DNA from: Arthrobacter sp. ERGS1:01
GTDB taxonomy: Bacteria; Actinomycetota; Actinomycetes; Actinomycetales; Micrococcaceae
DNA: 64,000 nucleotides
NCBI RefSeq assembly: GCF_001281315.1
Contig: NZ_CP012477.1
Location: 372,001 to 436,000, forward strand
Direction: 5' to 3'
Shown: positions 1 to 64,000 of the stretch, piece after piece
How the letters are laid out: each line of letters opens with the position of its first letter
How positions within the stretch are numbered: the first letter of the stretch is position 1
Program-made: the position numbers and the translations under genes
The notes under the pieces: model-generated
Told to the model about the DNA's origin: nothing
What the model saw: only the letters and a program-made list of their open reading frames with translations
Database searches by the model: none

Positions 1-658
1 GGCCCAGCTCAAGCCCGTACGCCACCTCGGGCGATTCGAGCGCCTTGAACCGGGCTGCGGGATCGCGGTAGAGGAAGTTGGCGGGGACCGGGATGAAGTT
101 CCCGCCCAGCTGCTGGCAAATGTGCTCGCCCACGTGGATGCGTTCATCCCCGGAACGGTCCAGCCGGGAAGGGCAGGCCAGCAGGTCGATGACCGTCAGC
201 TCCGCGTGGACGCCGGGGCTCAGCGACTTGGCCACGGACGACAACGTCCGGCTGGCCGCCACGCCCAGCTGCCGCACGCCATCGAGGTGGGTTTGCAGGT
301 ACCTGGCCGCCACGTAGCCCAGGCGGTTGTTCTTCTCGTACAGGGAGCGGGGCCGGTCCATGGAGATGACGCAATCGTCAAGGTTGAACGCGGTCCGCAG
401 CGTCGCCTCGAGCTCCGGCATCCGGTCCACGGGCGGGCCGATCCGGATCTGCACCACGCCGCGGCGCTTGGCCTCGGCCAGCAGCCGCGAGACGGTGGCC
501 CGGGACAGGTTTTCCGACGACGCGATCTCCAGCTGGGTGGCACCGGAGACGTGGTAGAGGTGGGCGATCTTTTGCACCAGGTGGTCGTGGCGCATGGCGT
601 GGTCGGTGGACAAAACGGTGCGCCCCTTCCGGTGGTTGTTGATGGTGAGCCTACCCAT
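1..658 (-). CDS. SorC/DeoR-type sugar-responsive transcriptional regulator (C-terminus cut by window edge)
   Basis: The gene reads leftward off the window, so only the first 219 codons are visible; the family is usually about 320 residues. Residues about 25-65 form a helix-turn-helix (QLEIASSENLSRATVSRLL), followed by the start of a SorC-type sugar-phosphate-binding domain (from about residue 75). Proteins of this family usually repress or activate a sugar or polyol operon and respond to a phosphorylated sugar. The start is uncertain: the ATG at 658 has no clear Shine-Dalgarno (SD) sequence, while an in-frame TTG at 613 follows AAGGGG at good spacing. It is divergent from the ABC exporter genes. 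The 209-base gap holds two CACAAT copies that might be operator halves (weak). Confidence 0.8.
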   Translation of the reverse strand, partial: MGRLTINNHRKGRTVLSTDHAMRHDHLVQKIAHLYHVSGATQLEIASSENLSRATVSRLLAEAKRRGVVQIRIGPPVDRMPELEATLRTAFNLDDCVISMDRPRSLYEKNNRLGYVAARYLQTHLDGVRQLGVAASRTLSSVAKSLSPGVHAELTVIDLLACPSRLDRSGDERIHVGEHICQQLGGNFIPVPANFLYRDPAARFKALESPEVAYGLELG

Positions 659-867
659 GATTCTAGAAGATCGAAGCGGTGTTGGCAGGTTGCCGCCCCT
701 TCCTGCCGAAAAGACCTACCAATCGGTGCACATTGTGGGCTAGGGTAACTAATTGTGAGATAGATACCGCAGCCACCCAAGCCGCCCGCAGATCGCGCCG
801 CCGTCCCGCGGCCCGCTGGATCGCGTCCGGACCGCCTGCCAATCCACCATTTATTTAGAAGGCCCTC

Positions 868-2646
868 GTGCGCTCATTTCCCTATTCCGACGCCGGATCT
901 CCCGACCTCCGCTCCCCGTCCCGCTACCTGTGGTGGCTGGCCCGGGCGCAGCGGGCCACCCTCGCCATGGGCATCTTCTACGGCTCCGTCTGGACCTTGT
1001 CCCAGGCGTTGATCCCGTACGCCCTGGGCCAGGCCGTGGACCTGGGGATCGTGTCGAAGGACTTCCCCGGCCTGCTCTGGTGGGTTGGCGTGCTGCTGGC
1101 CCTGACGGTGGTGCAGGCGGTGGCGTCCACGCTGCGGCACCGCTCGGCGGTCAGCAACTGGATGCAGGCGGCGTACCGGTCCGCGCAGCTCATTGGCCAC
1201 AAGGTCACCCGCAGTGGCGATGCGCTGCCGCAAAAGTTCTCCACCGGCGAGGTGGTCTCCACCTCCGCCTCGGACGCCATGCGCATCGGCGAAATCTATG
1301 ACGTGTCCGCCCGGCTGGCGGGCTCCGTGGTGGGCTACCTGGTGGTCTCGGCGCTCGTGTTTGCCTCGTCCTGGCAGCTGGGCCTTGTCGTGTTGCTGGG
1401 CGTGCCGTTGTGCGGCGTCATGCTCTTGTTCGTCATCCGGCCGCTGCAGGCCCGGCAAAAGGAGCAGCGCGAGGCGTCCGGAAAGATGACCGCCCTGGGT
1501 GCGGACACCGTGGCCGGGCTGCGCGTGCTGCGCGGCATCGGCGGCGAGCACATCTTCGTCCAGCGCTACCGGGAACGGTCCCGGGAAACCCAGCTGGCCG
1601 GGAACAAGGTGGCCTATTCGCTGGCCGACCTCGACGCCGCCCAGGTCCTGGTGGTGGGTGCGTTCAGTGTCGCGTTCACCTGGATCGGTGCGCTGCAGGC
1701 GTTGAACGGGCAGATCGAGACCGGCCAGCTCGTGGCCCTGTACGGGTACGCCGTTTTCCTGGTGTCCCCGATCCGCACGGCCGCCGACGCCGTCTCCCGC
1801 TTCATCCGCGCCAACGTGGGTGCCCGCAGGATCATTGACGTCCTGGCCACGCCGTCGGCCGTGGACGACGACGGCGCCACGGCCACCGCGCCGTCGTCAC
1901 CGGCCGTCCTGGTGGACACCGCCTCCGGCGCCCTGATTCGCCCCGGCGCCCTGACCGGCGTCGTCTCCGCGGACCCCGCGGCGTCCGCCGATCTGGCCCG
2001 GCGCCTGGGCCGCTTCGAGGACGCCGTGCTGCGCGAGGCCACCGTGCGGTGGGGTGGTGCCGCGCTGCACCTGGTGCCGCTGCGCGAGGTGCGGGGCCGC
2101 ATCGTGGTCTCCGACGCCGAGCCGCAGCTTTTCACCGGAACCCTGCGGGAGGAACTTGATCCCACGGGGCGGCACAGCGACGCCGAGATCATGGACGCCA
2201 TCGACGTGGCGAGCGCCGACGACGTCTTTGACGGCCTGGAAGACGGGCTCGACGACGAGGTCACCGAAAAGGGCCGCGGCTTCTCCGGCGGCCAGCGCCA
2301 ACGCCTGGCGCTGGCCCGCGCCGTGCTGACCGAGGCGGAGGTGCTGGTGCTGATCGAGCCCACCAGCGCCGTGGACGCCCACACCGAATCCCGGATTGCC
2401 ACCGCGTTGCGGCACTCCCGGGCCACGGAAAACAACACCACCGTGGTGGTCACGGTCAGCCCGCTCATGCTGGGCGCCATGGACACAGTGCTGTTTCTGG
2501 ACGGCGGCGAACTGCGCGCACAGGGCACCCACCATGAACTCATGAAGACGGTGCCGGAATACCGCAGCGTGGTGATTCGCGGCGAGGGCATGGACGGGCA
2601 CGGCTACGAAGGAAACAAGAACATGAGCAGCGAGGGGCAAAGGTAA
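868..2646 (+). CDS. ABC exporter half-transporter with catalytically degenerate NBD (subunit 1 of heterodimer)
   Basis: A 592-residue ABC half-exporter in the inner membrane: a six-helix transmembrane domain (about residues 25-315) fused to an ATPase domain (about 345-585). The P-loop position (about 364-375) reads GVVSADPAASAD, with no GKS/T lysine. The Walker B aspartate is replaced (LVLIEP, 493-498) and the H-loop histidine is missing (VTVSP near 530). The ABC signature FSGGQ (472-476) is intact. This is a non-hydrolysing subunit that donates only its signature motif to the partner. The start is GTG with GAAGG five bases upstream. Its stop overlaps the next start (TAATG). The substrate is unknown (lipid, peptide or drug). 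Confidence 0.9.
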   Translation: MRSFPYSDAGSPDLRSPSRYLWWLARAQRATLAMGIFYGSVWTLSQALIPYALGQAVDLGIVSKDFPGLLWWVGVLLALTVVQAVASTLRHRSAVSNWMQAAYRSAQLIGHKVTRSGDALPQKFSTGEVVSTSASDAMRIGEIYDVSARLAGSVVGYLVVSALVFASSWQLGLVVLLGVPLCGVMLLFVIRPLQARQKEQREASGKMTALGADTVAGLRVLRGIGGEHIFVQRYRERSRETQLAGNKVAYSLADLDAAQVLVVGAFSVAFTWIGALQALNGQIETGQLVALYGYAVFLVSPIRTAADAVSRFIRANVGARRIIDVLATPSAVDDDGATATAPSSPAVLVDTASGALIRPGALTGVVSADPAASADLARRLGRFEDAVLREATVRWGGAALHLVPLREVRGRIVVSDAEPQLFTGTLREELDPTGRHSDAEIMDAIDVASADDVFDGLEDGLDDEVTEKGRGFSGGQRQRLALARAVLTEAEVLVLIEPTSAVDAHTESRIATALRHSRATENNTTVVVTVSPLMLGAMDTVLFLDGGELRAQGTHHELMKTVPEYRSVVIRGEGMDGHGYEGNKNMSSEGQR

Positions 2647-4391
2647 TGGCCGGACAACAACTTCCCGTGGCGGATTCCGCCCAGGTCAAGGCCGAGGGGC
2701 TCCGGCTCATGCGCCAGCACCGGCGCCCGTTGGGCTTCGTGGTGGGGCTGTACGTGCTTGCCGCAGTCGCCGGCCTGGCCGGGCCGTACCTGCTGGGCCG
2801 CCTCGTCGATGCCATCACCAAGGGCACCTCGCCGGGGTTCGTGGCGGTCGTTGCACTGACCCTGTCCGGTTTCGTGGTGGTCCAGACGCTGCTCTCCCGC
2901 TGGGCCCAGCGCACGGGCATGGTGCTCGGCGAGAAGGTCTTCGCCCAGCTGCGCGAGGAATTCATGGAGCAGGTCACCTCGCTGCCGTTGTCCACCGTTG
3001 AGAAGGCCGGCACCGGCGACCTCGTTTCCCGCACCACCAACGACGTCGACGCCGTCTCCCACACCGTGCGGTTCGGCGTGCCGCAGGTGCTGGTCTCCGT
3101 GGCAACCATCGCGCTGACCGTGGCCGCGGCCGTGTTCACGAGCCCCGTGCTGGCGCTGGCCCTGCTGGTGGGCGCACCGCTGCTGGTCCCCGTGACCCGC
3201 TGGTACCTGAAGCGGGCCACCCCCGGATACCTGCGTGAACGGGAGGGCTACGCCGTGCTCAACGGCGCCATCACCGAGACCATCGAGGGTGCCCGGACGG
3301 TCGACGCGCTGAGCCTGGGCGCGCACCGCCGTTCCCGCATTGATGCCGCCCTGCGCCGCTGCTTCGAGGCCGAGCGGTACACGTTGAGCCTGCGCACGGT
3401 GCTGTTTCCGGCCGCCGAGCTTTCCTTCTGGCTCCCCGTGGCGGCAGTGCTGCTGTGGGGCGGCTGGCTGGCCTCGGAGGGAACCGTCAGCGCCGGCATG
3501 GTGGCCACCGTGGCCCTGTACGCCATGCAGCTGATCGACCCCGTGGACACGCTGATCATGTGGATCGACGAGATCCAGGTGGGCGCCTCCTCGCTGGCCC
3601 GCATCGTGGGCATCCGCAACGTGGCGACCGACAGGACCGCCACCGACGCCGTCCCCGCCGACGAAACCCTGCTGGTGGACAAGGTTCGCTACGCCTACCG
3701 GGAGGGCCATGACGTGCTGCACGGCGTGGACCTGACCCTCGTGCCGGGGGAGCGGCTGGCCATGGTGGGCCCCTCGGGTGCCGGCAAATCCACGCTCGGC
3801 CGGCTGATTGCCGGCATCCATCCGCCCACGGGCGGCTCCGTCACGGTGGGCGGGGTCCCGCTGGTGGACCGGCCGCTGGACGAGCTGCACGGCGAAGTGG
3901 CGCTGGTTACCCAGGAACACCATGTCTTCGTGGGCACGCTCGCGGACAACCTGCGCCTGGGCAAGTCCGACGCAACGGAGGCCGAGCTGGAAAAGGCCCT
4001 GGCCGACGTCGGCTCCCTCGGCTGGGCGCGTGCCCTGCCGCAGGGACTGGCCACCGAGGTGGGGTCCGGGGCGCACACGCTGACCCCCGGCCAGGCCCAG
4101 GAGCTGGCGCTGGCCCGGCTGGTGCTGGCCGATCCGCACACGCTGGTGCTGGACGAGGCGACGTCGCTCATCGACCCGGCCGCGGCCCGCGACCTGGAGT
4201 ACTCGCTCAGCGCCGTGCTGAGCGGGCGCACCGTGGTGGCCATTGCGCACCGGCTGCACACGGCGCACGACGCCGACCGGGTGGCGGTGGTGGAAAAGGG
4301 CCGGATCTCCGAGCTGGGCTCCCATGAGGAGTTGCTGGCCCTGGACGGCGCCTACGCCTCGCTGTGGAATTCGTGGCGGCGGGACGAATAG
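2646..4391 (+). CDS. ABC exporter half-transporter with catalytic NBD (subunit 2 of heterodimer)
   Basis: A 581-residue partner of the preceding gene, translationally coupled by the TAATG overlap. It has a six-helix membrane domain (about 30-310) and an NBD with intact Walker A (GPSGAGKS, 375-382), Q-loop Gln423, Walker B Asp503/Glu504 and H-loop His535. Its own signature is altered (LTPGQ, 479-483, instead of LSGGQ). The two subunits therefore build one competent ATP site, from Walker A/B of this protein and the signature of subunit 1. The other composite site cannot hydrolyse ATP. Heterodimeric exporters such as TM287/288 and BmrCD show a milder version of this asymmetry. The cargo cannot be read from the sequence. 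Confidence 0.9.
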   Translation: MAGQQLPVADSAQVKAEGLRLMRQHRRPLGFVVGLYVLAAVAGLAGPYLLGRLVDAITKGTSPGFVAVVALTLSGFVVVQTLLSRWAQRTGMVLGEKVFAQLREEFMEQVTSLPLSTVEKAGTGDLVSRTTNDVDAVSHTVRFGVPQVLVSVATIALTVAAAVFTSPVLALALLVGAPLLVPVTRWYLKRATPGYLREREGYAVLNGAITETIEGARTVDALSLGAHRRSRIDAALRRCFEAERYTLSLRTVLFPAAELSFWLPVAAVLLWGGWLASEGTVSAGMVATVALYAMQLIDPVDTLIMWIDEIQVGASSLARIVGIRNVATDRTATDAVPADETLLVDKVRYAYREGHDVLHGVDLTLVPGERLAMVGPSGAGKSTLGRLIAGIHPPTGGSVTVGGVPLVDRPLDELHGEVALVTQEHHVFVGTLADNLRLGKSDATEAELEKALADVGSLGWARALPQGLATEVGSGAHTLTPGQAQELALARLVLADPHTLVLDEATSLIDPAAARDLEYSLSAVLSGRTVVAIAHRLHTAHDADRVAVVEKGRISELGSHEELLALDGAYASLWNSWRRDE

Positions 4392-4502
4392 TCCGGCACG
4401 GTCCCTACTTCCCGGCGAGAAAGGGGCGTAACGTTCAAGGAGGGGGCAGTTGGGGCCACGGGGCCCCGGCCGGGACAGCACCATTCGCCGAAGGAGATCC
4501 CC

Positions 4503-4646
4503 ATGCCTGACAAACAACAGTCACACCAGCATGAACACAAGAAGATGGACAAGGGCCACGCCATCAAGGCCAAGCGGGCGGAGAAGAAGGCCCGGGGTGC
4601 CGCGGACGAGTCCGCCGATCCCGTAGCCCACATCAAGAAGCACTAA
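4503..4646 (+). CDS. Small Lys/His-rich charged protein of unknown function
   Basis: A 47-residue ORF starting at ATG 4503 with a strong SD (AAGGAG, about eight bases upstream) and ending TAA. The product is almost entirely hydrophilic: a His/Gln-rich start (QQSHQHEHKK) followed by alternating Lys, Ala and Glu and a C-terminal HIKKH. It has no membrane segment or signal peptide and is predicted to be disordered. The good SD and a frame without rare codons support a real gene. I do not recognise a family beyond short conserved actinobacterial proteins of this kind. It stands alone, 111 bases after the ABC exporter pair. Confidence 0.65.
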   Translation: MPDKQQSHQHEHKKMDKGHAIKAKRAEKKARGAADESADPVAHIKKH

Positions 4647-4743
4647 ATCGGATGGTGCCGAGCGTGGACGCCCCGATGCCCGCGCCGCCAAGGTGCATGC
4701 ATTCGCATGGAATAGCGTGCGGCGCGGGTGCGTTGTGCCGGGC

Positions 4744-5775
4744 ATGAAACGTATTGGCTTTTTGTCCTTCGGGCACTACGGCACGGGCCGCGGCTCACAA
4801 ACCGCGTCGGCCCGCGACGCCCTCCACCAAGCCGTCGACCTTGCGGTGGCCGCCGAGGAGATCGGCATTGACGGGGCCTTCTTCAGGGTGCACCACTTTG
4901 CCCGTCAGCAGGCCGCCCCGTTCCCGCTCATGGCCGCGATTGCCGCCCGGACCAGCCGGATCGAAATCGGCACGGGCGTCATCGACATGCGCTACGAAAA
5001 CCCTCTGTACATGGCCGAACAAGCCGCGGCGACGGACCTGATCAGCGATGGCCGGCTGCAGATCGGCGTGAGCCGCGGTTCACCCGAACCCGCCCTGAAC
5101 GGCGCGGCCGACTTTGGCTATTTCCCGGAGGACGGCGAGACCACGGCGGACATGGCCCGGCGGCATACGGCGTCGTTCCGGCACGCAATCAGCGGTGCCG
5201 GGGTGGCCGAGCCGGGCGAACATGCCTACATGGGTGGCGAACGGCTGCTGCGCATTGAACCGCAGTCGCCGGGGCTGGCCCAGCGAATCTGGTGGGGCGC
5301 CGGCTCCCGGGCCACGGCCGTGTGGGCGGCGCGGCAGGGCATGAACCTGATGAGCTCCACCCTGCTGACCGAGGACACGGGCGTGCCGTTCGACCAGTTG
5401 CAAGCCGAACAAATCCAGCTGTTCCGCGACGAATGGGCCGCCGCGGGCCACTCCTTCACCCCGCGCGTCTCCGTCAGCCGCAGCGTCATCCCCATTGTCG
5501 ATGACACCGACCGCATGTACTTTGGGCTGCGCGCCCAGGCCGACAGCAAGGACCAGGTGGGCATGATCGACGGCCTGCTCTCTCGCTTCGGCAAGAGCTA
5601 CATGGGCGACCCGGCGGAGATCGCCGCCGAGCTCGCAGCCGATGAAGCCGTGCATGCCGCGGACACGCTCATGCTCACGGTGCCAAACCAGTTGGGAGTT
5701 GCCTACAACGCCAAGATGCTCGAGAACATCGCCCAGTACATTGCCCCGGCGATCGGTTGGCAGCCGAACCTCTAA
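4744..5775 (+). CDS. LLM-class flavin-dependent oxidoreductase (luciferase-like monooxygenase)
   Basis: About 343 residues in a luciferase-like TIM barrel. The opening MKRIGFLSFGHYG strand, the VHHFARQ segment and the EIGTGVIDMRYENPLYMAE segment are typical of group A flavin monooxygenases, which use FMNH2 supplied by a separate reductase. The substrate is unknown. I place the start at ATG 4744, where family similarity begins. An in-frame GTG at 4693 would add 17 residues that do not look like the family, and neither start has a convincing SD. A hairpin terminator follows at 5819, so the gene is probably monocistronic. Confidence 0.82.
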   Translation: MKRIGFLSFGHYGTGRGSQTASARDALHQAVDLAVAAEEIGIDGAFFRVHHFARQQAAPFPLMAAIAARTSRIEIGTGVIDMRYENPLYMAEQAAATDLISDGRLQIGVSRGSPEPALNGAADFGYFPEDGETTADMARRHTASFRHAISGAGVAEPGEHAYMGGERLLRIEPQSPGLAQRIWWGAGSRATAVWAARQGMNLMSSTLLTEDTGVPFDQLQAEQIQLFRDEWAAAGHSFTPRVSVSRSVIPIVDDTDRMYFGLRAQADSKDQVGMIDGLLSRFGKSYMGDPAEIAAELAADEAVHAADTLMLTVPNQLGVAYNAKMLENIAQYIAPAIGWQPNL

Positions 5776-5818
5776 ATCCCAGCCCGGTGACTGAGCCTGT
5801 CGAGATCCCGGTCAAGGT

Positions 5819-5852
5819 TGCCGCCGTCGTTCTTCAATGGACGACGGCGGCA
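5819..5852 (+). terminator. Hairpin terminator after the LLM oxidoreductase
   Basis: A 12-base-pair perfect stem (5819-5830 with 5841-5852) and a ten-base loop, 43 bases after the stop codon. There is no U-tract. Just upstream, at 5792-5805, lies one copy of the genome repeat related to TGAGCCTGTCGA, also seen near 9.5 kb and 25.16 kb. Confidence 0.6.
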
Positions 5853-6028
5853 TTTGCGCGCCTGCGCCGGTGGCGGGTGCTGGGCTTTCCGACCGGGCCG
5901 CGGTGCTAAAATCAGCTGAGAGACCACTCAAACTTTTTCGCGATCGCAAGCCAACCGTGGCTGCACAAATCGCACAAGATGGCAGCGAACATCCGCAGCC
6001 AACCGCCCACCACTAGAGTCTGGAACCC

Positions 6029-7702
6029 ATGAGAAGAACTGAACGCCGGACCCCGCCCGCCCTAGCAGATGGGGCAATGCGAATTGTCGCCCTCGGCGGC
6101 TTGGGGGAAATCGGCCGCAACATGACCGTGTTCGAATACGCCGGCAAGCTGCTGATCGTTGACTGCGGCGTCCTCTTCCCCGAAGAGCACCACCCCGGCG
6201 TGGACTTGATCCTGCCCGATTTCTCCTACCTGAAGGACCGCTGGGCGGACGTGGTGGGCCTGGTGCTCACGCACGGCCATGAGGACCACATCGGCGGTGT
6301 CCCGTACCTGCTCAAGCACCGCGGCGACATCCCCGTCATCTCCGCCAAGCTGACCCTGGCCTTCCTGAAGACCAAGCTCGACGAGCACCGCATCAAGGGC
6401 AAGCTGGTCACCGTCAAGGAAGGCGACCGCCGCAAGTTTGGCCCGTTCGACGTCGAATTCCTCGCCGTCAACCACTCCATCCCGGACGGTTTGGCCGTGG
6501 CCATCCGCACGCCGGCCGGCCTGGTGCTGGAAACCGGCGACTTCAAGATGGACCAGTTCCCGCTGGACCGCCGCATCACCGACCTTGCCGGCTTTGCCCG
6601 CCTGGGCGAGGAAGGCGTGGACCTGTTCATGCCCGACTCCACCAACGCCGAAGTTCCGGGCTTCCTGGCCGCCGAGGCCGATCTGATCCCGGCCATCGAC
6701 CAGGTCATGCGCACGGCTCCGCGCCGCGTGGTTGTCTCCAGCTTTGCCAGCCACGTGCACCGCATCCAGCAGATCATCGATTCCGCGCACAAGTACAACC
6801 GCAAGATCGCGTTCGTGGGCCGCTCCATGGTCCGCAACATGACCACCGCCCGTGAACTGGGCTACCTGAAGATCCCGCGCGGCATGCTGGTCGATGCCAA
6901 GGAACTTGAGCGCATGGCCCCCAACAAGGCCGTGCTCATCTGCACCGGTTCGCAGGGTGAGCCCATGGCCGCACTGGCCCGCATGGCCAACAGCGACCAC
7001 CAGATCAACCTGACCGAGGGCGACACCGTCCTGCTGGCCAGCTCCCTGGTGCCCGGCAACGAGTCCTCGATCTACCGCCTGATCAACGACCTCACCAAGC
7101 AGGGCGCCAACGTCGTCCACAAGGGCAACGCCAAGGTCCACGTCTCCGGCCACGCCAGCGCCGGCGAGCTCGTGTACTGCTACAACCTGGTCCGTCCCAA
7201 GAACGTCATGCCGGTGCACGGTGAATACCGCCACCTGAAGGCCAACGCCGAGCTGGCAATCCGCACAGGTGTCGAGCCGAAGAATGCCTTCATCGTCGAG
7301 GACGGCACCACGATCGACCTCAAGGACGGCGTTGCCCGGGTGACCGGCAGCGTTCCCGCCGCGTACGTGTACGTGGAGAACATGGTTGCCGGTGCGGCCA
7401 CGGAGGAGTCCCTGCAGGACCGCATCCGCCTGGCCGAGGACGGCGCCGTCACCGTCCTGCTGATCGTCAACCCGGACAACGGCCACATCGAAGAGGACCC
7501 CGAGTACTTCGCAGTGGGCTTCAACCTCACCGAGAAGGATCTGGAGAAGGCCACCGGAATCGTCGAGAAGACCATCTCCGGCCTCCGCGGCGAGAAGACC
7601 GGGCACGGCGCCGAAAAGGCCATCGCCGACGCGCTGCTGCGCTGGTCGGACCGTGCGCTGCGCCGCAAGCCGGTGTATACCGTCATCATCGTCGAGGCTT
7701 AA
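6029..7702 (+). CDS. rnj: Ribonuclease J
   Basis: A 557-residue metallo-beta-lactamase/beta-CASP ribonuclease that acts as 5'-3' exonuclease and endonuclease in RNA decay and rRNA maturation. The zinc-binding motif HGHEDH is at residues 82-87. Further metal ligands lie in VNHSIPDG and ETGDFK, and the beta-CASP region carries PDSTNA and SGHAS. Length matches the family (about 555). Upstream, a -10-like TAGAGT (6014-6019) ends nine bases before the ATG, so the mRNA may have a very short leader. A second candidate -10, TAAAAT, lies at 5907. A 22-base-pair hairpin follows the stop codon. Confidence 0.96.
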   Translation: MRRTERRTPPALADGAMRIVALGGLGEIGRNMTVFEYAGKLLIVDCGVLFPEEHHPGVDLILPDFSYLKDRWADVVGLVLTHGHEDHIGGVPYLLKHRGDIPVISAKLTLAFLKTKLDEHRIKGKLVTVKEGDRRKFGPFDVEFLAVNHSIPDGLAVAIRTPAGLVLETGDFKMDQFPLDRRITDLAGFARLGEEGVDLFMPDSTNAEVPGFLAAEADLIPAIDQVMRTAPRRVVVSSFASHVHRIQQIIDSAHKYNRKIAFVGRSMVRNMTTARELGYLKIPRGMLVDAKELERMAPNKAVLICTGSQGEPMAALARMANSDHQINLTEGDTVLLASSLVPGNESSIYRLINDLTKQGANVVHKGNAKVHVSGHASAGELVYCYNLVRPKNVMPVHGEYRHLKANAELAIRTGVEPKNAFIVEDGTTIDLKDGVARVTGSVPAAYVYVENMVAGAATEESLQDRIRLAEDGAVTVLLIVNPDNGHIEEDPEYFAVGFNLTEKDLEKATGIVEKTISGLRGEKTGHGAEKAIADALLRWSDRALRRKPVYTVIIVEA

Positions 7703-7718
7703 TCCTCTTTGCCCGTTG

Positions 7719-7772
7719 AGGGCCCGGATGGTGCCCGCATTCCTTGCCGGATGCGGGCACCATCCGGGCCCT
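7719..7772 (+). terminator. Long perfect hairpin terminator after rnj
   Basis: Arms 7719-7740 and 7751-7772 pair over 22 bases without mismatch around a ten-base loop. It lies 16 bases after the rnj stop. The stem is much longer than a typical intrinsic terminator and is followed only by TTCGTGTTT. Confidence 0.75.
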
Positions 7773-7931
7773 TCGTGTTTGGCCCGCAAAAGCCTTTGGG
7801 ATTGTGCCATGGTTTTACGGCACGGCTGTGCGGGTAAAGCGTTGCGTGCCCGCGGGCGGCGTGCGGTGGGTGCCGCCGTCGGCCTTCGGAACGACGGCGG
7901 GACCCCCGGCAGCCTCGATCGTCGGGGCGGG

Positions 7932-8315
7932 TCAGTCCTCGCCGCGGAGCTTGTCCATGGCGCGGCGGTCCTTCTTGGTGGGACGGCCGGTGCCGCGGTC
8001 GCGCTGGGGGAGTCCGAGCTTGGGCAGCACGGGTTGGGCCGGTGTGTGGTCGGTGAAACAGTGCGACGCCGCCTCGGCGCCGACCCGCTTGTTGATCAGC
8101 CGGCGGACCTCCAGGATCCTGTCGTAGCCGGGCTGGCGGACGCGGATGGTGTCGCCGGGAACCACGGTGTGGGCGGCCTTGGCGGGGGCGTCGTTGAGTT
8201 TCACATGCCCGGCACGGCAGGCAGCCGTCGCGGCGGAGCGCGTTTTGTAGGCGCGGATGGACCACAGCCACGCATCGATGCGCACCGAGGCGGGCGCGGT
8301 CTTCGGAATGCTCAT
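7932..8315 (-). CDS. S4-domain RNA-binding protein (Hsp15/HslR-like)
   Basis: A 127-residue protein with an N-terminal S4 RNA-binding fold (about 12-75: RIDAWLWSIRAYKTRSAAT, then RAGHVKLN and the VVPGDTIRV strand) and a basic C-terminal tail (RGTGRPTKKDRRAMDKLRGED). The architecture matches Hsp15, which in E. coli binds 50S subunits carrying nascent chains; I infer a similar ribosome-related role. ATG 8315 is chosen because the domain starts close to it; an in-frame GTG at 8327 would add four residues. It is monocistronic and leftward. Confidence 0.85.
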   Translation of the reverse strand: MSIPKTAPASVRIDAWLWSIRAYKTRSAATAACRAGHVKLNDAPAKAAHTVVPGDTIRVRQPGYDRILEVRRLINKRVGAEAASHCFTDHTPAQPVLPKLGLPQRDRGTGRPTKKDRRAMDKLRGED

Positions 8316-8352
8316 GATGGAACCCACTCTATCCGTGGGGCTCCACGAAAAA

Positions 8353-8412
8353 TGCCACCGTTCCCGCTTTTCGCCACCGGAATACAGGTGGCGAAAAGCG
8401 GGAACGGTGGCA
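8353..8412 (-). terminator. 26-bp perfect hairpin terminator of the leftward sugar operon
   Basis: Arms 8353-8378 and 8387-8412 pair perfectly over 26 bases with an eight-base loop. Read leftward, the stem is followed by ATTTTTCG, a proper U-tract. It lies 15 bases past the stop of the isomerase gene ending at 8428, so it terminates the operon that starts near 12.6 kb. Confidence 0.85.
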
Positions 8413-8427
8413 GAAACCCTCCCGTTG

Positions 8428-9429
8428 CTAGGCCTGGTTGCTGAAGGCGGCGTCGAAGGAGAGCTCGGACGGCGCGAAGTTGAACTTCTTCAGCGCCGCC
8501 AGGGCCTCGGGGGCGCCCTGCAGGCGGTCCATGCCGGCGTCTTCCCACTCGATCGAGATGGGGCCGTCGTAGCCGATCGCGGTCAGCGCGCGGAAGGATG
8601 ATTCCCACGGCACGTCGCCGCGTCCGGCGGAGACGAAGTCCCAGCCCCGGCGGGGGTCGCCCCAGGGCAGGTGCGAGCCCATGACCGTGTTGCGGCCCGT
8701 CATGCGCAGCTTCGTGTCCTTGCAGTCCACGTGGTAGATCCGGTCCTTGAAGTCCCAGATGAAGGAGACCGGGTCGATGCCCTGCCACATGAAGTGGGAG
8801 GGGTCCCAGTTCAGCCCGAACGCCTCGCGGTGGCCGATCGCCTCCAGCGTGCGCACCGTGGTCCAGTAGTCGTAGGCGATCTCGGAAGGGTGCACCTCGT
8901 GGGCGAAGCGGACACCGCATTCGTCAAAGGCGTCCAGGATCGGGTTCCAGCGGTCCGCGAAGTCCTGGTAGCCGGCGTCGATCATGGCGGCGGGGACGGG
9001 CGGGAACATGGCCACGTACTGCCAGATCGAGGAGCCGGTGAAGCCGACCACGGTCTTCACGCCCAGCGCCTGCGCCAACCGTGCCGTCAGTTTCATTTCC
9101 TCCGCCGCCCGCTGGCGCACCCCCTCCGGGTCCCCGTCGCCCCACACCTTGGAGCCAACAATCGCCTGGTGGCGGAAGTCGATCGGGTCATCGCACACGG
9201 CCTGGCCCTTGAGGTGGTTGGAGATGGCCCAGACCTTCAGCCCGTACCGCTCCAAAACGGCGAGCTTGCCGGCCACGTAGCCGGGCTCGTCCCAGCGCCA
9301 CGGGTCCAGGTGGTCGCCCGAACAGGCAATTTCCAGGCCGTCGTAGCCCCAATCGGCGGCCAGCCGGGCCACTTCCTCGAACGGGAGGTCGGCCCACTGG
9401 CCGGTGAACAGGGTGTACGGGCGGGTCAT
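8428..9429 (-). CDS. Sugar phosphate isomerase/epimerase (xylose isomerase-like TIM barrel)
   Basis: A 333-residue protein of the AP-endonuclease-2/xylose-isomerase-like TIM-barrel family. Visible metal-ligand strands are [23 protein letters not shown] and ISIEWEDAG. Family members isomerise or epimerise sugars, or act on keto-sugars and keto-glycosides (IolE, IolH and C-glycoside lyase relatives). It is the last gene of a four-gene leftward operon. Its ATG overlaps the stop of the upstream oxidoreductase by four bases (ATGA), with CAGGAG as SD inside the upstream gene. A keto-sugar substrate made by that oxidoreductase is inferred, not shown. Confidence 0.85.
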
Positions 9430-10706
9430 GAAAAACTCCTGGCGGGGGTGGCTGACGGGGAGGTGGATGTGGCGGGCTCAAGGGTTTCGGCGGTTTCGGC
9501 AGTTTCGACAGGCTCAACCACCGCTGTGGCGGGCCCGGTGGTTTCGACAGGCTCAACCACCGGGAGGGTGGCGCCGCCGGCTGCGGAGGATGCCTCGATG
9601 GCGGCCAGCACGCGCTGCACGCCCAGGCCCTCCTCGAACGACGGCGACGGGTTGGTGCCGTTCTCGATATGCAGCAGGAAGTCCCGGATTTGGTGGGTGA
9701 AGCTGTGCTCCCAACCAATCACGTGCCCCTGCGGCCACCAGCCTTCAATGTAGGGGTGTTCGGGCTCGGTGACAAGGATGCGCCTAAATCCCTGCACCTG
9801 GACGGGTTCGGTGCCGTTGAGGAAGTACAGTTCGTTGGGGTTTTCCAGGTTGAACGTCAGGGATCCGTCGGTGCCGTACACCTCAAGGCGCAGGGCGTTC
9901 TTTTGCCCGAGAGCCACGCGGGACACATCCACGTTGGCCACCGCGCCGCCGGCCAGGGACAGCGTGGCCCAGGCGGCGTCGTCTACCGTCACCGGCTCGG
10001 GACCCTCCGGTCCGGGACGAGCGGTGACGAAGGTGTGCAGGCGCCCGGAGACGTCCGTAACGGTGTCCCCGAGCAGGAACTGGACCTGGTCGACGGCGTG
10101 CGAGGCAATGTCGCCCAAGGCGCCCGAGCCCGCGGTTTCCTTGCGCAGCCGCCAGGTCATGGGTGCTTCCGCATCCACCAGCCAGTCCTGCAGGTAGGAG
10201 GCGCGGACCTGCCGGACGGTGCCGAGGCGGCCTTCGGCGATGAGCTCACGGGCCAGGGCCAAGGCCGGAACGCGGCGGTAGTTGAAACCCACCATCGAGC
10301 GGACGCCGGCGGCGCGGGCGGTCCGGGCCGCGGCCACCATGGCCTCGGATTCGGCGAGCGTGTTGGCCAGCGGCTTCTCCACGAGGACATGCTTGCCGGC
10401 GGCCAGGGCTGCCGTCGCAATCTCCGCGTGGAGCCAGCCGGGGGCGCAGATGTCGACAATGTCGATGTCGTCCCGGGTAATGACCTCCCGCCAATCCGTG
10501 GCCGATTCGCTCCAGCCGTACTTGCGCGCGGCCGCGGCGACGGCCGTTGCATCCCGGCCCACCAGGACCTTTTGCTCAAAGTCGGGCACGTCGAAGTGGT
10601 TGGCCACCGTGCGCCAGGCATTTGAATGCGCCTGGCCCATGAAGGCATAGCCGATCGCGGCGACGCCCAGCGGGCGGCGGGCGGCGGGGATGTGGGGGGA
10701 GGTCAT
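9426..10706 (-). CDS. Gfo/Idh/MocA-family sugar oxidoreductase with repeat-derived C-terminal extension
   Basis: A 426-residue NAD(P)-dependent dehydrogenase. It has an N-terminal Rossmann fold ([18 protein letters not shown]), the catalytic-region motif EKPLANT (about 110) and a C-terminal alpha/beta dimerisation domain. Such enzymes oxidise sugars or inositols, often at C3. The start at ATG 10706 has AGGAA seven bases upstream; the frame stays open further upstream but that extension is not family-like. The last roughly 45 residues are Pro/Glu/Thr-rich and contain VVEPVET twice, 13 residues apart. They are encoded by two copies of an intergenic-type repeat (9501-9561), so the tail looks like a late addition. 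Confidence 0.88.
9501..9561. repeat. Two tandem copies of the GTTTCGACAGGCTCAACCAC repeat inside a coding region
   Basis: GTTTCGACAGGCTCAACCAC starts at 9502 and again at 9541, a period of 39 bases (13 codons), so both copies read VVEPVET in the same frame. Related cores occur outside genes at 5792-5805 and 25155-25171. The same short repeat is known to be scattered through many actinobacterial genomes. Confidence 0.8.
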
Positions 10707-10716
10707 TGCGGGATTC

Positions 10717-11823
10717 CTAGAGGGTTGCTTCGGTGGGGTTCCAGTCCGAGGGCAGGGCCGGGGACGCCGGCGCCGTGCTTTCGACGGCGACAAACTCGCC
10801 GCTGTCCACGGATTCGGCAATCGAGACCATCGCATCGAGCACGTGGTACGCCAGTTCGCCGGGGACCCGGTGCGGGATGCCGGCACGGATGGAGCGGGCC
10901 ATGTCCAGCACGCCCATGCCGCGCCCGTTGGCGGGGCCCTCCGCCGCAACAGCGGTCCACTCGTCCTCGCCGGCCTTGCAGAACTTGATCTCGCCGTCGA
11001 AATTGTTCGGATCCGGCAGCGAGATGGTGCCTTCCGTGCCCGTGATCTCCACGAAACCCATGCGGGATTTGGGGGACTCGAAGCTGAACACGCTGTGCGA
11101 GGAAGCCCCGGACTCGAACTGGGCGATCGCGCTCACATGGGTGGGAACCTCGACGTCGAACACCTCGCCGGCCTTGGGACCGGAGCCGATGGTGCGGGTG
11201 GGGAAGGCGGTGGAGCCGACGGCGGCCACCTTGGCGATGGGGCCAAAGGTCTGTACGAGGGCGGTGAGGTAGTAGGGGGCCATGTCGAACAGCGGGCCGG
11301 CGCCCTGCTGGAACAGGAAGGCCGGGTTCGGGTGCCAAGACTCGGGGCCGGGGGACTGGAACATGGTCAGCGCGGTCAGCGGCGTGCCGATTTTGCCGGC
11401 GTCGATGAGGCGCCGGGCCGTCTGCAGGCCCGCACCCAGGAAGGTGTCCGGTGCGCAGCCAAGGCGCATGCCCGCGGCCGCCGCCTCCTTGAGCAGGCCC
11501 AGCCCGCTGTCCCGGTCCAGCGAGAACGGCTTTTCCGTCCAGACGTGCTTGCCGGCGCGGACTGCGGCCGTGGCAACCTCCACGTGTGCCGCGGGAATGG
11601 TCAGGTTGACCACGATTTCGACGTCGGGGTGGTTCAGCGCCGTGTCGACGCCGCCAAATGCCTCGATGCCGTACTCGGCCGCACGGGCGGCGGCGGCGTC
11701 CTCGAAGAGGTCCGCGACCACGAGGACCTTGACGTCCGGGAACGTGGTGAGGTTGTCCAGGTACTGCTTGCTGATGTTGCCGGCGCCAATGACGGCGACG
11801 CCCACGGGTCCGCTCTTGCTCAT
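10717..11823 (-). CDS. Gfo/Idh/MocA-family sugar oxidoreductase
   Basis: A 368-residue dehydrogenase with N-terminal NAD(P) motif VAVIGAGNISKQYLD and the catalytic-region motif TEKPFSLD near residue 100. The C-terminal half is the usual oxidoreductase beta-sheet domain. It is paralogous to the next gene in the operon, only ten bases away. The start at ATG 11823 is supported by GGAAAGG seven bases upstream; the frame is open further upstream but that stretch overlaps the preceding gene. It probably oxidises a sugar or sugar acid taken up by the importer at 15.4-18.6 kb. The substrate is unknown. Confidence 0.88.
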   Translation of the reverse strand: MSKSGPVGVAVIGAGNISKQYLDNLTTFPDVKVLVVADLFEDAAAARAAEYGIEAFGGVDTALNHPDVEIVVNLTIPAAHVEVATAAVRAGKHVWTEKPFSLDRDSGLGLLKEAAAAGMRLGCAPDTFLGAGLQTARRLIDAGKIGTPLTALTMFQSPGPESWHPNPAFLFQQGAGPLFDMAPYYLTALVQTFGPIAKVAAVGSTAFPTRTIGSGPKAGEVFDVEVPTHVSAIAQFESGASSHSVFSFESPKSRMGFVEITGTEGTISLPDPNNFDGEIKFCKAGEDEWTAVAAEGPANGRGMGVLDMARSIRAGIPHRVPGELAYHVLDAMVSIAESVDSGEFVAVESTAPASPALPSDWNPTEATL

Positions 11824-11827
11824 GGGA

Positions 11828-12562
11828 TCAGGCCTTTCCGGCGTTGAGGAACGCCAGGCTCTGGGAGATGCCGTCAAAGATGTCCCCGGCGTAGTCGTCA
11901 AACTCGACCACGCCGACTTCGAGGGACTTCGCCGCACCAATGACGTCCCAAATGGGTACCTCGCCCTGTCCGGCGGGAAGCTGGGCCTTCGTGTCGTTGG
12001 TCAGCGGGCCGTCCTTGATGTGGATGTACTTCACGCGCTCACCGAGGCTCGTGAGGATGTCGACGGCATTGGCGCCGCCCACGGACACCCAGTAGGTGTC
12101 CACTTCCAAGACCAGTTCCGGGTCCAGCAGCGTGTCGAGGTATTCAAGGGCCGTGGCGCCGTTGATGGTGGACTCCAGCTCCCAGGCGTGGTTGTGGTAG
12201 CCCACCCGGACGCCGTACTCGGCACCCTTCTTGGCTGCGGCGTTCAGGCCGGCCGCAATCTTCTCGACGTCCTCGGCGCTCTGCCACTGCTCTGCCGGGA
12301 TGAAGGGATCGATGACGGTGGTGATGCCCAGCTTGTTGGCGGCGGCAAAGATTTCATCCTGGTCGGCGCTCAGCAGCGGCGCATGGCCGGACGGTGCGGC
12401 AATGCCGTGCTCGCTCAAGGCCGCGTGCAGGGCGTCGGCCGTGGCCACGAAGTTGTAGGGCTCCACCTTGGTGAAGCCGAGTTCGGCCACGCGGGCAATG
12501 GTGCCGGCCAGGTCCTCTTCCAGGGGCTTCCGGACCGTGTAAAGCTGCAGGGAATACGTCAT
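11828..12562 (-). CDS. Sugar phosphate isomerase/epimerase (TIM barrel), first gene of leftward operon
   Basis: A 244-residue protein of the xylose-isomerase-like TIM-barrel family. Metal-site strands include EVDTYWVSVGG, YIHIKDG and VEFDDYAG, and it opens with SLQLYTVRKPLEEDL, typical of this group. The start is ATG 12562 with AGGAG eight bases upstream; an upstream in-frame ATG lies too close to the predicted transcription start. It is the first gene of the operon 12562-8428. Its promoter at 12599-12637 is nearly identical to those of the importer and of the ThuA unit. It probably acts on the product of one of the Gfo/Idh/MocA enzymes. Confidence 0.87.
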   Translation of the reverse strand: MTYSLQLYTVRKPLEEDLAGTIARVAELGFTKVEPYNFVATADALHAALSEHGIAAPSGHAPLLSADQDEIFAAANKLGITTVIDPFIPAEQWQSAEDVEKIAAGLNAAAKKGAEYGVRVGYHNHAWELESTINGATALEYLDTLLDPELVLEVDTYWVSVGGANAVDILTSLGERVKYIHIKDGPLTNDTKAQLPAGQGEVPIWDVIGAAKSLEVGVVEFDDYAGDIFDGISQSLAFLNAGKA

Positions 12563-12598
12563 TGGGTTACTCCTGAAGGGTAAGAGCGGGTGTTTACT

Positions 12599-12637
12599 CA
12601 AAGCTAGGGGAACTTATGTCGATCGTCAAGCAAAAGT
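12599..12637 (-). promoter_or_regulatory. Regulon promoter A (leftward sugar operon)
   Basis: Read leftward it has ACTTTTG, -35 TTGACG (12629-12624), a 17-base spacer and -10 TAGCTT (12606-12601). That predicts a transcript start near 12594 and a leader of about 32 bases. TGACGATCGACA, an inverted repeat with one mismatch, overlaps the -35. By hand count 34 of 39 positions match promoter B at 15259. Confidence 0.75.
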
Positions 12638-12700
12638 GTATGAATTATTCCCAACTTGGCGCATTGTGACAGATAGAAGCCCGTGTGTTATTTATAGGGG

Positions 12701-13960
12701 ATGCCAAAGTCACCAATTCAGCCCCCGTCCGCACCCATAGTCGGCGCGGGTTCCGGCACGGGGACGCCGGCGCCGGGACCGGCCCCGGTCGGCACCTCGC
12801 GTGCGGGGGATGTCTTCCAGCTGCTGCGCGACGGCCACGCCCGCACACGCGCCGAACTGGCTGACATCACCGGCCTGGCCAGGTCCACCGTGGCGGCGCG
12901 CATCGACGCTCTCGCCGCCGCCGGCCTGATCGGCCCGGCAGGTGAGGCGGTCTCCTCAGGGGGGCGGCCGCCGTCGCGCTTCGCCTTCGCACCCACGTCC
13001 CGCGTTGTGTTGGCGGTCGACGTCGGCGCAACCCACGTGCTGGTGGGCCTGAGCGATCTGGGTGGCAAGGTCCTGTGTGAACTGCGCGAATCCATCGACA
13101 TCTCCGCCGGGCCCATTCCCGTGCTCGATGACATCCTGGCCCACTGCGAAGCCCTGCTGGTGCAGGCCGGCCGGCACGAACGCGAGCTGGTGGGCGTGGG
13201 GATCGGCCTGCCCGGACCCGTGGAGCACTCCAGCGGCAAGCCGGCCAGCCCGCCCATCATGCCCGGCTGGGACGGCTTTGACGTTCCCGCCTATGTGCAA
13301 AAGCGGTTCGCCACCGACGTCCTGGTGGACAATGACGTCAACATCATGGCGCTGGGGGAGCGGGCAATGTATTGGCCGGACGCGCAAAACCTGCTGTTCA
13401 TCAAGGTGGCCACGGGCATCGGCGCCGGCATCATCAGCGGCGGGCTGCTCCAGCGCGGGGCCGACGGCACTGCCGGGGATATTGGCCATGTGCGGGTGCC
13501 GCGCGGCGGGGACGTGCTGTGCCGCTGCGGCAATTTCGGATGCCTCGAAGCCATGGCGTCCGGCCCCGCGGTCGCTGCATCATTGCGGGCCGGCGGCGTT
13601 CCGGCAGCCACGGGAGACGACGTGCTGGAACTGGCCCGGCGCGGAAACCTGACCGCCATCGCGGCCATGCGCCAGGCCGGCCGCGACGTCGGCGATGTCC
13701 TGGCCGCGTGCGTCAACCTGCTCAACCCCTCCGTCATCGTCATTGGCGGCGGGCTGTCCTCGGCCGGCGAATACCTGCTGGCCGGCGTGCGTGAAATCGT
13801 CTACCAGCGCTCCCTGCCGCTGGCCACGGCCCGGCTGCGCATTGTGCAGTCCATGGCCGCGGACAAGGCCGGCGTCTATGGCGCCGCCCGCATGGTCATT
13901 GACCACGTCCTGGCCCCGTCCGGGGTGGAGCGCCTGGTGCTGGAGAGCCAGTCCTCGTGA
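12701..13960 (+). CDS. ROK-family transcriptional regulator
   Basis: A 419-residue regulator with an N-terminal winged helix (about 35-90: RAELADITGLARSTVAARI) and a C-terminal ROK sugar-kinase-like domain. The ROK zinc motif CRCGNFGCLEA and the glycine-rich ATP-like loop VDVGATHVLVG are visible. ROK repressors bind a sugar or sugar phosphate. It is divergent from the isomerase/oxidoreductase operon and overlaps the LacI gene by four bases. The ATG comes directly after GGGG with no SD spacing, while a -10-like TATTTA ends six bases upstream, so the gene may be translated from a leaderless mRNA. Confidence 0.9.
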   Translation: MPKSPIQPPSAPIVGAGSGTGTPAPGPAPVGTSRAGDVFQLLRDGHARTRAELADITGLARSTVAARIDALAAAGLIGPAGEAVSSGGRPPSRFAFAPTSRVVLAVDVGATHVLVGLSDLGGKVLCELRESIDISAGPIPVLDDILAHCEALLVQAGRHERELVGVGIGLPGPVEHSSGKPASPPIMPGWDGFDVPAYVQKRFATDVLVDNDVNIMALGERAMYWPDAQNLLFIKVATGIGAGIISGGLLQRGADGTAGDIGHVRVPRGGDVLCRCGNFGCLEAMASGPAVAASLRAGGVPAATGDDVLELARRGNLTAIAAMRQAGRDVGDVLAACVNLLNPSVIVIGGGLSSAGEYLLAGVREIVYQRSLPLATARLRIVQSMAADKAGVYGAARMVIDHVLAPSGVERLVLESQSS

Positions 13961-15039
13961 CCCAGGCAGGCGCGGATTCCGGCGGCAAGGTCACGATTGC
14001 GGGCCTGGCCGGGCGCCTTGGCATGTCCAAGGCGTCGGTCTCCTATGCGCTCAACGGCCAGCCGGGGGTCAGCGACGCGACGCGTGCCCGGGTGCTGGCC
14101 CTGGCCGCCGACCTTGGCTGGTACCCCAGTTCAAGCGCCCGGGCCCTCTCGCAGTCCCGCAGCGGGACCGTCGGGATCGTGCTCTCCCGGGAGGCGGAAG
14201 ATGTTGGGTCCGAGCCGTTCTACATGAACGTGCTGGCCGGCATTGAATCGGTCTTGAGCTCCCATGAAAGCAATCTTCTTTTGCGCATGGTGGCCCCGGG
14301 GGTGGGCGCGGGGCGTGACCTGGACGTCTATCTGCGCTGGGCAGGCGAACGCCGCGTGGACGGCGTGATCCTGTTTGACCATTTCCATGACGATCCGCGC
14401 CCGCCCCTCCTGGACTCGCTGCGGCTGCCCTATGTACGGCTGGGTGCCCCGGAGGACGCTGCCACCACGGCAAATTCCGGCAACACCACCGTGTCCCAGA
14501 GCGTTGACGCCGGCACGCTGGTGGAGGCCCTCCATGACCTGGGGCACCGCCATATCGCCTATGTTTCCGGCCCGTTGGCGCTCACCCACGAGACCGCCCG
14601 CAAGGCCGCGATCCTCGGACACGCCCGGAGGCTGGGCATGACCGCCGTGTCCACGCCGTCGGACTACACGGCCGACGACGGCGGCACCGCCACGATCGCC
14701 GTCGTCGCGGGGCTGGTGCCGGGGGCCGACGACTTCCCGACGGCCATCATCTTTGGCAACGACCTCATGGCCATGGGCGGCCTGGTTGCGCTCAAGCGGC
14801 TGGGCCTGAAGGTCCCGGGCCAGGTGTCGGTGCTGAGTTGGGACGATTCGATCCTGTGCCGCTTCAGTTCCCCGTCGGTGGCCGCCCTGGGCCGGGACAC
14901 CATGGATCTTGGCCGGCGCTCGGCTGCCCTGCTCCTGGAGATCATCGCCGGCCATGCCCCCGGGAACCGGCTGTCCCCGGCCGGTACGCTGCTGGCACGC
15001 GACAGCCTGGGGCCCGCCCCGGCCCGCGGCGTCGCATAA
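13957..15039 (+). CDS. LacI-family transcriptional regulator
   Basis: A 360-residue repressor with a LacI helix-turn-helix (about 12-60: VTIAGLAGRLGMSKASVSYALNG, shortened here) and a periplasmic-binding-protein-like effector domain (about 68-350). The GTG start overlaps the ROK gene stop (GTGA), so the two regulators are translationally coupled. The domain should bind a sugar or a derivative. Two kinds of nearby candidate operator exist: the palindrome CTGAACCGGTTCAG at 15101, which has classic LacI form with central CG, and the inverted repeats in promoters A, B and C. Which regulator uses which site is not decided by sequence. Confidence 0.92.
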   Translation: MTQAGADSGGKVTIAGLAGRLGMSKASVSYALNGQPGVSDATRARVLALAADLGWYPSSSARALSQSRSGTVGIVLSREAEDVGSEPFYMNVLAGIESVLSSHESNLLLRMVAPGVGAGRDLDVYLRWAGERRVDGVILFDHFHDDPRPPLLDSLRLPYVRLGAPEDAATTANSGNTTVSQSVDAGTLVEALHDLGHRHIAYVSGPLALTHETARKAAILGHARRLGMTAVSTPSDYTADDGGTATIAVVAGLVPGADDFPTAIIFGNDLMAMGGLVALKRLGLKVPGQVSVLSWDDSILCRFSSPSVAALGRDTMDLGRRSAALLLEIIAGHAPGNRLSPAGTLLARDSLGPAPARGVA

Positions 15040-15100
15040 CTCCCGGTAAGGGGTTTCCCGGCACCCAATTTCATAACAAGTCGGTAACATCGGCCCATTG

Positions 15101-15114
15101 CTGAACCGGTTCAG
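15101..15114. promoter_or_regulatory. Perfect 14-bp palindrome, candidate LacI-family operator
   Basis: CTGAACCGGTTCAG is self-complementary with a central CG step, the usual form of LacI-family operators. It lies 61 bases past the LacI gene stop and about 150 bases upstream of promoter B of the importer operon. It could act as an auxiliary operator. Confidence 0.5.
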
Positions 15115-15258
15115 TTAGACTCGTCACATTCAATACCCGTCATTTTGCCCCTGCTATTCGGCGTTTGTTTCCCGCCGGTGACCAGGGGCTCTCGGCATTG
15201 CCCTCCAGTGAAATTTGATCTGTTGGCGATACGTAAATAAGTCGAAAAATACTTACAG

Positions 15259-15295
15259 ACTTTTGATTGACGTTCGTCATAAGTTCGCCTAGGTT
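15259..15295 (+). promoter_or_regulatory. Regulon promoter B (sugar importer operon)
   Basis: ACTTTTG is followed by -35 TTGACG (15267-15272), a 17-base spacer and -10 TAGGTT (15290-15295). The perfect inverted repeat TGACGTTCGTCA (15268-15279) covers the -35. The predicted transcript start near 15303 gives a leader of about 80 bases before the GTG at 15384 and rules out the upstream in-frame ATG at 15267 as a start. Confidence 0.8.
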
Positions 15296-15383
15296 TGGTT
15301 TCACGTCGAGGTTCGGGATTGCCCGAACGCCACAAGACAGCACAATTCGGGTAGTTCATACCAACGACAAGGAAGTCACCGAA

Positions 15384-16691
15384 GTGAAAATTCGTACTTT
15401 TGCAGCAGCGGCGGCAATAGCGGCCTTAGCTCTCACGGCCACCGGCTGCGGCGGATCCAACGCAGGCTCCGGTTCAACCGACGGCGGCGGCAAGACACTC
15501 ACCTACTGGGCCAGCAACCAGGGCACCAGCCTGGACAACGACAAGGCGGTGCTCACGCCGCTGCTGACCAAGTTCCAGGAGGAGACCGGCATCAAGGTCA
15601 ACCTCGAGGTCATCGGCTGGAACGATCTGCAGACCCGCATCCAAACCGCCGTCACCTCCGGCCAGGCGCCGGACGTGCTGAACATCGGCAACACCTGGGC
15701 GGCCTCGCTGCAATCCACGGGCGCCTTCATGCCGTTCGATTCGGCAGCCTTTGATGCGATTGGCGGCAAGGACAAGTTCGTCAAGACTGCCATGGACACC
15801 GGCGGTGTAGCCGGCCAGGATCCCACCTCCGTCCCGCTGTACGGCCTGGCCTATGGCCTGTACTACAACAAGGCCATGTTCAAGGACGCCGGACTGACCC
15901 CGCCCACCACCTGGGAGGAAATGGCCGCCGACGCGAAGAAGCTCACCACGGGCGGCAAGTACGGATTCTCGCTGGCCGCGGGCAGCTACACGGAAAACTC
16001 CCACTTCGCCTTCATCAACGCCGCCCAGAACGGCGCCGACTTCTTCGACGCCGCCGGCAAGCCCACCTTCACCTCCGACGGCATCGTCGACGGGATCTCC
16101 CGCTACCTTGACCTGATGCAAAGCGACAAGGCCGTCAACCCGTCCAACGCCCAGTACGACAACGCCACCCAGGCCATCAACGACTTCGCCAACGGCAAGT
16201 CCGCGATGGTGCTCAGCCAGAACAACGCCGACAGCTCCATCGCCTCCCAGGGCATGAAGAACAGCGACTACGGCGTGGTGGCCTTCCCCGCCCCGAGCGG
16301 CGGCAAGCAGATCGCCACCATGGTGGCCGGCATCAACATGTCCATCTTCAAGAACACGAAGAACAAGGACGCCGCCCTCCAGTTCGTGAAGTTCATGACC
16401 AGCGAAGCCACCCAGGCAACCCTGGACAAGCCCTTCGCCGCACTCCCCGTGCTGGCCGGAGTCAACCCCAGCTTCACCGACAACACCGAAGAAGCCAAGA
16501 CCTTCGCCGACATCTACGCCAACAAGTCCAAGCCGCTGCCGCTCGTGGCCGCCGAGGACCAGTTTGAAAGCACCGTCGGCAAGGCCATGAACCAGATGTT
16601 CGCCACGATCGCCTCCGGCGGCACCGTCTCCAAGGCCGACGTCAAGGCCGCACTCACCACCGCCCAGCAGGAAGTAGAAGCAGCGGGCTAG
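15384..16691 (+). CDS. ABC sugar transporter substrate-binding lipoprotein (CUT1 type)
   Basis: A 435-residue extracytoplasmic solute-binding protein, family 1. It has a short signal peptide with lipobox LTATGC (Cys24 is the lipidation site) and then a Gly/Ser linker. The mature fold matches MalE-like proteins (LTYWASNQG, KFQEETGIKVN, YYNKAMFKDAG). It captures the sugar for the two permeases that follow. The start is GTG 15384, with AAGGAAG eight bases upstream; this gives a proper signal peptide and fits promoter B. It is the first gene of the importer operon. The ligand is probably an oligosaccharide or glycoside, not determined. Confidence 0.93.
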   Translation: MKIRTFAAAAAIAALALTATGCGGSNAGSGSTDGGGKTLTYWASNQGTSLDNDKAVLTPLLTKFQEETGIKVNLEVIGWNDLQTRIQTAVTSGQAPDVLNIGNTWAASLQSTGAFMPFDSAAFDAIGGKDKFVKTAMDTGGVAGQDPTSVPLYGLAYGLYYNKAMFKDAGLTPPTTWEEMAADAKKLTTGGKYGFSLAAGSYTENSHFAFINAAQNGADFFDAAGKPTFTSDGIVDGISRYLDLMQSDKAVNPSNAQYDNATQAINDFANGKSAMVLSQNNADSSIASQGMKNSDYGVVAFPAPSGGKQIATMVAGINMSIFKNTKNKDAALQFVKFMTSEATQATLDKPFAALPVLAGVNPSFTDNTEEAKTFADIYANKSKPLPLVAAEDQFESTVGKAMNQMFATIASGGTVSKADVKAALTTAQQEVEAAG

Positions 16692-16825
16692 TCCCCACGC
16701 CCTCCCCACGCGAATCCGCTGGCGCGGCTTCGCGTGGGGCCCCTCGGGCGCGTGGGCCCAACAACCGGATCCCACCATCTGCCCACTTCATACTTCATGT
16801 CTTCCCAGAAAGGTGAGTGTCCGCA

Positions 16826-17800
16826 GTGTCTGCAACCACCGCCACAAAGAAGTCCGGCCCCCCGGCAGGCGCATCCGGGGAAAAACCCCGCAAGGTTCGC
16901 CGCGCAGGGTGGTGGCTGCCCTACGCGCTCCTCGCCCCGGCCGTCGTCTTCGAACTAGTCATCCACGTCATCCCCATGGCCACCGGCATCTGGATGAGCT
17001 TCCTCAAGCTCACCAAAATGTTCATCGCCAACTGGGGCAACGCACCGTTTGTCGGCTTAAAGAACTACCAAATCGCCCTCGATTTCAACTCAGCCGTGGG
17101 CGGCGGGCTGCTAAAGTCCTTTGCCATCACCGCCGCGTTCACCATCCTCGTGGTGGGCATTTCCTGGGGACTCGGCATGGCCGCCGCCGTCGCCCTGCAA
17201 AAGACGTTCCGCGGCCGGGCCATCTTCCGCACCCTGTTCCTGATTCCGTACGCCCTGCCCATGTACGCCGGCGTCATCGCCTGGAAGTTCATGCTGCAAA
17301 AGGACACCGGCGCCCTCAACCACCTGCTCTATGACAATCTCGGAATGCCCGGGGACAAGCCGTTCTGGCTGATCGGCGACAACGCGTTCGCCTCCGTGGT
17401 CATCGTGGCCATCTGGCGCCTGTGGCCCTTCGCGTTCCTGATGCTGATGGCCGGCCTGCAGTCCATTCCCACCGACGTCTACGAGGCCTCGGCCGTGGAC
17501 GGCGCCAAGCCGATGCGCCAGTGGTGGGCCATCACGCTGCCCATGCTGCGCCCCGTCAACATGGTGCTGGTGCTCGTCATGTTCCTGTGGACCTTCAACG
17601 ACTTCAACACCCCGTTCGTCTTGTTCGGCGGCTCCCAACCCCCGGCCGGCGACCTGATCTCCTTCCATATCTATAACGCGTCGTTCCTGACCTGGAACTT
17701 TGGCTCCGGCGCGGCCATGTCCGTGCTCCTGCTGTTGTTCCTGTTGGTGGTCAGCGGCATCTACCTTCTCGTCATGAACCGGAGGAACCGCCGTGCATGA
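16826..17800 (+). CDS. ABC sugar transporter permease (MalF-like)
   Basis: About 324 residues with six or so transmembrane helices and the permease EAA loop (YEASAVDGAKPMRQWWAITLP) that docks on the ATPase. It belongs to the CUT1 sugar permeases. Two in-frame GTG codons compete for the start; the second (16826) has AAAGGTGAG at eight bases, while the first (16817) overlaps that SD. It overlaps the next permease gene by eight bases. No ATPase gene is nearby, so a shared MsiK/UgpC-type ATPase encoded elsewhere is expected, as is usual for actinobacterial CUT1 importers. Confidence 0.92.
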   Translation: MSATTATKKSGPPAGASGEKPRKVRRAGWWLPYALLAPAVVFELVIHVIPMATGIWMSFLKLTKMFIANWGNAPFVGLKNYQIALDFNSAVGGGLLKSFAITAAFTILVVGISWGLGMAAAVALQKTFRGRAIFRTLFLIPYALPMYAGVIAWKFMLQKDTGALNHLLYDNLGMPGDKPFWLIGDNAFASVVIVAIWRLWPFAFLMLMAGLQSIPTDVYEASAVDGAKPMRQWWAITLPMLRPVNMVLVLVMFLWTFNDFNTPFVLFGGSQPPAGDLISFHIYNASFLTWNFGSGAAMSVLLLLFLLVVSGIYLLVMNRRNRRA

Positions 17801-18632
17801 AACCAAGGGCACCAAACTCTTCAGGATCATCACCATCACCGTCCTGAGCATCTTCACCATCATCCCCGTTTACGTCATGGTGATTTCCGGCATGAAACCG
17901 CTCAAGGACGTGCAGGGGGCGTTCTCCTGGTGGCCCAGCACGCTGACGATCCAGCCGTACATCGACATGTGGAAGACCGTGCCGCTGGCCAGCTACTTCG
18001 TCAACTCGGTCGTTGTGTCCGGCGTGGCCACCGTGCTCTCGCTGATCATCGCGATCTTCGCCTCCTACGCGATCTCCCGTTACAGCTTCCGCGGCCGCGC
18101 GCTGTTCTCCACCACGGTGCTCTCAACACAGATGCTCCCGGGCGTCTTGTTCCTGCTGCCCTTGTTCCTGATCTTCGTGAACATCAACACGAACTTCGGC
18201 GTCCAGCTCGTGGGAACCCGGCTCGGCCTGATCATCACGTACCTGACGTTCTCGCTGCCGTTCTCCATCTGGATGCTGGCCGGCTACTTCGACGGCATCC
18301 CGCGGGAACTCGACGAGGCCGCGAAGGTGGACGGTTGCGGTCCCATGCGCGCCCTGATCCGGGTGATCCTGCCCGCCGCCCGTCCCGGCCTGGTCGCCGT
18401 CGCGATCTACAGTTTCATGACCAGTTGGGGCGAGGTCTTGTTCGCCTCCGTCATGACGACGGACGCCAACCGCACCCTGGCCGTTGGTTTGCAGCTGTAC
18501 TCGACGCAAACCAACGTGTACTGGAACCAGATCATGGCCGCCTCCGTGGTGGTCAGCATCCCCATCGTGATCGGCTTCCTGCTCCTGCAAAAGAACTTCG
18601 TAGCGGGGCTGACCGCCGGCGCCGTGAAGTAA
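17793..18632 (+). CDS. ABC sugar transporter permease (MalG-like)
   Basis: A 279-residue integral membrane protein and second permease subunit of the CUT1 importer, with an EAA loop near residue 175 (LDEAAKVDGCGPMRALIRVILP, typical spacing). The GTG start at 17793 lies inside the end of the upstream permease gene and has GGAGG just upstream, so the two are translationally coupled. An 18-base-pair hairpin follows at 18669, closing the importer operon. The next promoter (C) lies directly after it. Confidence 0.93.
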   Translation: MHETKGTKLFRIITITVLSIFTIIPVYVMVISGMKPLKDVQGAFSWWPSTLTIQPYIDMWKTVPLASYFVNSVVVSGVATVLSLIIAIFASYAISRYSFRGRALFSTTVLSTQMLPGVLFLLPLFLIFVNINTNFGVQLVGTRLGLIITYLTFSLPFSIWMLAGYFDGIPRELDEAAKVDGCGPMRALIRVILPAARPGLVAVAIYSFMTSWGEVLFASVMTTDANRTLAVGLQLYSTQTNVYWNQIMAASVVVSIPIVIGFLLLQKNFVAGLTAGAVK

Positions 18633-18668
18633 CCAGCTGAAGTAACAACGTGAAGTAACGACTCGAAC

Positions 18669-18708
18669 GATGCCCGCTTTTGCCGTAGTCACGGCAAAAG
18701 TGGGCATC
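18669..18708 (+). terminator. Hairpin terminator of the sugar importer operon
   Basis: Arms 18669-18686 and 18691-18708 pair over 18 bases with one G-U pair around a four-base loop, followed by ATTGTTTCGTTT. It separates the importer operon from promoter C. Confidence 0.8.
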
Positions 18709-18773
18709 ATTGTTTCGTTTGTAAGTCGGGAGATGCGGAAGGTCGCATGAACATTCGATGTGAAAATATGACA

Positions 18774-18810
18774 ACTTTTGATTGACCGCGATCAGAAGCT
18801 CCACTAGGTT
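18774..18810 (+). promoter_or_regulatory. Regulon promoter C (oxidoreductase-ThuA-propeller operon)
   Basis: It shares ACTTTTGATTGAC with promoter B: -35 TTGACC (18782-18787), 17-base spacer, -10 TAGGTT (18805-18810). About 29 of 39 positions match promoter B by hand count. TGACCGCGATCA is an inverted repeat with one mismatch over the -35. The predicted start near 18817 means the in-frame GTG at 18815 cannot be the translation start. Confidence 0.72.
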
Positions 18811-18880
18811 TTAAGTGCCGGTGGAAATCTTCCTCCGCCCGAAAATCCTCCCCGTTCACGACAAGATAAAGGTGTCCTCG

Positions 18881-19984
18881 TTGACCACTCCACTGATCCC
18901 TGCCCCGACAACCCTGAAAGTCGGCGTGGTGGGCGTCGGCTGGGCCGGCCAGCAACACATCAAGGCCTTTAGCAACGTCGACGGCGTCGAAGTGGTGGCC
19001 GTGGCCGGCATGGAGGCCGGGCTTTTGGCGCAGCTGCAAACCGAGTTCGGCATTCCGCACGGCTTTGCCCGGTGGGAGGAGCTGCTTGAACTGGAGGGCT
19101 TGGATGCCGTCAGCGTGGCGGTTCCCACCTTCCTGCACGCGCCCATCACGATTGCCGCCCTGGGACGCGGGCTGCATGTACTGAGCGAAAAGCCGCTGGC
19201 CCGCAACGGCGAGGAAGGCGCGGCCATGGTCGCCGCCGCCCGCGAGGCCGGCCGCGTACTGGATGTGGTCTTCAACCACCGCCGCCGCGGGGACGTCAAG
19301 AAGCTCAAGGCCATCATCGACGACGGCGAATTGGGCCGCCCCTACTACGCCAAGGCGTCCTGGCTGCGCCGGCGCGGCATCCCCACGCTGGGCAGCTGGT
19401 TCACCAATCCGGAGCTGGCCGGCGGCGGACCCCTTGCCGACATTGGCGTGCACGTCCTGGACTATGCGCTGCACCTTTTGGGTGAACCCAAGGTCGTCTC
19501 GGTCTCGGCGTCCACCTACTCCGAACTGGGCACCCAGGGCCGCGGCGGCGATGCCAACTACATTGCGGCCGCGTCCAACCACAAGTTTGAAGTGGAGGAC
19601 TTTGCCTCCGCCTTCATCCGGCTCGAAGGCGGCGTCACCCTGGTGGTGGAGGCCGGCTGGGCCAGCTACCGCGATCCCGCCGACCTCATGGACTTCCGGG
19701 TGTACGGGACCGAAGGCGGCGCAGAATTGCGGGCAGCGCATTCGCACCAGATTTCCGATTCGGGCCTGCGCGTCTTCACCGACAAGGGCCAGGCCAACGC
19801 CGACTACCTTGCCGAACCACTGGAGGACGGCAACCACCAGGCCGTGGTGGACGAATTCGTGGCGGCCGTGCGCGGCGGCGAGGACGTCTGGGGCCGCTAC
19901 GACGGCTCCGTGGCCCTGAGCCGGGCCCTGATCATTGACGCATGCTACAAATCCGCCCTCGAACAGCGCGAAGTGAGGCTCTGA
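18881..19984 (+). CDS. Gfo/Idh/MocA-family sugar oxidoreductase
   Basis: A 367-residue NAD(P)-dependent dehydrogenase and the third paralogue in the locus. The Rossmann motif VGVVGVGWAGQQHIKAF is at the N-terminus, SEKPLARNGEE lies near residue 100, and GGGPLADIGVHVLDYALH matches the usual catalytic Asp/His helix (about residue 180). I place the start at TTG 18881 because AAAGG lies eight bases upstream and the promoter excludes the longer frame; GTG 18872 is possible. It is first in an operon with ThuA and a propeller protein, and probably oxidises a sugar hydroxyl to a ketone. Confidence 0.88.
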   Translation: MTTPLIPAPTTLKVGVVGVGWAGQQHIKAFSNVDGVEVVAVAGMEAGLLAQLQTEFGIPHGFARWEELLELEGLDAVSVAVPTFLHAPITIAALGRGLHVLSEKPLARNGEEGAAMVAAAREAGRVLDVVFNHRRRGDVKKLKAIIDDGELGRPYYAKASWLRRRGIPTLGSWFTNPELAGGGPLADIGVHVLDYALHLLGEPKVVSVSASTYSELGTQGRGGDANYIAAASNHKFEVEDFASAFIRLEGGVTLVVEAGWASYRDPADLMDFRVYGTEGGAELRAAHSHQISDSGLRVFTDKGQANADYLAEPLEDGNHQAVVDEFVAAVRGGEDVWGRYDGSVALSRALIIDACYKSALEQREVRL

Positions 19985-19986
19985 CC

Positions 19987-20730
19987 ATGGCTGAAAAGCT
20001 GAACATCCTGGTGTGGAACGAAGGCGTCCATGAGCTCAGGAACGAACCGGCCACGATCGGTGACATGTACCCGAACGGCATGCACGGCGCCATCGCCGAG
20101 GCCTTGGGCGCCCACCACCCGGACGCCACCATCTCCACGGCCACGCTGGCCGATCCGGAGCACGGCCTGAGCGAGGAAACACTGGCCAACACCGACGTCC
20201 TGCTGTGGTGGGGGCACATCGCGCACGACGACGTCGCCGATGAAGTGGTGGAGCGGGTGCAGCGCCACGTCCTGGGCGGCATGGGCCTGGTGGCGCTCCA
20301 CTCGGCGCACTTCGCCAAGATCTTCACGAAGCTGCTGGGCACCACGTGCTCGTTGAAGTGGCGCAATGAGGGAGAACGCGAGCTGGTGTGGACGGTCAAG
20401 CCGTCGCACCCCATCGCGGCCGGCGTCGAAAGCCCCATCGTCATCCCCGAACAGGAGATGTACGGGGAGCTCTTCGACATTCCGGAACCCGACGACCTGA
20501 TCTTCATCAGCTCTTTTGCCGGGGGAGAGGTGTTCCGCTCCGGCGTGACGTTCTCGCGTGGGAAGGGCCGGATCTTCTACTTCAGCCCCGGCGACCAGGA
20601 GTACCCCGTGTACCACCACCCGCAGGTGCAGCGCGTGCTCGCCAACGGGGTGGGCTGGGTGGCCCAGCCCGGCCGGCACCGCGCCCAGCCCGTGGTGACG
20701 AACCCGGCCCGGGAATACTTCCCCAACTAG
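19987..20730 (+). CDS. ThuA-like (trehalose utilisation) domain protein
   Basis: A 247-residue ThuA-like protein with the class I glutamine-amidotransferase-like fold (ILVWNEGVHE, DVLLWWGHIAHDDV, GGMGLVALHSAHFAKIF, GKGRIFYFSPGDQEYP). Proteins of this family accompany sugar dehydrogenases in trehalose/maltitol-type catabolism in rhizobia and many 3-keto-sugar loci. The biochemical activity is poorly defined. It starts two bases after the upstream oxidoreductase gene, so co-transcription and probably a shared pathway are clear. ATG 19987 is chosen because the family begins there. Confidence 0.88.
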   Translation: MAEKLNILVWNEGVHELRNEPATIGDMYPNGMHGAIAEALGAHHPDATISTATLADPEHGLSEETLANTDVLLWWGHIAHDDVADEVVERVQRHVLGGMGLVALHSAHFAKIFTKLLGTTCSLKWRNEGERELVWTVKPSHPIAAGVESPIVIPEQEMYGELFDIPEPDDLIFISSFAGGEVFRSGVTFSRGKGRIFYFSPGDQEYPVYHHPQVQRVLANGVGWVAQPGRHRAQPVVTNPAREYFPN

Positions 20731-20745
20731 AAGAACGGCGGGCAC

Positions 20746-21672
20746 ATGGCACGGCAGTTGCGGGACGGCCAGCGGGCCGAACTTTGGGTGATAGATGTGG
20801 ACACAGCGGCGGCAACACTCCGGCTTAGCAGTGACACGCTGCTCTTCGAGGCGCCCAATTGGAGCCCGGACGGCGCTTCGTTGGTCCTCAACGGGGACGG
20901 CCGGCTGTTCCGCCTGGGCGTCGACGACGGCGATCTCGAGGAGATTGCCCTGGGTGGAGCCGGGGAGATCAACAATGACCACGTGATCAGCCCCGACGGG
21001 CGCACCGCCTACGTTTCCAGCGAGGACGGGCACATCCATGCCGTGCCCCTCGGCGGCTCGCTGGGCGACAGCTCCCAGGACGACGGCGGCGCCCGGCGCG
21101 TCACGAACGACCACGGCGGCGGATTCCGGCACTATCTGCACGGGGTCTCCCCGGACGGGCAGCTGCTGGCCTACATCGGGCTGTCCGTCGACGGTGCCGG
21201 GATGGTGCGGACCAACGTCCACACCATCCCGGCCGCCGGCGGTCCCGATGCCCAACTCACGGACGATTCTTTCCCCGACGACGGTGCCGAGTTTTCCCCC
21301 GACGGGCAGTGGATCTACTTCAACTCCGAACGCGGCTCCGCGGAACCGGGTCACGCACAGCTTTTTTGCCTGCCGGCCGGTGGCGGAACCCTCGAACAAC
21401 TGACCTTCGACGAGCGGGTGAACTGGTTCCCGCACCCCTCACCGGACGGAACCCGGATTGCCTACGTCAGCTTCCCGCCGGGCACGCTGGGGCACCCGGC
21501 GGACGTCGACGTCGTCGTGCGTGTGCTGGAGGCGGACGGGACCGTGCGGGATTTGGCCCACGTGTTTGGCGGCCAGGGCACCATGAACGTCCCCAGCTGG
21601 GACCCGACCGGGCGCCGGATTGCGATTGTCGCCTACCCTCTCCAAACGCTCCCGCCACTCGAAAGCTCGTGA
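20746..21672 (+). CDS. TolB/WD40-like beta-propeller protein
   Basis: A 308-residue protein made of repeated beta-propeller blades, each with an SPDG or DPTG turn (SPDGASLVLNGDG, SPDGRTAYVSSEDG, SPDGQLLAYIG, SPDGQWIYFNSERG, SPDGTRIAYVSF, DPTGRRIAIVAY). There is no signal peptide, so it appears cytoplasmic. Some relatives are oligogalacturonate- or sugar-binding propellers. Here it is the last gene of the ThuA operon, 15 bases downstream. The IS3 element sits 14 bases past its stop, so the reading frame is untouched. Confidence 0.8.
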   Translation: MARQLRDGQRAELWVIDVDTAAATLRLSSDTLLFEAPNWSPDGASLVLNGDGRLFRLGVDDGDLEEIALGGAGEINNDHVISPDGRTAYVSSEDGHIHAVPLGGSLGDSSQDDGGARRVTNDHGGGFRHYLHGVSPDGQLLAYIGLSVDGAGMVRTNVHTIPAAGGPDAQLTDDSFPDDGAEFSPDGQWIYFNSERGSAEPGHAQLFCLPAGGGTLEQLTFDERVNWFPHPSPDGTRIAYVSFPPGTLGHPADVDVVVRVLEADGTVRDLAHVFGGQGTMNVPSWDPTGRRIAIVAYPLQTLPPLESS

Positions 21673-21682
21673 CGGGCCCTCG

Positions 21683-21686
21683 CGCT
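21683..21686. repeat. CGCT target-site duplication, left copy
   Basis: The four bases CGCT directly before the left end of the IS recur at 23132-23135 directly after the right end, marking the insertion as recent enough to keep its duplication. Confidence 0.75.
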
Positions 21687-21693
21687 TGAACTG

Positions 21694-21746
21694 CTCCCCG
21701 AAAGTTGGACTGATTAATTCGGTTCCTTACTTTCGGGGAGTTTTTT
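21694..21746 (+). promoter_or_regulatory. IS-end hairpin: terminator plus SD-sequestering structure
   Basis: CTCCCCGAAAGT (21694-21705, inside the terminal repeat) pairs perfectly with ACTTTCGGGGAG (21729-21740), which is followed by TTTTTT and then the orfA ATG at 21747. The right arm contains GGGGAG, the only SD for orfA. Transcripts entering from outside should fold this stem and either terminate or hide the SD. Confidence 0.72.
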
Positions 21747-22238
21747 ATGGATTCGCGGAGTTCGTTGAGTGCTCGGCAGCGGGTTGCTGCCATAGGGTTG
21801 TTCGAGGAAGGCTTCGGCTATGGTGCGGTTTCTTCTCGGCTGCAGGTCAGCAGGGATGCCTGTAAGCGCTTGGAGCAACGTTTCAAGATTTGGGGTAGGG
21901 CCGCTTTGGATAGACGACCGGCTGTGCCAGCGTATTCATTTGAGTTCAAGATCAAGGTGGTTCGTCAGTTCCTCGCTGCTGAAGCAACATCGACGGAACT
22001 GGCCCAGTTGTATCACTTGAGTTCGCCGAAACTCGTTCAAAGCTGGGTTCGGCGGTATCGCCAGGACGGTGAGGACGCTCTCAAGCCCCGGCCGAGGGGC
22101 CGCCCACACACCGCCGTGGACCAATTGCCTACCGAGGTTAGCGAGCTTGAGAAGCTGCGCCTTGAGAACCAGCGGTTGCAGGCCGAGAATGCCTACCTAA
22201 AAAAAGTACGGGCCCTGAGGAACCAACCACCGCGTTGA
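21747..22238 (+). CDS. IS3-family transposase OrfA
   Basis: A 163-residue DNA-binding protein with two helix-turn-helix units (about 10-45 and 65-110: STELAQLYHLSSPKLVQSWV) and a C-terminal leucine-zipper-like stretch (LEKLRLENQRLQAENAYL) used for multimerisation. The double HTH is typical of the IS150 group. A run of seven A (22199-22205) near its end allows -1 slippage into orfB. The SD GGGGAG lies six bases before the ATG but within the hairpin described above. Confidence 0.92.
   Translation: MDSRSSLSARQRVAAIGLFEEGFGYGAVSSRLQVSRDACKRLEQRFKIWGRAALDRRPAVPAYSFEFKIKVVRQFLAAEATSTELAQLYHLSSPKLVQSWVRRYRQDGEDALKPRPRGRPHTAVDQLPTEVSELEKLRLENQRLQAENAYLKKVRALRNQPPR
22199..22205 (+). other. Programmed -1 frameshift site (A7)
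   Basis: Seven consecutive A after AGAATGCCTACCT. In the orfA frame the codons read AAA AAA; a -1 slip continues AAA AAA AGT straight into the orfB frame with no stop, making the OrfAB transposase. IS3 elements use A-rich slippery sites of this form. Confidence 0.8.
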
Positions 22239-23092
22239 AGGTTAGCGCCGTGATCGCCCTCAGGGCCTCTCACCCCTTGCCCCTGCTCCTGGCCGCGGCC
22301 GGGCTGCCCCGCTCTACGTTCTTCCACCGCCAGGCCGCGCTCACGGCCCCTGACCGGCACGCAGAACTCCGTGCCCGGATCCACGAGGTCTTCACCGAGG
22401 CCAAGGGCCGCTACGGGCACCGACGCATCCATGCGTTCCTGCGCCGCCAGGGATGGCAGGTGGCGAAGAAGACCGTGTTAAAGCTGATGCGCGCCGAGAA
22501 TCTGGTCTGCAAGGTCCGCAGCAGTCGCCGCAGGTATTCCTCCTACAAGGGCCAGGTCGGCAAGATCGCTGAAAACCTACTCAAGCGCCAGTTCGTCACC
22601 GCGGCACCGAACCTGACGTGGGTGACCGATGTGACCGAGTTCAAGGTCGCGGACCGCAAGGTCTACCTCTCCCCGGTCATGGACCTGTTCGACCGCTCCG
22701 TGGTCTCCTTCGCGGTCTCCGAGTCGCCCAACACGGCCTTCACCAACCGATCGCTCAGCGAGGCGATCAGCACTCTGGGACCGGGTGAGGCACCAATGGT
22801 GCACTCGGACCAAGGATTCCAGTACCAACACGCCAGCTGGCAGAAGCTGCTCAGCAACGCCGGCATGACCCAATCGATGTCCCGCAAGGGCAATTGCCTG
22901 GATAACTCAGTGATGGAGAACTTCTTCGGACACTTAAAAGAAGAGATGTTCCACCACCAAGAACACACCAGCCCCGAAAGCTTCATCACTGAACTCGAGG
23001 ACTACATCCGCTGGTACAACAAAGACCGCATCTCGTTAACACTCGAGTGCCTGAGCCCGATGGAATACCGGGCCCAGGCACTCGCTACCTAG
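22235..23092 (+). CDS. IS3-family transposase OrfB (catalytic DDE domain)
   Basis: A 285-residue integrase-like domain in the -1 frame relative to orfA, overlapping it by four bases. The HTH_21 region (GRYGHRRIHAFLRRQG, 58-73) precedes the rve core. The catalytic triad is visible: Asp132 (WVTDVTEF), Asp192 (VHSDQGFQY) and Glu228 (NSVMENFFG), with 35 residues between the last two, the classic D(35)E spacing. The TTG at 22235 has no SD, so the main product is expected to be the frameshifted OrfAB fusion. No disabling mutation is seen; the element looks active. Confidence 0.93.
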   Translation: MKVSAVIALRASHPLPLLLAAAGLPRSTFFHRQAALTAPDRHAELRARIHEVFTEAKGRYGHRRIHAFLRRQGWQVAKKTVLKLMRAENLVCKVRSSRRRYSSYKGQVGKIAENLLKRQFVTAAPNLTWVTDVTEFKVADRKVYLSPVMDLFDRSVVSFAVSESPNTAFTNRSLSEAISTLGPGEAPMVHSDQGFQYQHASWQKLLSNAGMTQSMSRKGNCLDNSVMENFFGHLKEEMFHHQEHTSPESFITELEDYIRWYNKDRISLTLECLSPMEYRAQALAT

Positions 23093-23144
23093 ACTCTTAT
23101 TTACCAAGTCCAACATTCGGGGACCAGTTCACGCTGGTGGGTCC

Positions 23145-24239
23145 CTAGGGTATGGCTCCGAGGGTGATGGTGGTGGAGGCGCCGACACCGTCGCGGACGT
23201 AGCTAACCGTCACCTTGTCCCCGGCTTTGCGGGCCAGGGTGATTGTGGCGAGCACTCCAGTGTCTGCCGCCGGCGCTCCGTCGAGATGTGTGATGACGTC
23301 GCCTGCGCGCAGCCCGGCCGCTGCCGCGGGACCGCCCGGAGCCACCGATTGCAGGTACAGCCCGTTCTCGACACCGAACCGGGCGGCCGCGCTGGGCGGC
23401 AGCGGGGCGGCGGCTAGCCCAAAGTACGGGTAGGCGACCTTGCCGGTGTCGATGAGCTGGCCGGCGATGCGGGCCGCCAGGTTAATGGGCACCGCAAAGC
23501 CGATGCCAACGCTGCCGCCGCCGGCCGCGCCACCGTCAGTTGGCACGGTGGCTATGGCGGTGTTGATGCCCACCAGTTTGCCCGCGCAGTTGACCAGGGC
23601 GCCGCCGGAATTGCCGGGGTTGATGGAGGCATCGGTTTGGATGGCGCCGACCAGCGTGGCTGTTGCGCCGTTGTCGCTGGGAACGGGAACATTACGGCCC
23701 AGGGCGCTGACAATGCCACCGGTGACGGTGCTGGAAAGGCCCAATGGAGCGCCGAGCGCCACCACGGGCTGGCCCACCAAAACGGCGGTGGAATCGCCCA
23801 GGGCGATACTGGGCAGCGGCTTGGGGGCGGTCACCTTCAGGACGGCAAGATCGGACTTCGGGTCGCGCCCCACCAGCTGGGCGGTGGCGCTGTGGCCGTC
23901 ACTGAACACCACGTCGATCTGCCCGCCGTTGGCCGCGGCCGAGATGACGTGGTTGTTCGTCAGGATATGCCCGTCCGGGCGCAGGATGACCCCGCTGCCA
24001 ACCCCGCTCGCCGGCCCGTTTTGGATGGACACGGTCACGATCGTGGGTAACACGGTGGCGGCGACCTGAACGGCGTCGCACGTCCCCGACGCCGCTGCCG
24101 CGGGAGCGTTCGAGCGGGTCAGCTGCCCTCCGGCCACCCCTCCCGCCGCCCCGGCCACGAGGGCCAGCGCTGCAGCGCCCGAGACGAGCGATGCCGTCCG
24201 GTGCCGCTTGAACCATGGGGCTGGCTGGGGGGTGACCAT
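23145..24239 (-). CDS. HtrA/DegP-like S1C serine protease with PDZ domain
   Basis: A 364-residue membrane-anchored or exported protease. It has an N-terminal hydrophobic segment (about 17-40), a trypsin-like domain with catalytic His97 (TNNHV), Asp130 (SDLAVL) and Ser211 (GNSGG), and a C-terminal PDZ domain (about 275-360: GLYLQSVAPGGPAAAAGLRAGDVI). The role inferred is quality control of extracytoplasmic proteins. It is convergent with the sugar operon; the IS element lies 13 bases beyond its stop. Confidence 0.92.
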   Translation of the reverse strand: MVTPQPAPWFKRHRTASLVSGAAALALVAGAAGGVAGGQLTRSNAPAAAASGTCDAVQVAATVLPTIVTVSIQNGPASGVGSGVILRPDGHILTNNHVISAAANGGQIDVVFSDGHSATAQLVGRDPKSDLAVLKVTAPKPLPSIALGDSTAVLVGQPVVALGAPLGLSSTVTGGIVSALGRNVPVPSDNGATATLVGAIQTDASINPGNSGGALVNCAGKLVGINTAIATVPTDGGAAGGGSVGIGFAVPINLAARIAGQLIDTGKVAYPYFGLAAAPLPPSAAARFGVENGLYLQSVAPGGPAAAAGLRAGDVITHLDGAPAADTGVLATITLARKAGDKVTVSYVRDGVGASTTITLGAIP

Positions 24240-24319
24240 GGGCAGGCTCCGATCAGAAAAGCCGCGGATAGTGGCTATTCCACCATGCTACGACACTCGC
24301 CGCCAGTGCCCGGAGGCGG

Positions 24320-25024
24320 CTAGATGGCGCAGCCGTCGGGGCCGCACACCTCGGCGTCGGAGCCGCCCGTGCTGACCATGGTCAGCGGGTTGGCTTCCTT
24401 CCACGCCTCCTCGAGGGCCTGCGTGAACAGTTCGGCCGGCTGGGCGCCGGAGATGCCGTACTTGCGGTCGATGACGAAGAACGGTACGCCGCTCACGCCC
24501 AACGCGCGGGCCTCGGCGAAGTCGTTGCGGACGTCGTCGGCGTACTTGTCGGTGTCGAGGGCCTCGTTGATTTCAGCGGCATCCAGGCCGGCCGTTGCGC
24601 CAACGCGCACCAGGAACTCGCGGCTGCCAATGTCCTCGCCGTGCTCAAAGTGGGCGGACAGCAGGGCTTCCTTGATGACGTCGCCCTTCCCGTGGGCGGC
24701 GGCCAGGTGCAGCAGCTGGTGGGCGTTGAAGCTGTTGGCGACCACGACGTCGTCGAACTTGTAGTCCAGGCCCTCGCCCTTGGCCTGCTCGGTGACGTGG
24801 GTGAACATGCCGGCGACCTGCGCCGGGTCCATGCCCTTGCGCTCGCTGAGGTAGCTCAGCTCGGTGCCGTCGTAGTGCTCGGGGATGGTGGGGTCCAGCT
24901 GGTAGCTGCGCCACTGCACGTCCACGGAGTCCTTGTGCGGGAACGCGTTCAGGGCGGTTTCAAAACGGCGCTTGCCAATGTAGCACCAGGGGCAGGCCAC
25001 ATCGGACCAGATCTCAATCTTCAT
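24320..25024 (-). CDS. FrnE-type DsbA-family oxidoreductase
   Basis: A 234-residue thioredoxin-fold protein with the active site CPWC (residues 11-14) and the helical insertion of the FrnE group (GLDYKFDDVVVANSFNAHQLLH). GVSGVPFFVID carries the cis-proline near the C-terminal half. The C-terminus has a second cysteine pair, CGPDGC (227-232), a CX4C motif like that reported for Deinococcus FrnE. It has no signal peptide and is therefore cytoplasmic. ATG 25024 is chosen because the fold begins there; ATG 25045 would add seven residues. Neither start has a strong SD. Confidence 0.88.
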   Translation of the reverse strand: MKIEIWSDVACPWCYIGKRRFETALNAFPHKDSVDVQWRSYQLDPTIPEHYDGTELSYLSERKGMDPAQVAGMFTHVTEQAKGEGLDYKFDDVVVANSFNAHQLLHLAAAHGKGDVIKEALLSAHFEHGEDIGSREFLVRVGATAGLDAAEINEALDTDKYADDVRNDFAEARALGVSGVPFFVIDRKYGISGAQPAELFTQALEEAWKEANPLTMVSTGGSDAEVCGPDGCAI

Positions 25025-25180
25025 ACTGGCGGCAACGGATGCCATTCGCGGATTATTCCGTGGTGTGCGGGAGGTCTCGCTCCCCAGCCGCTCCCACTGC
25101 TCGCAAGCTCGCAGCGGGTCCCTCGCGGCCGTGGCCCCAGGCTCGACCACCAGTGATCGAGCTTGTCGAGATTGAACTAA

Positions 25181-25242
25181 GGCTGGTCCACCGGGACCCG
25201 GATCTCGGGCCTGCAGTGGCGTCGCGTCCGGTGGAACCAGCC
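25181..25242 (-). terminator. Hairpin terminator after aceB
   Basis: Arms 25181-25196 and 25227-25242 pair over about 15 bases with one bulge on each side, enclosing a smaller CCCGG/CCGGG-type hairpin. It starts five bases past the aceB stop. A copy of the TGAGCCTGTCGA-like repeat (25155-25171) lies just beyond. Confidence 0.6.
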
Positions 25243-25246
25243 AAAC

Positions 25247-26896
25247 TTAGGCGGCGGCCAGTTCGCGCGCCCTGCCGGTGGCCCGTTCGGGCGTCTCGTG
25301 CAGGTAGTTCGTGTAGGCCGTGAGCGTCAGGAAAGGCGGGAATTCCTCGCCGAGGGCCACCGTCTCGAAGATCTCCAGGGCGTCGTCGAACCTGTCGCCA
25401 TCGAAGCGGGGCAGCCTGCCGAACTCCTCCGCCAGCATTTCGGTGACCCAGTCGAAGGTGATGAGTTCGCCTTGGTCGGTGATGGCCTGGCTGTGGATCC
25501 ACTGCCAGATCTGCGAGCGGGAGATTTCCGCGGTGGCGGCGTCCTCCATGAGGTTGTTCAGGGCGACGGCGCCGTGGCCGCGCAGCCAGGACTCGATGTA
25601 CTGGATGCCCACCCAGATGTTGTCGCGGATGCCCGCTTCGGTGATCCGGCCTTCCGTGCCGGCAATGTTCAGCAGGGCCCTGTCGTCGGGTTCGACGTCC
25701 TCGCGCAGCCGGTTGAGCTGGTTCGGGTTCCAGCCCAGGACGGCGTCGAAGACCTCCATGGCGACGGGGACCAGGTCCGGGTGCGCCACCCAGGAGCCGT
25801 CAAAGCCGTCGTCGGCCTCCCGGGTTTTGTCCGCCCGGACCTTGGCCATCGCGTTGGCATTGGCCTCCGGATCCCGGCGGTTGGGCACGAACGCGGCCAT
25901 GCCGCCAATGGCCATGGCGCCGCGGCGGTGGCAGGCGCGCACCAGCTGTTCGGTGTAGGCGCGCATGAACGGTGCCGTCATGGTGATCTGGTTGCGGTCC
26001 GGGAGCACAAAGCGCGGGCCCCGGGTGCGGAAGTTCTTGATTACGGAGAACAGGTAGTCCCAGCGGCCGGCGTTCAGGCCCGCGGCATGGTCGCGCAGTT
26101 CGTAGAGGATCTCCTCCATTTCAAAGGCGGCCGTGATGGTTTCGATCAGGACTGTGGCACGGATGGTGCCCTGCGGGATGCCGAGCAGGTCCTGGGCTTG
26201 GATGAAAATGTCGTTCCAGAGGCGGGCCTCGAGGTGGTTTTCGATCTTCGGCAGGTAGAAGTAGGGTCCCTTGCCCTGGGCGATCAGCCGGCGGGCGTTG
26301 TGGAAGAAGAACAGGCCGAAGTCGACCACTCCGCCGGCCATCGGCTTGCCGTTGATGAGCAGGTGCTTTTCCGGCAGGTGCCAGCCGCGCGGGCGGACCA
26401 CGATGGTGGGCAGATCCTCCGCGGGAGCCAGGCGGTATTCCTTGCCTTCGGCGCTCGTGAAGTCGATGCGGCGTTCCAGGGCGTCGATGAGGTTCAGCTG
26501 CCCGCGGATCACATTGCCCCAGGTGGGTGTGGAGGCGTCTTCCATGTCGGCCAGCCAGACCTTGGCGCCGGAGTTCAGTGCGTTGATGGTCATCTTCGCA
26601 TCGACCGGGCCGGTGATTTCCACGCGGCGGTCCTCCAGCCCGGGCGCCGGCGGGGCCACCCGCCAGTTGGGGTCCTCCCGGATGGGGGAGGTGTGGCTGA
26701 GGAAGCGGGGGTCGCTGCCGCTGAGGATCTGGCGGCGGCGCGTGTGGCGGGCGGCCAGCAGGTCATGGCGGCGCGCCGTCGTCGTGCGGTTCAGGGCTGC
26801 GATGAAATCCAGGGCCTCGGGGGTGAGGATTTCCTCCTGGCGGGGGATGGGCTGCGCGTTCAAGGTGATGCCGTTGATGCTGATGGGTGAGTTCAT
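25247..26896 (-). CDS. aceB: Malate synthase A
   Basis: A 549-residue enzyme that condenses glyoxylate with acetyl-CoA to malate, the second step of the glyoxylate shunt. Typical A-type motifs are [21 protein letters not shown] (metal-binding acidic residues), [16 protein letters not shown] and [11 protein letters not shown], with the C-terminal domain IWQWIHSQA. The length fits malate synthase A (about 530-550). The start is ATG 26896 with CTGGAGCG upstream. The frame is open 30 codons further, but that part runs through a hairpin and is not coding. It is downstream of aceA in the same direction, so the shunt genes are clustered. Confidence 0.95.
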
Positions 26897-26921
26897 GGGA
26901 ATCGCTCCAGGTCTGGGCGGC

Positions 26922-26988
26922 CTGTGTTGCAGTTGTTGGACGAAAAGGGCCCGAATCGGCGGATTTTGGTCCAACAACTGCAACACAG
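26922..26988 (-). terminator. 19-bp perfect hairpin between aceA and aceB
   Basis: Arms 26922-26940 and 26970-26988 (CTGTGTTGCAGTTGTTGGA and its complement) pair perfectly around a 29-base loop. It lies 14 bases past the aceA stop and ends 26 bases before the aceB ATG. There is no U-tract, so it may be an RNA-processing or stability element rather than a full terminator. Confidence 0.6.
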
Positions 26989-27001
26989 ACGGGGGGAAAG
27001 G

Positions 27002-28324
27002 TTAGTGGAACTGCTGGGCCTCGGTGGAGCCTGCCAATGCGAGGGTGCCGCTGTTTGGGTTCAGCGCGCTCGCCACCAGGTCGAAGTAGCCTGTGCCCAC
27101 TTCGCGCTGGTGCTTGGTTGCGGTGTAGCCGCGTTCTTCAGCGCCAAATTCGCGCTCCTGCAGTTCGACGTAGGCGCTCATCCCGTCCCGGGCGTAACCG
27201 TGGGCGAGGTCAAACATCGAGTAGTTCAGGGCATGGAAGCCAGCCAGGGTGATGAACTGGAACTTGAAGCCCATGGCGCCGAGTTCACGTTGGAACTTGG
27301 CGATCGTGGCGTCGTCCAAATGCTTTTTCCAGTTGAACGACGGCGAACAGTTGTAGGCCAGCATCTGGTCGGGGAACTGCGCGCGGATGCCGTCGGCAAA
27401 CTTCTTCGCGTGTTCTAGGTCCGGGGTGCCGGTTTCCATCCAGATGAGGTCGGCATACGGAGCGTACGCCAGGCCGCGGGCAATGCACGGTTCGATCCCG
27501 TTGCGCACATTGTAGAAACCTTCCGCGGTGCGCTCTCCTGTGATGAAAGGCTTGTCGCGGTCGTCAACGTCGGAGGTGATCAGGGTGGCGGCCTCGGCGT
27601 CCGTACGGGCAACAATAACAGAGGGGACGCCGGCGACGTCGGCCGCGAGCCGTGCGGCGTTCAGCGTGCGGACATGCTGGGCCGTGGGGATCAAGACCTT
27701 CCCGCCGAGGTGGCCGCACTTCTTCTCGCTGGCCAGCTGGTCCTCCCAGTGCACGCCGGCCGCGCCGGCGCCGATCATGGACTTCATGAGCTCGTAGGCG
27801 TTCAGCGGCCCGCCAAAGCCGGCCTCGGCGTCGGCCACGATTGGTACCAGCCAGTCCTCCACGGATTGCTTGCCTTCGGAGAATTCGATCTGGTCCGCCC
27901 GCAGCAGTGCGTTGTTGATGCGCCGGACCACTGTGGGTACCGAGTTGACGGGGTACAGGGACTGATCGGGATAGGTGTTGCCGGAGGTGTTGGCGTCGGC
28001 GGCAACCTGCCAGCCGGAGAGGTAGATGGCCTTCAGCCCGGCCTTGACTTGCTGCACGGCCTGGTTGCCGGTCAGCGCGCCGAGTGCGTTCGTGTAGCCC
28101 TCGGGGCCGGCGTTGCGCAGCTGGTCCCAGAGCTTTTCGGAGCCGCGGCGGGCCAGGGTTTGTTCCTCCATGACCCGGCCGCGGAGCTTCACGACATCAC
28201 CGGCCGAGTAGCTGCGTTCGGTGCCGTCCCAGCGGGGGTTGGCGGCCCATTCAAGTTCGAGGGCGGCCGCGGCGTCAACGTTGTTCTGCTCCGGCGTCGT
28301 TGCGGGTTCAAATGCTTCAGTCAT
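27002..28324 (-). CDS. aceA: Isocitrate lyase
   Basis: A 440-residue enzyme that splits isocitrate into glyoxylate and succinate, the first step of the glyoxylate shunt, used for growth on acetate and fatty acids. The catalytic motif KKCGHLGGK is present, along with [21 protein letters not shown] and the C-terminal [15 protein letters not shown] segment. Length matches bacterial class I enzymes. It is transcribed divergently from the RamB-like regulator; the 124-base spacer holds a candidate RamB box. aceB follows after a hairpin. Confidence 0.97.
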
Positions 28325-28414
28325 GGTGGTCGCTCCTTTGCGTACAATCCGTGTTCCTTCTTCGTGATTTCAACTATTCAGGTGTTCCCAAGGGCTTTCT
28401 AGAGGTAAATGCTG

Positions 28415-28427
28415 GAAAGATTTGCAC
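28415..28427. promoter_or_regulatory. Candidate RamB box in the aceA-ramB spacer
   Basis: GAAAGATTTGCAC resembles the corynebacterial RamB site, which has an AAAGTTTGCAAA-like core. It lies 22-34 bases upstream of the regulator's ATG, where binding would also affect its own promoter. Matched by eye from memory of the consensus. Confidence 0.4.
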
Positions 28428-28448
28428 TTCTTCGCGTATGGTCAAGAA

Positions 28449-29945
28449 ATGAACAATGTGGGCTGGAACCTCAACGATGCGGCGCCCGACGACGATGGCA
28501 CCGGAAGCGACGACGCCGGCGTTGACCTGATCGCGCTGGGCCGCCGCGTGCGGCACCTGCGCAAGAAGTTGGGCATGACCCTTGACGATCTTGGCGCGGC
28601 CGCCGGAACCGCGCCTTCCCAGTTGTCGCTCATCGAAAACGGCAAACGGGAGCCCAAGCTGACGCTTCTGCAGCGCCTGGCCGGGGCACTCGGCGTCGGG
28701 CTTGACCAACTCCTGGGAGCCGAGCCGCCCAGCCGGCGCGCGGCCCTGGAAATTGAACTGGAAAAGGCACAGCGCGGCCCCCTGTACCAGTCGCTCGGTT
28801 TGCCGAAAGTCCGCGTCAGTTCGCGGCTTTCCATGGAGGTGCTCGAGTCCCTGGTGGGGTTGCAGCACGAGCTGGAGCGGCGGCTGGATGAACAGTCGGC
28901 AACGCCCGAGGAGGCGCGCCGGGCCAACAACGAGATCCGGCTCGAGATGCGCGCCCGCAACAACTACTATCCGGAGATTGAGCGGCAGGCGCAGGACCTC
29001 CTCGCCGCGGTGGGGCATGACCGCGGGCCGTTGTCGCACCATGTGGCGGCGGACATCGCCGAACACCTCGGTTTTGACCTGCACTACGTGGGGGATCTGC
29101 CGCATTCCACGCGCTCCGTGACGGATTTGAAGAATCACCGAATTTATCTCACGCAGGGCCAGCGCTCCGACCACGACCCCCGTTCGGTGCTGCTGCAGGC
29201 ACTGGGGCACTACGTGCTGGGCCACAAGACGCCGCGCAACTATGCGGATTTCCTGCGCCAACGCGTGTACACGAACTACTTTGCGGCGTCGCTGCTCATG
29301 CCGGAGCGGGCCACGGTGGACTTCCTGAAGGAGGCCAAGGCCGCCAAGGAGCTGGCCATCGAGGACATCCGCGACGCCTTCGCCGTGTCCTATGAGACCG
29401 CCGCGCACCGTTTCACCAACCTCGCCACGGAGCATCTGGGCATCACCACGCACTTCCAAAAGGTGCACGAATCCGGAATCATCCACAAGGCCTACGAGAA
29501 CGACGGCGTGAACTTCCCCGCCGACCACACCGGCGCCATAGAGGGCCAGGCTGTCTGCCGGTTCTGGACCTCACGCGCCGTCTTCGACGTGCCGGATAAG
29601 TTCCGGGCGTTCAACCAGTACACGGACACGGCCGTGGGCACATACTGGTGCACGGCCCGGACCGAGCGGCATTCCTCGGGGGAGTACTCGCTGAGCATCG
29701 GCGTGCCCTATGCGCACGTGAAGTGGTTCCGCGGCCGGGACACCACGGAGCGCTCGCAGTCCCGCTGCCCGGATCCGGCGTGCTGCCGCCGGCCGCCTTC
29801 GGAACTGTCCGCCGAGTGGGCCGGCAACGCCTGGCCGTCCACCCGCGCCAACTCGCACCTGTTGGCCGCGATGCCGCAGGGGGCGTTCCCCGGCGTGGAC
29901 GAGACCGAGGTCTACAAGTTCCTGGCCGCGCACGCAGACCGGTGA
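28449..29945 (+). CDS. ramB: RamB/ScfR-type XRE transcriptional regulator of acetate/short-chain fatty acid metabolism
   Basis: A 498-residue regulator with an N-terminal XRE helix-turn-helix (about 35-90: LRKKLGMTLDDLGAAAGTAP, SQLSLIENGKREP), a central IrrE/M78-peptidase-like domain in which the metal motif is degenerate (ALGHYVLGH instead of HExxH), and a C-terminal DUF2083-type region with clustered cysteines (CPDPACC). In Corynebacterium, RamB controls aceA and aceB, and this gene is divergent from aceA. TATGGT (28437-28442) ends six bases before the ATG, so the mRNA may be leaderless. The symbol is by homology and position. Confidence 0.85.
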   Translation: MNNVGWNLNDAAPDDDGTGSDDAGVDLIALGRRVRHLRKKLGMTLDDLGAAAGTAPSQLSLIENGKREPKLTLLQRLAGALGVGLDQLLGAEPPSRRAALEIELEKAQRGPLYQSLGLPKVRVSSRLSMEVLESLVGLQHELERRLDEQSATPEEARRANNEIRLEMRARNNYYPEIERQAQDLLAAVGHDRGPLSHHVAADIAEHLGFDLHYVGDLPHSTRSVTDLKNHRIYLTQGQRSDHDPRSVLLQALGHYVLGHKTPRNYADFLRQRVYTNYFAASLLMPERATVDFLKEAKAAKELAIEDIRDAFAVSYETAAHRFTNLATEHLGITTHFQKVHESGIIHKAYENDGVNFPADHTGAIEGQAVCRFWTSRAVFDVPDKFRAFNQYTDTAVGTYWCTARTERHSSGEYSLSIGVPYAHVKWFRGRDTTERSQSRCPDPACCRRPPSELSAEWAGNAWPSTRANSHLLAAMPQGAFPGVDETEVYKFLAAHADR

Positions 29946-30111
29946 CGTCCTTCCAGGGCCGGCGCTTACCTTGATGGCCGGCGCCGGCCGCGCCTGCCGG
30001 ACCCGCAATTGTTGCCCGACGTTCATGTGGGGGCCACTCGCCCGCACCGCGGTGTGCGTAGCGTGAAAGGTGTCCGGCAGCACCAGCAGTTTCCAGCAGT
30101 GAGGATCAATC

Positions 30112-30969
30112 GTGACCACGAATCAGTATCCCGTCGTTTTGACCGTGGACGGCACCGAGGCCAGTAACGAGGCAATTGTCGATGCAAACGTTTCGGCCGT
30201 GAACTCCATGTTCGCGGCCCTGCTCAACGCCGAGGAAATCGCACCCAACGCCCTCCGCGCCTACTTCGTCGACTTCTACCTGACCCAGGCGCTCGACGGC
30301 GGATTCGCCCAGTATGTCTTCATGTCCCCGGACCGTGCCGAACTGGACACCTACATCCGCGACGGCCTCGAAGGCATGGGTGCCGCCAAGCACCTGGAAC
30401 TCTTCAACCGCACCGCGGAACTCTTCGACTCGCTGTCCGACGACGACGCCCAGGCGTACCTGGATGGGGACCCCGAGGAGGTCGACGTCGTCCGGAGCGG
30501 GGGCGTGAAGTCCATGGACCTGCTCGATGGCGAATTCGACGACCTCCTGGACACCGAGGACCTGACGGCACTCGGCGCAGCCTGGCTGCGCAGCCAGGAG
30601 GGCCTGTTGCTGCTCGATGGCGAGGGCCTGGCCCTGCACATCGCCGGCCTCGTCGAGTTGATCCCGAACCTGGCCGAACGCCAGGCCGAGGCGGAGGAGG
30701 CCGAACTTGCCGACGCCCCCGAATTCGAGACCATCATCCGCGAACTGTGCGAAGTGGCCGGCTACCAGCTGGAAAAGATCACCATGGGCGATCCCAACTT
30801 TGAGCACAACGGCGAAACCGTCCTGGCGTGGCACTTCACCACCGACCACGGCGAGTTCATCATGATCGAAGAGGATGAGGAAGCGTTCATGATCAACCCC
30901 GAAACCAAGGCCGTCATCGCCATGGTCGAGTTTGAGGACGAGGACGAGGACGAGTTTGCCAGCGCCTAG
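30112..30969 (+). CDS. Acidic protein with DMP19 (DUF4375)-like region
   Basis: A 285-residue, strongly acidic protein starting at GTG 30112. Residues about 45-105 (ALRAYFVDFYLTQALDGGFA, then QYVF) look like the DMP19/DUF4375 fold, whose Neisseria member mimics DNA. The C-terminus runs EFEDEDEDEDEF, and the middle is rich in Asp and Glu. There is no signal peptide or membrane segment. It stands alone between the RamB gene and a strong hairpin. Function is unknown; the family call rests on the GGFAQY-type motif only. Confidence 0.6.
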   Translation: MTTNQYPVVLTVDGTEASNEAIVDANVSAVNSMFAALLNAEEIAPNALRAYFVDFYLTQALDGGFAQYVFMSPDRAELDTYIRDGLEGMGAAKHLELFNRTAELFDSLSDDDAQAYLDGDPEEVDVVRSGGVKSMDLLDGEFDDLLDTEDLTALGAAWLRSQEGLLLLDGEGLALHIAGLVELIPNLAERQAEAEEAELADAPEFETIIRELCEVAGYQLEKITMGDPNFEHNGETVLAWHFTTDHGEFIMIEEDEEAFMINPETKAVIAMVEFEDEDEDEFASA

Positions 30970-30989
30970 CTGAAACACCAGCTTGATCG

Positions 30990-31027
30990 TTGAGGGGCGC
31001 ATCTTTCGCGAAAGATGCGCCCCTCAA
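30990..31027 (+). terminator. 38-base perfect palindrome terminator
   Basis: The whole segment 30990-31027 is self-complementary (19 bases per arm, no unpaired base), 20 bases after the stop of the acidic protein gene, followed by TGCGTTTTGG. Confidence 0.8.
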
Positions 31028-31199
31028 TGCGTTTTGGCGGAGAAAACATCACTAAACGGGGCTGCGGTTGGTTTTATCCGCGCAGCCATTGTTGCGAATT
31101 TGTTTGCAAGAGTCCCGCGATGTTCAATTGACTGTAATTGGCGCCAGTGATCCCGGAATGCCAAATATGAAATCCGGCGGGGGTGCGGGAAAAGCTAAT

Positions 31200-31219
31200 C
31201 GGCTAATTTGAATTAGCCG
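31200..31219 (-). terminator. Short hairpin after the small leftward ORF
   Basis: CGGCTAATT pairs with AATTAGCCG around a two-base centre. Read leftward it is followed shortly by GCTTTTCCC, and it lies 35 bases past the stop of the ORF at 31254-31388. Confidence 0.4.
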
Positions 31220-31253
31220 GACAGCTATTTGTCATGTGCGGAGAGTCCCGGGT

Positions 31254-31388
31254 TTATTCCCTGGATAGCTCCGGTCCGTGGCTGCCGGCGGGGGCGGTAT
31301 TGGGGTGGTCGTCATTTTCATCCCTGACAAAGTCGGCGATCGTATTTCCCGTGAGAATGTCAATGACTTTGCCTAGAAGTCGCCTCAT
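31254..31388 (-). CDS. Possible small protein (44 residues)
   Basis: ATG at 31388 with a strong SD (GGGGGAG, seven bases upstream) opens a 44-codon frame ending TAA. The product begins basic and hydrophobic ([20 protein letters not shown]) and ends acidic and Pro/Gly-rich. No family is recognised. It sits in a roughly 650-base stretch without another gene, of lower GC than the surroundings, between the acidic protein gene and aqpZ. The SD and downstream hairpin support it; conservation would be needed to be sure. The rest of the stretch shows only the aqpZ promoter region. Confidence 0.45.
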
Positions 31389-31491
31389 GCGTAGTCTCCC
31401 CCGTTGCGTGTGAAGCCAGTATTTCGGCATATCGGATTGATTGCAAGGGAATAGGCCGGCTTACGCGGGGATCGGTAATTATGACGAACCA

Positions 31492-31521
31492 TTGCCGATC
31501 GTTGGCGCACATTGGCATAAT
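31492..31521 (+). promoter_or_regulatory. Candidate promoter of aqpZ
   Basis: TTGCCG (31492-31497), an 18-base spacer and CATAAT (31516-31521) form a sigma-A-like promoter. It predicts a leader of about 93 bases before the aqpZ ATG. Confidence 0.4.
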
Positions 31522-31621
31522 AAATTCGGACAGCATGGGGGTTGTCACGGAAATTGAAACTCTCTTTGCTCGTCGTGTCCTTGAATCACGAACACGCCCT
31601 TCCAGAGAGAAGATTTTTCAC

Positions 31622-32383
31622 ATGGATAGAACGATTTCAGCCCGCTTGACTGCCGAGTTCCTGGGTACCGCCGTACTGGTCTTTGGGGGCTGCGGAAGCG
31701 CAATATTCTCCGCCAAGGTCCTGTCCGACAACACCGTAAATATGGGCATCGGCTTCCTCGGCGTCGCCCTGGCCTTCGGACTCACCGTGCTGGTCATGGT
31801 CTACGCCGTGGGCCACATCTCGGGCGGTCACTTCAACCCGGCCGTAACGTTCGGCGCCGCGATTGCCGGCCGCATCGAATGGAAAGCCGTCCCGGCCTAC
31901 ATGGTCACCCAGATCGTCGCCGCCTCCGTCGCCGGGTTGGCCCTCTTCGCCATCGCCAGCGGCAAGGACGGTTTCAACGCCGTCACGTCCGGCTTCGCCT
32001 CCAACGGTTACGGTGACCGATCCCCGAACGGCTACAACATGGTCTCGGCCCTGTTGGCCGAAATCATCCTGACCGCGATCTTCCTCTACGTAATCCTGGG
32101 CGCAACCGACAAGCGCGCACCCAAGGGCTTTGCCGGCCTGGCCATCGGTTTGACCCTGACCCTGATCCACCTGGTCTCGATCCCGATCACCAACACCTCC
32201 GTCAACCCGGCCCGTTCCATCGGTGTTGCCTGGTTCGCGGGCCCCGAGGCCCTTGGCCAGGTCTGGCTGTTCATCGTTGCTCCCCTCGTGGGTGCCGCGA
32301 TTGCCGGACTGAGCTACCACAAGCTCTTTGGCGCCAAGGCGGTTGCCCTCGCAACCGCCGAGGAAGCAGCATTCGTCAAGTAG
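31622..32383 (+). CDS. aqpZ: Aquaporin Z (MIP family water channel)
   Basis: A 253-residue membrane channel with six helices and the two half-helix NPA motifs (GHFNPAVT near 70 and SVNPARSIG near 195). The context [10 protein letters not shown] and the AqpZ-like N-terminus ([18 protein letters not shown]) indicate a water-selective aquaporin rather than a glycerol facilitator. The start is ATG 31622 after GAGAGAAG; the frame is open 47 codons upstream but that part is the promoter region. A strong hairpin follows. Confidence 0.94.
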
Positions 32384-32411
32384 CCTCCGCCGCACGGGCA
32401 TGGACGAGTCC

Positions 32412-32446
32412 TGCCGGGGAGGGCCGGCTTCCGGCCCTCCCCGGCA
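32412..32446 (+). terminator. Hairpin terminator after aqpZ
   Basis: Arms 32412-32427 and 32431-32446 pair perfectly over 16 GC-rich bases around a three-base loop, 28 bases after the stop codon. Confidence 0.78.
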
Positions 32447-32569
32447 TCGGCGTCCGGCGTCCGGCCCGTGCCGCAACGGGTACCTGCCCGGGGAGGCAAG
32501 GAGATGGCCGACACTGGAAAAGGGCGGCCGACGCCATGTGTCGTAAGGTCAACGCATGGATGATCTCAA

Positions 32570-33073
32570 ATGGAGCGCTACGGCGCCCGCCGATGTCGCA
32601 TGGGCGGCCACCCCTTCGCCCCCGGCCTTCACAAGTGGTACCTGACCGGCGCGATGCCCAAGGACATGGATTGGCCCGCGGAACTGAAGCCCCTCAAGCG
32701 TGGGGACCTGATCTATGTGGGGAAGGCGACGAACCTGCGGAGCCGGGCCCGGCACCACGCGGTCCAAACCTCAAAGTCCACCTTCCGCCGTTCCCTCGCA
32801 GCGCTCCTGGGCCTGCAGGCCCAGTGGCACGGCAAATCCGCCCATCCGCGCCTCACCGACCCTGACGAGGAGATCCTCAGCGCCTGGATGGTGGCCAACC
32901 TTGGCATGTCGTTCTGCGTGGTGCCGAAGCTGGAGCTCGTTGCCGGGCTGGAAGAGTCCATGCGGGAGGAACTGAGCCCGCCCCTGAACCGCGACGGGCG
33001 GACGCCCGAACAACTGCACGTCTCCGCCGTGGCCGGTGTCGCCCAACGCAACGCCCTGCGCGAGAAGGGCTGA
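32570..33073 (+). CDS. GIY-YIG-like nuclease-fold protein
   Basis: About 160 residues with a GIY-YIG-like core: GLHKWYLTG (first strand, GIY position), GDLIYVGKATNLRSRARHH (YIG position and the conserved Arg) and STFRRSLAALLG. It is probably a small nuclease-fold protein; the partner is unknown. The N-terminus is unclear: ATG 32570 has no SD, whereas ATG 32556 has AAGGT at good spacing but is in another frame that stops after 29 codons (the MDDLKWSATAPADVAWA frame). This suggests a frameshift near 32600 or a later start at ATG 32600. The protein body is intact. Confidence 0.65.
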   Translation: MERYGARRCRMGGHPFAPGLHKWYLTGAMPKDMDWPAELKPLKRGDLIYVGKATNLRSRARHHAVQTSKSTFRRSLAALLGLQAQWHGKSAHPRLTDPDEEILSAWMVANLGMSFCVVPKLELVAGLEESMREELSPPLNRDGRTPEQLHVSAVAGVAQRNALREKG

Positions 33074-33120
33074 GCGCCCCGATCCCTTGACCTTGGCGGC
33101 ATTCCCCAGCATGCTGGCAG

Positions 33121-33135
33121 TTACCAACCGGTAGG
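33121..33135. promoter_or_regulatory. Candidate TetR-type operator at the SDR-ACAD-APH promoter
   Basis: TTACCAACCGGTAGG contains TACC and GGTA as inverted halves, a common TetR operator form in actinobacteria. It lies just after a possible promoter, TTGACC (33087) - 17 bases - CATGCT (33110), covering the expected transcript start. No TetR gene is in the window. Confidence 0.4.
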
Positions 33136-33178
33136 CGGCTGGTGCGCGGGCTGCTGCGCGGAACGTGGAAAGGGCCCC

Positions 33179-33952
33179 ATGGACCAGCAATGCCAACGGT
33201 TGCAGGGCAGGATCGCCCTGGTCACGGGCGCAAGCAGGGGGATCGGCCTGGCCATCGCGCAACGGCTGGTGGCCGAAGGCGCCCGGACGGCCATCACTGC
33301 CCGCGGCGCGGAGCAACTCCTTGCGGCGGGAAAATCGTTCCCGGAAGGGTCGGTCATCACCGTGGCCGGCCACGCGGATGACCCCGCCCATCGCGCAGAG
33401 GTGCTGGAGGAAGTCGCCCGGACGTGGGGCGGGCTGGACATCCTGGTCAACAACGCCGGCATCAACCCCGTGTTCGGGCCCCTTGAAACAGCCGATCTTG
33501 CCGCGGCCCGCAAAATCCTTGAGGTCAACGTCCTCGCCACGCTCGCCTGGACCCAGGACGTGCTGGCGCATCCCGGGCTCGGATTCCGGGAGCGGCGCGG
33601 AAACGTGGTCAACGTGTCCTCCGTCAGCGGCGACGTCCCGGCGCCGGGCCTTGGTTTGTATGGCATCAGCAAGGCCGCCGTCTCACACCTCAGCCGCACC
33701 CTCGCCGTCGAACTGGCCCCGGAAATCCGCGTGAACGCCGTGGCGCCGGCCGTCGTGAAGACCCGGTTTGCCCGGGCCCTGTATGAGGGGCGCGAAGACC
33801 AGGTGGCCGCCGCCTACCCCCTCAAGCGTCTGGGCACGCCCGAGGACGTCGCCGCCGCCGCGGCGTTCCTGGCCTCCGCCGACGCCGGCTGGATCACCGG
33901 CCAGGTGCTCACGCTCGACGGCGGCCTGGGCAACGCCGGTGGGCTCGGCTGA
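33179..33952 (+). CDS. SDR-family NAD(P)-dependent oxidoreductase (LvaD-like position)
   Basis: A 257-residue short-chain dehydrogenase with the cofactor loop TGASRGIG (about 17-24), NNAG (about 95) and the catalytic Ser/Tyr/Lys set (NVSSVSG and YGISKAA). It reduces or oxidises a hydroxyl/keto group. It is the first gene of a three-gene rightward operon with an acyl-CoA dehydrogenase and an APH-type phosphotransferase. By analogy with the Pseudomonas levulinate pathway it could reduce a 4-oxoacyl-CoA to the 4-hydroxyacyl-CoA; this is inference from context. ATG 33179 has GGAAAGGG just upstream. Confidence 0.88.
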   Translation: MDQQCQRLQGRIALVTGASRGIGLAIAQRLVAEGARTAITARGAEQLLAAGKSFPEGSVITVAGHADDPAHRAEVLEEVARTWGGLDILVNNAGINPVFGPLETADLAAARKILEVNVLATLAWTQDVLAHPGLGFRERRGNVVNVSSVSGDVPAPGLGLYGISKAAVSHLSRTLAVELAPEIRVNAVAPAVVKTRFARALYEGREDQVAAAYPLKRLGTPEDVAAAAAFLASADAGWITGQVLTLDGGLGNAGGLG

Positions 33953-33983
33953 GCCACCCGCACACCAACCGCAAGGAGGAGCC

Positions 33984-35237
33984 GTGACGACAACTGCGCA
34001 CCGGGAGGGCATGGGCCCGGCGGAGGCTGAGGAGCTGCGCCTGCGCACCCGCGACTTCATCCGCGGCACCGTGATTCCCGCGGAACCGCGCCCGGGCCAG
34101 GCGCTGAACCTGGCCGTCCGGCGTGAACTGGGGGCGGCCGCCAAGGAGGCAGGTGTCTACGCCCCGCACGTGCCCCGGCAATTCGGCGGGCAGGGGCTGC
34201 CGGTGGAGCACTGGTCGCCGGTCTTCCAGGAGGCGGGGTATTCGCCCATCGGCCCGGCCGCCCTGAACTGCATGGCCCCGGACGAGGGCAATATGCACAT
34301 GCTGCATCTGATCGGCACGCCCGCGCAGCAGCGACACTACCTGGCACCCCTGGCCGCCGGGGACATCAGCTCCTGTTTTGCCATGTCCGAGCCACACCCG
34401 GGAGCCGGTTCCGACCCCGAGGCACTCGCCACCACTGCCGTCCGCGGCCCCAGGGGCTGGATCATTACCGGTCACAAGCGCTTCACGAGCGGCGCCTCGT
34501 TCGCCGCGTTCGCGATCGTCATGGCCCGCACGCCCGACGACGGCGCCGCGAAAGCGGGCGCCACCATGTTCCTGGTGCCCATGGACACCCCCGGCGTCCG
34601 GCTCGGCGCCCCCATCCACACCATGGACAGGTACCTGCCCGGCGGCCACCCGCATGTACACTTCGACGGCGTCCACGTGCCCGAAAGCGCTGTCCTGGGC
34701 GAGGTGGGGCTCGGGTTCAAGTACGCCCAGGTCCGCCTTGGCCCCGCCCGCCTGACCCATTGCATGCGCTGGCTGGGCCTGGCCCGCCGCGCGCACGACA
34801 TTGCCCTCGACCGCGCCAACAGCCGCGAAATCTTTGGCCGGCACATTGCGGAGCTGGGCATCGCACAGGACATGATCGCCCAATCGGTCATCGACATCGA
34901 GACCTCGGACGCCATCATCGCCAAGTGCGCGGCGCTCCTCGGCACGGACCCCAGGGCGGGATCGGCGCTGTCCTCGGTGGCCAAGGTCCACTGCTCCGAG
35001 GCCGTCTACCGGGTCATCGACAGATCGCTGCAGCTGTGCGGCGGCGACGGCGTCTCCGACGGACTGCCGCTGGCCCAATACCTGAACGAGGTGCGCCCCT
35101 TCCGGATCTACGACGGCGCCACGGAGACCCACAAATGGGCCATCGCCCGCCGGGCCGCCGCGGACCGCAGCCGCGCCGTGGCCGGCGGCGAACCGTTCCG
35201 GGGAGCGGCCCGCACCCATGAGGACGAACTTCCGTGA
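33984..35237 (+). CDS. Acyl-CoA dehydrogenase-family protein (ACAD10/11- or LvaC-like)
   Basis: A 417-residue FAD-dependent acyl-CoA dehydrogenase fold: CFAMSEPHPGAGSDP is the FAD/substrate loop, QLCGGDGVSDGLPLAQYLN the C-terminal helix, and RIYDGATETHKWAIARR the closing motif. It starts at GTG 33984 after the perfect SD AAGGAGG; the longer open frame overlaps the SDR gene. It overlaps the next gene (GTGA). A dehydrogenase of this branch paired with an APH-type kinase is the ACAD10/11 and LvaA-LvaC arrangement, which removes a 4-hydroxyl from acyl-CoA through a phospho-intermediate. Confidence 0.88.
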   Translation: MTTTAHREGMGPAEAEELRLRTRDFIRGTVIPAEPRPGQALNLAVRRELGAAAKEAGVYAPHVPRQFGGQGLPVEHWSPVFQEAGYSPIGPAALNCMAPDEGNMHMLHLIGTPAQQRHYLAPLAAGDISSCFAMSEPHPGAGSDPEALATTAVRGPRGWIITGHKRFTSGASFAAFAIVMARTPDDGAAKAGATMFLVPMDTPGVRLGAPIHTMDRYLPGGHPHVHFDGVHVPESAVLGEVGLGFKYAQVRLGPARLTHCMRWLGLARRAHDIALDRANSREIFGRHIAELGIAQDMIAQSVIDIETSDAIIAKCAALLGTDPRAGSALSSVAKVHCSEAVYRVIDRSLQLCGGDGVSDGLPLAQYLNEVRPFRIYDGATETHKWAIARRAAADRSRAVAGGEPFRGAARTHEDELP

Positions 35238-36310
35238 CCACCGCCCGCGACGTTGCGCAGACCTCCGCCGAGGCCCAAGGCATGCCCCTCCCGCCCCTGC
35301 TGGTGGTGGACCGGGTGGCGGAATTCCTGGACGCCTCCGGCATCGGCGCCGGCCCGCTGCACGTGTCCCGCATTGGTGCGGGGCAGTCCAACGTGACGTT
35401 TCGGATCAAACGCCACGGCGCCGACGTCGTGCTTCGCCGGGGGCCGCGGCCGCCCCTGCCGCCTTCCACGCATGACATGGTGCGGGAGGCGCACATCCAG
35501 GCGGTGCTGGCGACCTTGGGCGTCCCCGTGCCGCGCATCCTGGCCGTCTGTGCCGATCCCCATGTACTGGGCGTGCCGTTCTATGTCATGCACCATCTCG
35601 ACGGCGAGGTGCTGACGGACGCCATCCCGGCCCATCTGGACACCCCAGCGCAGCGCCGGGCCGTCAGCGAGGCGGTGGTCGACACGCTGGTGCGGCTGCA
35701 CTCGGTGGACACGAGCCACGGCGAGATCGCCGCGATCGGCCGCCCCGACGGCTACCTGGAACGCCAGCTCCGTCGCTTTGCGGGGCTGTGGGAAATGGTG
35801 GCCACCCGGGAGCTGCCGGCCGTGGCGCGGCTCGCCGCGTGGCTGGCGGCAAACCGGCCGGACACGCAACGGACCGCGTTGATCCACGGCGACTTCCGGG
35901 CAGGGAACCTCATGTTCAAGGCGTCCGGCCCGGCGCACGTCCAGGCGGTCCTGGACTGGGAGATGGCAACGCTGGGGGACCCGCTGGCCGATCTCGGCTA
36001 CCTGACCGCCACCTGGACGGAGGCCGGCACGCCCGCAAGCTTCATGGACCTGACACCGGTCACGGCGCTGCCGGGATTCCTGACGCGGGCAGAATTGACG
36101 GCTCGCTACAACGAACGCGTCGGCCTCGATTTGTCGGCGCTGCCCTGGTACCAGGCGCTGGCGTTGTGGAAGGCGGCGATCTTCAGCGAGGCGATCTACG
36201 GCCGCTGGCAAAAGGGCGAACGCGGCGGTGATGCCCGCTTTGGCGAGGTCCTTGAAAGCGGCGTGCCGCAACTCTTGGACGTTGCGGCCGCGCACGCCGC
36301 CCGGCTGTAG
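35234..36310 (+). CDS. APH-family phosphotransferase (ACAD10/11 kinase- or LvaA-like)
   Basis: A 358-residue aminoglycoside-phosphotransferase-fold protein. The Brenner-type catalytic loop LIHGDFRAGNLMF is near residue 215, followed by VLDWEMATLGDPLADLGYL, the metal-binding DxD-like region. The ISRIGAGQSNVTF-type N-terminal loop replaces the classical P-loop. Proteins of this branch are the kinase half of human ACAD10/11 and of bacterial LvaA and phosphorylate 4-hydroxyacyl-CoA; it is unlikely to be an antibiotic-resistance enzyme. The GTG start overlaps the dehydrogenase stop by four bases, indicating tight coupling. Confidence 0.88.
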   Translation: MTTARDVAQTSAEAQGMPLPPLLVVDRVAEFLDASGIGAGPLHVSRIGAGQSNVTFRIKRHGADVVLRRGPRPPLPPSTHDMVREAHIQAVLATLGVPVPRILAVCADPHVLGVPFYVMHHLDGEVLTDAIPAHLDTPAQRRAVSEAVVDTLVRLHSVDTSHGEIAAIGRPDGYLERQLRRFAGLWEMVATRELPAVARLAAWLAANRPDTQRTALIHGDFRAGNLMFKASGPAHVQAVLDWEMATLGDPLADLGYLTATWTEAGTPASFMDLTPVTALPGFLTRAELTARYNERVGLDLSALPWYQALALWKAAIFSEAIYGRWQKGERGGDARFGEVLESGVPQLLDVAAAHAARL

Positions 36311-36336
36311 GCCCGGCGGCGTGCAAGGCTGCGCAA

Positions 36337-37746
36337 CTACCCTGCGACGTAGACGAGCCGCTTGTTGACGAATTCGTCCATGCCCAGCGGGCCAAGCTCG
36401 CGGCCGTAGCCCGAGCGCTTGACCCCGCCAAACGGCATGCCGGCGCCTTCGCCCTCAGCGGCGTTGACGGCTGCCATGCCCGACTGGACCTGGCGGGCCA
36501 CGGCCTTGGCACGCTCCTCATCCGTGCTGAACACGGCGGCGCCGAGCCCGTAGTCGGAGTCGTTGGCCAGCGCCACGGCCTCCTCGTCGCTGGAAACCTT
36601 GTAGACCACCACGGCCGGGCCGAAAAGCTCCTCGCGGTAGGCGCGCATCTCTTTCGTGATGCCCGTCAGCACGGCCGGTTCCACGTAGGAGCCGGGGCCG
36701 TCCACACGCTTGCCGCCGGCGTGCAGCACGGCGCCCTTGGCCACGGCGTCGTCGATCTGGGCGAGCAGGCCGGTGGCGGCGGCGGCCGAGGACAACGGCA
36801 CAAAGGTGTCGGGTTCCTCGCCGGCAGGGTCGCCCGGGGTGATCCGGGAGGCCTGCGCCGTCAGCTCGGCAACGAAGTCGTCGTAGATGTCGTCCATGAC
36901 GATCATGCGCTTGTTGGAATTGCAGGCCTGCCCGGCGTTGCCCATGCGCGTTTCAAAGGCGTCACGCGCGGAAGCCTTGACGTCGGCGCTGTCCAGGACG
37001 ATGTACGGATCCGAGCCGCCCAGTTCCAGGACCACCTTCTTCAGGTTCTTCCCGGCGATCTGGGCGACGGCGGCACCGGCACGCTCGGAACCGGTCAGCG
37101 AGACACCCTGGATGCGGGGATCGGCGATGATCGTCTCGATCTGGGCGTGGCTGGCGAACACGTTCACGTAGGCACCCGCCGGCAGGCCGGCGTCGAGCAT
37201 GAGCTGCTGGATGGCCAGCGCCGAGCGGGGGCAATTTTCGGCATGCTTGAGGATGATGGTGTTGCCGAGCATGAGGTTCGGGGCGGCGAAGCGGGCCACC
37301 TGGTAGTACGGGTAGTTCCAGGGCATGATGCCCAGCAGCGGACCCACGGGAAGTTTCTCGATGACGGCGCTGGCGCCGCCAAATGCCTTGATGGGTTGGG
37401 CGGCGGCCAATCCGGGCCCTTCAGTGGCGAAGTACTCGAAGATCTCGGTGCAGAACTCCGCCTCGCCCACCGATTCGGCCAGGCGCTTGCCCATCTCCTC
37501 GGTGATGATGGCGGCCAGCTGGTCCTTGCGCTCGCTGAACAGCTCGCCAATGCGGGAGACAATGATGGCGCGTTCACTGATCGGCACCTTACGCCACGTC
37601 TGGAAGGCGGTGTCGGCGGCCGTGATGGCCTGCTCCACCTCGGCGTCGGTGGCCGTGGCGAATTCCTCGACGACGACGCCGGTGGCCGGGTTCACCACGC
37701 GGTAGGCGGGTGAGGAGGGGGTGGGGTTGCTGGCGGTGGTGGTCAC
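36337..37746 (-). CDS. NAD(P)-dependent aldehyde dehydrogenase (succinate-semialdehyde dehydrogenase-like)
   Basis: A 469-residue ALDH with Asn144 (MPWNYPYYQ), Glu241 (LELGGSDP) and nucleophile Cys275 ([12 protein letters not shown]), all present. It resembles succinate-semialdehyde or similar short-chain omega-aldehyde dehydrogenases. The start is GTG 37746; the frame continues open far upstream without family similarity. It is the last gene of the eight-gene leftward cluster, separated from the M20 gene by 122 bases with a hairpin, so it may also have its own promoter. It is the likely oxidation step after the TPP decarboxylase-like enzyme. Confidence 0.92.
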
Positions 37747-37807
37747 GACCGGGGCCTTTCCTTCGATGGGGCGGGGACGTTCGGGGTGGGGTGGCAGGGC
37801 GCCGCGA

Positions 37808-37853
37808 AACGGCGCCGTCCACCAGCAAAACCTGGGAGGACGACGCCGTTCCG
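37808..37853 (-). terminator. Imperfect hairpin between the AbgB-like and ALDH genes
   Basis: AACGGCG and CCGTCC...CCAG pair with CTGG...GGAC and CGCCGTT, with a few unpaired bases, 16 bases past the stop of the M20 gene. It could be a partial terminator or processing site inside the cluster. Confidence 0.45.
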
Positions 37854-37868
37854 CACCATACCTTGATC

Positions 37869-39512
37869 CTAGGGCCGGGCGGCCTTCGGATACCAGACCC
37901 GCCCGCCGTCGGGAGCGGCGGAATAGTCCGGCCAGGCGAACTCGGTGGGCGGCATGAAGTCCGCCGGCAACAGTGCTTGCATGGGATCCGCCCGTACGCG
38001 TTCGTCGAACTCGGACTTCGCGGCGGCCAGGACGTCCGGGCTCGTGAGCAGGTCCGTGAACGTCCCGGCGATCGTCTTGCCGGCCACCTCGATGGTGGGG
38101 TCGATGGTTTCCGCGATCCCACCCAGGGCGTTCATGACCCAGCCGGGGTAGGCGCCCTGTCCGGGGGCCGGTTTCAGGGCCGGCCGGGAGACGTAGAAAC
38201 GGACGGTGGGCGCGTAGTGGGTCATTTCCACGTAGTCGTCGCTGGTCCAGTTCTTTTGCCACGGGGCCAGGTGTTCGCGCAGGGCGGCCTCGGCATCCTG
38301 CGGGCTGATGAGCCGTTCGCACTCGTCCAGGAACGGCTTCTCCATCGGATCCAGGCCGAGGGTGCGTTGGATGTCCTGTGCGGCCGCAATCGCTGCGGGC
38401 CCGTACTGCGGCGCCCCCACGGATTCGAGGTTGTCGTACAGGGCCTGGGCGAGCACGTGGTTGGTGCGTCCCGGTCGGTTGCGGGCCACCCACGTGGTCT
38501 CCAGCGAACAGTGCGCCATGGCGGCGGCGTGTTCGGCGTTGCGGTCCAGCACGGTGAGCACGTGCTCTGCCATTTCCAGGGTGGGGCAGCGCCACGAATA
38601 CTGGATTTGCGCGATCCGGGCCGGCAGGTTGTCCGCCGTGGCCTGGCCCTGGGTGAAGATGGCATCGGAGAGGCTCCAGCCGCCAAAGCTGGGCAGCATG
38701 GCGTCCTGCATGATGCGCGAGTTCGTGTACATGGCCATGAGAGCCACGTTCGCCCCCGGGGCCCGGGCCGCGGAGTGTGACGCCGGGATGGGCGAGTTCG
38801 GGTTCGCGTTCAACTGCCAGGTCTCCGGTTCGTCGCAGACGAACGTGTAGACCTTGCTGTAGTAGCTGCCGCATTGGGTGTCCCAGCGGGCCGTGTTGCA
38901 CAGCGGCAGCATGTAGAACGGGTGGAAGCTCACGATCGCGTCGACGCCGTCGTAGTAGCCGCGCAGGCCGTGGACCACCTTGGAGCCCTGCACTTTTTCG
39001 GCCGGCTCGCCCGTGTATTTGAGCGTCCCGTCGATGCCGTGCACCGTCATGGCGTGCTTGGCGCCGAGCAGCCCGGCCAGCGTGGAGATGCCCAGCGCGG
39101 AGTGCGGATCCGTGTGGCCGGGCGCGTAGGGGCTCAAGCCCTCGCGGGGCGCCGCCTCGGTGCCGGCCGACTGGCAGTTGCCGGGTACGGCGTCGTATTC
39201 GGCATACGTCAGCAGGACCGGACCGCCGGATCCCTGCGACCATTCGGCGCTGAAGGCGGTGGGCATGTCGCCACTGCCGGCCTCCACCGTGAAGCCCTCG
39301 GCGCGCAGCAGCTCCACGTACCATTGGGCGGATTTGTATTCGCGCCAGGCCGGTTCGGCGAGCTCCCAAATGTGCCGGTGCCACAGCGACAGCCGGCCCA
39401 TATTGTCTTCGATCCACTGCTGCGCGGTGGCCTTGGCGGCCGCGCCCAGCCCAGCCTTGGACAGCCCTGCCGTGGCGGTCTTCTCGTCGTGTTCCGTGGC
39501 GGACATCGTCAT
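37869..39512 (-). CDS. AbgB-like M20 metallo-amidohydrolase
   Basis: A 547-residue hydrolase of the M20D group closest in layout to AbgB, the p-aminobenzoyl-glutamate hydrolase subunit. Metal-site segments are LLTYAEYDAVPGNCQSAG, GHTDPHSALG and KVQGSKVVHGLRG, and the lid domain lies between about 190 and 330 (CSLETTWVARNRPG). It cleaves amide bonds of N-acyl or dipeptide-like compounds; length is above the 480 typical of AbgB. ATG 39512 has AGGA seven bases upstream and starts nine bases after the TPP enzyme gene. There is no partner AbgA gene. Confidence 0.87.
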   Translation of the reverse strand: MTMSATEHDEKTATAGLSKAGLGAAAKATAQQWIEDNMGRLSLWHRHIWELAEPAWREYKSAQWYVELLRAEGFTVEAGSGDMPTAFSAEWSQGSGGPVLLTYAEYDAVPGNCQSAGTEAAPREGLSPYAPGHTDPHSALGISTLAGLLGAKHAMTVHGIDGTLKYTGEPAEKVQGSKVVHGLRGYYDGVDAIVSFHPFYMLPLCNTARWDTQCGSYYSKVYTFVCDEPETWQLNANPNSPIPASHSAARAPGANVALMAMYTNSRIMQDAMLPSFGGWSLSDAIFTQGQATADNLPARIAQIQYSWRCPTLEMAEHVLTVLDRNAEHAAAMAHCSLETTWVARNRPGRTNHVLAQALYDNLESVGAPQYGPAAIAAAQDIQRTLGLDPMEKPFLDECERLISPQDAEAALREHLAPWQKNWTSDDYVEMTHYAPTVRFYVSRPALKPAPGQGAYPGWVMNALGGIAETIDPTIEVAGKTIAGTFTDLLTSPDVLAAAKSEFDERVRADPMQALLPADFMPPTEFAWPDYSAAPDGGRVWYPKAARP

Positions 39513-39521
39513 GGCGGCGTC

Positions 39522-41186
39522 CTAGTTCTCGGTGGTGGCGGCTGCGAACAGCTCGACCGGGACGTGGAGGAGCTGCAGCCCGCGGGCGTCGATGGCCTGT
39601 GCCAGCATCGGGGCGAAGTCCGTGGCGCTCGCAACCTTCCGGCCCGTTCCGCCGAACGCGGTGGCCAGGGCGGCCCAGTCGGGCTGGACCAGGTCCACGC
39701 CCACGGGGGTGATGCCGCGGTCGGTTTCATTGGCGCGGATTTCCGCGTAGCCGCCGTTGTCCACGCACACCACCACCAGGTCGATCCGCTGTTCCACGGC
39801 GGTCATCATTTCCTGCACGGCGAACATGAGCGCGCCGTCGCCGAGGATGCAGACCACGGGGCGTTCCGGGGCGGCGATCTTGGCCCCGATCGAGGCGGGC
39901 AGGCCGTAGCCGAGCGTCGCGTAGGCGGGGGTGTAGAGGAACGAGTGCGGGAGTTCCTGCGGGATGAACGACGCCGTGCCCAGGTAGGTGATCTGCGAGG
40001 AGTCGCCACCCACGATGGTGTTGGCGGGCAGCACGGAGGCGGCTTCCTCGGCGATCCGGCTCAGCTCGGGGGAAAGCGCCCGGGCCTGGTTGCGCAGGGT
40101 TTCCCGGAGCGCGGCGACCTCCGCCCGGGGCCGCGTTTGCGTACCAAGTTCCGCGACGAGTTGGGGGACGACGACGGCGGCGTCACCGATGAGCGCGACG
40201 TCCGAGGCCAGGTTCTTGTCCGCCTGGGACGGCAGGATGTCCAGCCGGATGACTTTGCCCCGGGGTGCAAGCTTGCCGCCCCACATCTCGGACTCGCCCA
40301 CCTTGGAACCGACCACGAGCAGCACGTCGGCGCCGTCGCAAAGCTCTTGGGCGGCGGGCAGGCGGATGTCCGAACCCAGCGACAGCGGGTGGGATTCGGG
40401 CAGGGCGCCCTTGCCGTTGAGCGTGGTGACCACGGGTGCCTGGAGCGCCTCGGCCAGGCTGGCCAAGTCGGTGCGGGCCCGCAGCGAGCCGCCGCCGGCC
40501 AGGATCACGGGGCGAACGGCGCCACGCAGCAGGTTCGCAGCCGCCTGTACCTCTGCGGTGCCGGCGCCCTTGCCGGGGCGAAGCGGCTCGGCCTCAAGGA
40601 GTTCCTCCGGGCAGTCCGAGAGACTTTCGAGGATGTTCAGCGGCACCTCGATGTGGATCGGGCGGGGACGGCCGTAGCGGAACAGGACAAAGGCGTCATG
40701 GATGGCGGCCACGGCTTCCGTGGCCGAGTGGACGCGCCGGCTCCATTCCACGATGGCCCCGGCGGCCGCCGTCGAATCCTTAGTTTCGTGCAGGGACCCG
40801 ATGTCGGCAAACTCCTCGCCCTCGGGGACGCCGGGGGAGAGGATGATCAGCGGCCGGGACTCGCAGTACGCGGTGCCCGCAGCGGAAAGCGCGTTGAGCA
40901 GTCCGGGGCCGGAGGTGGTGATGACCACGCCGGGCAGGCCGGTCTGCTGTGCCCAGCCGTCGGCGCCGTACCCGGCACCTTGTTCGTGCCGGGTGGTGAC
41001 CGGGCGGATGCCCAGGGGTGCCAGGTGGCGGTAGAACTCCAGGTTGTGGGTGCCCGGGATGCCGAAGATCGCGTCAACGCCATAGTTGCGCAGGGTCTTC
41101 AGGATGGCGTAGCCGGCGTTGTTCACGATCGTCTCGCCGCTGGGGACGACGTCGCTTGGATTGGTCTGCTCTGTGGTGGTTTGCAC
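39522..41186 (-). CDS. Thiamine pyrophosphate-dependent 2-oxoacid decarboxylase-like enzyme
   Basis: A 554-residue TPP enzyme with three domains: Pyr (FGIPGTHNLEFYRHL; catalytic Glu in RHEQGAGYGADG), the middle nucleotide-binding-like domain, and PP (GDGALMFAVQEMMTAVEQ, then DNGGYAEI, the TPP-Mg motif). It is acetolactate-synthase-like by fold, but the single gene without a small subunit and the catabolic setting favour decarboxylation of a 2-oxoacid, as in the AruI type (5-guanidino-2-oxopentanoate decarboxylase). The aldehyde product would suit the ALDH in the same cluster. GTG start 41186 with AGGAG upstream. Confidence 0.88.
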   Translation of the reverse strand: MQTTTEQTNPSDVVPSGETIVNNAGYAILKTLRNYGVDAIFGIPGTHNLEFYRHLAPLGIRPVTTRHEQGAGYGADGWAQQTGLPGVVITTSGPGLLNALSAAGTAYCESRPLIILSPGVPEGEEFADIGSLHETKDSTAAAGAIVEWSRRVHSATEAVAAIHDAFVLFRYGRPRPIHIEVPLNILESLSDCPEELLEAEPLRPGKGAGTAEVQAAANLLRGAVRPVILAGGGSLRARTDLASLAEALQAPVVTTLNGKGALPESHPLSLGSDIRLPAAQELCDGADVLLVVGSKVGESEMWGGKLAPRGKVIRLDILPSQADKNLASDVALIGDAAVVVPQLVAELGTQTRPRAEVAALRETLRNQARALSPELSRIAEEAASVLPANTIVGGDSSQITYLGTASFIPQELPHSFLYTPAYATLGYGLPASIGAKIAAPERPVVCILGDGALMFAVQEMMTAVEQRIDLVVVCVDNGGYAEIRANETDRGITPVGVDLVQPDWAALATAFGGTGRKVASATDFAPMLAQAIDARGLQLLHVPVELFAAATTEN

Positions 41187-41198
41187 GGGGAGCTCCTG

Positions 41199-42920
41199 TC
41201 AGGAAGTGGCGTGGTCGAGGACGGGCATGAGGCCGGAAACAGTTGGGTCCGCAGTGTATTGGCAGCTGCCGTCCACCCAGGTTTCCAGGACCGTGATCCC
41301 GGCGAGGTGTTCCGGGGCGTGCGTGAGGGGGTCGTGGCTGAGGATGGCGAAATCGGCGCGCTTGCCGGCGGCCAGCGAGCCAAGGTCGGCCTCGCGCCCC
41401 AGTGTCTTGGCCGCGTTGATGGTGTGGCCGGCCAGGGCCTGTGCGGCCGTGATGCGCAGATTGTCCGGGCCCAGCTTGTGCCCGTTGCGGGTCACCCGGG
41501 TCACGGCCGCCTGGATGGCCTCGAGTGGGCGCGGATCGGCCACGGGGGCATCCGAGCTGATGGTCACCGGGACTCCGGCCTCGATGAATTCGCCGAGCGG
41601 GTTGAACCGCTCGCCCGGGGTGCCGATGGCCTGCTGCACGCCCTCGCCCCAGTTGTAGTAGTGCTGCGGCTGGTTGACCGGGTAGATCCCGGCGCTCGCC
41701 ATCCGTTGGATCTGCGCGGACGTGGGCAGGCCGCAGTGTTCAATGCGGTGCCGGGCGTCGGCGTCGGGCCGCTCGGCCAGTGCCGATTCAATGGCGTCGA
41801 TGACCATTTCCAGCGCGGTCGGGGACTGGGCGTGGGTGGCGGTCTGGAGCCCTACGGCGTGCGCCTTGCGGATCAACTCCTTGTACGCGGCCGGCTCGTG
41901 GTAGAGCTGGCCCGTGCGGCAGGGGTCGCCCACATAGCCGTCGGGGAAGTAGGCGGTCCAGCCGCCCAGGGTGCCGTCGGCGTAGAACTTGATGCCGGCG
42001 AAGCTCAGCCGGGAGTTGCCGAACTGGCCGTGCAACCCCATGTCGAGGGCGTCGTCGAGCAGGTGGGAGAGCAGGTACATGCCCACCCTGACCTTGAGCT
42101 GGTTCGCGTCCGCGAGCTTGAGGTACATGTCGAACTCGCGGCGGGACACCTGGCAGTCACCAATGCTGGTCACGCCGCCGGCCAGGAAGTTCTCCTGGGC
42201 GACGCCGAGCTGGCGCAGATGTTCCTCGGGCTCGTCGGCCAGGTGGAAGTTGGGGCCGTGGTGGCCGATCTTCACCCCTTCCAGGCCGGTCAGGATGTTG
42301 CAGGCCGCGTCGGAGAGTTCGCCGGTGAGCTCGCCGTTGGCGTCGCGGAAGAATTCGCCGCCCTGCGGGTTGGGTGTTTCGCGGCCCACGCCGTGCAGTT
42401 CGAACGTGAAGGAGTTGACCACGCCGCCGTGTCCGGAGGCGTTCATCAGGTAGACCTCGCGGTCTGTGGCCACCTCATCCAATTCGAAGCGGGTGGGGTG
42501 GCGTTCCTCGAGGAGGTTGCGGTGTTCGTAGCCGTAGCCGCGAACCGGCAGGCCGTTCGGAATGCCGGCCGCCGCTTCCTTGAGCAGGGCCACGATCTCC
42601 GGGATGCTCCGGGCCTTGGCCGGGCCGCAGTCCACCCAGCTCATCATCTGGCCGAGCATGAGCGGGTGGGCGTGCGCGTCGATGAAGCCGGGGACGATCG
42701 TCACGTCGCCGAAGTCGCGGATGTCCGGCTCCTGCCGGCTGATTTCGGCGGCCACTGCGCGGCAGCGGGCCAGGGTGCCGACGGCGGCAATTTCCGGGCC
42801 CACCATGAGGAAGGCCTCGGCCGTGGGGTTCTCCGGATCCATGGTGCGGATGGTTTCCGCGGTCACGATGGTGGGGCGGTGGCCGAACGGGCGGCTGTCA
42901 AAACTGGTGAGGGTACGCAA
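41199..42920 (-). CDS. Amidohydrolase family protein (Amidohydro_3 / YtcJ-like)
   Basis: A 573-residue metal-dependent hydrolase. The HxH motif is in VPGFIDAHAHPLMLG, later metal ligands in ATHAQSP and IEHCG, and the catalytic Asp in ISSDAPVADP. The YtcJ group hydrolyses amides, formamides or imine bonds of diverse small molecules; the substrate is unknown. It starts at TTG 42920 with GGAG seven bases upstream, 38 bases after the hydroxyacid dehydrogenase gene and 12 bases before the TPP enzyme gene, so it belongs to the cluster operon. Confidence 0.88.
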   Translation of the reverse strand: MRTLTSFDSRPFGHRPTIVTAETIRTMDPENPTAEAFLMVGPEIAAVGTLARCRAVAAEISRQEPDIRDFGDVTIVPGFIDAHAHPLMLGQMMSWVDCGPAKARSIPEIVALLKEAAAGIPNGLPVRGYGYEHRNLLEERHPTRFELDEVATDREVYLMNASGHGGVVNSFTFELHGVGRETPNPQGGEFFRDANGELTGELSDAACNILTGLEGVKIGHHGPNFHLADEPEEHLRQLGVAQENFLAGGVTSIGDCQVSRREFDMYLKLADANQLKVRVGMYLLSHLLDDALDMGLHGQFGNSRLSFAGIKFYADGTLGGWTAYFPDGYVGDPCRTGQLYHEPAAYKELIRKAHAVGLQTATHAQSPTALEMVIDAIESALAERPDADARHRIEHCGLPTSAQIQRMASAGIYPVNQPQHYYNWGEGVQQAIGTPGERFNPLGEFIEAGVPVTISSDAPVADPRPLEAIQAAVTRVTRNGHKLGPDNLRITAAQALAGHTINAAKTLGREADLGSLAAGKRADFAILSHDPLTHAPEHLAGITVLETWVDGSCQYTADPTVSGLMPVLDHATS

Positions 42921-42958
42921 AGTGGTCTCCGGTGGGATCTCGGGTGGTGTGGAACGGG

Positions 42959-43963
42959 CTAGCGGAGTTCTACGACGGGCGCATCGGGCCGTCCGGCCTG
43001 GTGCCAGCTTGCGACGTTTTGGGCTTGCTGGCGGACGTATTCGGCCTCGGTGAAGTCCGACAAGTAGGCGATGTGCGGTGTCACGAGGATGCGGGGATGG
43101 CCCAGCAAGGGATGGTCCGCGGCGGGTGGTTCCTGGTCCAGGACGTCGAGGCCGGCGCCGGCCAGGTGGCCGGAGTCGACGGCGGCCCTGAGTGCGGCCG
43201 GGTCGACGAGGGCGCCGCGGCTGACGTTGACCAGGTGGGAGCCCTGCGGCATCCCGGCGAGGAAGCCGGCGTTGATCATGTTCTCGGTGTCGGCCGTCAA
43301 CGGCATGTGCAGGGACAGCACGCTGGCGTGCTCCCGCACCTCTTCAAGGGTGGTGCGGCGGATCCCGGCGGCGGCCAGCCGTTCCCGGGTTTCCGGGGTG
43401 TCGGGCAGGACGGGGTCGTAACCGATGATTTCGCCAAAGACCTTTGACGCCATCTCGGCGAAGCGGGTGCCGATCCGGCCCAGGCCCAGGATGCCGAGGG
43501 TGGCCTGGCTGAGCCGGCGGGGTACGATCGTGTCGCGGTCGTTCCAGGTCCCGGCCCGGACGCTGGCGCCGTAAAACGGGAGTACCCGGGTGAGCGCGAG
43601 GGTCAGGGTCAGGGCGTGGGTGGCGACCTCTTCGGTGGCCGCGCCCGGGATGTTGGTGACCCAGATGCCGCGGTCCCGGGCGGCTTCGACGTCGATGTTG
43701 TTGAAGCCCATCGACAGCAGGGCGATGATGCGCAGCTGTGGCATCGCATCCATCATGTCGGCCGTGATGGTGGCGTAGCCCACCAGCAAGGCGGTGACGT
43801 CCCGGCCCCGGGCCACGATCTGCCCGGGGTCAGTCGTGTCCAGGTAGTCGACCTGGAAACCGGCGTCCCGCAGGAGTTGGGCGCCGGCGGTGAAGTCGAC
43901 GTCGTCCATGTCGGTGTAGGCTGCGCGCAGGGTGGCCTGGGCGGTGGTGGTGTTAGTGGACAT
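42959..43963 (-). CDS. D-isomer-specific 2-hydroxyacid dehydrogenase
   Basis: A 334-residue NAD-dependent dehydrogenase. GLGRIGTRFAEMASKVFG is the Rossmann loop (about 150), SMGFNNIDVEAA the N-terminal catalytic-domain motif, and the catalytic Arg/Glu/His appear in NVSRGALVD, DVLDQEPP and PHIAYLSD. It interconverts a D-2-hydroxyacid and a 2-oxoacid. The start is ATG 43963, overlapping the ABC ATPase gene stop by 11 bases. In this cluster it could feed a 2-oxoacid to the TPP enzyme. Confidence 0.9.
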   Translation of the reverse strand: MSTNTTTAQATLRAAYTDMDDVDFTAGAQLLRDAGFQVDYLDTTDPGQIVARGRDVTALLVGYATITADMMDAMPQLRIIALLSMGFNNIDVEAARDRGIWVTNIPGAATEEVATHALTLTLALTRVLPFYGASVRAGTWNDRDTIVPRRLSQATLGILGLGRIGTRFAEMASKVFGEIIGYDPVLPDTPETRERLAAAGIRRTTLEEVREHASVLSLHMPLTADTENMINAGFLAGMPQGSHLVNVSRGALVDPAALRAAVDSGHLAGAGLDVLDQEPPAADHPLLGHPRILVTPHIAYLSDFTEAEYVRQQAQNVASWHQAGRPDAPVVELR

Positions 43964-44720
43964 GGCTGAGGAATTTCCTGGTTCGTTCGTGCTGCGGATT
44001 TTCAAAGAATTGCTCGGGATCGGCCTGTTCGACGATCACGCCGCCGTCGAACAAGGTGACCTCGTCGGCGACGCGCCGGGCGAAGCGGACCTCATGGGTC
44101 ACCACGATCATGGTCATCCCGGTCCCGGCCAGGTTCTCCATGACCTCCAGGACTTCGCCGACCAGTTCGGGGTCGAGGGCGGAGGTGGGTTCGTCGAAGA
44201 GCATGACGGACGGGTTCAGCACCAGGGCCCGGGCAATCGCGACGCGCTGCTGCTGTCCGCCGGAGAGCTCGGAGGGGTAGTGTTCGGCCCGGTTGCCCAG
44301 CCCCACCTTGGCCAGCATGTCCATGGCGTGGGTGCGGGCCTCGTGGTGGGAAACGCCCTTGACGCTGGTCAGGCCCAGCATCACGTTGCGGACGGCCGTC
44401 AGGTGCGGGAACAGGTTGAAGCGCTGGAACACCATGCCCACGTCCTGGCGTTGGACGGCCAGCTGGCGTTCGGGCAGGTGCAGGGTGCCTCCCCTGTGGT
44501 CCCGGCTGCCGATCCGGGTTCCGTTGAGCAGGATCTGGCCGGAATCGGCGGGTTCCAGCAGGGCCATGAGGCGCAGCATGGTGGACTTGCCCGAGCCGGA
44601 CGGCCCCAGGACGGCCTTCACCTGGCCCTTGTTGACCTCGAATTGCACACCCTTCAGGACGGCGTTGCCGTTGTAGGTCTTGTGCAGGTCCCTGACTTGG
44701 AGGACTGCTTGGCTGGTCAT
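43953..44720 (-). CDS. Polar amino acid ABC transporter ATP-binding protein
   Basis: A 255-residue ATPase of the GlnQ/HisP group: Walker A GPSGSGKS (about 38-45), Q-loop VFQRFNLFPH, signature LSGGQQQR (about 150), Walker B VMLFDEPTSALD and H-loop VTHE. It contains a slightly longer stretch (GTRIGSRDHRGGTLHLPERQ) before the Q-loop. It energises amino-acid uptake with the permease and binding protein upstream. ATG 44720 has GGGAG at seven bases; ATG 44756, overlapping the permease stop (TGATG), would add 12 residues and is also plausible. Confidence 0.92.
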   Translation of the reverse strand: MTSQAVLQVRDLHKTYNGNAVLKGVQFEVNKGQVKAVLGPSGSGKSTMLRLMALLEPADSGQILLNGTRIGSRDHRGGTLHLPERQLAVQRQDVGMVFQRFNLFPHLTAVRNVMLGLTSVKGVSHHEARTHAMDMLAKVGLGNRAEHYPSELSGGQQQRVAIARALVLNPSVMLFDEPTSALDPELVGEVLEVMENLAGTGMTMIVVTHEVRFARRVADEVTLFDGGVIVEQADPEQFFENPQHERTRKFLSHVH

Positions 44721-44755
44721 GGCGTGCTCCCGGGTGGTGTCGATGGAGGTCTTCA

Positions 44756-45493
44756 TCAGATGCCTGCCTTGCTGGCTTCGAGGACGACGTCGTCGCTCTT
44801 CTTGGTCTTGGCCGTTTTGGACGTCCAGGCGAACTTCTTCTCCAACAGGCTCTGCAGGATCGACAGGACCGAGACGATGACCAGGTAGTAGACGATGGCG
44901 GCCGCGTAGTACTCGGCGTAACGGAACGTGATGTTCACGCCCACCTGGGCCGTCGTGAGCAATTCCCGCAGCGAGATGACCGAGGCCAGCGAGGAGTACT
45001 TGACCAGGCCGATGAACTCGTTGCCGGTGGGCGGCAGGGCGATCCGGATGGCCTGCGGCAGGACCACCTTGACCATGACCTTTACGGGCGACATCCCCAG
45101 GGCGCGTCCGGCCAGGGCCTGGCCGTCGTCGACGCTCAAGAGCGCGGAGCGGATGATTTCCGACATGAACGCGGCCTCCACCAGCCCCAGGCCGACCGAG
45201 GCGGCCAGGAACGGCGAGAACCAGTCGGCGCGCAGGGCGGGGATGAGCTGCGGGAGCGCGTTCCACATGATCAGCAGCACCAGCAGGGCCGGGATGGCCC
45301 GGAAGAACCACACGTACAGGTGGGCCGGGGCCTGCAGGTACTGTTTGCCGGAGGTGCGGGCGATGGCCATGAAGAAGCCGATCACGGTGGCCAGGATCAG
45401 GGAGAAGACGGCCACCCCCACCGACAGGAGGGCGCCCTTCATGTAGTCGGGGCTGACCAGCTGGGCGAAGAAGATATTGGGATCAAAAAGCAT
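44756..45493 (-). CDS. Amino acid ABC transporter permease (HisM/GlnP type)
   Basis: A 245-residue inner-membrane permease with about five helices and the EAA loop (GRALGMSPVKVMVKVVLPQA). As a single permease it should work as a homodimer with the ATPase. It lies between the binding-protein and ATPase genes of the same operon, 63 bases after the former. Ligand type (polar amino acid or amino-acid conjugate) is inferred from family. Confidence 0.93.
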   Translation of the reverse strand: MLFDPNIFFAQLVSPDYMKGALLSVGVAVFSLILATVIGFFMAIARTSGKQYLQAPAHLYVWFFRAIPALLVLLIMWNALPQLIPALRADWFSPFLAASVGLGLVEAAFMSEIIRSALLSVDDGQALAGRALGMSPVKVMVKVVLPQAIRIALPPTGNEFIGLVKYSSLASVISLRELLTTAQVGVNITFRYAEYYAAAIVYYLVIVSVLSILQSLLEKKFAWTSKTAKTKKSDDVVLEASKAGI

Positions 45494-45556
45494 TAGCTCG
45501 TTACTTTCCTGGGGAACGTGGGTACCGGCCCACTGGTGTCTGCGGCGGCCATGGTG

Positions 45557-46402
45557 CTACTTGACGTCCAGGATCGTCGGCGCCAGGTTGTACTTCGTGG
45601 CAATCTTTGCCAGCGTCCCGTCGGTGTGCAGGGTCTTGAAGGCCGAGGCGATCTCGGGGCTCAGCGGCCCGCCCTTCTTGCTGAAAACGCCGAAGGTGGT
45701 GTCGGGCTCGAAGACCTGGGCGGCCAGGGCCAGCTTTCCCTTGTTCTGCGTGACCATGTAGGCGGCGGCCACGTTGGTTTCGACCAGGACGTCGGCCTTG
45801 CCGTTGAGTACCGCCAGTACGGTGTCGGAGGTCTTGGGGTATTCGGAAAGGCTCGGCGCGGGCTTGCCGGCGGCCTTGCACTGGTCGCCCATCGCCGCCA
45901 CGGTTGCGGCATTGCTGGAGGCGGACTGGGCCACCACCTTGCGACCGCACAAATCGAGCTTCGACTTCAGCTCCCCGGCCAGGCCCGGCGCTGCCAGTGC
46001 GGCGGGGCCGGCGTTCATGATGGGGGCCGCGTCGGCCACCTGCAGCCGGGCCGCGCTCGTGTACAGCCCGCCGAGGATCATGTCGCAGCGGCCGCTTTGC
46101 AAGCCGGGCATGAGGCCGTCGAACGACGTGACCTCGTACTTGACCTTCACGCCCCAGTAATCGGCCAGGGCGCGTCCGGCGTCGGCGTCGAAGCCGATGA
46201 TGTCGCCGCCGGAACCGTCCGCGTAGTACTCCAGCGGCGGGTATTCGGGGTCGATGCACATGGTGACCTGGCCGGCGTTGACCAGGTCCTTGGGCGTCTT
46301 GCTGTTGCCGGCTCCAACGTTGTCGGTGCCGGCGCCGGAGCAGCCGGAAAGGGCCAAAGTGCCGATGGCTGCAGCAGCGGCGAGCTTGAAGAATTTCGTC
46401 AT
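45557..46402 (-). CDS. Amino acid ABC transporter substrate-binding lipoprotein
   Basis: A 281-residue SBP_bac_3 protein with a lipoprotein signal peptide (MTKFFKLAAAAAIGTLALSG, then the lipobox cysteine of LSGC at residue 21). The mature N-terminus has CIDPEYPPLEYY, the typical ligand loop, and SFDGLMPGLQSGRCDMI. ATG 46402 has GAGGAG eight bases upstream; the codons before it are not used. It is the first gene of the leftward catabolic cluster and divergent from the Lrp/AsnC regulator. Confidence 0.93.
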   Translation of the reverse strand: MTKFFKLAAAAAIGTLALSGCSGAGTDNVGAGNSKTPKDLVNAGQVTMCIDPEYPPLEYYADGSGGDIIGFDADAGRALADYWGVKVKYEVTSFDGLMPGLQSGRCDMILGGLYTSAARLQVADAAPIMNAGPAALAAPGLAGELKSKLDLCGRKVVAQSASSNAATVAAMGDQCKAAGKPAPSLSEYPKTSDTVLAVLNGKADVLVETNVAAAYMVTQNKGKLALAAQVFEPDTTFGVFSKKGGPLSPEIASAFKTLHTDGTLAKIATKYNLAPTILDVK

Positions 46403-46638
46403 TGTAGTTCTCCTCAACGGTGGGGCAGTGCTCTGGGGAAGTGCGGCTGCCGGGGCGTGGACTCAATTGTGTGGCACGACTCACATTAAGTCAACAAATT
46501 ATCGGCCAAATAGCGTTCTGCCTAAAGTTATGGTCATCATGACGGGCTTAAGTCCCCGTTTTTACTAAAAATTGGCGAACATATTAATAATCTGCACCGA
46601 CTGCCGGTTCTTGTTGATATAAAGGGAGGGTGAACCCA
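46403..46638. promoter_or_regulatory. AT-rich divergent promoter region of the catabolic cluster and its Lrp regulator
   Basis: This 236-base spacer is much richer in A and T than the genes around it, especially 46480-46620 (AACAAATTATCGG, AAAAATTGGCG, CATATTAATAATC). Lrp/AsnC regulators prefer such bendable AT-rich sites with partial dyads. I cannot fix individual -35/-10 boxes with confidence. Confidence 0.45.
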
Positions 46639-47547
46639 TTGGACAGAGCCCTCATGCAACAGCTCCAGCTGGACGGACGAGCATCCTTCAGCGATTTGGC
46701 GAGGGCGGTGGGGAGCAACAGAACCGTTGTGGCGGCCCATGTGAACGAGCTGCTGAACTCCGGCAAGGTGCGGGTCATTGCCGCCATCCACCCGCGCGTG
46801 CTGGGACTGGAGGTGCTCGCCCACCTTGCCATCAAGGTTTCCGGCGATCCCGGGGAGGCCCTGGCTGGCCTGGACGACCTCGATTCGGCCGTGTACATTT
46901 CCGAAACCACGGGCACGTACCAGATTGTCATGGAGGTGCGCATGCCCGCGATGGGCGGACTCTACGACACCATCGCGTACGTCAACGGGCTGCCCACTGT
47001 GCAGGAAGTCAACGTCCTGGTCTACGAGCGCGTGATCCGCAGCCTGTTCCTGGGGGAGGAGCCGGCCATGGACCGCGTGGCACTCGACCAGACCGACATC
47101 GACATCATGCGGATCCTGCAGCGTGACGGCCGCACCGGCTTTGCCGAAATCGGCGAGGCCGTGGGCGCCTCCATGAGCACCTGCCGAAGTCGCGTCCTGC
47201 GCCTGCTCGATGCCAACATCATGCAGGTGGGCGCCATCGAGAGCCGCAGCGACACCTCGGGGACCATCGTGTTCGGCTGCGGGATGTCATTGGCGGGCAA
47301 TGAATCCGCCGCCGTCGTGGAGCACCTTGCCGGCGTCGACGGCGTCGAGTTCGTGGCCCGGACCATCGGCCGCTACGCCATGGTTGCCACCATTGCCGTC
47401 GGCTCGCAGCGCGACTACAACCAGGTGGTTCGTGCCATCCGGGCACTGCGGGGCGTCAAGCACCTCGAAACGTGGCTGCACACGAACATCCTCCAGGAAC
47501 GTTATGAGAACACCCTTGAGCAGTTGGTTCCGCACGGCAGCAGGTGA
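46639..47547 (+). CDS. Lrp/AsnC-family regulator with two tandem HTH-ligand modules
   Basis: About 302 residues, twice the usual size of an Lrp/AsnC protein. The first HTH is at about 1-60 (QLDGRASFSDLARAVGSNRT), the first ligand-binding domain at about 65-135, a second HTH at about 145-200 (LQRDGRTGFAEIGEAVGAS) and a second ligand domain thereafter. Double-module members are common in actinobacteria. TTG 46639 is chosen because GGGAGG lies nine bases upstream; the GTG at 46630 directly abuts that SD. It is divergent from the importer gene and probably controls the cluster in response to an amino acid. Confidence 0.88.
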   Translation: MDRALMQQLQLDGRASFSDLARAVGSNRTVVAAHVNELLNSGKVRVIAAIHPRVLGLEVLAHLAIKVSGDPGEALAGLDDLDSAVYISETTGTYQIVMEVRMPAMGGLYDTIAYVNGLPTVQEVNVLVYERVIRSLFLGEEPAMDRVALDQTDIDIMRILQRDGRTGFAEIGEAVGASMSTCRSRVLRLLDANIMQVGAIESRSDTSGTIVFGCGMSLAGNESAAVVEHLAGVDGVEFVARTIGRYAMVATIAVGSQRDYNQVVRAIRALRGVKHLETWLHTNILQERYENTLEQLVPHGSR

Positions 47548-47564
47548 AGCCCACCGAAGGCCGC

Positions 47565-47617
47565 GCCCGCCGAAGCGCCGCGCCCGCCGAAGGCCGAGCC
47601 CGCCGAAGCGCCGCGCC
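47565..47617. repeat. Short GC-rich direct repeat between convergent genes
   Basis: GCCCGCCGAAGCGCCGCGCC occurs at 47565-47584 and again at 47598-47617, 33 bases apart, with related GCCCGCCGAAGG units between. It fills the gap between the Lrp regulator and the convergent membrane-protein gene. Confidence 0.7.
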
Positions 47618-47650
47618 TCAAAAGGCCGCGATCAGGCGAGCAAACCGCCC

Positions 47651-48454
47651 CTAGGCGGCCGCCGGCGTCGTCCTGCGTTGCCTTACGGCCAGGACCGCCA
47701 CGAACGCCGCGATGGCCAACGCCCAGCCAATGCTGACGGGACCCGTGCCCCAATCCAGGCCGCCGCGGGCGTGCGAAACGGCCATCCAGTCGGCGAAGGA
47801 GGCGCCCAGCGGGCGGGTGATGATGTACGCGGCCCAGAATGCCGGGATGGCCCTGAGCCCCAGCTTCCAATACGCCAGGGCGGGGACGGCAATGGCAACG
47901 GCAAACAGCACGCCGGAGCCGAGGTAGCCGAGGTTGAACGTCACGGCCGTGAGGTCGCCGGCGGCGGTGCCCAGCGCAAAGGTGGCCAGTACGGTCAACC
48001 AGTAGAACGCTTCGCGCCGACGCGTGTTGATGCTGTGGATCGACAGGGTGCCCTCCACCCGCCGCCAGACGATGAACACCGCGGCGAGCACAACGGCATA
48101 GAAGATGGTGGATACCAGGTAGGGGATGCCCAGCCCCACGTGCAGCACGTCCGCCGCCATGGTGCCAAAAACGCTGACCATGGCCACGGCCAGCCAATAT
48201 ACCCACGGAATGTAGCGCTTTACGGCGAACTGCAGGGCCAGGGCGGCCGCGAAGCCGAGCCCGCCAAGGCCCACCGCAACGGCCGGGTCGAGGGTGTGCG
48301 CCAGGTAGTCGCTGGTGGTTTCGCCCATGCCGGTGGTGAGCACCTTGGTGATCCAAAAGATGGCCGTCACCTCGGGCACCTTTGACGCCAAAAGGCGTGC
48401 GGTACCGGGGGCCGCCGCCGTCGTTGTATCAGGGTGCGGGGAGTCAGGGGCCAT
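47651..48454 (-). CDS. COG4705-type integral membrane protein
   Basis: A 267-residue protein with about eight transmembrane helices arranged as internal repeats. KVPEVTAIFWITKVLTTGMG and ETTSDYL near the N-terminus match the uncharacterised COG4705 family; REAFYWLTVLATFALGTAAGD in the second half echoes the first. Function is unknown; transport is a guess. ATG 48454 has GGAG nine bases upstream (ATG 48469 is possible). It is divergent from the DUF2127 gene, and both are small membrane proteins. Confidence 0.82.
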   Translation of the reverse strand: MAPDSPHPDTTTAAAPGTARLLASKVPEVTAIFWITKVLTTGMGETTSDYLAHTLDPAVAVGLGGLGFAAALALQFAVKRYIPWVYWLAVAMVSVFGTMAADVLHVGLGIPYLVSTIFYAVVLAAVFIVWRRVEGTLSIHSINTRRREAFYWLTVLATFALGTAAGDLTAVTFNLGYLGSGVLFAVAIAVPALAYWKLGLRAIPAFWAAYIITRPLGASFADWMAVSHARGGLDWGTGPVSIGWALAIAAFVAVLAVRQRRTTPAAA

Positions 48455-48542
48455 AGGTGGATTCTCCAAGGCCAGTCTGGGAGATTCCGGGGAATGCCGT
48501 CCGCGGCGTCCGGCAGCGGGGTGGCGGCGCTAGGGTGAAGCT

Positions 48543-49043
48543 ATGGGCAGGCTGCGGCTCACTGACTGGTGGGACAAACTCTTCGCGATCGGCATCCTCC
48601 TCAAGGGCCTCGACGGCGTCCTTGAGTTGGCGGCCGGCACCCTGCTGCTGTTCGTGGCTCCCGAACGGATCCACGCGTTCGCCGTAATCCTCACGCAGCC
48701 CGAACTTGCCGAGGACCCGCACAGCTGGGTGGCCAACCACATCCTCAACGGCACCTCGGCCCTCAGCCACGGCACGGTGTTTTTTGCCGCCATCTACTTG
48801 TTGCTGCACGGCGTGGTCAAGGTGGTCCTGGTGGTGGCGCTGTTGATGAACAAGCTCTGGGCGTACCCCTGGATGATCGTCGTGCTGGCCTTGTTCACGG
48901 CCTACCAAATCTACCAAATGGTCACGTCCCCATCCATCGGCCTGCTGGTCCTGACGGTGCTCGACGTCCTGGTCATCATCCTGACCGTGCACGAATACGG
49001 CAGGCAGCGCGACCATCGCCGGCGGCGTGAGGTGACTCTGTAG
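48543..49043 (+). CDS. DUF2127 membrane protein
   Basis: A 166-residue protein with four predicted helices. The opening DWWDKLFAIGILLKGLDGVL and the central LLHGVVKVVLVVALL, AYPWMIVVLALFTAYQIYQM match DUF2127. The C-terminus is basic and cytoplasmic. Function is unknown. TAGGGT (48531-48536) ends exactly six bases before the ATG and there is no SD, suggesting a leaderless mRNA. A hairpin follows the stop. Confidence 0.82.
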   Translation: MGRLRLTDWWDKLFAIGILLKGLDGVLELAAGTLLLFVAPERIHAFAVILTQPELAEDPHSWVANHILNGTSALSHGTVFFAAIYLLLHGVVKVVLVVALLMNKLWAYPWMIVVLALFTAYQIYQMVTSPSIGLLVLTVLDVLVIILTVHEYGRQRDHRRRREVTL

Positions 49044-49065
49044 CTCCTCCACGACCACCGCCCGA

Positions 49066-49098
49066 CGACGACGGCGCCCGGCCGCACCGCCGTCGTCG
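49066..49098 (+). terminator. Hairpin terminator after the DUF2127 gene
   Basis: CGACGACGGCG (49066-49076) pairs perfectly with CGCCGTCGTCG (49088-49098) around an 11-base loop, 23 bases past the stop codon. Confidence 0.7.
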
Positions 49099-49140
49099 CA
49101 CCGCTTGGGGCCCGGCCCGGAAACGGGGGGCGGGCATACA

Positions 49141-49737
49141 ATGGCCAGAGTGTCAGAAAAGCAGCCCGTTACCGTGTCCATCGCCCGCACCGTCCAGCCC
49201 GGTTACCACCGACAATTTGCGGCGTGGGCGCATGCCGGCCAGGAGCTGGCCCGCGAATGGCCCGGCTACCTGGGTTCCGGCTGGGTCAGGACGGCCCCGG
49301 ATTCCGATGAATGGCATGTGATGTACCGGTTCGCGGACGTGGATTCGCTGCAGGACTGGGACGATTCCCAGGAGCGCCGCTGGTGGATCGACAGCGCCGG
49401 AGAGATCATGGAGATCACCCGGGTGGAGCACCGGACGGGCATTGAGGGCTGGTTCGATCAGCCCGGCGACGTGTCCATCGCCGTCCCTGAAACGGTGGTC
49501 CCGCCCCGGTGGAAGCAGGCCGTGAGCATCTTCCTGCCGTTCTTCCCGCTGAGCCTGCTGGCGAACTTCCTGCTGCACCCGGTCACCGGGCATTGGCCGC
49601 TGGTGCTCTCCGTGCTGCTGAACATCTGCCTGTTAACGCCGCTCATGACGTACCTGTTCCTGCCGCTGAGCACGCGCCTGCTCCGGCCCTGGCTGCAGGC
49701 GCCCCGCAAACCCCGCAAGGGGTCCGCGGGGCGGTAG
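49141..49737 (+). CDS. ABM-domain (antibiotic biosynthesis monooxygenase-like) membrane protein
   Basis: A 198-residue protein with an N-terminal dimeric alpha/beta-barrel domain (about 10-100: TVSIARTVQPGYHRQFAAWA, WHVMYRFADVDSLQDW) followed by two or three membrane helices (about 128-185, including FLPFFPLSLLANFLL). This domain combination is common in actinobacteria. The catalytic role is unproven. ATG 49141 is preferred because a GC-rich purine stretch precedes it; GTG 49150 is an alternative. It is convergent with the oxidoreductase at 49741, three bases away. Confidence 0.82.
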   Translation: MARVSEKQPVTVSIARTVQPGYHRQFAAWAHAGQELAREWPGYLGSGWVRTAPDSDEWHVMYRFADVDSLQDWDDSQERRWWIDSAGEIMEITRVEHRTGIEGWFDQPGDVSIAVPETVVPPRWKQAVSIFLPFFPLSLLANFLLHPVTGHWPLVLSVLLNICLLTPLMTYLFLPLSTRLLRPWLQAPRKPRKGSAGR

Positions 49738-49740
49738 GGC

Positions 49741-50679
49741 CTACTCGCTGAACGGGGTGAGCACGATCTTGCCGCCGCCATGGCCGGCCATGTTCGCCTC
49801 GAACGCCTGCGCGAGCTGTTCCATGGGGTAGCTGGCGGACACGTCTACGGTGAGAGTGCCGTCGTCGACCAGCGCGCTGAGGCGGTCCAGTTCCTTCGCA
49901 TCCGGGCGGACCCAGATGTAGCGTCCGCCGTGGCTCATCACGGTCCAGTCGGCGATCGAGGCGTGCTTGCCGCCCTCCTTCAGGACGGCGAGCGTGGCGT
50001 CGAGGGAGTCGCCGGCAAAGTCGGCGACGGCGTCAACTCCCTCGGGGGCCAGCGCCTGCACGCGCTCCACCAGGCCCTCTCCGTATTCGACGGGCTCGGC
50101 GCCGAGTTCACGCAGCCGCGCATGGTTCCGGGCGGACGCCGTGGCGATGACCCGGATCCCGGCGTGGACGGCCAGTTGGATGGCGGTACGGCCCACGCCG
50201 CCGGAACCGTTGTGGATCAGCAGGGTTTCGCCGGCGCCCAGGGCCAGGGCGTCAAGGGTGCGCTGGGCCGTCATGCCCGTCAGCGGAAGGCCGGCGGCCT
50301 GTTCCCAGGACAGTGATGCCGGCTTGCGTGCGACGACGGCGGCCGGGAGCGCGACGAACTCGGCGAACGTGCCGCCCTGGACGGTGTCGCGGCGGCCATA
50401 GGAGTACACCTCGTCGCCCACGGCGAATTCGGGGGTGTCAAAGCCGACCGCGACCACCGTACCGGCCACATCCCAGCCCGGGGTGACGGGGAAGTTGACG
50501 TCCATCAGGGCATCCAGGCCGCCCGCCATGATCTTCCAGTCCACCGGGTTCACACCCGCCGCCATGACCTTGATCAGCACGGCGCCCGGCGAAACCTTGG
50601 GCATGGGACGCTCGCTGCGCTCGATGACTTCGGTGCCGCCGTATTGTGCGTACGTCATGGCCTGCATTGTTGAACTCAT
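49741..50679 (-). CDS. NADP-dependent quinone/alkene oxidoreductase (zinc-free MDR family)
   Basis: A 312-residue medium-chain reductase. It has a GroES-like N-terminal domain (VLIKVMAAGVNPVDWKIMAG) and a Rossmann domain with LLIHNGSGGVGRTAIQLAV (about 150-168). The zinc ligands of alcohol dehydrogenases are absent, as in quinone oxidoreductases. It probably reduces quinones or activated double bonds with NADPH. It is monocistronic; the 207-base divergent spacer to kynA contains no clear operator. Confidence 0.9.
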   Translation of the reverse strand: MSSTMQAMTYAQYGGTEVIERSERPMPKVSPGAVLIKVMAAGVNPVDWKIMAGGLDALMDVNFPVTPGWDVAGTVVAVGFDTPEFAVGDEVYSYGRRDTVQGGTFAEFVALPAAVVARKPASLSWEQAAGLPLTGMTAQRTLDALALGAGETLLIHNGSGGVGRTAIQLAVHAGIRVIATASARNHARLRELGAEPVEYGEGLVERVQALAPEGVDAVADFAGDSLDATLAVLKEGGKHASIADWTVMSHGGRYIWVRPDAKELDRLSALVDDGTLTVDVSASYPMEQLAQAFEANMAGHGGGKIVLTPFSE

Positions 50680-50886
50680 GGGACTGCATCCTTTCGAAGG
50701 GGTCTATCCGGCACAACGTACGCCACCCGGAGGGTGATTCCCACCCCTGTGCGTGAAACTCGCCACGAATTCCGTGCAGCCGCGTCACTGGCGCGCAACC
50801 CGCCGCGGCTTGGGCGCATACCGGTGAGCCGGTCCGGCCGTCCGGGCGTAGTGTGTGGGGAAACAGCGTAGGGAAAGGTAACCGGC

Positions 50887-51735
50887 ATGCCCAGGAACAC
50901 CCGCAAGATCGAATCCGGCATTGAGACGGACTTCAGCGACAAGATGAGCTACGGCGGTTATCTGGCCCTGGACACGCTGCTCAGCGCGCAACGGCCCGTC
51001 AGCACGCCCGAACACCACGACGAGATGCTGTTCATCATCCAGCACCAGACCTCCGAGCTGTGGCTGAAACTGGTGCTGCACGAGCTGCGGGCCGTGCGGG
51101 AACACCTCGCTGCGGACAATTTGCGGGCGGCCATGAAGGGCGTGGCGCGGATCAAGCACATCCAGCGCTCGCTGACGGAGCAGTGGAGCGTGCTGGCCAC
51201 GTTGACGCCCAGCGAATACGCCCAGTTCCGCGGTGACCTGGGGTCGTCGTCGGGCTTCCAGTCCTACCAATACCGGGCCGTGGAGTTCCTGCTGGGCAAC
51301 AAGAACGCCGGCATGCTCAAGGTCTTCGCCGACAACCCGCACGCCCAATCCATGCTGGCGGAGCTCTTGGACCAGAGCAGCGTGTACGACGAATTCCTGC
51401 GCCTGCTGGCCCGGCGGGGATTTGCCGTCCCCGCCGAGGTGCTCGAGCGCGACGTCACGAAGGCCCACGTGTTCAACGAGGGCCTGGTGCAGCTGTTCAA
51501 GGTGGTCTATGAATCCCCGGACGAATACTGGGACCTGTACGAGGCCTGCGAGGAATTGGTGGATCTGGAGGACAACTTCCAGCTGTGGCGCTTCCGGCAC
51601 ATGAAAACTGTGATGCGCACCATCGGCATGAAGACGGGCACGGGCGGGTCCACCGGCGTCGGCTTCCTGCAGCGGGCCCTGGACCTGACGTTCTTCCCGG
51701 AGCTCTTTGCCGTCCGGACCGAAATCGGAAACTAG
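50887..51735 (+). CDS. kynA: Tryptophan 2,3-dioxygenase
   Basis: A 282-residue haem dioxygenase that opens the indole ring of L-tryptophan to N-formylkynurenine, the first step of the kynurenine pathway. Family motifs are [34 protein letters not shown] (substrate and haem pocket), [18 protein letters not shown] and, near the C-terminus, [20 protein letters not shown]; length is standard. ATG 50887 has GGGAAAGG upstream. No other kynurenine-pathway gene is recognisable nearby. Confidence 0.95.
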
Positions 51736-51747
51736 GCCCGCGGGCCT
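51734..51747 (+). terminator. Palindrome overlapping the kynA stop codon
   Basis: AGGCCCGCGGGCCT is self-complementary, begins inside the TAG stop and is followed by TTT. Being loop-less it can form only a short hairpin; it probably adds to the next one. Confidence 0.4.
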
Positions 51748-51754
51748 TTTGCCA

Positions 51755-51801
51755 TGCGCAGGGCACGCCGGCGGCCGTTGCGCCCACCCCGTGCCTGCGC
51801 A
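51755..51801. terminator. Bidirectional hairpin between kynA and the alpha/beta hydrolase
   Basis: TGCGCAGGGCACG (51755-51767) pairs with CGTGCCTGCGCA (51790-51801) with one bulged G, between two convergent genes. Confidence 0.6.
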
Positions 51802-51836
51802 ACGCGTGCCCGCGTGTCGTGCGCATCCCACAACTG

Positions 51837-52982
51837 TCAGGCCGGGCGCTCCGCCCAGCGGTGCTGTGCGGCGGCGTCGACGGCGGCCTCCGCCCAGCGC
51901 CCCATGCCGGCATACGCCTGGGCCCTGACCTCCGCCGCGGAGAGGAACACGTCGTGGAACGCCGCCGGGATCCTGTGCAGGGTCACGTCCCGGCCCAAAT
52001 CCAGTGACCGCTTGGCCACGGAATCGACGTTCAGCACCACGTCGGCGGCCAGTGCGTTGGAGGACCATTTGGGTTGCAGGTAGCTCTTGTCCGAGAGCAT
52101 CACCAGCACGGGCACCTGGATGCCCAGGCCGCGGGCCACCTGCGCCTGGCCCTGGAAGACGGCGTTGAGGAACGCGGGCGTGACCGGGAAACCGCGGTCC
52201 GGGCGCCATTGCGGCTCATAATTCCATTCCCCGTCGTAGCGGGAGGAGACGGCGCGTGTGTAAAAACCGGGGTCGATCGGCGGCAGCGGCGCGAGCGGCT
52301 TGAACCGGGACCGGGCCTGGATCAGCGGCGCCACCACGGCCCTGCCCATCTCGCTGGCCTGGAACTCCAGCCACGGACTGTTCAGCACGACGGCGGCCGC
52401 GGCACCCGGGTGCCGGGCGGCCCACAGGCTCAGGGTCAGCCCGCCCGTGGAGTGCCCCAGCAAAATCAGCGGCCGCTCGCGCGGAACCGCGGGCGCTGCG
52501 GGGCGTTCCCGGCCCGTGAGCGCGTCGATCGCGGCACCCAGCCGGTGCCGGGCAGCTTCCAAGAATGCGTGTTCAAAGCTGGCCTCGTCCGGGGCATCCT
52601 CCGGCGCCGGGGCGGCCATCACCTCTTCGGCGGCCACGCTCCGCCCCATGGCGGACAGTGCGGCGGCGATGTCGTCGTCGTACTCGGTGAGGGAGGCAAC
52701 CTGGCCCGGGACATGGCCCGGGCGCAGGCTGCGGCCGTAGTTGTGCAGGTCCAGGGCGTAGAAGTTGGCGCCGGCCCGGTGCCAGAACTCGGCCAGTTCG
52801 CGCTGGAAGAAATAGTCCGACCAGCCGTGGACGTACAAGACGTCGGCGCCCGTGAGCGCCGACGCCTCCCACGGCTCGGCGTCCCCGGCGTACCGCACCA
52901 GCGTGGCCGGGGCGCCGGCGGGCAGCTCGAGGGTGAGCTGTTCAAAATCCGGGCCGAGGACGTCCTGAAGCCATGAGGTCAT
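51837..52982 (-). CDS. Alpha/beta hydrolase
   Basis: A 381-residue serine hydrolase with nucleophile elbow GHSTGG (about residue 180), oxyanion region YVHGWSDYFFQ (about 50-60) and catalytic His in IPAAFHDVFLS. There is no signal peptide, so it is cytoplasmic. It resembles lysophospholipase/carboxylesterase-like enzymes; the substrate is unknown. It lies 17 bases downstream of the DUF3100 gene, so it is likely the last gene of the RpiR-M20-DUF3100 operon and may act on the same class of conjugates. Confidence 0.85.
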   Translation of the reverse strand: MTSWLQDVLGPDFEQLTLELPAGAPATLVRYAGDAEPWEASALTGADVLYVHGWSDYFFQRELAEFWHRAGANFYALDLHNYGRSLRPGHVPGQVASLTEYDDDIAAALSAMGRSVAAEEVMAAPAPEDAPDEASFEHAFLEAARHRLGAAIDALTGRERPAAPAVPRERPLILLGHSTGGLTLSLWAARHPGAAAAVVLNSPWLEFQASEMGRAVVAPLIQARSRFKPLAPLPPIDPGFYTRAVSSRYDGEWNYEPQWRPDRGFPVTPAFLNAVFQGQAQVARGLGIQVPVLVMLSDKSYLQPKWSSNALAADVVLNVDSVAKRSLDLGRDVTLHRIPAAFHDVFLSAAEVRAQAYAGMGRWAEAAVDAAAQHRWAERPA

Positions 52983-52999
52983 GGCTCGATGCTAGCCGC

Positions 53000-54388
53000 T
53001 TATGACCAGTATCCGAGGGAGAACTCCGCGATGACCACCGAGAGCAGGAACGACGCCGTGATGGCCACCAGGCCCACGGGGATGATTTTCCAGCCAATGT
53101 TCCGCAGCAGCGGCACGTCCTTGCCCAGCGACAGCCCGGCCAGGGTCAGCATGACGGTGGCGATGGACAGGAAGTCCACGGCCGACACCAGGTCCGTGAG
53201 CATCTTGGCGCCGAAGAACCAGGGGCTGGAAACGTAGGCGCCAATGGTCGTGATCCAGATGATGGCCGAGACCTTGCGGGTGACCTTGTGCAGGAACAGG
53301 CCCAGCAGCACCAGCGCCATGAGCACCACGTAGCCGCCAATGATGTTCCAGTGCAGACCCTTGGCGGCCACGGACGCGGTGCCGACGCCGAGGATGGTCA
53401 GGGTGCCCAGCGACAGCCACAGCGGCAGCTTGACCTCGGCGGAGGACTTGGCGACCTGTTCGCGGAACTCGCGGTTGACGGCGTCGGCCTCGGTCTCCTC
53501 GCCGGTGGCGGTGGCGGCGGCCGTTGCAGCGGCGGGGGCGCCGGATGGGGTGACCGTCCGGGACTCAAGGGCGGCCTCGGTGGCCGTGCGCTTGCGGGTG
53601 AGGACCTTGTAGAACTTGTCGGCCAGGGGCAGTGAAACGTAGATGCCCACATACACGCCCAGGATGGTGGTGATCAGGTTGGAGACGGCCGCCATGCCCA
53701 GGATGGCTTGTTCGTTGCCCGGGTAGGCGTCGATGATGCTGGCGGCGGAGGCGGCCATCATGGAGCCCGAGCCCACGCCGGACCCCATGGCCAGGGCCAG
53801 CGGGTTGAAGAAGCCCCAGTTGGCCACGAGGGATGTCAGCAAGGTGATGAACACGGCGCCAAAGAGGGTGCCGAACACGTACATGGCGAGCACGCCGCGG
53901 TACTGGTCGGAGTCGGGGCCGTACTTTTCCGAGACCATGGCGAAGGACGGTTCACGGTCAAGGGAGAACGTGGCGCCCACGGTGGCCTTGCCCATGCGCA
54001 GTAGCACGGCCAGCGGCAGGGCCAGGAACACGGTGCCCAACAGGTGGCCGACCTCCTGCAGCAGCAGGGCCGGTCCGGCCTTGACCAGGGCGGGCAGGCT
54101 GGGGCCGATGTTGAAGGCCAGCCGGGCCACGAGCAGCATGACGGCCACGCCCACCAGGGCGGAGGCCACCTTTTGCAGGTCAATGCCCAGCGGCTTGAAC
54201 TTTTGGATCGAGACCAGCAGGCCCACGATCAGGCCCCACACCATGGGGAAGATGACGATCGAGCCGATGCCGACGTTGATCTTGGCCTGGCCGATGTACT
54301 GCACGGCCAGGGCGATGATCAGCGCCAGCAGGGCGATCGGCAGGGTGTGCTTCATGCCGGCCTTGGCCGGTGCGGTTCGGGTGCTCAT
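53000..54388 (-). CDS. DUF3100 membrane protein (putative transporter)
   Basis: A 462-residue integral membrane protein with about ten helices in two halves separated by a cytoplasmic loop (about 280-330) rich in Ala, Thr and Glu. Motifs such as NPLALAMGSGVGSGSMMAAS and PGNEQAILGMAAVSNLITTILG are those I associate with DUF3100 proteins, often found next to M20 amidohydrolases. Its role as an importer or exporter of the M20 substrate is inferred. ATG 54388 overlaps the M20 gene stop by four bases; codons upstream of it belong to the overlapping gene region. Confidence 0.8.
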   Translation of the reverse strand: MSTRTAPAKAGMKHTLPIALLALIIALAVQYIGQAKINVGIGSIVIFPMVWGLIVGLLVSIQKFKPLGIDLQKVASALVGVAVMLLVARLAFNIGPSLPALVKAGPALLLQEVGHLLGTVFLALPLAVLLRMGKATVGATFSLDREPSFAMVSEKYGPDSDQYRGVLAMYVFGTLFGAVFITLLTSLVANWGFFNPLALAMGSGVGSGSMMAASAASIIDAYPGNEQAILGMAAVSNLITTILGVYVGIYVSLPLADKFYKVLTRKRTATEAALESRTVTPSGAPAAATAAATATGEETEADAVNREFREQVAKSSAEVKLPLWLSLGTLTILGVGTASVAAKGLHWNIIGGYVVLMALVLLGLFLHKVTRKVSAIIWITTIGAYVSSPWFFGAKMLTDLVSAVDFLSIATVMLTLAGLSLGKDVPLLRNIGWKIIPVGLVAITASFLLSVVIAEFSLGYWS

Positions 54389-55626
54389 GCTGATTGGTCC
54401 TTGGATTGGGCTGCGCCGGAAAGTGCTGCGCGGCTGTGTGCGGCGGCGATGAAGCGCTCGCGTTGAGTGGGGGAGGTGGCGGCGTCGGCTGTGGTCCAGG
54501 CCAGCGCCACGGCGGCCTCGAACATGACGTCGTAGGCGGCCGGGGTGTCGGCCAGTGCGGCGAACGCGTGGGAGTGGATGGGCACGTCGGCGCCGGGGAT
54601 GCTCAGCCATGGGTGGAGGCTGGGGATGACCTGGGAGATGTTGCCCATGTCGGTGGAGCCGCCGCCGAGGCCGGCGGCGGGGGAGGTGTCCTTGCCGAAT
54701 ACGTCCATGGCCGCCGTCCAGTGCGCGGCGAGGTCGTCGTCCTGGAGGAGTGGTTCGTACAGCGGCTCGGTGGATTCGATGGCCAATTCGGTGCCCGTGG
54801 CCAGGGCCGCACCCTCAAAGCAGTGGAGGACGCGGGTCAGCAGGGATTCGTAGGCGGGCAGCGTGAAGGCGCGGCACTCGAATTCGACGACTGCCTTCTC
54901 GGGAATGATGTTCGTGACGTGGCCGGCCTCGGCGACGTACATGGCCACGCGGTGGTCGCCGGGGATCTGCTGGCGCAACAGTCCAACGGCCACCTGGCTG
55001 AGGACCGCCGCGTCGGCGGCGTTGACGCCCAGGTGCGGGGCTGCGGCGGCGTGGGCTGCCTTGCCGGTGAACGTGGCACGGTAGCGGCCCACGGCCTGCG
55101 CGCTGGTGCCGGCGGGGTTGTAGGTGATGCCGTCCTGGACGGGGTGGACCATCAGGGCCAGCCCGACGCCGTCGAACGCGCCGGCGTCGAGCATGATCGC
55201 CTTGCCGCCGCCATGTTCCTCGGCGGGCGTGCCGATCGCCTTGAGCGTGATGCCCAGGGCGTCGGCCAGCGGGGCCAGGGCGAGCGCGGCGGCCACGGAG
55301 GCGCCGGCGATCAGGTTGTGGCCGCAGGCGTGGCCGATCTGGGGGAGGGCGTCGTATTCGATGCACAGCGCCACGGTCAGGTCGCCGCTGCCCGCGGTGG
55401 CCGTGAAGGCGGTCGGCAGCCCGGAGGTGCCGGTTTCAACCTCAAAGCCGCCCTCGCGGAGCAACTCGACAATGGCCGCCGAGGCGCGGACCTCCTCGAA
55501 GGACAGCTCGGGGTTGGCGTGGATGTCGCGGGCCAGTGCGTGGACCTTTTCACGCCACTGCACGACGCCGGAGGCCAGCTCGGCGTGGACGCCGTCCGCC
55601 TCAGTGGCGATGTTCGTCAAATTCAT
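54385..55626 (-). CDS. M20-family amidohydrolase/metallopeptidase
   Basis: A 413-residue M20D-type hydrolase. Metal and catalytic segments are LCIEYDALPQIGHACGHN (about 85-102), GTPAEEHGGGK (catalytic Glu pair) and IHSHAFAAL near the C-terminus, with a dimerisation lid at about 180-290. Relatives cleave N-acyl amino acids, IAA-amino acids or aminobenzoyl-glutamate. It lies 61 bases downstream of the RpiR regulator and overlaps the DUF3100 gene, suggesting uptake followed by amide hydrolysis. The substrate is unknown. Confidence 0.9.
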   Translation of the reverse strand: MNLTNIATEADGVHAELASGVVQWREKVHALARDIHANPELSFEEVRASAAIVELLREGGFEVETGTSGLPTAFTATAGSGDLTVALCIEYDALPQIGHACGHNLIAGASVAAALALAPLADALGITLKAIGTPAEEHGGGKAIMLDAGAFDGVGLALMVHPVQDGITYNPAGTSAQAVGRYRATFTGKAAHAAAAPHLGVNAADAAVLSQVAVGLLRQQIPGDHRVAMYVAEAGHVTNIIPEKAVVEFECRAFTLPAYESLLTRVLHCFEGAALATGTELAIESTEPLYEPLLQDDDLAAHWTAAMDVFGKDTSPAAGLGGGSTDMGNISQVIPSLHPWLSIPGADVPIHSHAFAALADTPAAYDVMFEAAVALAWTTADAATSPTQRERFIAAAHSRAALSGAAQSKDQSA

Positions 55627-55687
55627 GGGGGTGCTCCTTGGGGCGCGGGATGATCGGTGCTGCGAAGGGGGTAGGAACGCGGCGGTG

Positions 55688-56554
55688 TTACTCGAGGTGG
55701 ATGTCGAGGTCCTTCCACAGCTGTTGCGAGCGGCGGATGGTTTCGCGGCTGCGTTCCGGGTGGGCGGCCTGCATGCCGGCCAGCAGGCCGTAGACGAGGG
55801 ACGTGGTGGCGGTGACCGATTGGAAGAACGCGATGCCTTCGGACGGGACGATCAGCAGGTGCTTGGCGATCGCGGCGAGCCGGCCGCGGCGCATGTCGCT
55901 GATGGCGATGATGGTGGCGCCGGCCCGATGCGCGGCCTCCGCGGCGGCGATGACCTGGCCAATGGAGCGCCAAATGTTGATGATGACCATGACGTCGCCC
56001 GGGCCCAGCGTGTTGGTGCTGGTGGCCAGGTGGACGCCGGCCCGGCTTTCCAGGTGGATGGGGTAGCCCATGGTGGCGCCCAGGTGGGCCATGACGCTTG
56101 CCGGTGCGGCGTAGGATCCGTGGCCCACCACCAGGATCGACTTGGCCGCCGCGAGGGTCGCGATGGTGGCCTCGACGTCGTCGGCCGAGTTGGTCTCCAG
56201 GGTGAGCCGGAGGTTTTCCATGTCCCGGGTCAGGGCGGCGTGCAGCGGGCTGCTGTGTTCGCCGTGCTGGATCAGGGTGTCCTCGGTGGAGATCTTCACC
56301 AGGTAGCGGGAGCGCAATTCGCGTTGCAGGTCCGGCCAGCCCAGGAACCCGAGGGCCTGGGCCGTGCGGACCACCGTCGAATTGTTGACCTCGGCGCGGG
56401 CCGCGATCTCCGCAATTTCCGCGTAGGACGCCAGCTGCGGGTTGCGCATGATGACGTCCGCCACGCGGTTCTGGGCCTTGGGCAGCGACGTGCCGGACAT
56501 GATGTCGTCGAGCCAGTCGATGCCGGGGCCGGTCGGTGATGTTAGGTGGGTCAC
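55688..56554 (-). CDS. MurR/RpiR-family transcriptional regulator
   Basis: A 288-residue regulator with an N-terminal RpiR-type helix-turn-helix (about 20-70: YAEIAEIAARAEVNNSTVVR) and a C-terminal SIS domain (about 115-245: ILVVGHGSYAAPASVMAHLG, VMVIINIWRSIGQVIAAAE) that normally binds a sugar phosphate or amino sugar. I place the start at GTG 56554; the longer frame runs through a palindromic promoter region. CATAAT ends seven bases before the GTG and no SD is present, so translation may be leaderless. First gene of the leftward operon. Confidence 0.86.
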   Translation of the reverse strand: MTHLTSPTGPGIDWLDDIMSGTSLPKAQNRVADVIMRNPQLASYAEIAEIAARAEVNNSTVVRTAQALGFLGWPDLQRELRSRYLVKISTEDTLIQHGEHSSPLHAALTRDMENLRLTLETNSADDVEATIATLAAAKSILVVGHGSYAAPASVMAHLGATMGYPIHLESRAGVHLATSTNTLGPGDVMVIINIWRSIGQVIAAAEAAHRAGATIIAISDMRRGRLAAIAKHLLIVPSEGIAFFQSVTATTSLVYGLLAGMQAAHPERSRETIRRSQQLWKDLDIHLE

Positions 56555-56555
56555 T

Positions 56556-56595
56556 CTAGCAATTATGATTGCAGTCACGTTCAATTGCAATCCCA
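56556..56595. promoter_or_regulatory. Repeated ATTGCA/AATTGC motif upstream of the RpiR operon
   Basis: The segment contains AGCAATTATGATTGCAG and, ten bases on, TCAATTGCAATC: three ATTGCA-type units in both orientations covering the expected -10/-35 region of the RpiR gene. A fit for an autoregulatory operator. Confidence 0.5.
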
Positions 56596-56720
56596 GTTGC
56601 GGAATGTGGACATGTTGCATCGCGGCCGCCCCGCGTGCCTATGCTGGGGTTGCCGGGGTGCCGAGCCCACGAGGCCTGTGGCGCCGGCGGTGAATGAACC
56701 GGAATTTTTCAGGGAAAAGA

Positions 56721-57353
56721 GTGAAGGTTATGGCTGATTGGCGCGATTCATTGGGCGAGTGGGGAGCGGCCTGGGCTGCCGTGCGGGACCGGGAGGCCGC
56801 GGCCGACGCCGGCCTGGTCACGGTTGCCGGGGACCCCGCCGAGGTGATTTTCGCCTGGCCGGATGAGGCGGCAGCCCAACACGCTGCGACGTCCGCCCCG
56901 GGAACACCGCTGCGTCTGGTCACCGACGATGCGGACGGTGCCACGGCGTTTGCGGCGTCGCAGGGCTGGACCCCGGCCGGGACGCTTGTGCTGCTGTCCG
57001 CCCGGACCGAGGACCTTGACCTGGTGCCCAGCCTCCCGGCCGAGGCCAACATCGCCGAGGCGCCCATGGAAAACTACGACGCCGTGGAGGTCGCCGTGTT
57101 TGACCGCCCCGCGGCGGCCGGGCGGATCCGGCTCGGGGACGGGCTGGCCGTGCTGGCCGGATTGCGCGTGGAGGACGGCCATGACGAATTCGTGGACCGC
57201 TTTGAGCAGGCCATGGTGGCATCCCTGGGCGAGGAGGCGTTCCTGCACGGGGCCGACGTCCTCTACCTCGTGGCGGAGCCGGCCCAGGCGGCCCGCTTCG
57301 CCGCCGTGGACGGCTGGGAGCGGGTCGCCGAAATCCTCGGTTTCACCCGCTGA
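56721..57353 (+). CDS. GNAT-like hypothetical protein
   Basis: About 210 residues. The N-terminal half (about 1-105) is an alpha/beta domain with a VFAWP-like strand (VIFAWPDE); the C-terminal half (PAAAGRIRLGDGLAVLAGLR, then DVLYLVAEPAQAARFAAVDG and WERVAEILGF) resembles a GNAT acetyltransferase fold, whose final strand often carries a GW.......G element. Catalytic details cannot be assigned. GTG 56721 is chosen because AGGG lies six bases upstream; ATG 56730 is the alternative. Divergent from the RpiR gene. Confidence 0.6.
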   Translation: MKVMADWRDSLGEWGAAWAAVRDREAAADAGLVTVAGDPAEVIFAWPDEAAAQHAATSAPGTPLRLVTDDADGATAFAASQGWTPAGTLVLLSARTEDLDLVPSLPAEANIAEAPMENYDAVEVAVFDRPAAAGRIRLGDGLAVLAGLRVEDGHDEFVDRFEQAMVASLGEEAFLHGADVLYLVAEPAQAARFAAVDGWERVAEILGFTR

Positions 57354-57390
57354 CGCGGGGTTTTGAAACGGCGGATTTCCGGCAAGGCAG

Positions 57391-57442
57391 CGCTTGTCCT
57401 GCTTTTAGGGTGGCCCTAACCACCCTGAAAGCGGGACAAGCG
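57391..57442 (+). terminator. 23-bp near-perfect hairpin
   Basis: Arms 57391-57413 and 57420-57442 pair over 23 bases with two G-U pairs around a six-base loop, 37 bases after the GNAT-like gene. Confidence 0.75.
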
Positions 57443-57579
57443 CCGACACGTGGACAAACCGCAGTAGTGCGGGCGCACGCAGTGCGGGTAATGCGGAAGT
57501 TTGACCACGGGGGCGGCAAACGGGCTACCCTGAAAAGGCCAAGCAAAGTACCAGCGAAGTCCACGCAAGGAGTCTGCAA

Positions 57580-58479
57580 ATGCACTATTGGTGGGTCAGT
57601 CACGGCCGCAACTATGAACAAGCCATCGCCGACGGGATGCTCTGGGCATGCCCGGACCCCGACGGGAAACTGCCCGACGGCGTGGCGCCGCTGAAGGACA
57701 TGGGCCAGGGCGATGTGGTCTTCAACTACTTTGGTCCCTACGTCCGCGCCGTCAGCCTGGTGACGGAAAAATGGCAGGCCGCGGCCCGGCCCGAGGGCTT
57801 TGAGTCGCAGCTGGGCGAGCCCGACGACGGCCTGCTGGTCCGCACCACGGCCCTGGCCAAGGACCTCCGGGTGCACCGGGAGCGCGCCGCCGACATCACC
57901 GAGGAGGGCGAGGGGCCGTTCAACGCGGCCGGCAAGCCCTACCAGCGCTACATCACCGAGCTGAGCGAGGAGGAGGGCCAGGCCCTGCTGGCCGAGTGCG
58001 GCGTCACGGCCCCGCAAACCTCCGCCGGAAGCCTGCGCGGCCTGCCCGGAAGCGTCTTCGGCGTGGAGGAGCCGGACAAGAAGACCCTCACCACGATTCG
58101 CCTGGAGCAGGCCCACCTCCGCAAGCATCTGCTGCGCGGCCGGTTGAAGGCGCCGTGCGCGCTGTGCGGGGAGGACCTGCCGGCCCGGCTGCTCAGTGCC
58201 GGCTATATCAAGCCGAGGTCGCACCTGACCGAGGAGGAGCGGATGGATTACGCCGGCTCCGCCATGCTGACCTGCGCACTTAGCTGCGACGCCCTGTATG
58301 AATGGGGATACATCGTGGTGGGCGCGGACGGCGGCATTCATGCCGGGCAGCCCGCCGAGACCGAGCGGGTCCGCAACGCCGTGGACCGGCTGGTGGGCCG
58401 CCACTGCACGGCCTTCAACGAACAAACCCAGGCCCGCTTTGCCGAAAACGAGGAGCTGATGCTGGCGCCGCAACCCTAG
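57580..58479 (+). CDS. PUA-like/EVE-type domain fused to HNH-type domain (possible modified-DNA restriction protein)
   Basis: A 299-residue protein. The N-terminal region (about 1-125) opens MHYWWVSHGRNYEQAIADG and contains GDVVFNYFGPYVRAVSLV, the pattern of PUA-like/EVE domains that read modified bases. The C-terminal part (about 185-270) is HNH-like: CALCGEDLPARLL, IKPRSHLTEEERMDY and CDALYEWGYIVV. Related proteins act as type IV-style restriction endonucleases. The usual first His (SHIKxR) is Tyr here and the Asn of the xxNV segment is replaced, so nuclease activity is uncertain. ATG 57580 has AAGGAG eight bases upstream. Stands alone. Confidence 0.75.
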   Translation: MHYWWVSHGRNYEQAIADGMLWACPDPDGKLPDGVAPLKDMGQGDVVFNYFGPYVRAVSLVTEKWQAAARPEGFESQLGEPDDGLLVRTTALAKDLRVHRERAADITEEGEGPFNAAGKPYQRYITELSEEEGQALLAECGVTAPQTSAGSLRGLPGSVFGVEEPDKKTLTTIRLEQAHLRKHLLRGRLKAPCALCGEDLPARLLSAGYIKPRSHLTEEERMDYAGSAMLTCALSCDALYEWGYIVVGADGGIHAGQPAETERVRNAVDRLVGRHCTAFNEQTQARFAENEELMLAPQP

Positions 58480-58542
58480 CCGGGGCGCCCCGCGGCGGGA
58501 CATGGCAGAATTGGGGGCGGCCCGGGTGCAGACGGGTCCAGT

Positions 58543-58630
58543 GATAATACAGCCGGCCGGCTGCCCCGCGGTTTCGTTGCGGGGTGGTGTGCTGGGCGAA
58601 CCACTTACCCACGATTTGAGATTCCCCCTT
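58543..58630 (+). promoter_or_regulatory. Structured leader of the queuosine-precursor transporter gene
   Basis: A -10-like GATAAT (58543-58548) is followed by the 14-base palindrome CAGCCGGCCGGCTG (58550-58563) and the hairpin CCCCGC/GCGGGG (58564-58569 with 58579-58584), then a TGGT/ACCA pairing. No SD precedes the ATG at 58631. This could be a ligand-responsive leader; it does not match the preQ1-I consensus I know. Confidence 0.45.
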
Positions 58631-59344
58631 ATGTCTTCGCTGCAAAGCAACGCTTCCGCAACCACACCCGCCCCGAAAACCGGCCCCCGGTTTGCCGCCG
58701 TCGGGAGTCCCTACTTCGGCATCCTGCTGGCCTGCATGGCCGTCATCGTGATCCTGTCCAACATCGGTGCGTCCAAGGGCGTGCTGATTGGCCCGATCGT
58801 CACCGACGGCGGGTTCTTCCTGTTCCCCTTCGCCTACATTCTGGGCGACGTAATCAGTGAAATCTATGGCTTCAAGGTGGCCCGGAAGGCCATTTTCACC
58901 ACCTTTGCCCTGTCCATTTTCGCCTCGCTGACTTACTGGGTCATCATCATCCTGCCCGGCTTCAGCGACGATTACGGGGTGGCCAAGCAGCATGCCCTGG
59001 AGGACGCGCTGGGCCCGGTTCCGCAGATCGTGCTGGCCAGCCTGCTCGCCTTCCTTGCCGGGCAGACCATCAACTCGTTCATCATGGTCCGGCTCAAGGC
59101 CCGCCAGGGTGAGCGCAAGCTGTGGGCCCGCCTCATGGGCTCCAGCGGTCTGGGCGAATTCGTGGACACCCTGATCTTCTGCACCATCGCCGCACCCGTC
59201 ATCGGGATCGCCGGCTTTGGCATGTTCGCCAACTACGTACTGGTCGGCTTCCTCTACAAGACGGGCGTCCAATACGTGATGCTCCCGATCACGACGCTCG
59301 TGATCGGCTGGTTCAAGCGGCACGAACCCAGCTACGCGGCGTAG
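58631..59344 (+). CDS. Queuosine precursor transporter (YhhQ family)
   Basis: A 237-residue membrane protein with about six helices. Family marks are NIGASKGV, FPFAYILGDVISEIYGFKVARK and AGQTINSFIMVRLKAR, together with the GEFVDTLIFCTIA segment. YhhQ imports preQ0/preQ1 for tRNA queuosine. ATG 58631 is chosen because the family begins shortly after; the longer frame runs through the structured leader. tgt, which inserts the base into tRNA, lies about 750 bases downstream on the other strand, which makes a salvage route likely. Confidence 0.9.
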   Translation: MSSLQSNASATTPAPKTGPRFAAVGSPYFGILLACMAVIVILSNIGASKGVLIGPIVTDGGFFLFPFAYILGDVISEIYGFKVARKAIFTTFALSIFASLTYWVIIILPGFSDDYGVAKQHALEDALGPVPQIVLASLLAFLAGQTINSFIMVRLKARQGERKLWARLMGSSGLGEFVDTLIFCTIAAPVIGIAGFGMFANYVLVGFLYKTGVQYVMLPITTLVIGWFKRHEPSYAA

Positions 59345-59360
59345 CTTTTCACCGAGTCTG

Positions 59361-59433
59361 ACGGACCGACGCCGAGTCTGACGGTGCGCAACTGCGGTTT
59401 CGCAGCGCTCCGTCAGACTCGGCGTCGGTCCGT
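59361..59433 (+). terminator. 24-bp perfect hairpin after yhhQ
   Basis: Arms 59361-59384 and 59410-59433 pair perfectly over 24 bases; the 25-base loop holds a second hairpin (CTGCG/CGCAG). A partial copy of the left arm (ACCGAGTCTGACGG) is also repeated just upstream. It is followed by TTCTCTTT. Confidence 0.75.
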
Positions 59434-59460
59434 TTCTCTTTGGGACACGCGAACGCCTTT

Positions 59461-59509
59461 ACTTGACGCTTCAAGTTAATTTCTGCGACACTTTACTTGT
59501 AGCTTCAAT
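59461..59509 (+). promoter_or_regulatory. Twin operator-like sites upstream of doxX
   Basis: ACTTGACGCTTCAAGT (59461-59476) is a perfect inverted repeat with a four-base centre; ACTTGTAGCTTCAAT (59495-59509) is a weaker copy 34 bases further on, and both are preceded by TTT. The form suits a MarR-type regulator. No such gene is in the window. Confidence 0.55.
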
Positions 59510-59571
59510 AAACTGAGGCCCTGCGCCTGCTCATAAAGGCCCGCCATGACCCCACGAAACGGTGAAACCCC

Positions 59572-60006
59572 ATGAACAACCCCGCATTGACCACGGCCGC
59601 CCGAACCATCCTCCGCGTCGTCGTCGGCTTCCTCTTTGCCGCTCACGGCTGGCAGAAGTACAACGAGTTCACGATCGCCGGCACCCAGGGCGCCTTTGCC
59701 CAGATGGGCGTGCCGGCCGCGGACTTGGTGGCCCCCGTCGTGGCAACCTTGGAACTCGTCGGCGGCATTGCCCTGATCGTTGGCTTCCTGTCCCGCCCGG
59801 TCGCCGCCCTGCTGGTGCTGGACATGCTCGGCGCCCTTGTCCTGGTCCACGCCTCCGCGGGAGTCTTCGTCCAGACCGGCGGATTTGAGCTGGTGCTCCT
59901 GCTGGCCGCCGCGGCGCTGGCCGTGGCGCTGGCCGGCCCCGGCCGCGTGTCGGTCGACTACGTGTTGTTCGGCCGCAAGAGCTCCAAGCTGGCCGTACTG
60001 GCCTAA
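59572..60006 (+). CDS. DoxX-family membrane protein
   Basis: A 144-residue protein with four helices. RVVVGFLFAAHGWQKYNEF and the second-helix pattern LELVGGIALIVGFLSRPVAALL are typical of DoxX. The family is linked to quinone/thiosulfate redox functions and, in mycobacteria, to a membrane oxidoreductase complex; the role here is not known. Its promoter region carries two operator-like repeats, so it is probably induced. A 20-base-pair hairpin separates it from tgt on the other strand. Confidence 0.88.
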   Translation: MNNPALTTAARTILRVVVGFLFAAHGWQKYNEFTIAGTQGAFAQMGVPAADLVAPVVATLELVGGIALIVGFLSRPVAALLVLDMLGALVLVHASAGVFVQTGGFELVLLLAAAALAVALAGPGRVSVDYVLFGRKSSKLAVLA

Positions 60007-60016
60007 GGCGTTCCCT

Positions 60017-60080
60017 GCGGGGGCCGTTGTGGTGATCCGACGCCGGCCGGCCGGGGTCGAATCACCACAACGGCCCCCGC
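60017..60080. terminator. Bidirectional hairpin between doxX and tgt
   Basis: Arms 60017-60036 and 60061-60080 pair perfectly over 20 bases; the loop contains a GCCGGCCGGC palindrome. It sits between convergent gene ends. Confidence 0.75.
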
Positions 60081-60089
60081 TCCGCGTGG

Positions 60090-61550
<1,461 letters not shown>

Positions 61551-61573
61551 CTAGGCGGGTGCTACCCGGGCCG

Positions 61574-62290
61574 CTACGCCTCCGGGTAGTGGGACTCCAT
61601 GAAGGAATCCCACTGGGATCCGATCGTCTCCAGCGCGGTGGCGCCGAGGCCGTAGGTAGAGGCGATGATTTGGGCTCCGGGGTGTTCGCGCAGCCCTTCG
61701 ACGGGGGACTGCTGGGCCAGGATCAGCAAGCCGTCGCCGTGCTCGGCATAGCCGGTCACGGTCAGGCCCACCTGGGAGTCGGTGCGGTACCAAACCCGCC
61801 CGCCGAGGGTGGCTCCGGTGTTGAGCGTGACCTGGTACTCCTCGCCGGGGTCCGGGAGCCAGCCGGTGTCGATGCCGAGCGCGTCCCACAGATTGGTGTG
61901 GGCGGCGCTGGTGCCGTCGACGAAGATGGTGCGGCGCGGCGTATGGGGGTGGCGTTCCAGGGCAAAGCGGAGCTGCTGGATGAACATGGTCCAGCCCTCG
62001 GTGATGTCGGAATCGTATTTGGCCCACTCGCCGGTGGCCACGCCGCGGGTCATGGTCAGCAAGGTGCCGTCCGGGTGCGGTTCCAGCACGAACGAGTCGC
62101 CCATTTCCAGGTCGAGGCGCAGGTGGTCGGCGCTTTCGCTGACCTCGCTGAAGTAGATTTGCCGGATCTCGTCGTCCAGGCCCTCCATTTCCCAGCCATG
62201 CCACTGGGCCACCCGTGAGGGTTCCCGGAGCATGTGCCACACCTGTTCGGCATCGGCGTTGATGAGCACTGAGAGCTGGGTGGTGGTCAT
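61574..62290 (-). CDS. SRPBCC-domain protein
   Basis: A 238-residue START/Bet v1-like protein. The first strand and helix SVLINADAEQVWHMLREPSR, then VAQWHGWEMEG, and the C-terminal helix EGWTMFIQQLRFALE are typical of the SRPBCC (AHSA1-like) group that binds hydrophobic ligands. A second half (about 125-238) forms an additional similar domain. Such genes are often regulated by an adjacent ArsR repressor; none is here, but an inverted repeat lies directly upstream of the ATG at 62290. Function is unknown. Confidence 0.82.
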   Translation of the reverse strand: MTTTQLSVLINADAEQVWHMLREPSRVAQWHGWEMEGLDDEIRQIYFSEVSESADHLRLDLEMGDSFVLEPHPDGTLLTMTRGVATGEWAKYDSDITEGWTMFIQQLRFALERHPHTPRRTIFVDGTSAAHTNLWDALGIDTGWLPDPGEEYQVTLNTGATLGGRVWYRTDSQVGLTVTGYAEHGDGLLILAQQSPVEGLREHPGAQIIASTYGLGATALETIGSQWDSFMESHYPEA

Positions 62291-62304
62291 GAAAGGTAAT
62301 CTAC

Positions 62305-62328
62305 GCTGGTTCACCTAAACGAACCAGC
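62305..62328 (-). promoter_or_regulatory. Inverted repeat upstream of the SRPBCC gene
   Basis: GCTGGTTC (62305-62312) and GAACCAGC (62321-62328) are perfect eight-base inverted halves with an eight-base centre, 15 bases upstream of the start codon. A fit for an ArsR- or TetR-type operator. Confidence 0.5.
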
Positions 62329-62427
62329 AGCACGCGGCCGCTCCCACTGATCGCATCCGAACTGGGCCCACGCTTGCCAGGTTCCGGGGAAATCGCGCCA
62401 GCGATTTATTCGGCCGGCAAGTGGGGA

Positions 62428-62967
62428 TTAACGGCCCAAACCCGCGTAGGCGATCGCCTGGCGCACCAGCGCCCCGCGGCCGCCCACGAATTCGGCCTGC
62501 ACGCCGGGGCTGAGCACTTCCTCCGGCGTCATCCAGGTCAGTTCCAGGGCGTCCTGGCGCGGTTCGCATTCGCCGGTCACGGGAATCACGTAGACCAGGG
62601 CGACGGCGTGCTGGCGTTCGTCGGTGAATCCGGTCTGCGAAGGGGAGGGCAGGTATTCGGCCACCGTGAACGGCACCGGGCTGACGGGCAGCTGCGGCAA
62701 CGCCAGCGGGCCCAGGTCCTTTTCAATGTGGCGGATGAGCGCGGCCCGGATGGTTTCCCGGTACAGCACCCGCCCGGACACCGTGGTGCGCACCATGGAA
62801 CCCTCGTCGTCGGCCTGCAGCAGCAGGCCCACCTCGTTGACGTAGCCCAGCGGGTCCAGGCGCACGGGAACCACCTCCACGTAAACCATGGGAAGACGGT
62901 TCCGGGCCTCGTACAGGTCCTCGTCGGACAGCCAGCCGGGGTAGGGATCAGGGGTGCGGACGCTCAT
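62428..62967 (-). CDS. NUDIX-like protein (DUF4916 type)
   Basis: A 179-residue protein of the NUDIX-fold DUF4916 group. It opens PYPGWLSDEDLYEARNRLPM and contains GYVNEVGLLLQAD, SGRVLYRETIRAALIRHIEKDLG (in the place of the NUDIX helix, without the full GX5EX7REUXEEXGU signature) and ELTWMTPEEVL. So it may bind nucleotides without hydrolysing them. ATG 62967 is chosen because similarity begins there; an upstream start would add 11 residues. Leftward, probably alone. Confidence 0.78.
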   Translation of the reverse strand: MSVRTPDPYPGWLSDEDLYEARNRLPMVYVEVVPVRLDPLGYVNEVGLLLQADDEGSMVRTTVSGRVLYRETIRAALIRHIEKDLGPLALPQLPVSPVPFTVAEYLPSPSQTGFTDERQHAVALVYVIPVTGECEPRQDALELTWMTPEEVLSPGVQAEFVGGRGALVRQAIAYAGLGR

Positions 62968-63036
62968 ACATAAGTTGTACCCCATGAACCGCCGGCGCAC
63001 CGCTTTCGGCCCGGTGCCGTTTCCGCCGGGCCTGCT

Positions 63037-63699
63037 TTAGGGGCGAAGGATCCGCAGCGCAGTCCCGTCGGGCGTGCGGAGCGAAAGTGCATCGGCGTCC
63101 GGCATGTCCGTCGCAACCCCCGCCGCGGTGAGGCGGGCGCCCAGGGCGGCAAGGTCGCCGCAGTACTCAAGGCCCAGTTCGACGCCGTTGTGCCCTGCCG
63201 GGTGCGTGGCCACGAGGCCGCCGTTCTTGGCCCGGAAGAAGGAGCCGCCGCCGGGGCGGGTGATGAGTGGGCGGGCGCCGATATCGGCAAGCACCTTCCG
63301 TGCGCCGGCGTCGTCGGTGGTGTGCCAATGCATGACGACGGTCAGTAGGCCCGGTCCCACGAGGATTTCCTGAGCGACGGGAACGGCCAGGAACGCGGTG
63401 CCGTCCGGGGCATCCACCCGGGCGGCCGGGCCGTAATCGGAGTCGACCAGCTCGGCGGGCGTGCCGTCGGCGAGGGTTCGGTGCACAAAGATCTCGTGGT
63501 CCCGGACCTCGAACTCCAGGCCTGTGGTGCCGTCCTCGGCGCTGCCGGCATCTACCCGGAGCAGCCCAACCCTGCCGTTGCCGGAGTCAAAAACCCGGCG
63601 GTCGCCGTCATCCGCTATGCAGCGCAAACCGAGCGCCGTGAGCAGGTGGGCGTACTCCTCGAGGCGGGAGGTGAGGTGGATGGGTCTGACGCGCAGCAT
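63037..63699 (-). CDS. VOC (glyoxalase/bleomycin resistance) family protein
   Basis: A 220-residue protein with two beta-alpha-beta-beta-beta modules. RPIHLTSRLEEYAHLLTALG begins the first; VVMHWHTTDDAGARKVLADI and NGVELGLEYCGDLAALGARL form the second. Metal ligands such as His and Glu can be seen in HWHTTD and VELGLEY, but a reaction cannot be assigned. ATG 63699 has GGAGAG about seven bases upstream; the longer open frame is upstream non-coding. Divergent from the YdeI-like gene. Confidence 0.82.
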   Translation of the reverse strand: MLRVRPIHLTSRLEEYAHLLTALGLRCIADDGDRRVFDSGNGRVGLLRVDAGSAEDGTTGLEFEVRDHEIFVHRTLADGTPAELVDSDYGPAARVDAPDGTAFLAVPVAQEILVGPGLLTVVMHWHTTDDAGARKVLADIGARPLITRPGGGSFFRAKNGGLVATHPAGHNGVELGLEYCGDLAALGARLTAAGVATDMPDADALSLRTPDGTALRILRP

Positions 63700-63771
63700 G
63701 GGCTCTCCGAAGTTGGTGGTTTGTCCACGGTAGCAATGCGGGGAAGCCGGGCGGGAACTAGTGTTGACCCA

Positions 63772-64000
63772 ATGAGCGAACTTCCCGAACTCCTTGTCCC
63801 GGATGTGGCCGCGTGGCGTGCGTGGCTGGCGGAGAACCACACCTCGTGCCCCGGCGTCCGGCTGGTGCTGCACAAGAAGGGCGGCACGGTCACGGCGCTC
63901 GATTATGCGGCCGCACTGGATGAGGCGCTGTGCTTTGGCTGGATCGACGGCGTGGTGGGCAAGCGCGACGACGAGTCCTTTGTGCGCCGCTTTACGCCCC
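63772..64000 (+). CDS. YdeI/OmpD-associated family protein (C-terminus cut by window edge)
   Basis: The first 76 codons are present, running off the right edge. The N-terminus AWRAWLAENHTSCPGVRLVL and the block ALDEALCFGWIDGVVGKRDD, then FVRRFTP, match YdeI/OmpD-associated proteins. Function is not defined biochemically. TAGTGT (63759-63764) ends seven bases before the ATG and no SD is seen, so this gene too may have a leaderless mRNA. Confidence 0.82.
   Translation, partial: MSELPELLVPDVAAWRAWLAENHTSCPGVRLVLHKKGGTVTALDYAAALDEALCFGWIDGVVGKRDDESFVRRFTP

Follow-up and report, generated by a model that had tools for sequence, protein, structure and literature searches.

A sugar locus of the soil bacterium Arthrobacter sp. 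ERGS1:01 (genome of 4.94 Mb) raises the question of whether its three structural units, A, B and C, obey one repressor and, if so, which of the two regulators encoded between them this repressor is. The locus was analysed within a window of 64,000 nt (NZ_CP012477.1, 372,001-436,000 of the forward strand), i.e. the whole stretch of DNA considered here, and all positions below are those of the window.

Gene content of the locus

The genes of the locus are as follows.

8428..9429, minus strand: iso2, PF01261 protein resembling 2zds and the 2-hydroxy-3-keto-glucal hydratase (8ro4); unit A
9426..10706, minus strand: gfo2, Gfo/Idh/MocA oxidoreductase, a levoglucosan dehydrogenase relative under the family cut-off; unit A
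10717..11823, minus strand: gfo1, Gfo/Idh/MocA oxidoreductase; unit A
11828..12562, minus strand: iso1, PF01261 sugar isomerase-like TIM barrel; unit A
12701..13960, plus strand: ROK-family regulator with matches to Mlc structures, predicted repressor of units A, B and C
13957..15039, plus strand: LacI-family regulator, its start overlapping the ROK stop
15384..16691, plus strand: solute-binding protein of a sugar ABC importer; unit B
16826..17800, plus strand: ABC permease 1; unit B
17793..18632, plus strand: ABC permease 2; unit B
18881..19984, plus strand: gfo3, DgpA-like Gfo/Idh/MocA oxidoreductase; unit C
19987..20730, plus strand: ThuA-like protein; unit C
20746..21672, plus strand: PD40 beta-propeller protein; unit C

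The ROK protein contains domain PF00480 (194.1 bits against a cut-off of 22.9) and a winged-helix domain HTH_24 at residues 42-77, which passes its cut-off narrowly (24.2 against 21.9 bits) and marks the protein as a regulator and not a kinase. The motif of the H...CxCGxxGCxE type, which we take to be the zinc motif of ROK proteins, is present from residue 262. In the LacI protein the HTH domain PF00356 and the ligand domain PF13377 are each above cut-off. Unit B consists of the binding protein and two permeases only, with no ATPase gene within it. Four plasmid records match 12562-18900, covering 4-27% of it, and none reaches 80%.

Unit A, a predicted operon, pairs two Gfo/Idh/MocA enzymes with two PF01261 proteins, which is the gene set looked for in 3-keto-glycoside metabolism; iso2 matches the 8ro4 hydratase at 1.5e-39. 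Judged by sequence, the genes of the predicted regulon are similar to those of a 3-keto-glycoside pathway (oxidation, elimination, hydration, reduction). The best match in the window to the NCBIfam levoglucosan dehydrogenase is gfo2, but its 316.7 bits lie so far below the cut-off of 650 that its substrate is probably another glycoside. In strain LG01, which grows on levoglucosan, the same locus (L100) was tried as its levoglucosan operon: none of the five proteins tested reaches the dehydrogenase cut-off (the best has 339.4 bits vs 650). Since these proteins fall below the cut-off and locus names for the levoglucosan genes of LG01 were not found in the PMC text examined, no ligand is claimed here.

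Three copies of one promoter/operator

Each of the three units is preceded by a copy of the same site, and a different putative promoter stands before ROK.

12601..12637, minus strand: promoter/operator A, TTGACG-N17-TAGCTT, before iso1-gfo1-gfo2-iso2
12612..12637, minus strand: operator A (O_A), 26-bp ROK-type dyad ACTTTTG-N12-CATAAGT overlapping the -35
12665..12703, plus strand: putative ROK promoter TGTGAC-N18-TATTTA, ending at the ATG (leaderless-like), its conservation judged by eye
15259..15295, plus strand: promoter/operator B, TTGACG-N17-TAGGTT, before the ABC importer
15259..15284, plus strand: operator B (O_B), ROK-type dyad
18774..18810, plus strand: promoter/operator C, before gfo3-ThuA-PD40
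18774..18799, plus strand: operator C (O_C1), weaker ROK-type dyad with 5/7 pairs (by hand)

All three promoter/operators lie where an earlier note on this DNA had placed them, and its counts of 34 and about 29 of 39 positions agreeing with B are exact (A-B 34, B-C 29); A and C share 27 over the 39 bases. All three sites agree at 25 of 37 positions, compared with no more than 15-20 of 60 in the 60-bp flanks, and hence do not come from a recent segmental duplication. The spacer after TTGAC, given as 17 bases, had been counted one base short, as 18 bases separate TTGAC from TAGnTT. With as many as 3 mismatches allowed, the 17-base pattern has no match in the window and only two 3-mismatch matches in the whole genome, below the 6 of the control. 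The 18-base pattern finds exactly the three sites in the window at 0 mismatches (dinucleotide shuffles give a mean of 0.02 per shuffle, and none of the 100 reaches 3). A shorter pattern, CTTTTGnTTGACSnnnSnnCA, with as many as 3 mismatches allowed, gave noise (252 matches vs 232 in the control). The consensus promoter scan listed none of the three promoters and the terminator scan worked at chance level (10 found vs 10.9 in shuffles), so neither is counted as evidence. It had also been stated that the site does not stand before the ROK-LacI pair. This holds for the putative ROK core promoter, but operator A and the ROK start codon share one divergent gap and lie just 64 bp apart.

An inverted repeat centred over the -35 and perfect in B had been described as well. 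The repeat TGACG-TT-CGTCA (5-bp arms, unpaired TT centre) is indeed intact in B, but it is not the best-conserved dyad and is centred wrongly. Site comparison gives as the best-conserved dyad the 26-bp ACTTTTG-N12-CAnAAGT, of which at least 6 of the 7 outer pairs are kept in 66/70 unique A-type sites and 15/21 rightward sites. All 7 pairs are found in 48/70 and 1/21 of them, i.e. the dyad is imperfect in the rightward sites. In A sites one centre has seven contiguous pairs that each persist in at least 80%, against at most 4 at any other centre tested. The T-rich 5' arm, the A-rich 3' arm and the length of ~25 bp give the site the form of a ROK-type operator. Part of the site conservation (TTGAC, TAnnTT) belongs to the promoter and not to the operator; positions T32, A33 and T37 of the 37-mer are invariant in 70/70 unique A sites. 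Genome-wide, the outer pattern is no commoner than its control at up to 2 mismatches (43 vs 68), and at up to 1 mismatch it occurs at only four places, both unit C dyads among them. At +137 of site B there is a further match resembling the dyad, but it falls within codons for the signal peptide of the binding protein and is taken as chance.

The candidate reader of the shared site

In the ROK-orthologue loci sampled (the best 80 of 441 candidates) a leftward site with 0-4 mismatches is found just upstream of ROK in 80/80; it stands before the divergent operon, with an iso1 relative leftward in 79/80. The site is present in 19 of the 23 genus genomes, and these same 19 have a ROK orthologue. 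Among 395 genomes sampled from the family the site was found in 166, ROK (E <=1e-100) in 242 and both in 161. Since related loci are not independent, all counts of this kind overstate the number of evolutionary events. Four of the five site-only genomes have a fragmented or shortened ROK match beside the site; in the site-bearing genome G007 there are ROK paralogues of 30-40% only, and its putative site is a single match at up to 2 mismatches. From the 81 ROK-only genomes 17 were sampled, chosen from the best listed matches, and in 17/17 the dyad lies upstream of ROK at 0-2 mismatches while TTGAC is lost. Co-occurrence, together with the retention of the site in loci that lack lacI, allows one repressor to be assigned to ROK: judging from the sequences, the shared site is most likely read by the ROK protein encoded between the operons and not by LacI. 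The earlier proposal of one repressor for all three units thus gains support from site rarity and ROK co-occurrence, strongly for A and B and more weakly for C.

LacI has a candidate site of its own upstream of unit B, which, like the second dyad of unit C described below, goes unmentioned in the earlier note; that note did not choose between ROK and LacI.

15101..15114, no strand: predicted LacI operator CTGAACCGGTTCAG, a perfect palindrome with a CG centre and the conserved core AACCGGTT
15116..15121, plus strand: possible -10 (TAGACT, by eye) of a distal unit B promoter

LacI-family sites are mostly even palindromes centred on CG (PMC4052901). An even palindrome of this kind, present only with lacI, is found at 15101-15114; its 14 bp fall short of the 16-22 given in the same source. 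The core AACCGGTT occurs in 12/12 lacI-plus loci vs 0/7 lacI-minus loci, the gaps of the latter being only 75-206 bp, and CTGAACCGGTTCAG is single-copy in its own genome at up to 1 mismatch. The putative distal -10 reads TAnnCT in most relatives (by eye). LacI therefore likely has a separate predicted operator upstream of unit B.

The shared site might alternatively be a general promoter type, a sigma-factor signature with no regulon behind it, and its TTGAC and TAnnTT at constant spacing do resemble a housekeeping promoter. Such a type should not be so rare: in the 4.94-Mb genome the three sites are the sole copies of the 18-base pattern at 0-2 mismatches (at 3 mismatches there are 4 further matches vs 5 for the reversed-pattern control), and many copies before unrelated genes, for which the earlier note had suggested a genome search, were not found. 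Each of the 23 genus genomes has 0-3 copies at up to 1 mismatch, clustered within ~6.4 kb, and the dyad outlasts TTGAC in all 17 of the more distant genomes sampled; this reading was rejected as hardly credible. Another candidate reader of the dyad is LacI, since the inner TGACG-TT-CGTCA looks LacI-like. Its gene belongs to the same unit as ROK, the inner repeat is intact in B, the inner pairs at columns 10-21, 11-20 and 13-18 are frequent, and at least 4 of the 5 inner pairs are kept in 52/70 A-type (12/21 rightward) sites. However, all 5 pairs are complete in just 17/70 (2/21 rightward), and the inner centres of the three shared sites, by reading, are AT, TT and GC and not the CG of most LacI-family sites. 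Moreover, 68 of the 80 sampled loci, the best of 441 candidates, have no lacI beside ROK, and all 68 keep the site. Of these 68 genomes 28 were searched, and the lacI matches in 9/28 are all paralogues of 36-41%, so that the site is kept in 28/28 without a lacI orthologue. With the CG-centred palindrome coming and going with lacI, LacI was rejected as the reader of the shared dyad, a role we regard as very improbable for it.

Unit C, the proposed switch and known systems

Unit C is the weakest and a rarely conserved member of the regulon, and two features upstream of it bear on its control.

18669..18708, plus strand: hairpin with an 18-bp stem, likely unit B terminator (fold z-score -8.4)
18676..18701, no strand: second ROK-type dyad O_C2, GCTTTTG-N12-CAAAAGT, 98 bp upstream of O_C1

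It is conceivable that ROK controls A and B but not C, the C site being a decaying copy of a B-type promoter. C-type sites were found only in the window and 3 relatives, their proximal dyad has only 5/7 pairs in the window and G001 and 4/7 in G011 and G016 (by hand), and in seven other named loci relatives of gfo3, which opens unit C, lie elsewhere and are accompanied by neither of the two C dyads. Nevertheless, a second dyad accompanies every C-type site found (4/4 including the window; at -96, -98 and -100 in the three relatives), and both C dyads of the window are among the four genomic places mentioned above; we consider the exclusion of C from the regulon decidedly unlikely. The second dyad could also be merely the stem of the unit B terminator, resembling an operator by chance, as in the window it lies wholly within that stem. 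The nearly equal spacing in the three relatives speaks against this, as do the longest stem of G016 (computed on L046) and, by eye, the likely stem of G001, both of which are apart from the dyad. The expected number of matches with no more than 2 mismatches is ~0.03 in 420 bp, itself an overestimate since real sites are included in the count, and a chance resemblance appears somewhat improbable. The near-constant distance of 96-100 bp between two operators, seen at unit C only, suggests NagC-like looping there; in the window no second dyad was found upstream of A or B, even with 3 mismatches allowed.

The locus is thus very probably a local sugar regulon in which ROK represses A, B and C via the dyad, LacI exerts a second control on B and C is probably looped. 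ROK (12701-13960) would bind ACTTTTG-N12-CAnAAGT over the -35 of the three operons and, when bound, would block RNA polymerase until released by a sugar-type ligand. The genes so controlled would be the four-enzyme set of operon A, the ABC sugar importer of operon B, and the DgpA-like oxidoreductase, ThuA and beta-propeller proteins of operon C, where the second dyad probably offsets the weak proximal site by looping. LacI, encoded with ROK, would ignore the shared dyad and read its own palindrome upstream of B, which would provide a second control on uptake. It is possible, and we put it forward tentatively, that the whole is a two-input switch for a 3-keto-glycoside pathway, with ROK acting on enzymes and importer and a ~98-bp loop at one promoter; LacI, its palindrome and the distal promoter would then form a removable cassette conveying a second sugar signal to uptake alone.

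The outcome is a precise predicted operator and a named candidate repressor for a sugar locus whose ROK protein has relatives (E <=1e-100) in 242/395 sampled family genomes and whose neighbouring enzymes resemble recently described 3-keto-glycoside pathways. The ROK ligand, if found, should reveal what the operons consume. The lacI cassette would present a second regulator that, together with its own site, a working regulon has either gained or lost.

Among the PMC matches listed none describes this regulon; the papers compared below are represented by excerpts. RokB of Streptomyces coelicolor is likewise an actinobacterial ROK regulator. Its novH site has 7-bp arms, TTTGTTC/GAACAAA, 11 bp apart (PMC4856308), whereas the 7-bp arms here are 12 bp apart and differ in sequence. 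The same source describes other ROK sites with T-rich/A-rich ends and, unlike the novH site, five sites in RokB's own genome with a TVCVT centre and A-rich ends, two of its own-genome sites being without a perfect inverted repeat; ROK sites therefore vary. The described targets of RokB are linked to antibiotic and amino-acid genes, unlike the present sugar locus. CsnR, a ROK repressor of Streptomyces lividans, acts through a palindromic operator located in a promoter (PMC3048496), but its csnN106 palindrome overlaps the transcript start and its target is a chitosanase gene. NagC of E. coli, a ROK repressor with paired sites, needs two sites and DNA looping at most of its known operons (PMC5401889). 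The two dyads ~98 bp apart at unit C are alike in this, while the sugars and operators differ and no second dyad was found at A or B in the window. As to the enzymes, the lgd set likewise pairs two Gfo/Idh/MocA enzymes with two sugar-isomerase-like proteins (PMC7676230, PMC10066097), and the 3-keto-glycoside operon of A. tumefaciens combines GlycDH and another oxidoreductase with two isomerase-like proteins (PMC10628242).

The shared sites and their dyad

The locus, in a genome of 4.94 Mb in three contigs, comprises the following features:

8358-8407: probable terminator of unit A, a long inverted repeat without mismatches (CCGTTCCCGCTTTTCGCCACC...GGTGGCGAAAAGCGGGAACGG) at the unit's 3' end
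8428-12562, leftward: unit A (iso1-gfo1-gfo2-iso2), two PF01261 proteins and two Gfo/Idh/MocA oxidoreductases
12601-12637 (-): promoter/operator A
12701-13960 (+): ROK regulator gene, its stop overlapping the LacI start
13957-15039 (+): LacI regulator gene
15259-15295 (+): promoter/operator B
15384-18632, rightward: unit B, an ABC importer with binding protein and two permeases, without an ATPase gene
18774-18810 (+): promoter/operator C
18881-21672, rightward: unit C, a Gfo/Idh/MocA protein (gfo3), ThuA and a PD40 propeller
21747-23092: two overlapping transposase frames directly 3' of unit C, HTH then integrase core PF00665, which we take to be an IS3-like element

The three promoter/operators lie where the earlier note placed them, and its identities to B (34/39 and 29/39) are exact. 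Its spacer of 17 bases after TTGAC has no match in the window; with 18 bases the pattern picks out exactly sites A, B and C without mismatch (chance mean of 0.02, 100 shuffles). The genome search it proposed yields no further copy at up to two mismatches, and at three mismatches four more versus five in the control. The flanks of the three sites are not alike.

The sites were compared among named loci carrying a ROK orthologue, the best 80 of 441 candidates and biased to close relatives; the wider family sample partly corrects this bias, and counts over related loci represent non-independent events. Their titles are Arthrobacter, Paenarthrobacter, Pseudarthrobacter, Specibacter, Tersicoccus and Micrococcaceae, with two oddly named exceptions, L045 (Sporosarcina beigongshangi) and L057 (Acidobacteria MAG); both hold an Arthrobacter-type locus, the two sites of L057 match those of G078, a genome from the window's family, and the organism names on these records look wrong. 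Among these best 80 of 441 candidates, a leftward site just 5' of ROK is found in all 80 (0-4 mismatches), an additional B-type site in 19 and a leftward iso1 relative in 79 (the exception is L065).

The 70 unique A-type sites share a dyad with its centre at positions 13/14 of the 37-mer. Its arms, ACTTTTG and CAAAAGT, form seven pairs in a row, each in at least 80% of the sites; other centres tested never gave more than four pairs. The same centre gives five pairs, the most of any, in the 21 unique rightward sites (B-type, plus C of the window and of L046). The inner repeat over the -35 that the earlier note described (TGACG-TT-CGTCA in B) is complete in 17 of 70 A-type and 2 of 21 rightward sites. 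Position 8 is C in 67/70 A-type sites and A in 21/21 rightward ones. Seventeen genomes were sampled, among the best matches listed, from 81 having ROK without the strict pattern. All 17 keep the dyad 5' of ROK at 0-2 mismatches, all 17 lack TTGAC by reading, and 14 are 6-7 positions off the full promoter/operator pattern. Since the dyad persists where TTGAC is lost, it is the dyad and not the -35 box that is the kept element.

In Specibacter cremeus (L051:7440-7500), where neither lacI nor the genes for the binding protein and permease 1 were found in the locus, promoter B stands directly 5' of permease 2. A dyad-like match with two mismatches also lies within the signal-peptide codons of the binding protein (15396-15421), with three mismatches in five relatives.

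Candidate regulators

What we infer about the shared dyad, ROK, the LacI site, unit C and the pathway comes from sequence. The site (up to one mismatch) and a ROK orthologue (64-100% identity) occur in the same 19 of 23 genus genomes; 17 of those 19 have a LacI orthologue (63-100%; two matches in G012). Among 395 family genomes the site (up to two mismatches) is found in 166, ROK (E up to 1e-100) in 242 and both in 161 (Fisher p 3e-41, ignoring kinship). LacI adjoins ROK in 12 of the 80 named loci (best 80 of 441 candidates); whole-genome searches for 28 of the 68 loci lacking it found no LacI match for 19 and matches of only 36-41% for the other nine. ROK is thus the likely reader of the shared dyad, because the site co-occurs with ROK and persists in these 28 searched genomes without a LacI orthologue. 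In four of the five site-only family genomes (G199, G354, G355, G362) the operator is kept and the ROK matches next to it are fragmented or truncated, which would fit a recent loss of the repressor or errors in the assemblies; the fifth, G007, has only ROK paralogues of 30-40%.

Judged by eye, ROK has a putative promoter of its own, TGTGAC-N18-TATTTA, which extends to the ATG. A dyad (up to three mismatches) covers it in 21 of 61 wider-group loci, 43 bases from operator A, and in five loci the dyad lies at 44 bases; other offsets from -60 to -26 gave none. This suggests autoregulation of ROK in those loci. The window has no such dyad over this promoter.

LacI probably has a site of its own. 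The palindrome CTGAACCGGTTCAG between lacI and promoter B is the sole genome copy at up to one mismatch, and its core AACCGGTT is present in 12/12 loci with lacI and in none of the seven lacI-minus loci having a B site. Since the gaps in lacI-minus loci span only 75-206 bp, lacI and its site are absent together, as a single block. For LacI-family sites, PMC4052901 describes even palindromes of 16-22 bases with a CG centre as the rule, longer than the 14 bases seen here. A TAnnCT 3' of the palindrome may serve as the -10 element of a distal promoter.

Unit C and its second dyad

Site C is the weakest by weight-matrix score (35.5; the others 62.8 and 59.0). C-type sites precede the same three genes in three relatives; in the seven further named loci that hold a gfo3 relative, the 500 bp upstream of it contain no dyad (best 5-6 mismatches). 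A second dyad lies upstream of site C at -98 in the window (one mismatch), -96 in G011 (one), -98 in G016 (two) and -100 in G001 (one). The window's copy falls within the 18-bp stem of a likely terminator; in G016, and by eye in G001, the dyad is separate from the longest stem. The outer pattern ACTTTTG-N12-CAnAAGT at up to one mismatch occurs genome-wide in four places, namely A, B, C and the second dyad; at up to two mismatches its 43 matches are not above the control (68). A loop between the two dyads at unit C is a fair inference, because NagC is described as needing two sites and looping at most operons (PMC5401889).

Predicted pathway

Iso2 closely resembles 2zds and is a relative of the 2-hydroxy-3-keto-glucal hydratase 8ro4. 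Gfo3 matches DgpA, and gfo2 matches 4h3v and 6a3f; 6A3I, identical in sequence to the latter, is called levoglucosan dehydrogenase in PMC10066097. Gfo2 falls below the levoglucosan dehydrogenase cut-off, so the substrate is probably another glycoside. The predicted enzyme set resembles the oxidation-elimination-hydration-reduction kits reported for levoglucosan (PMC7676230) and phlorizin (PMC10628242).
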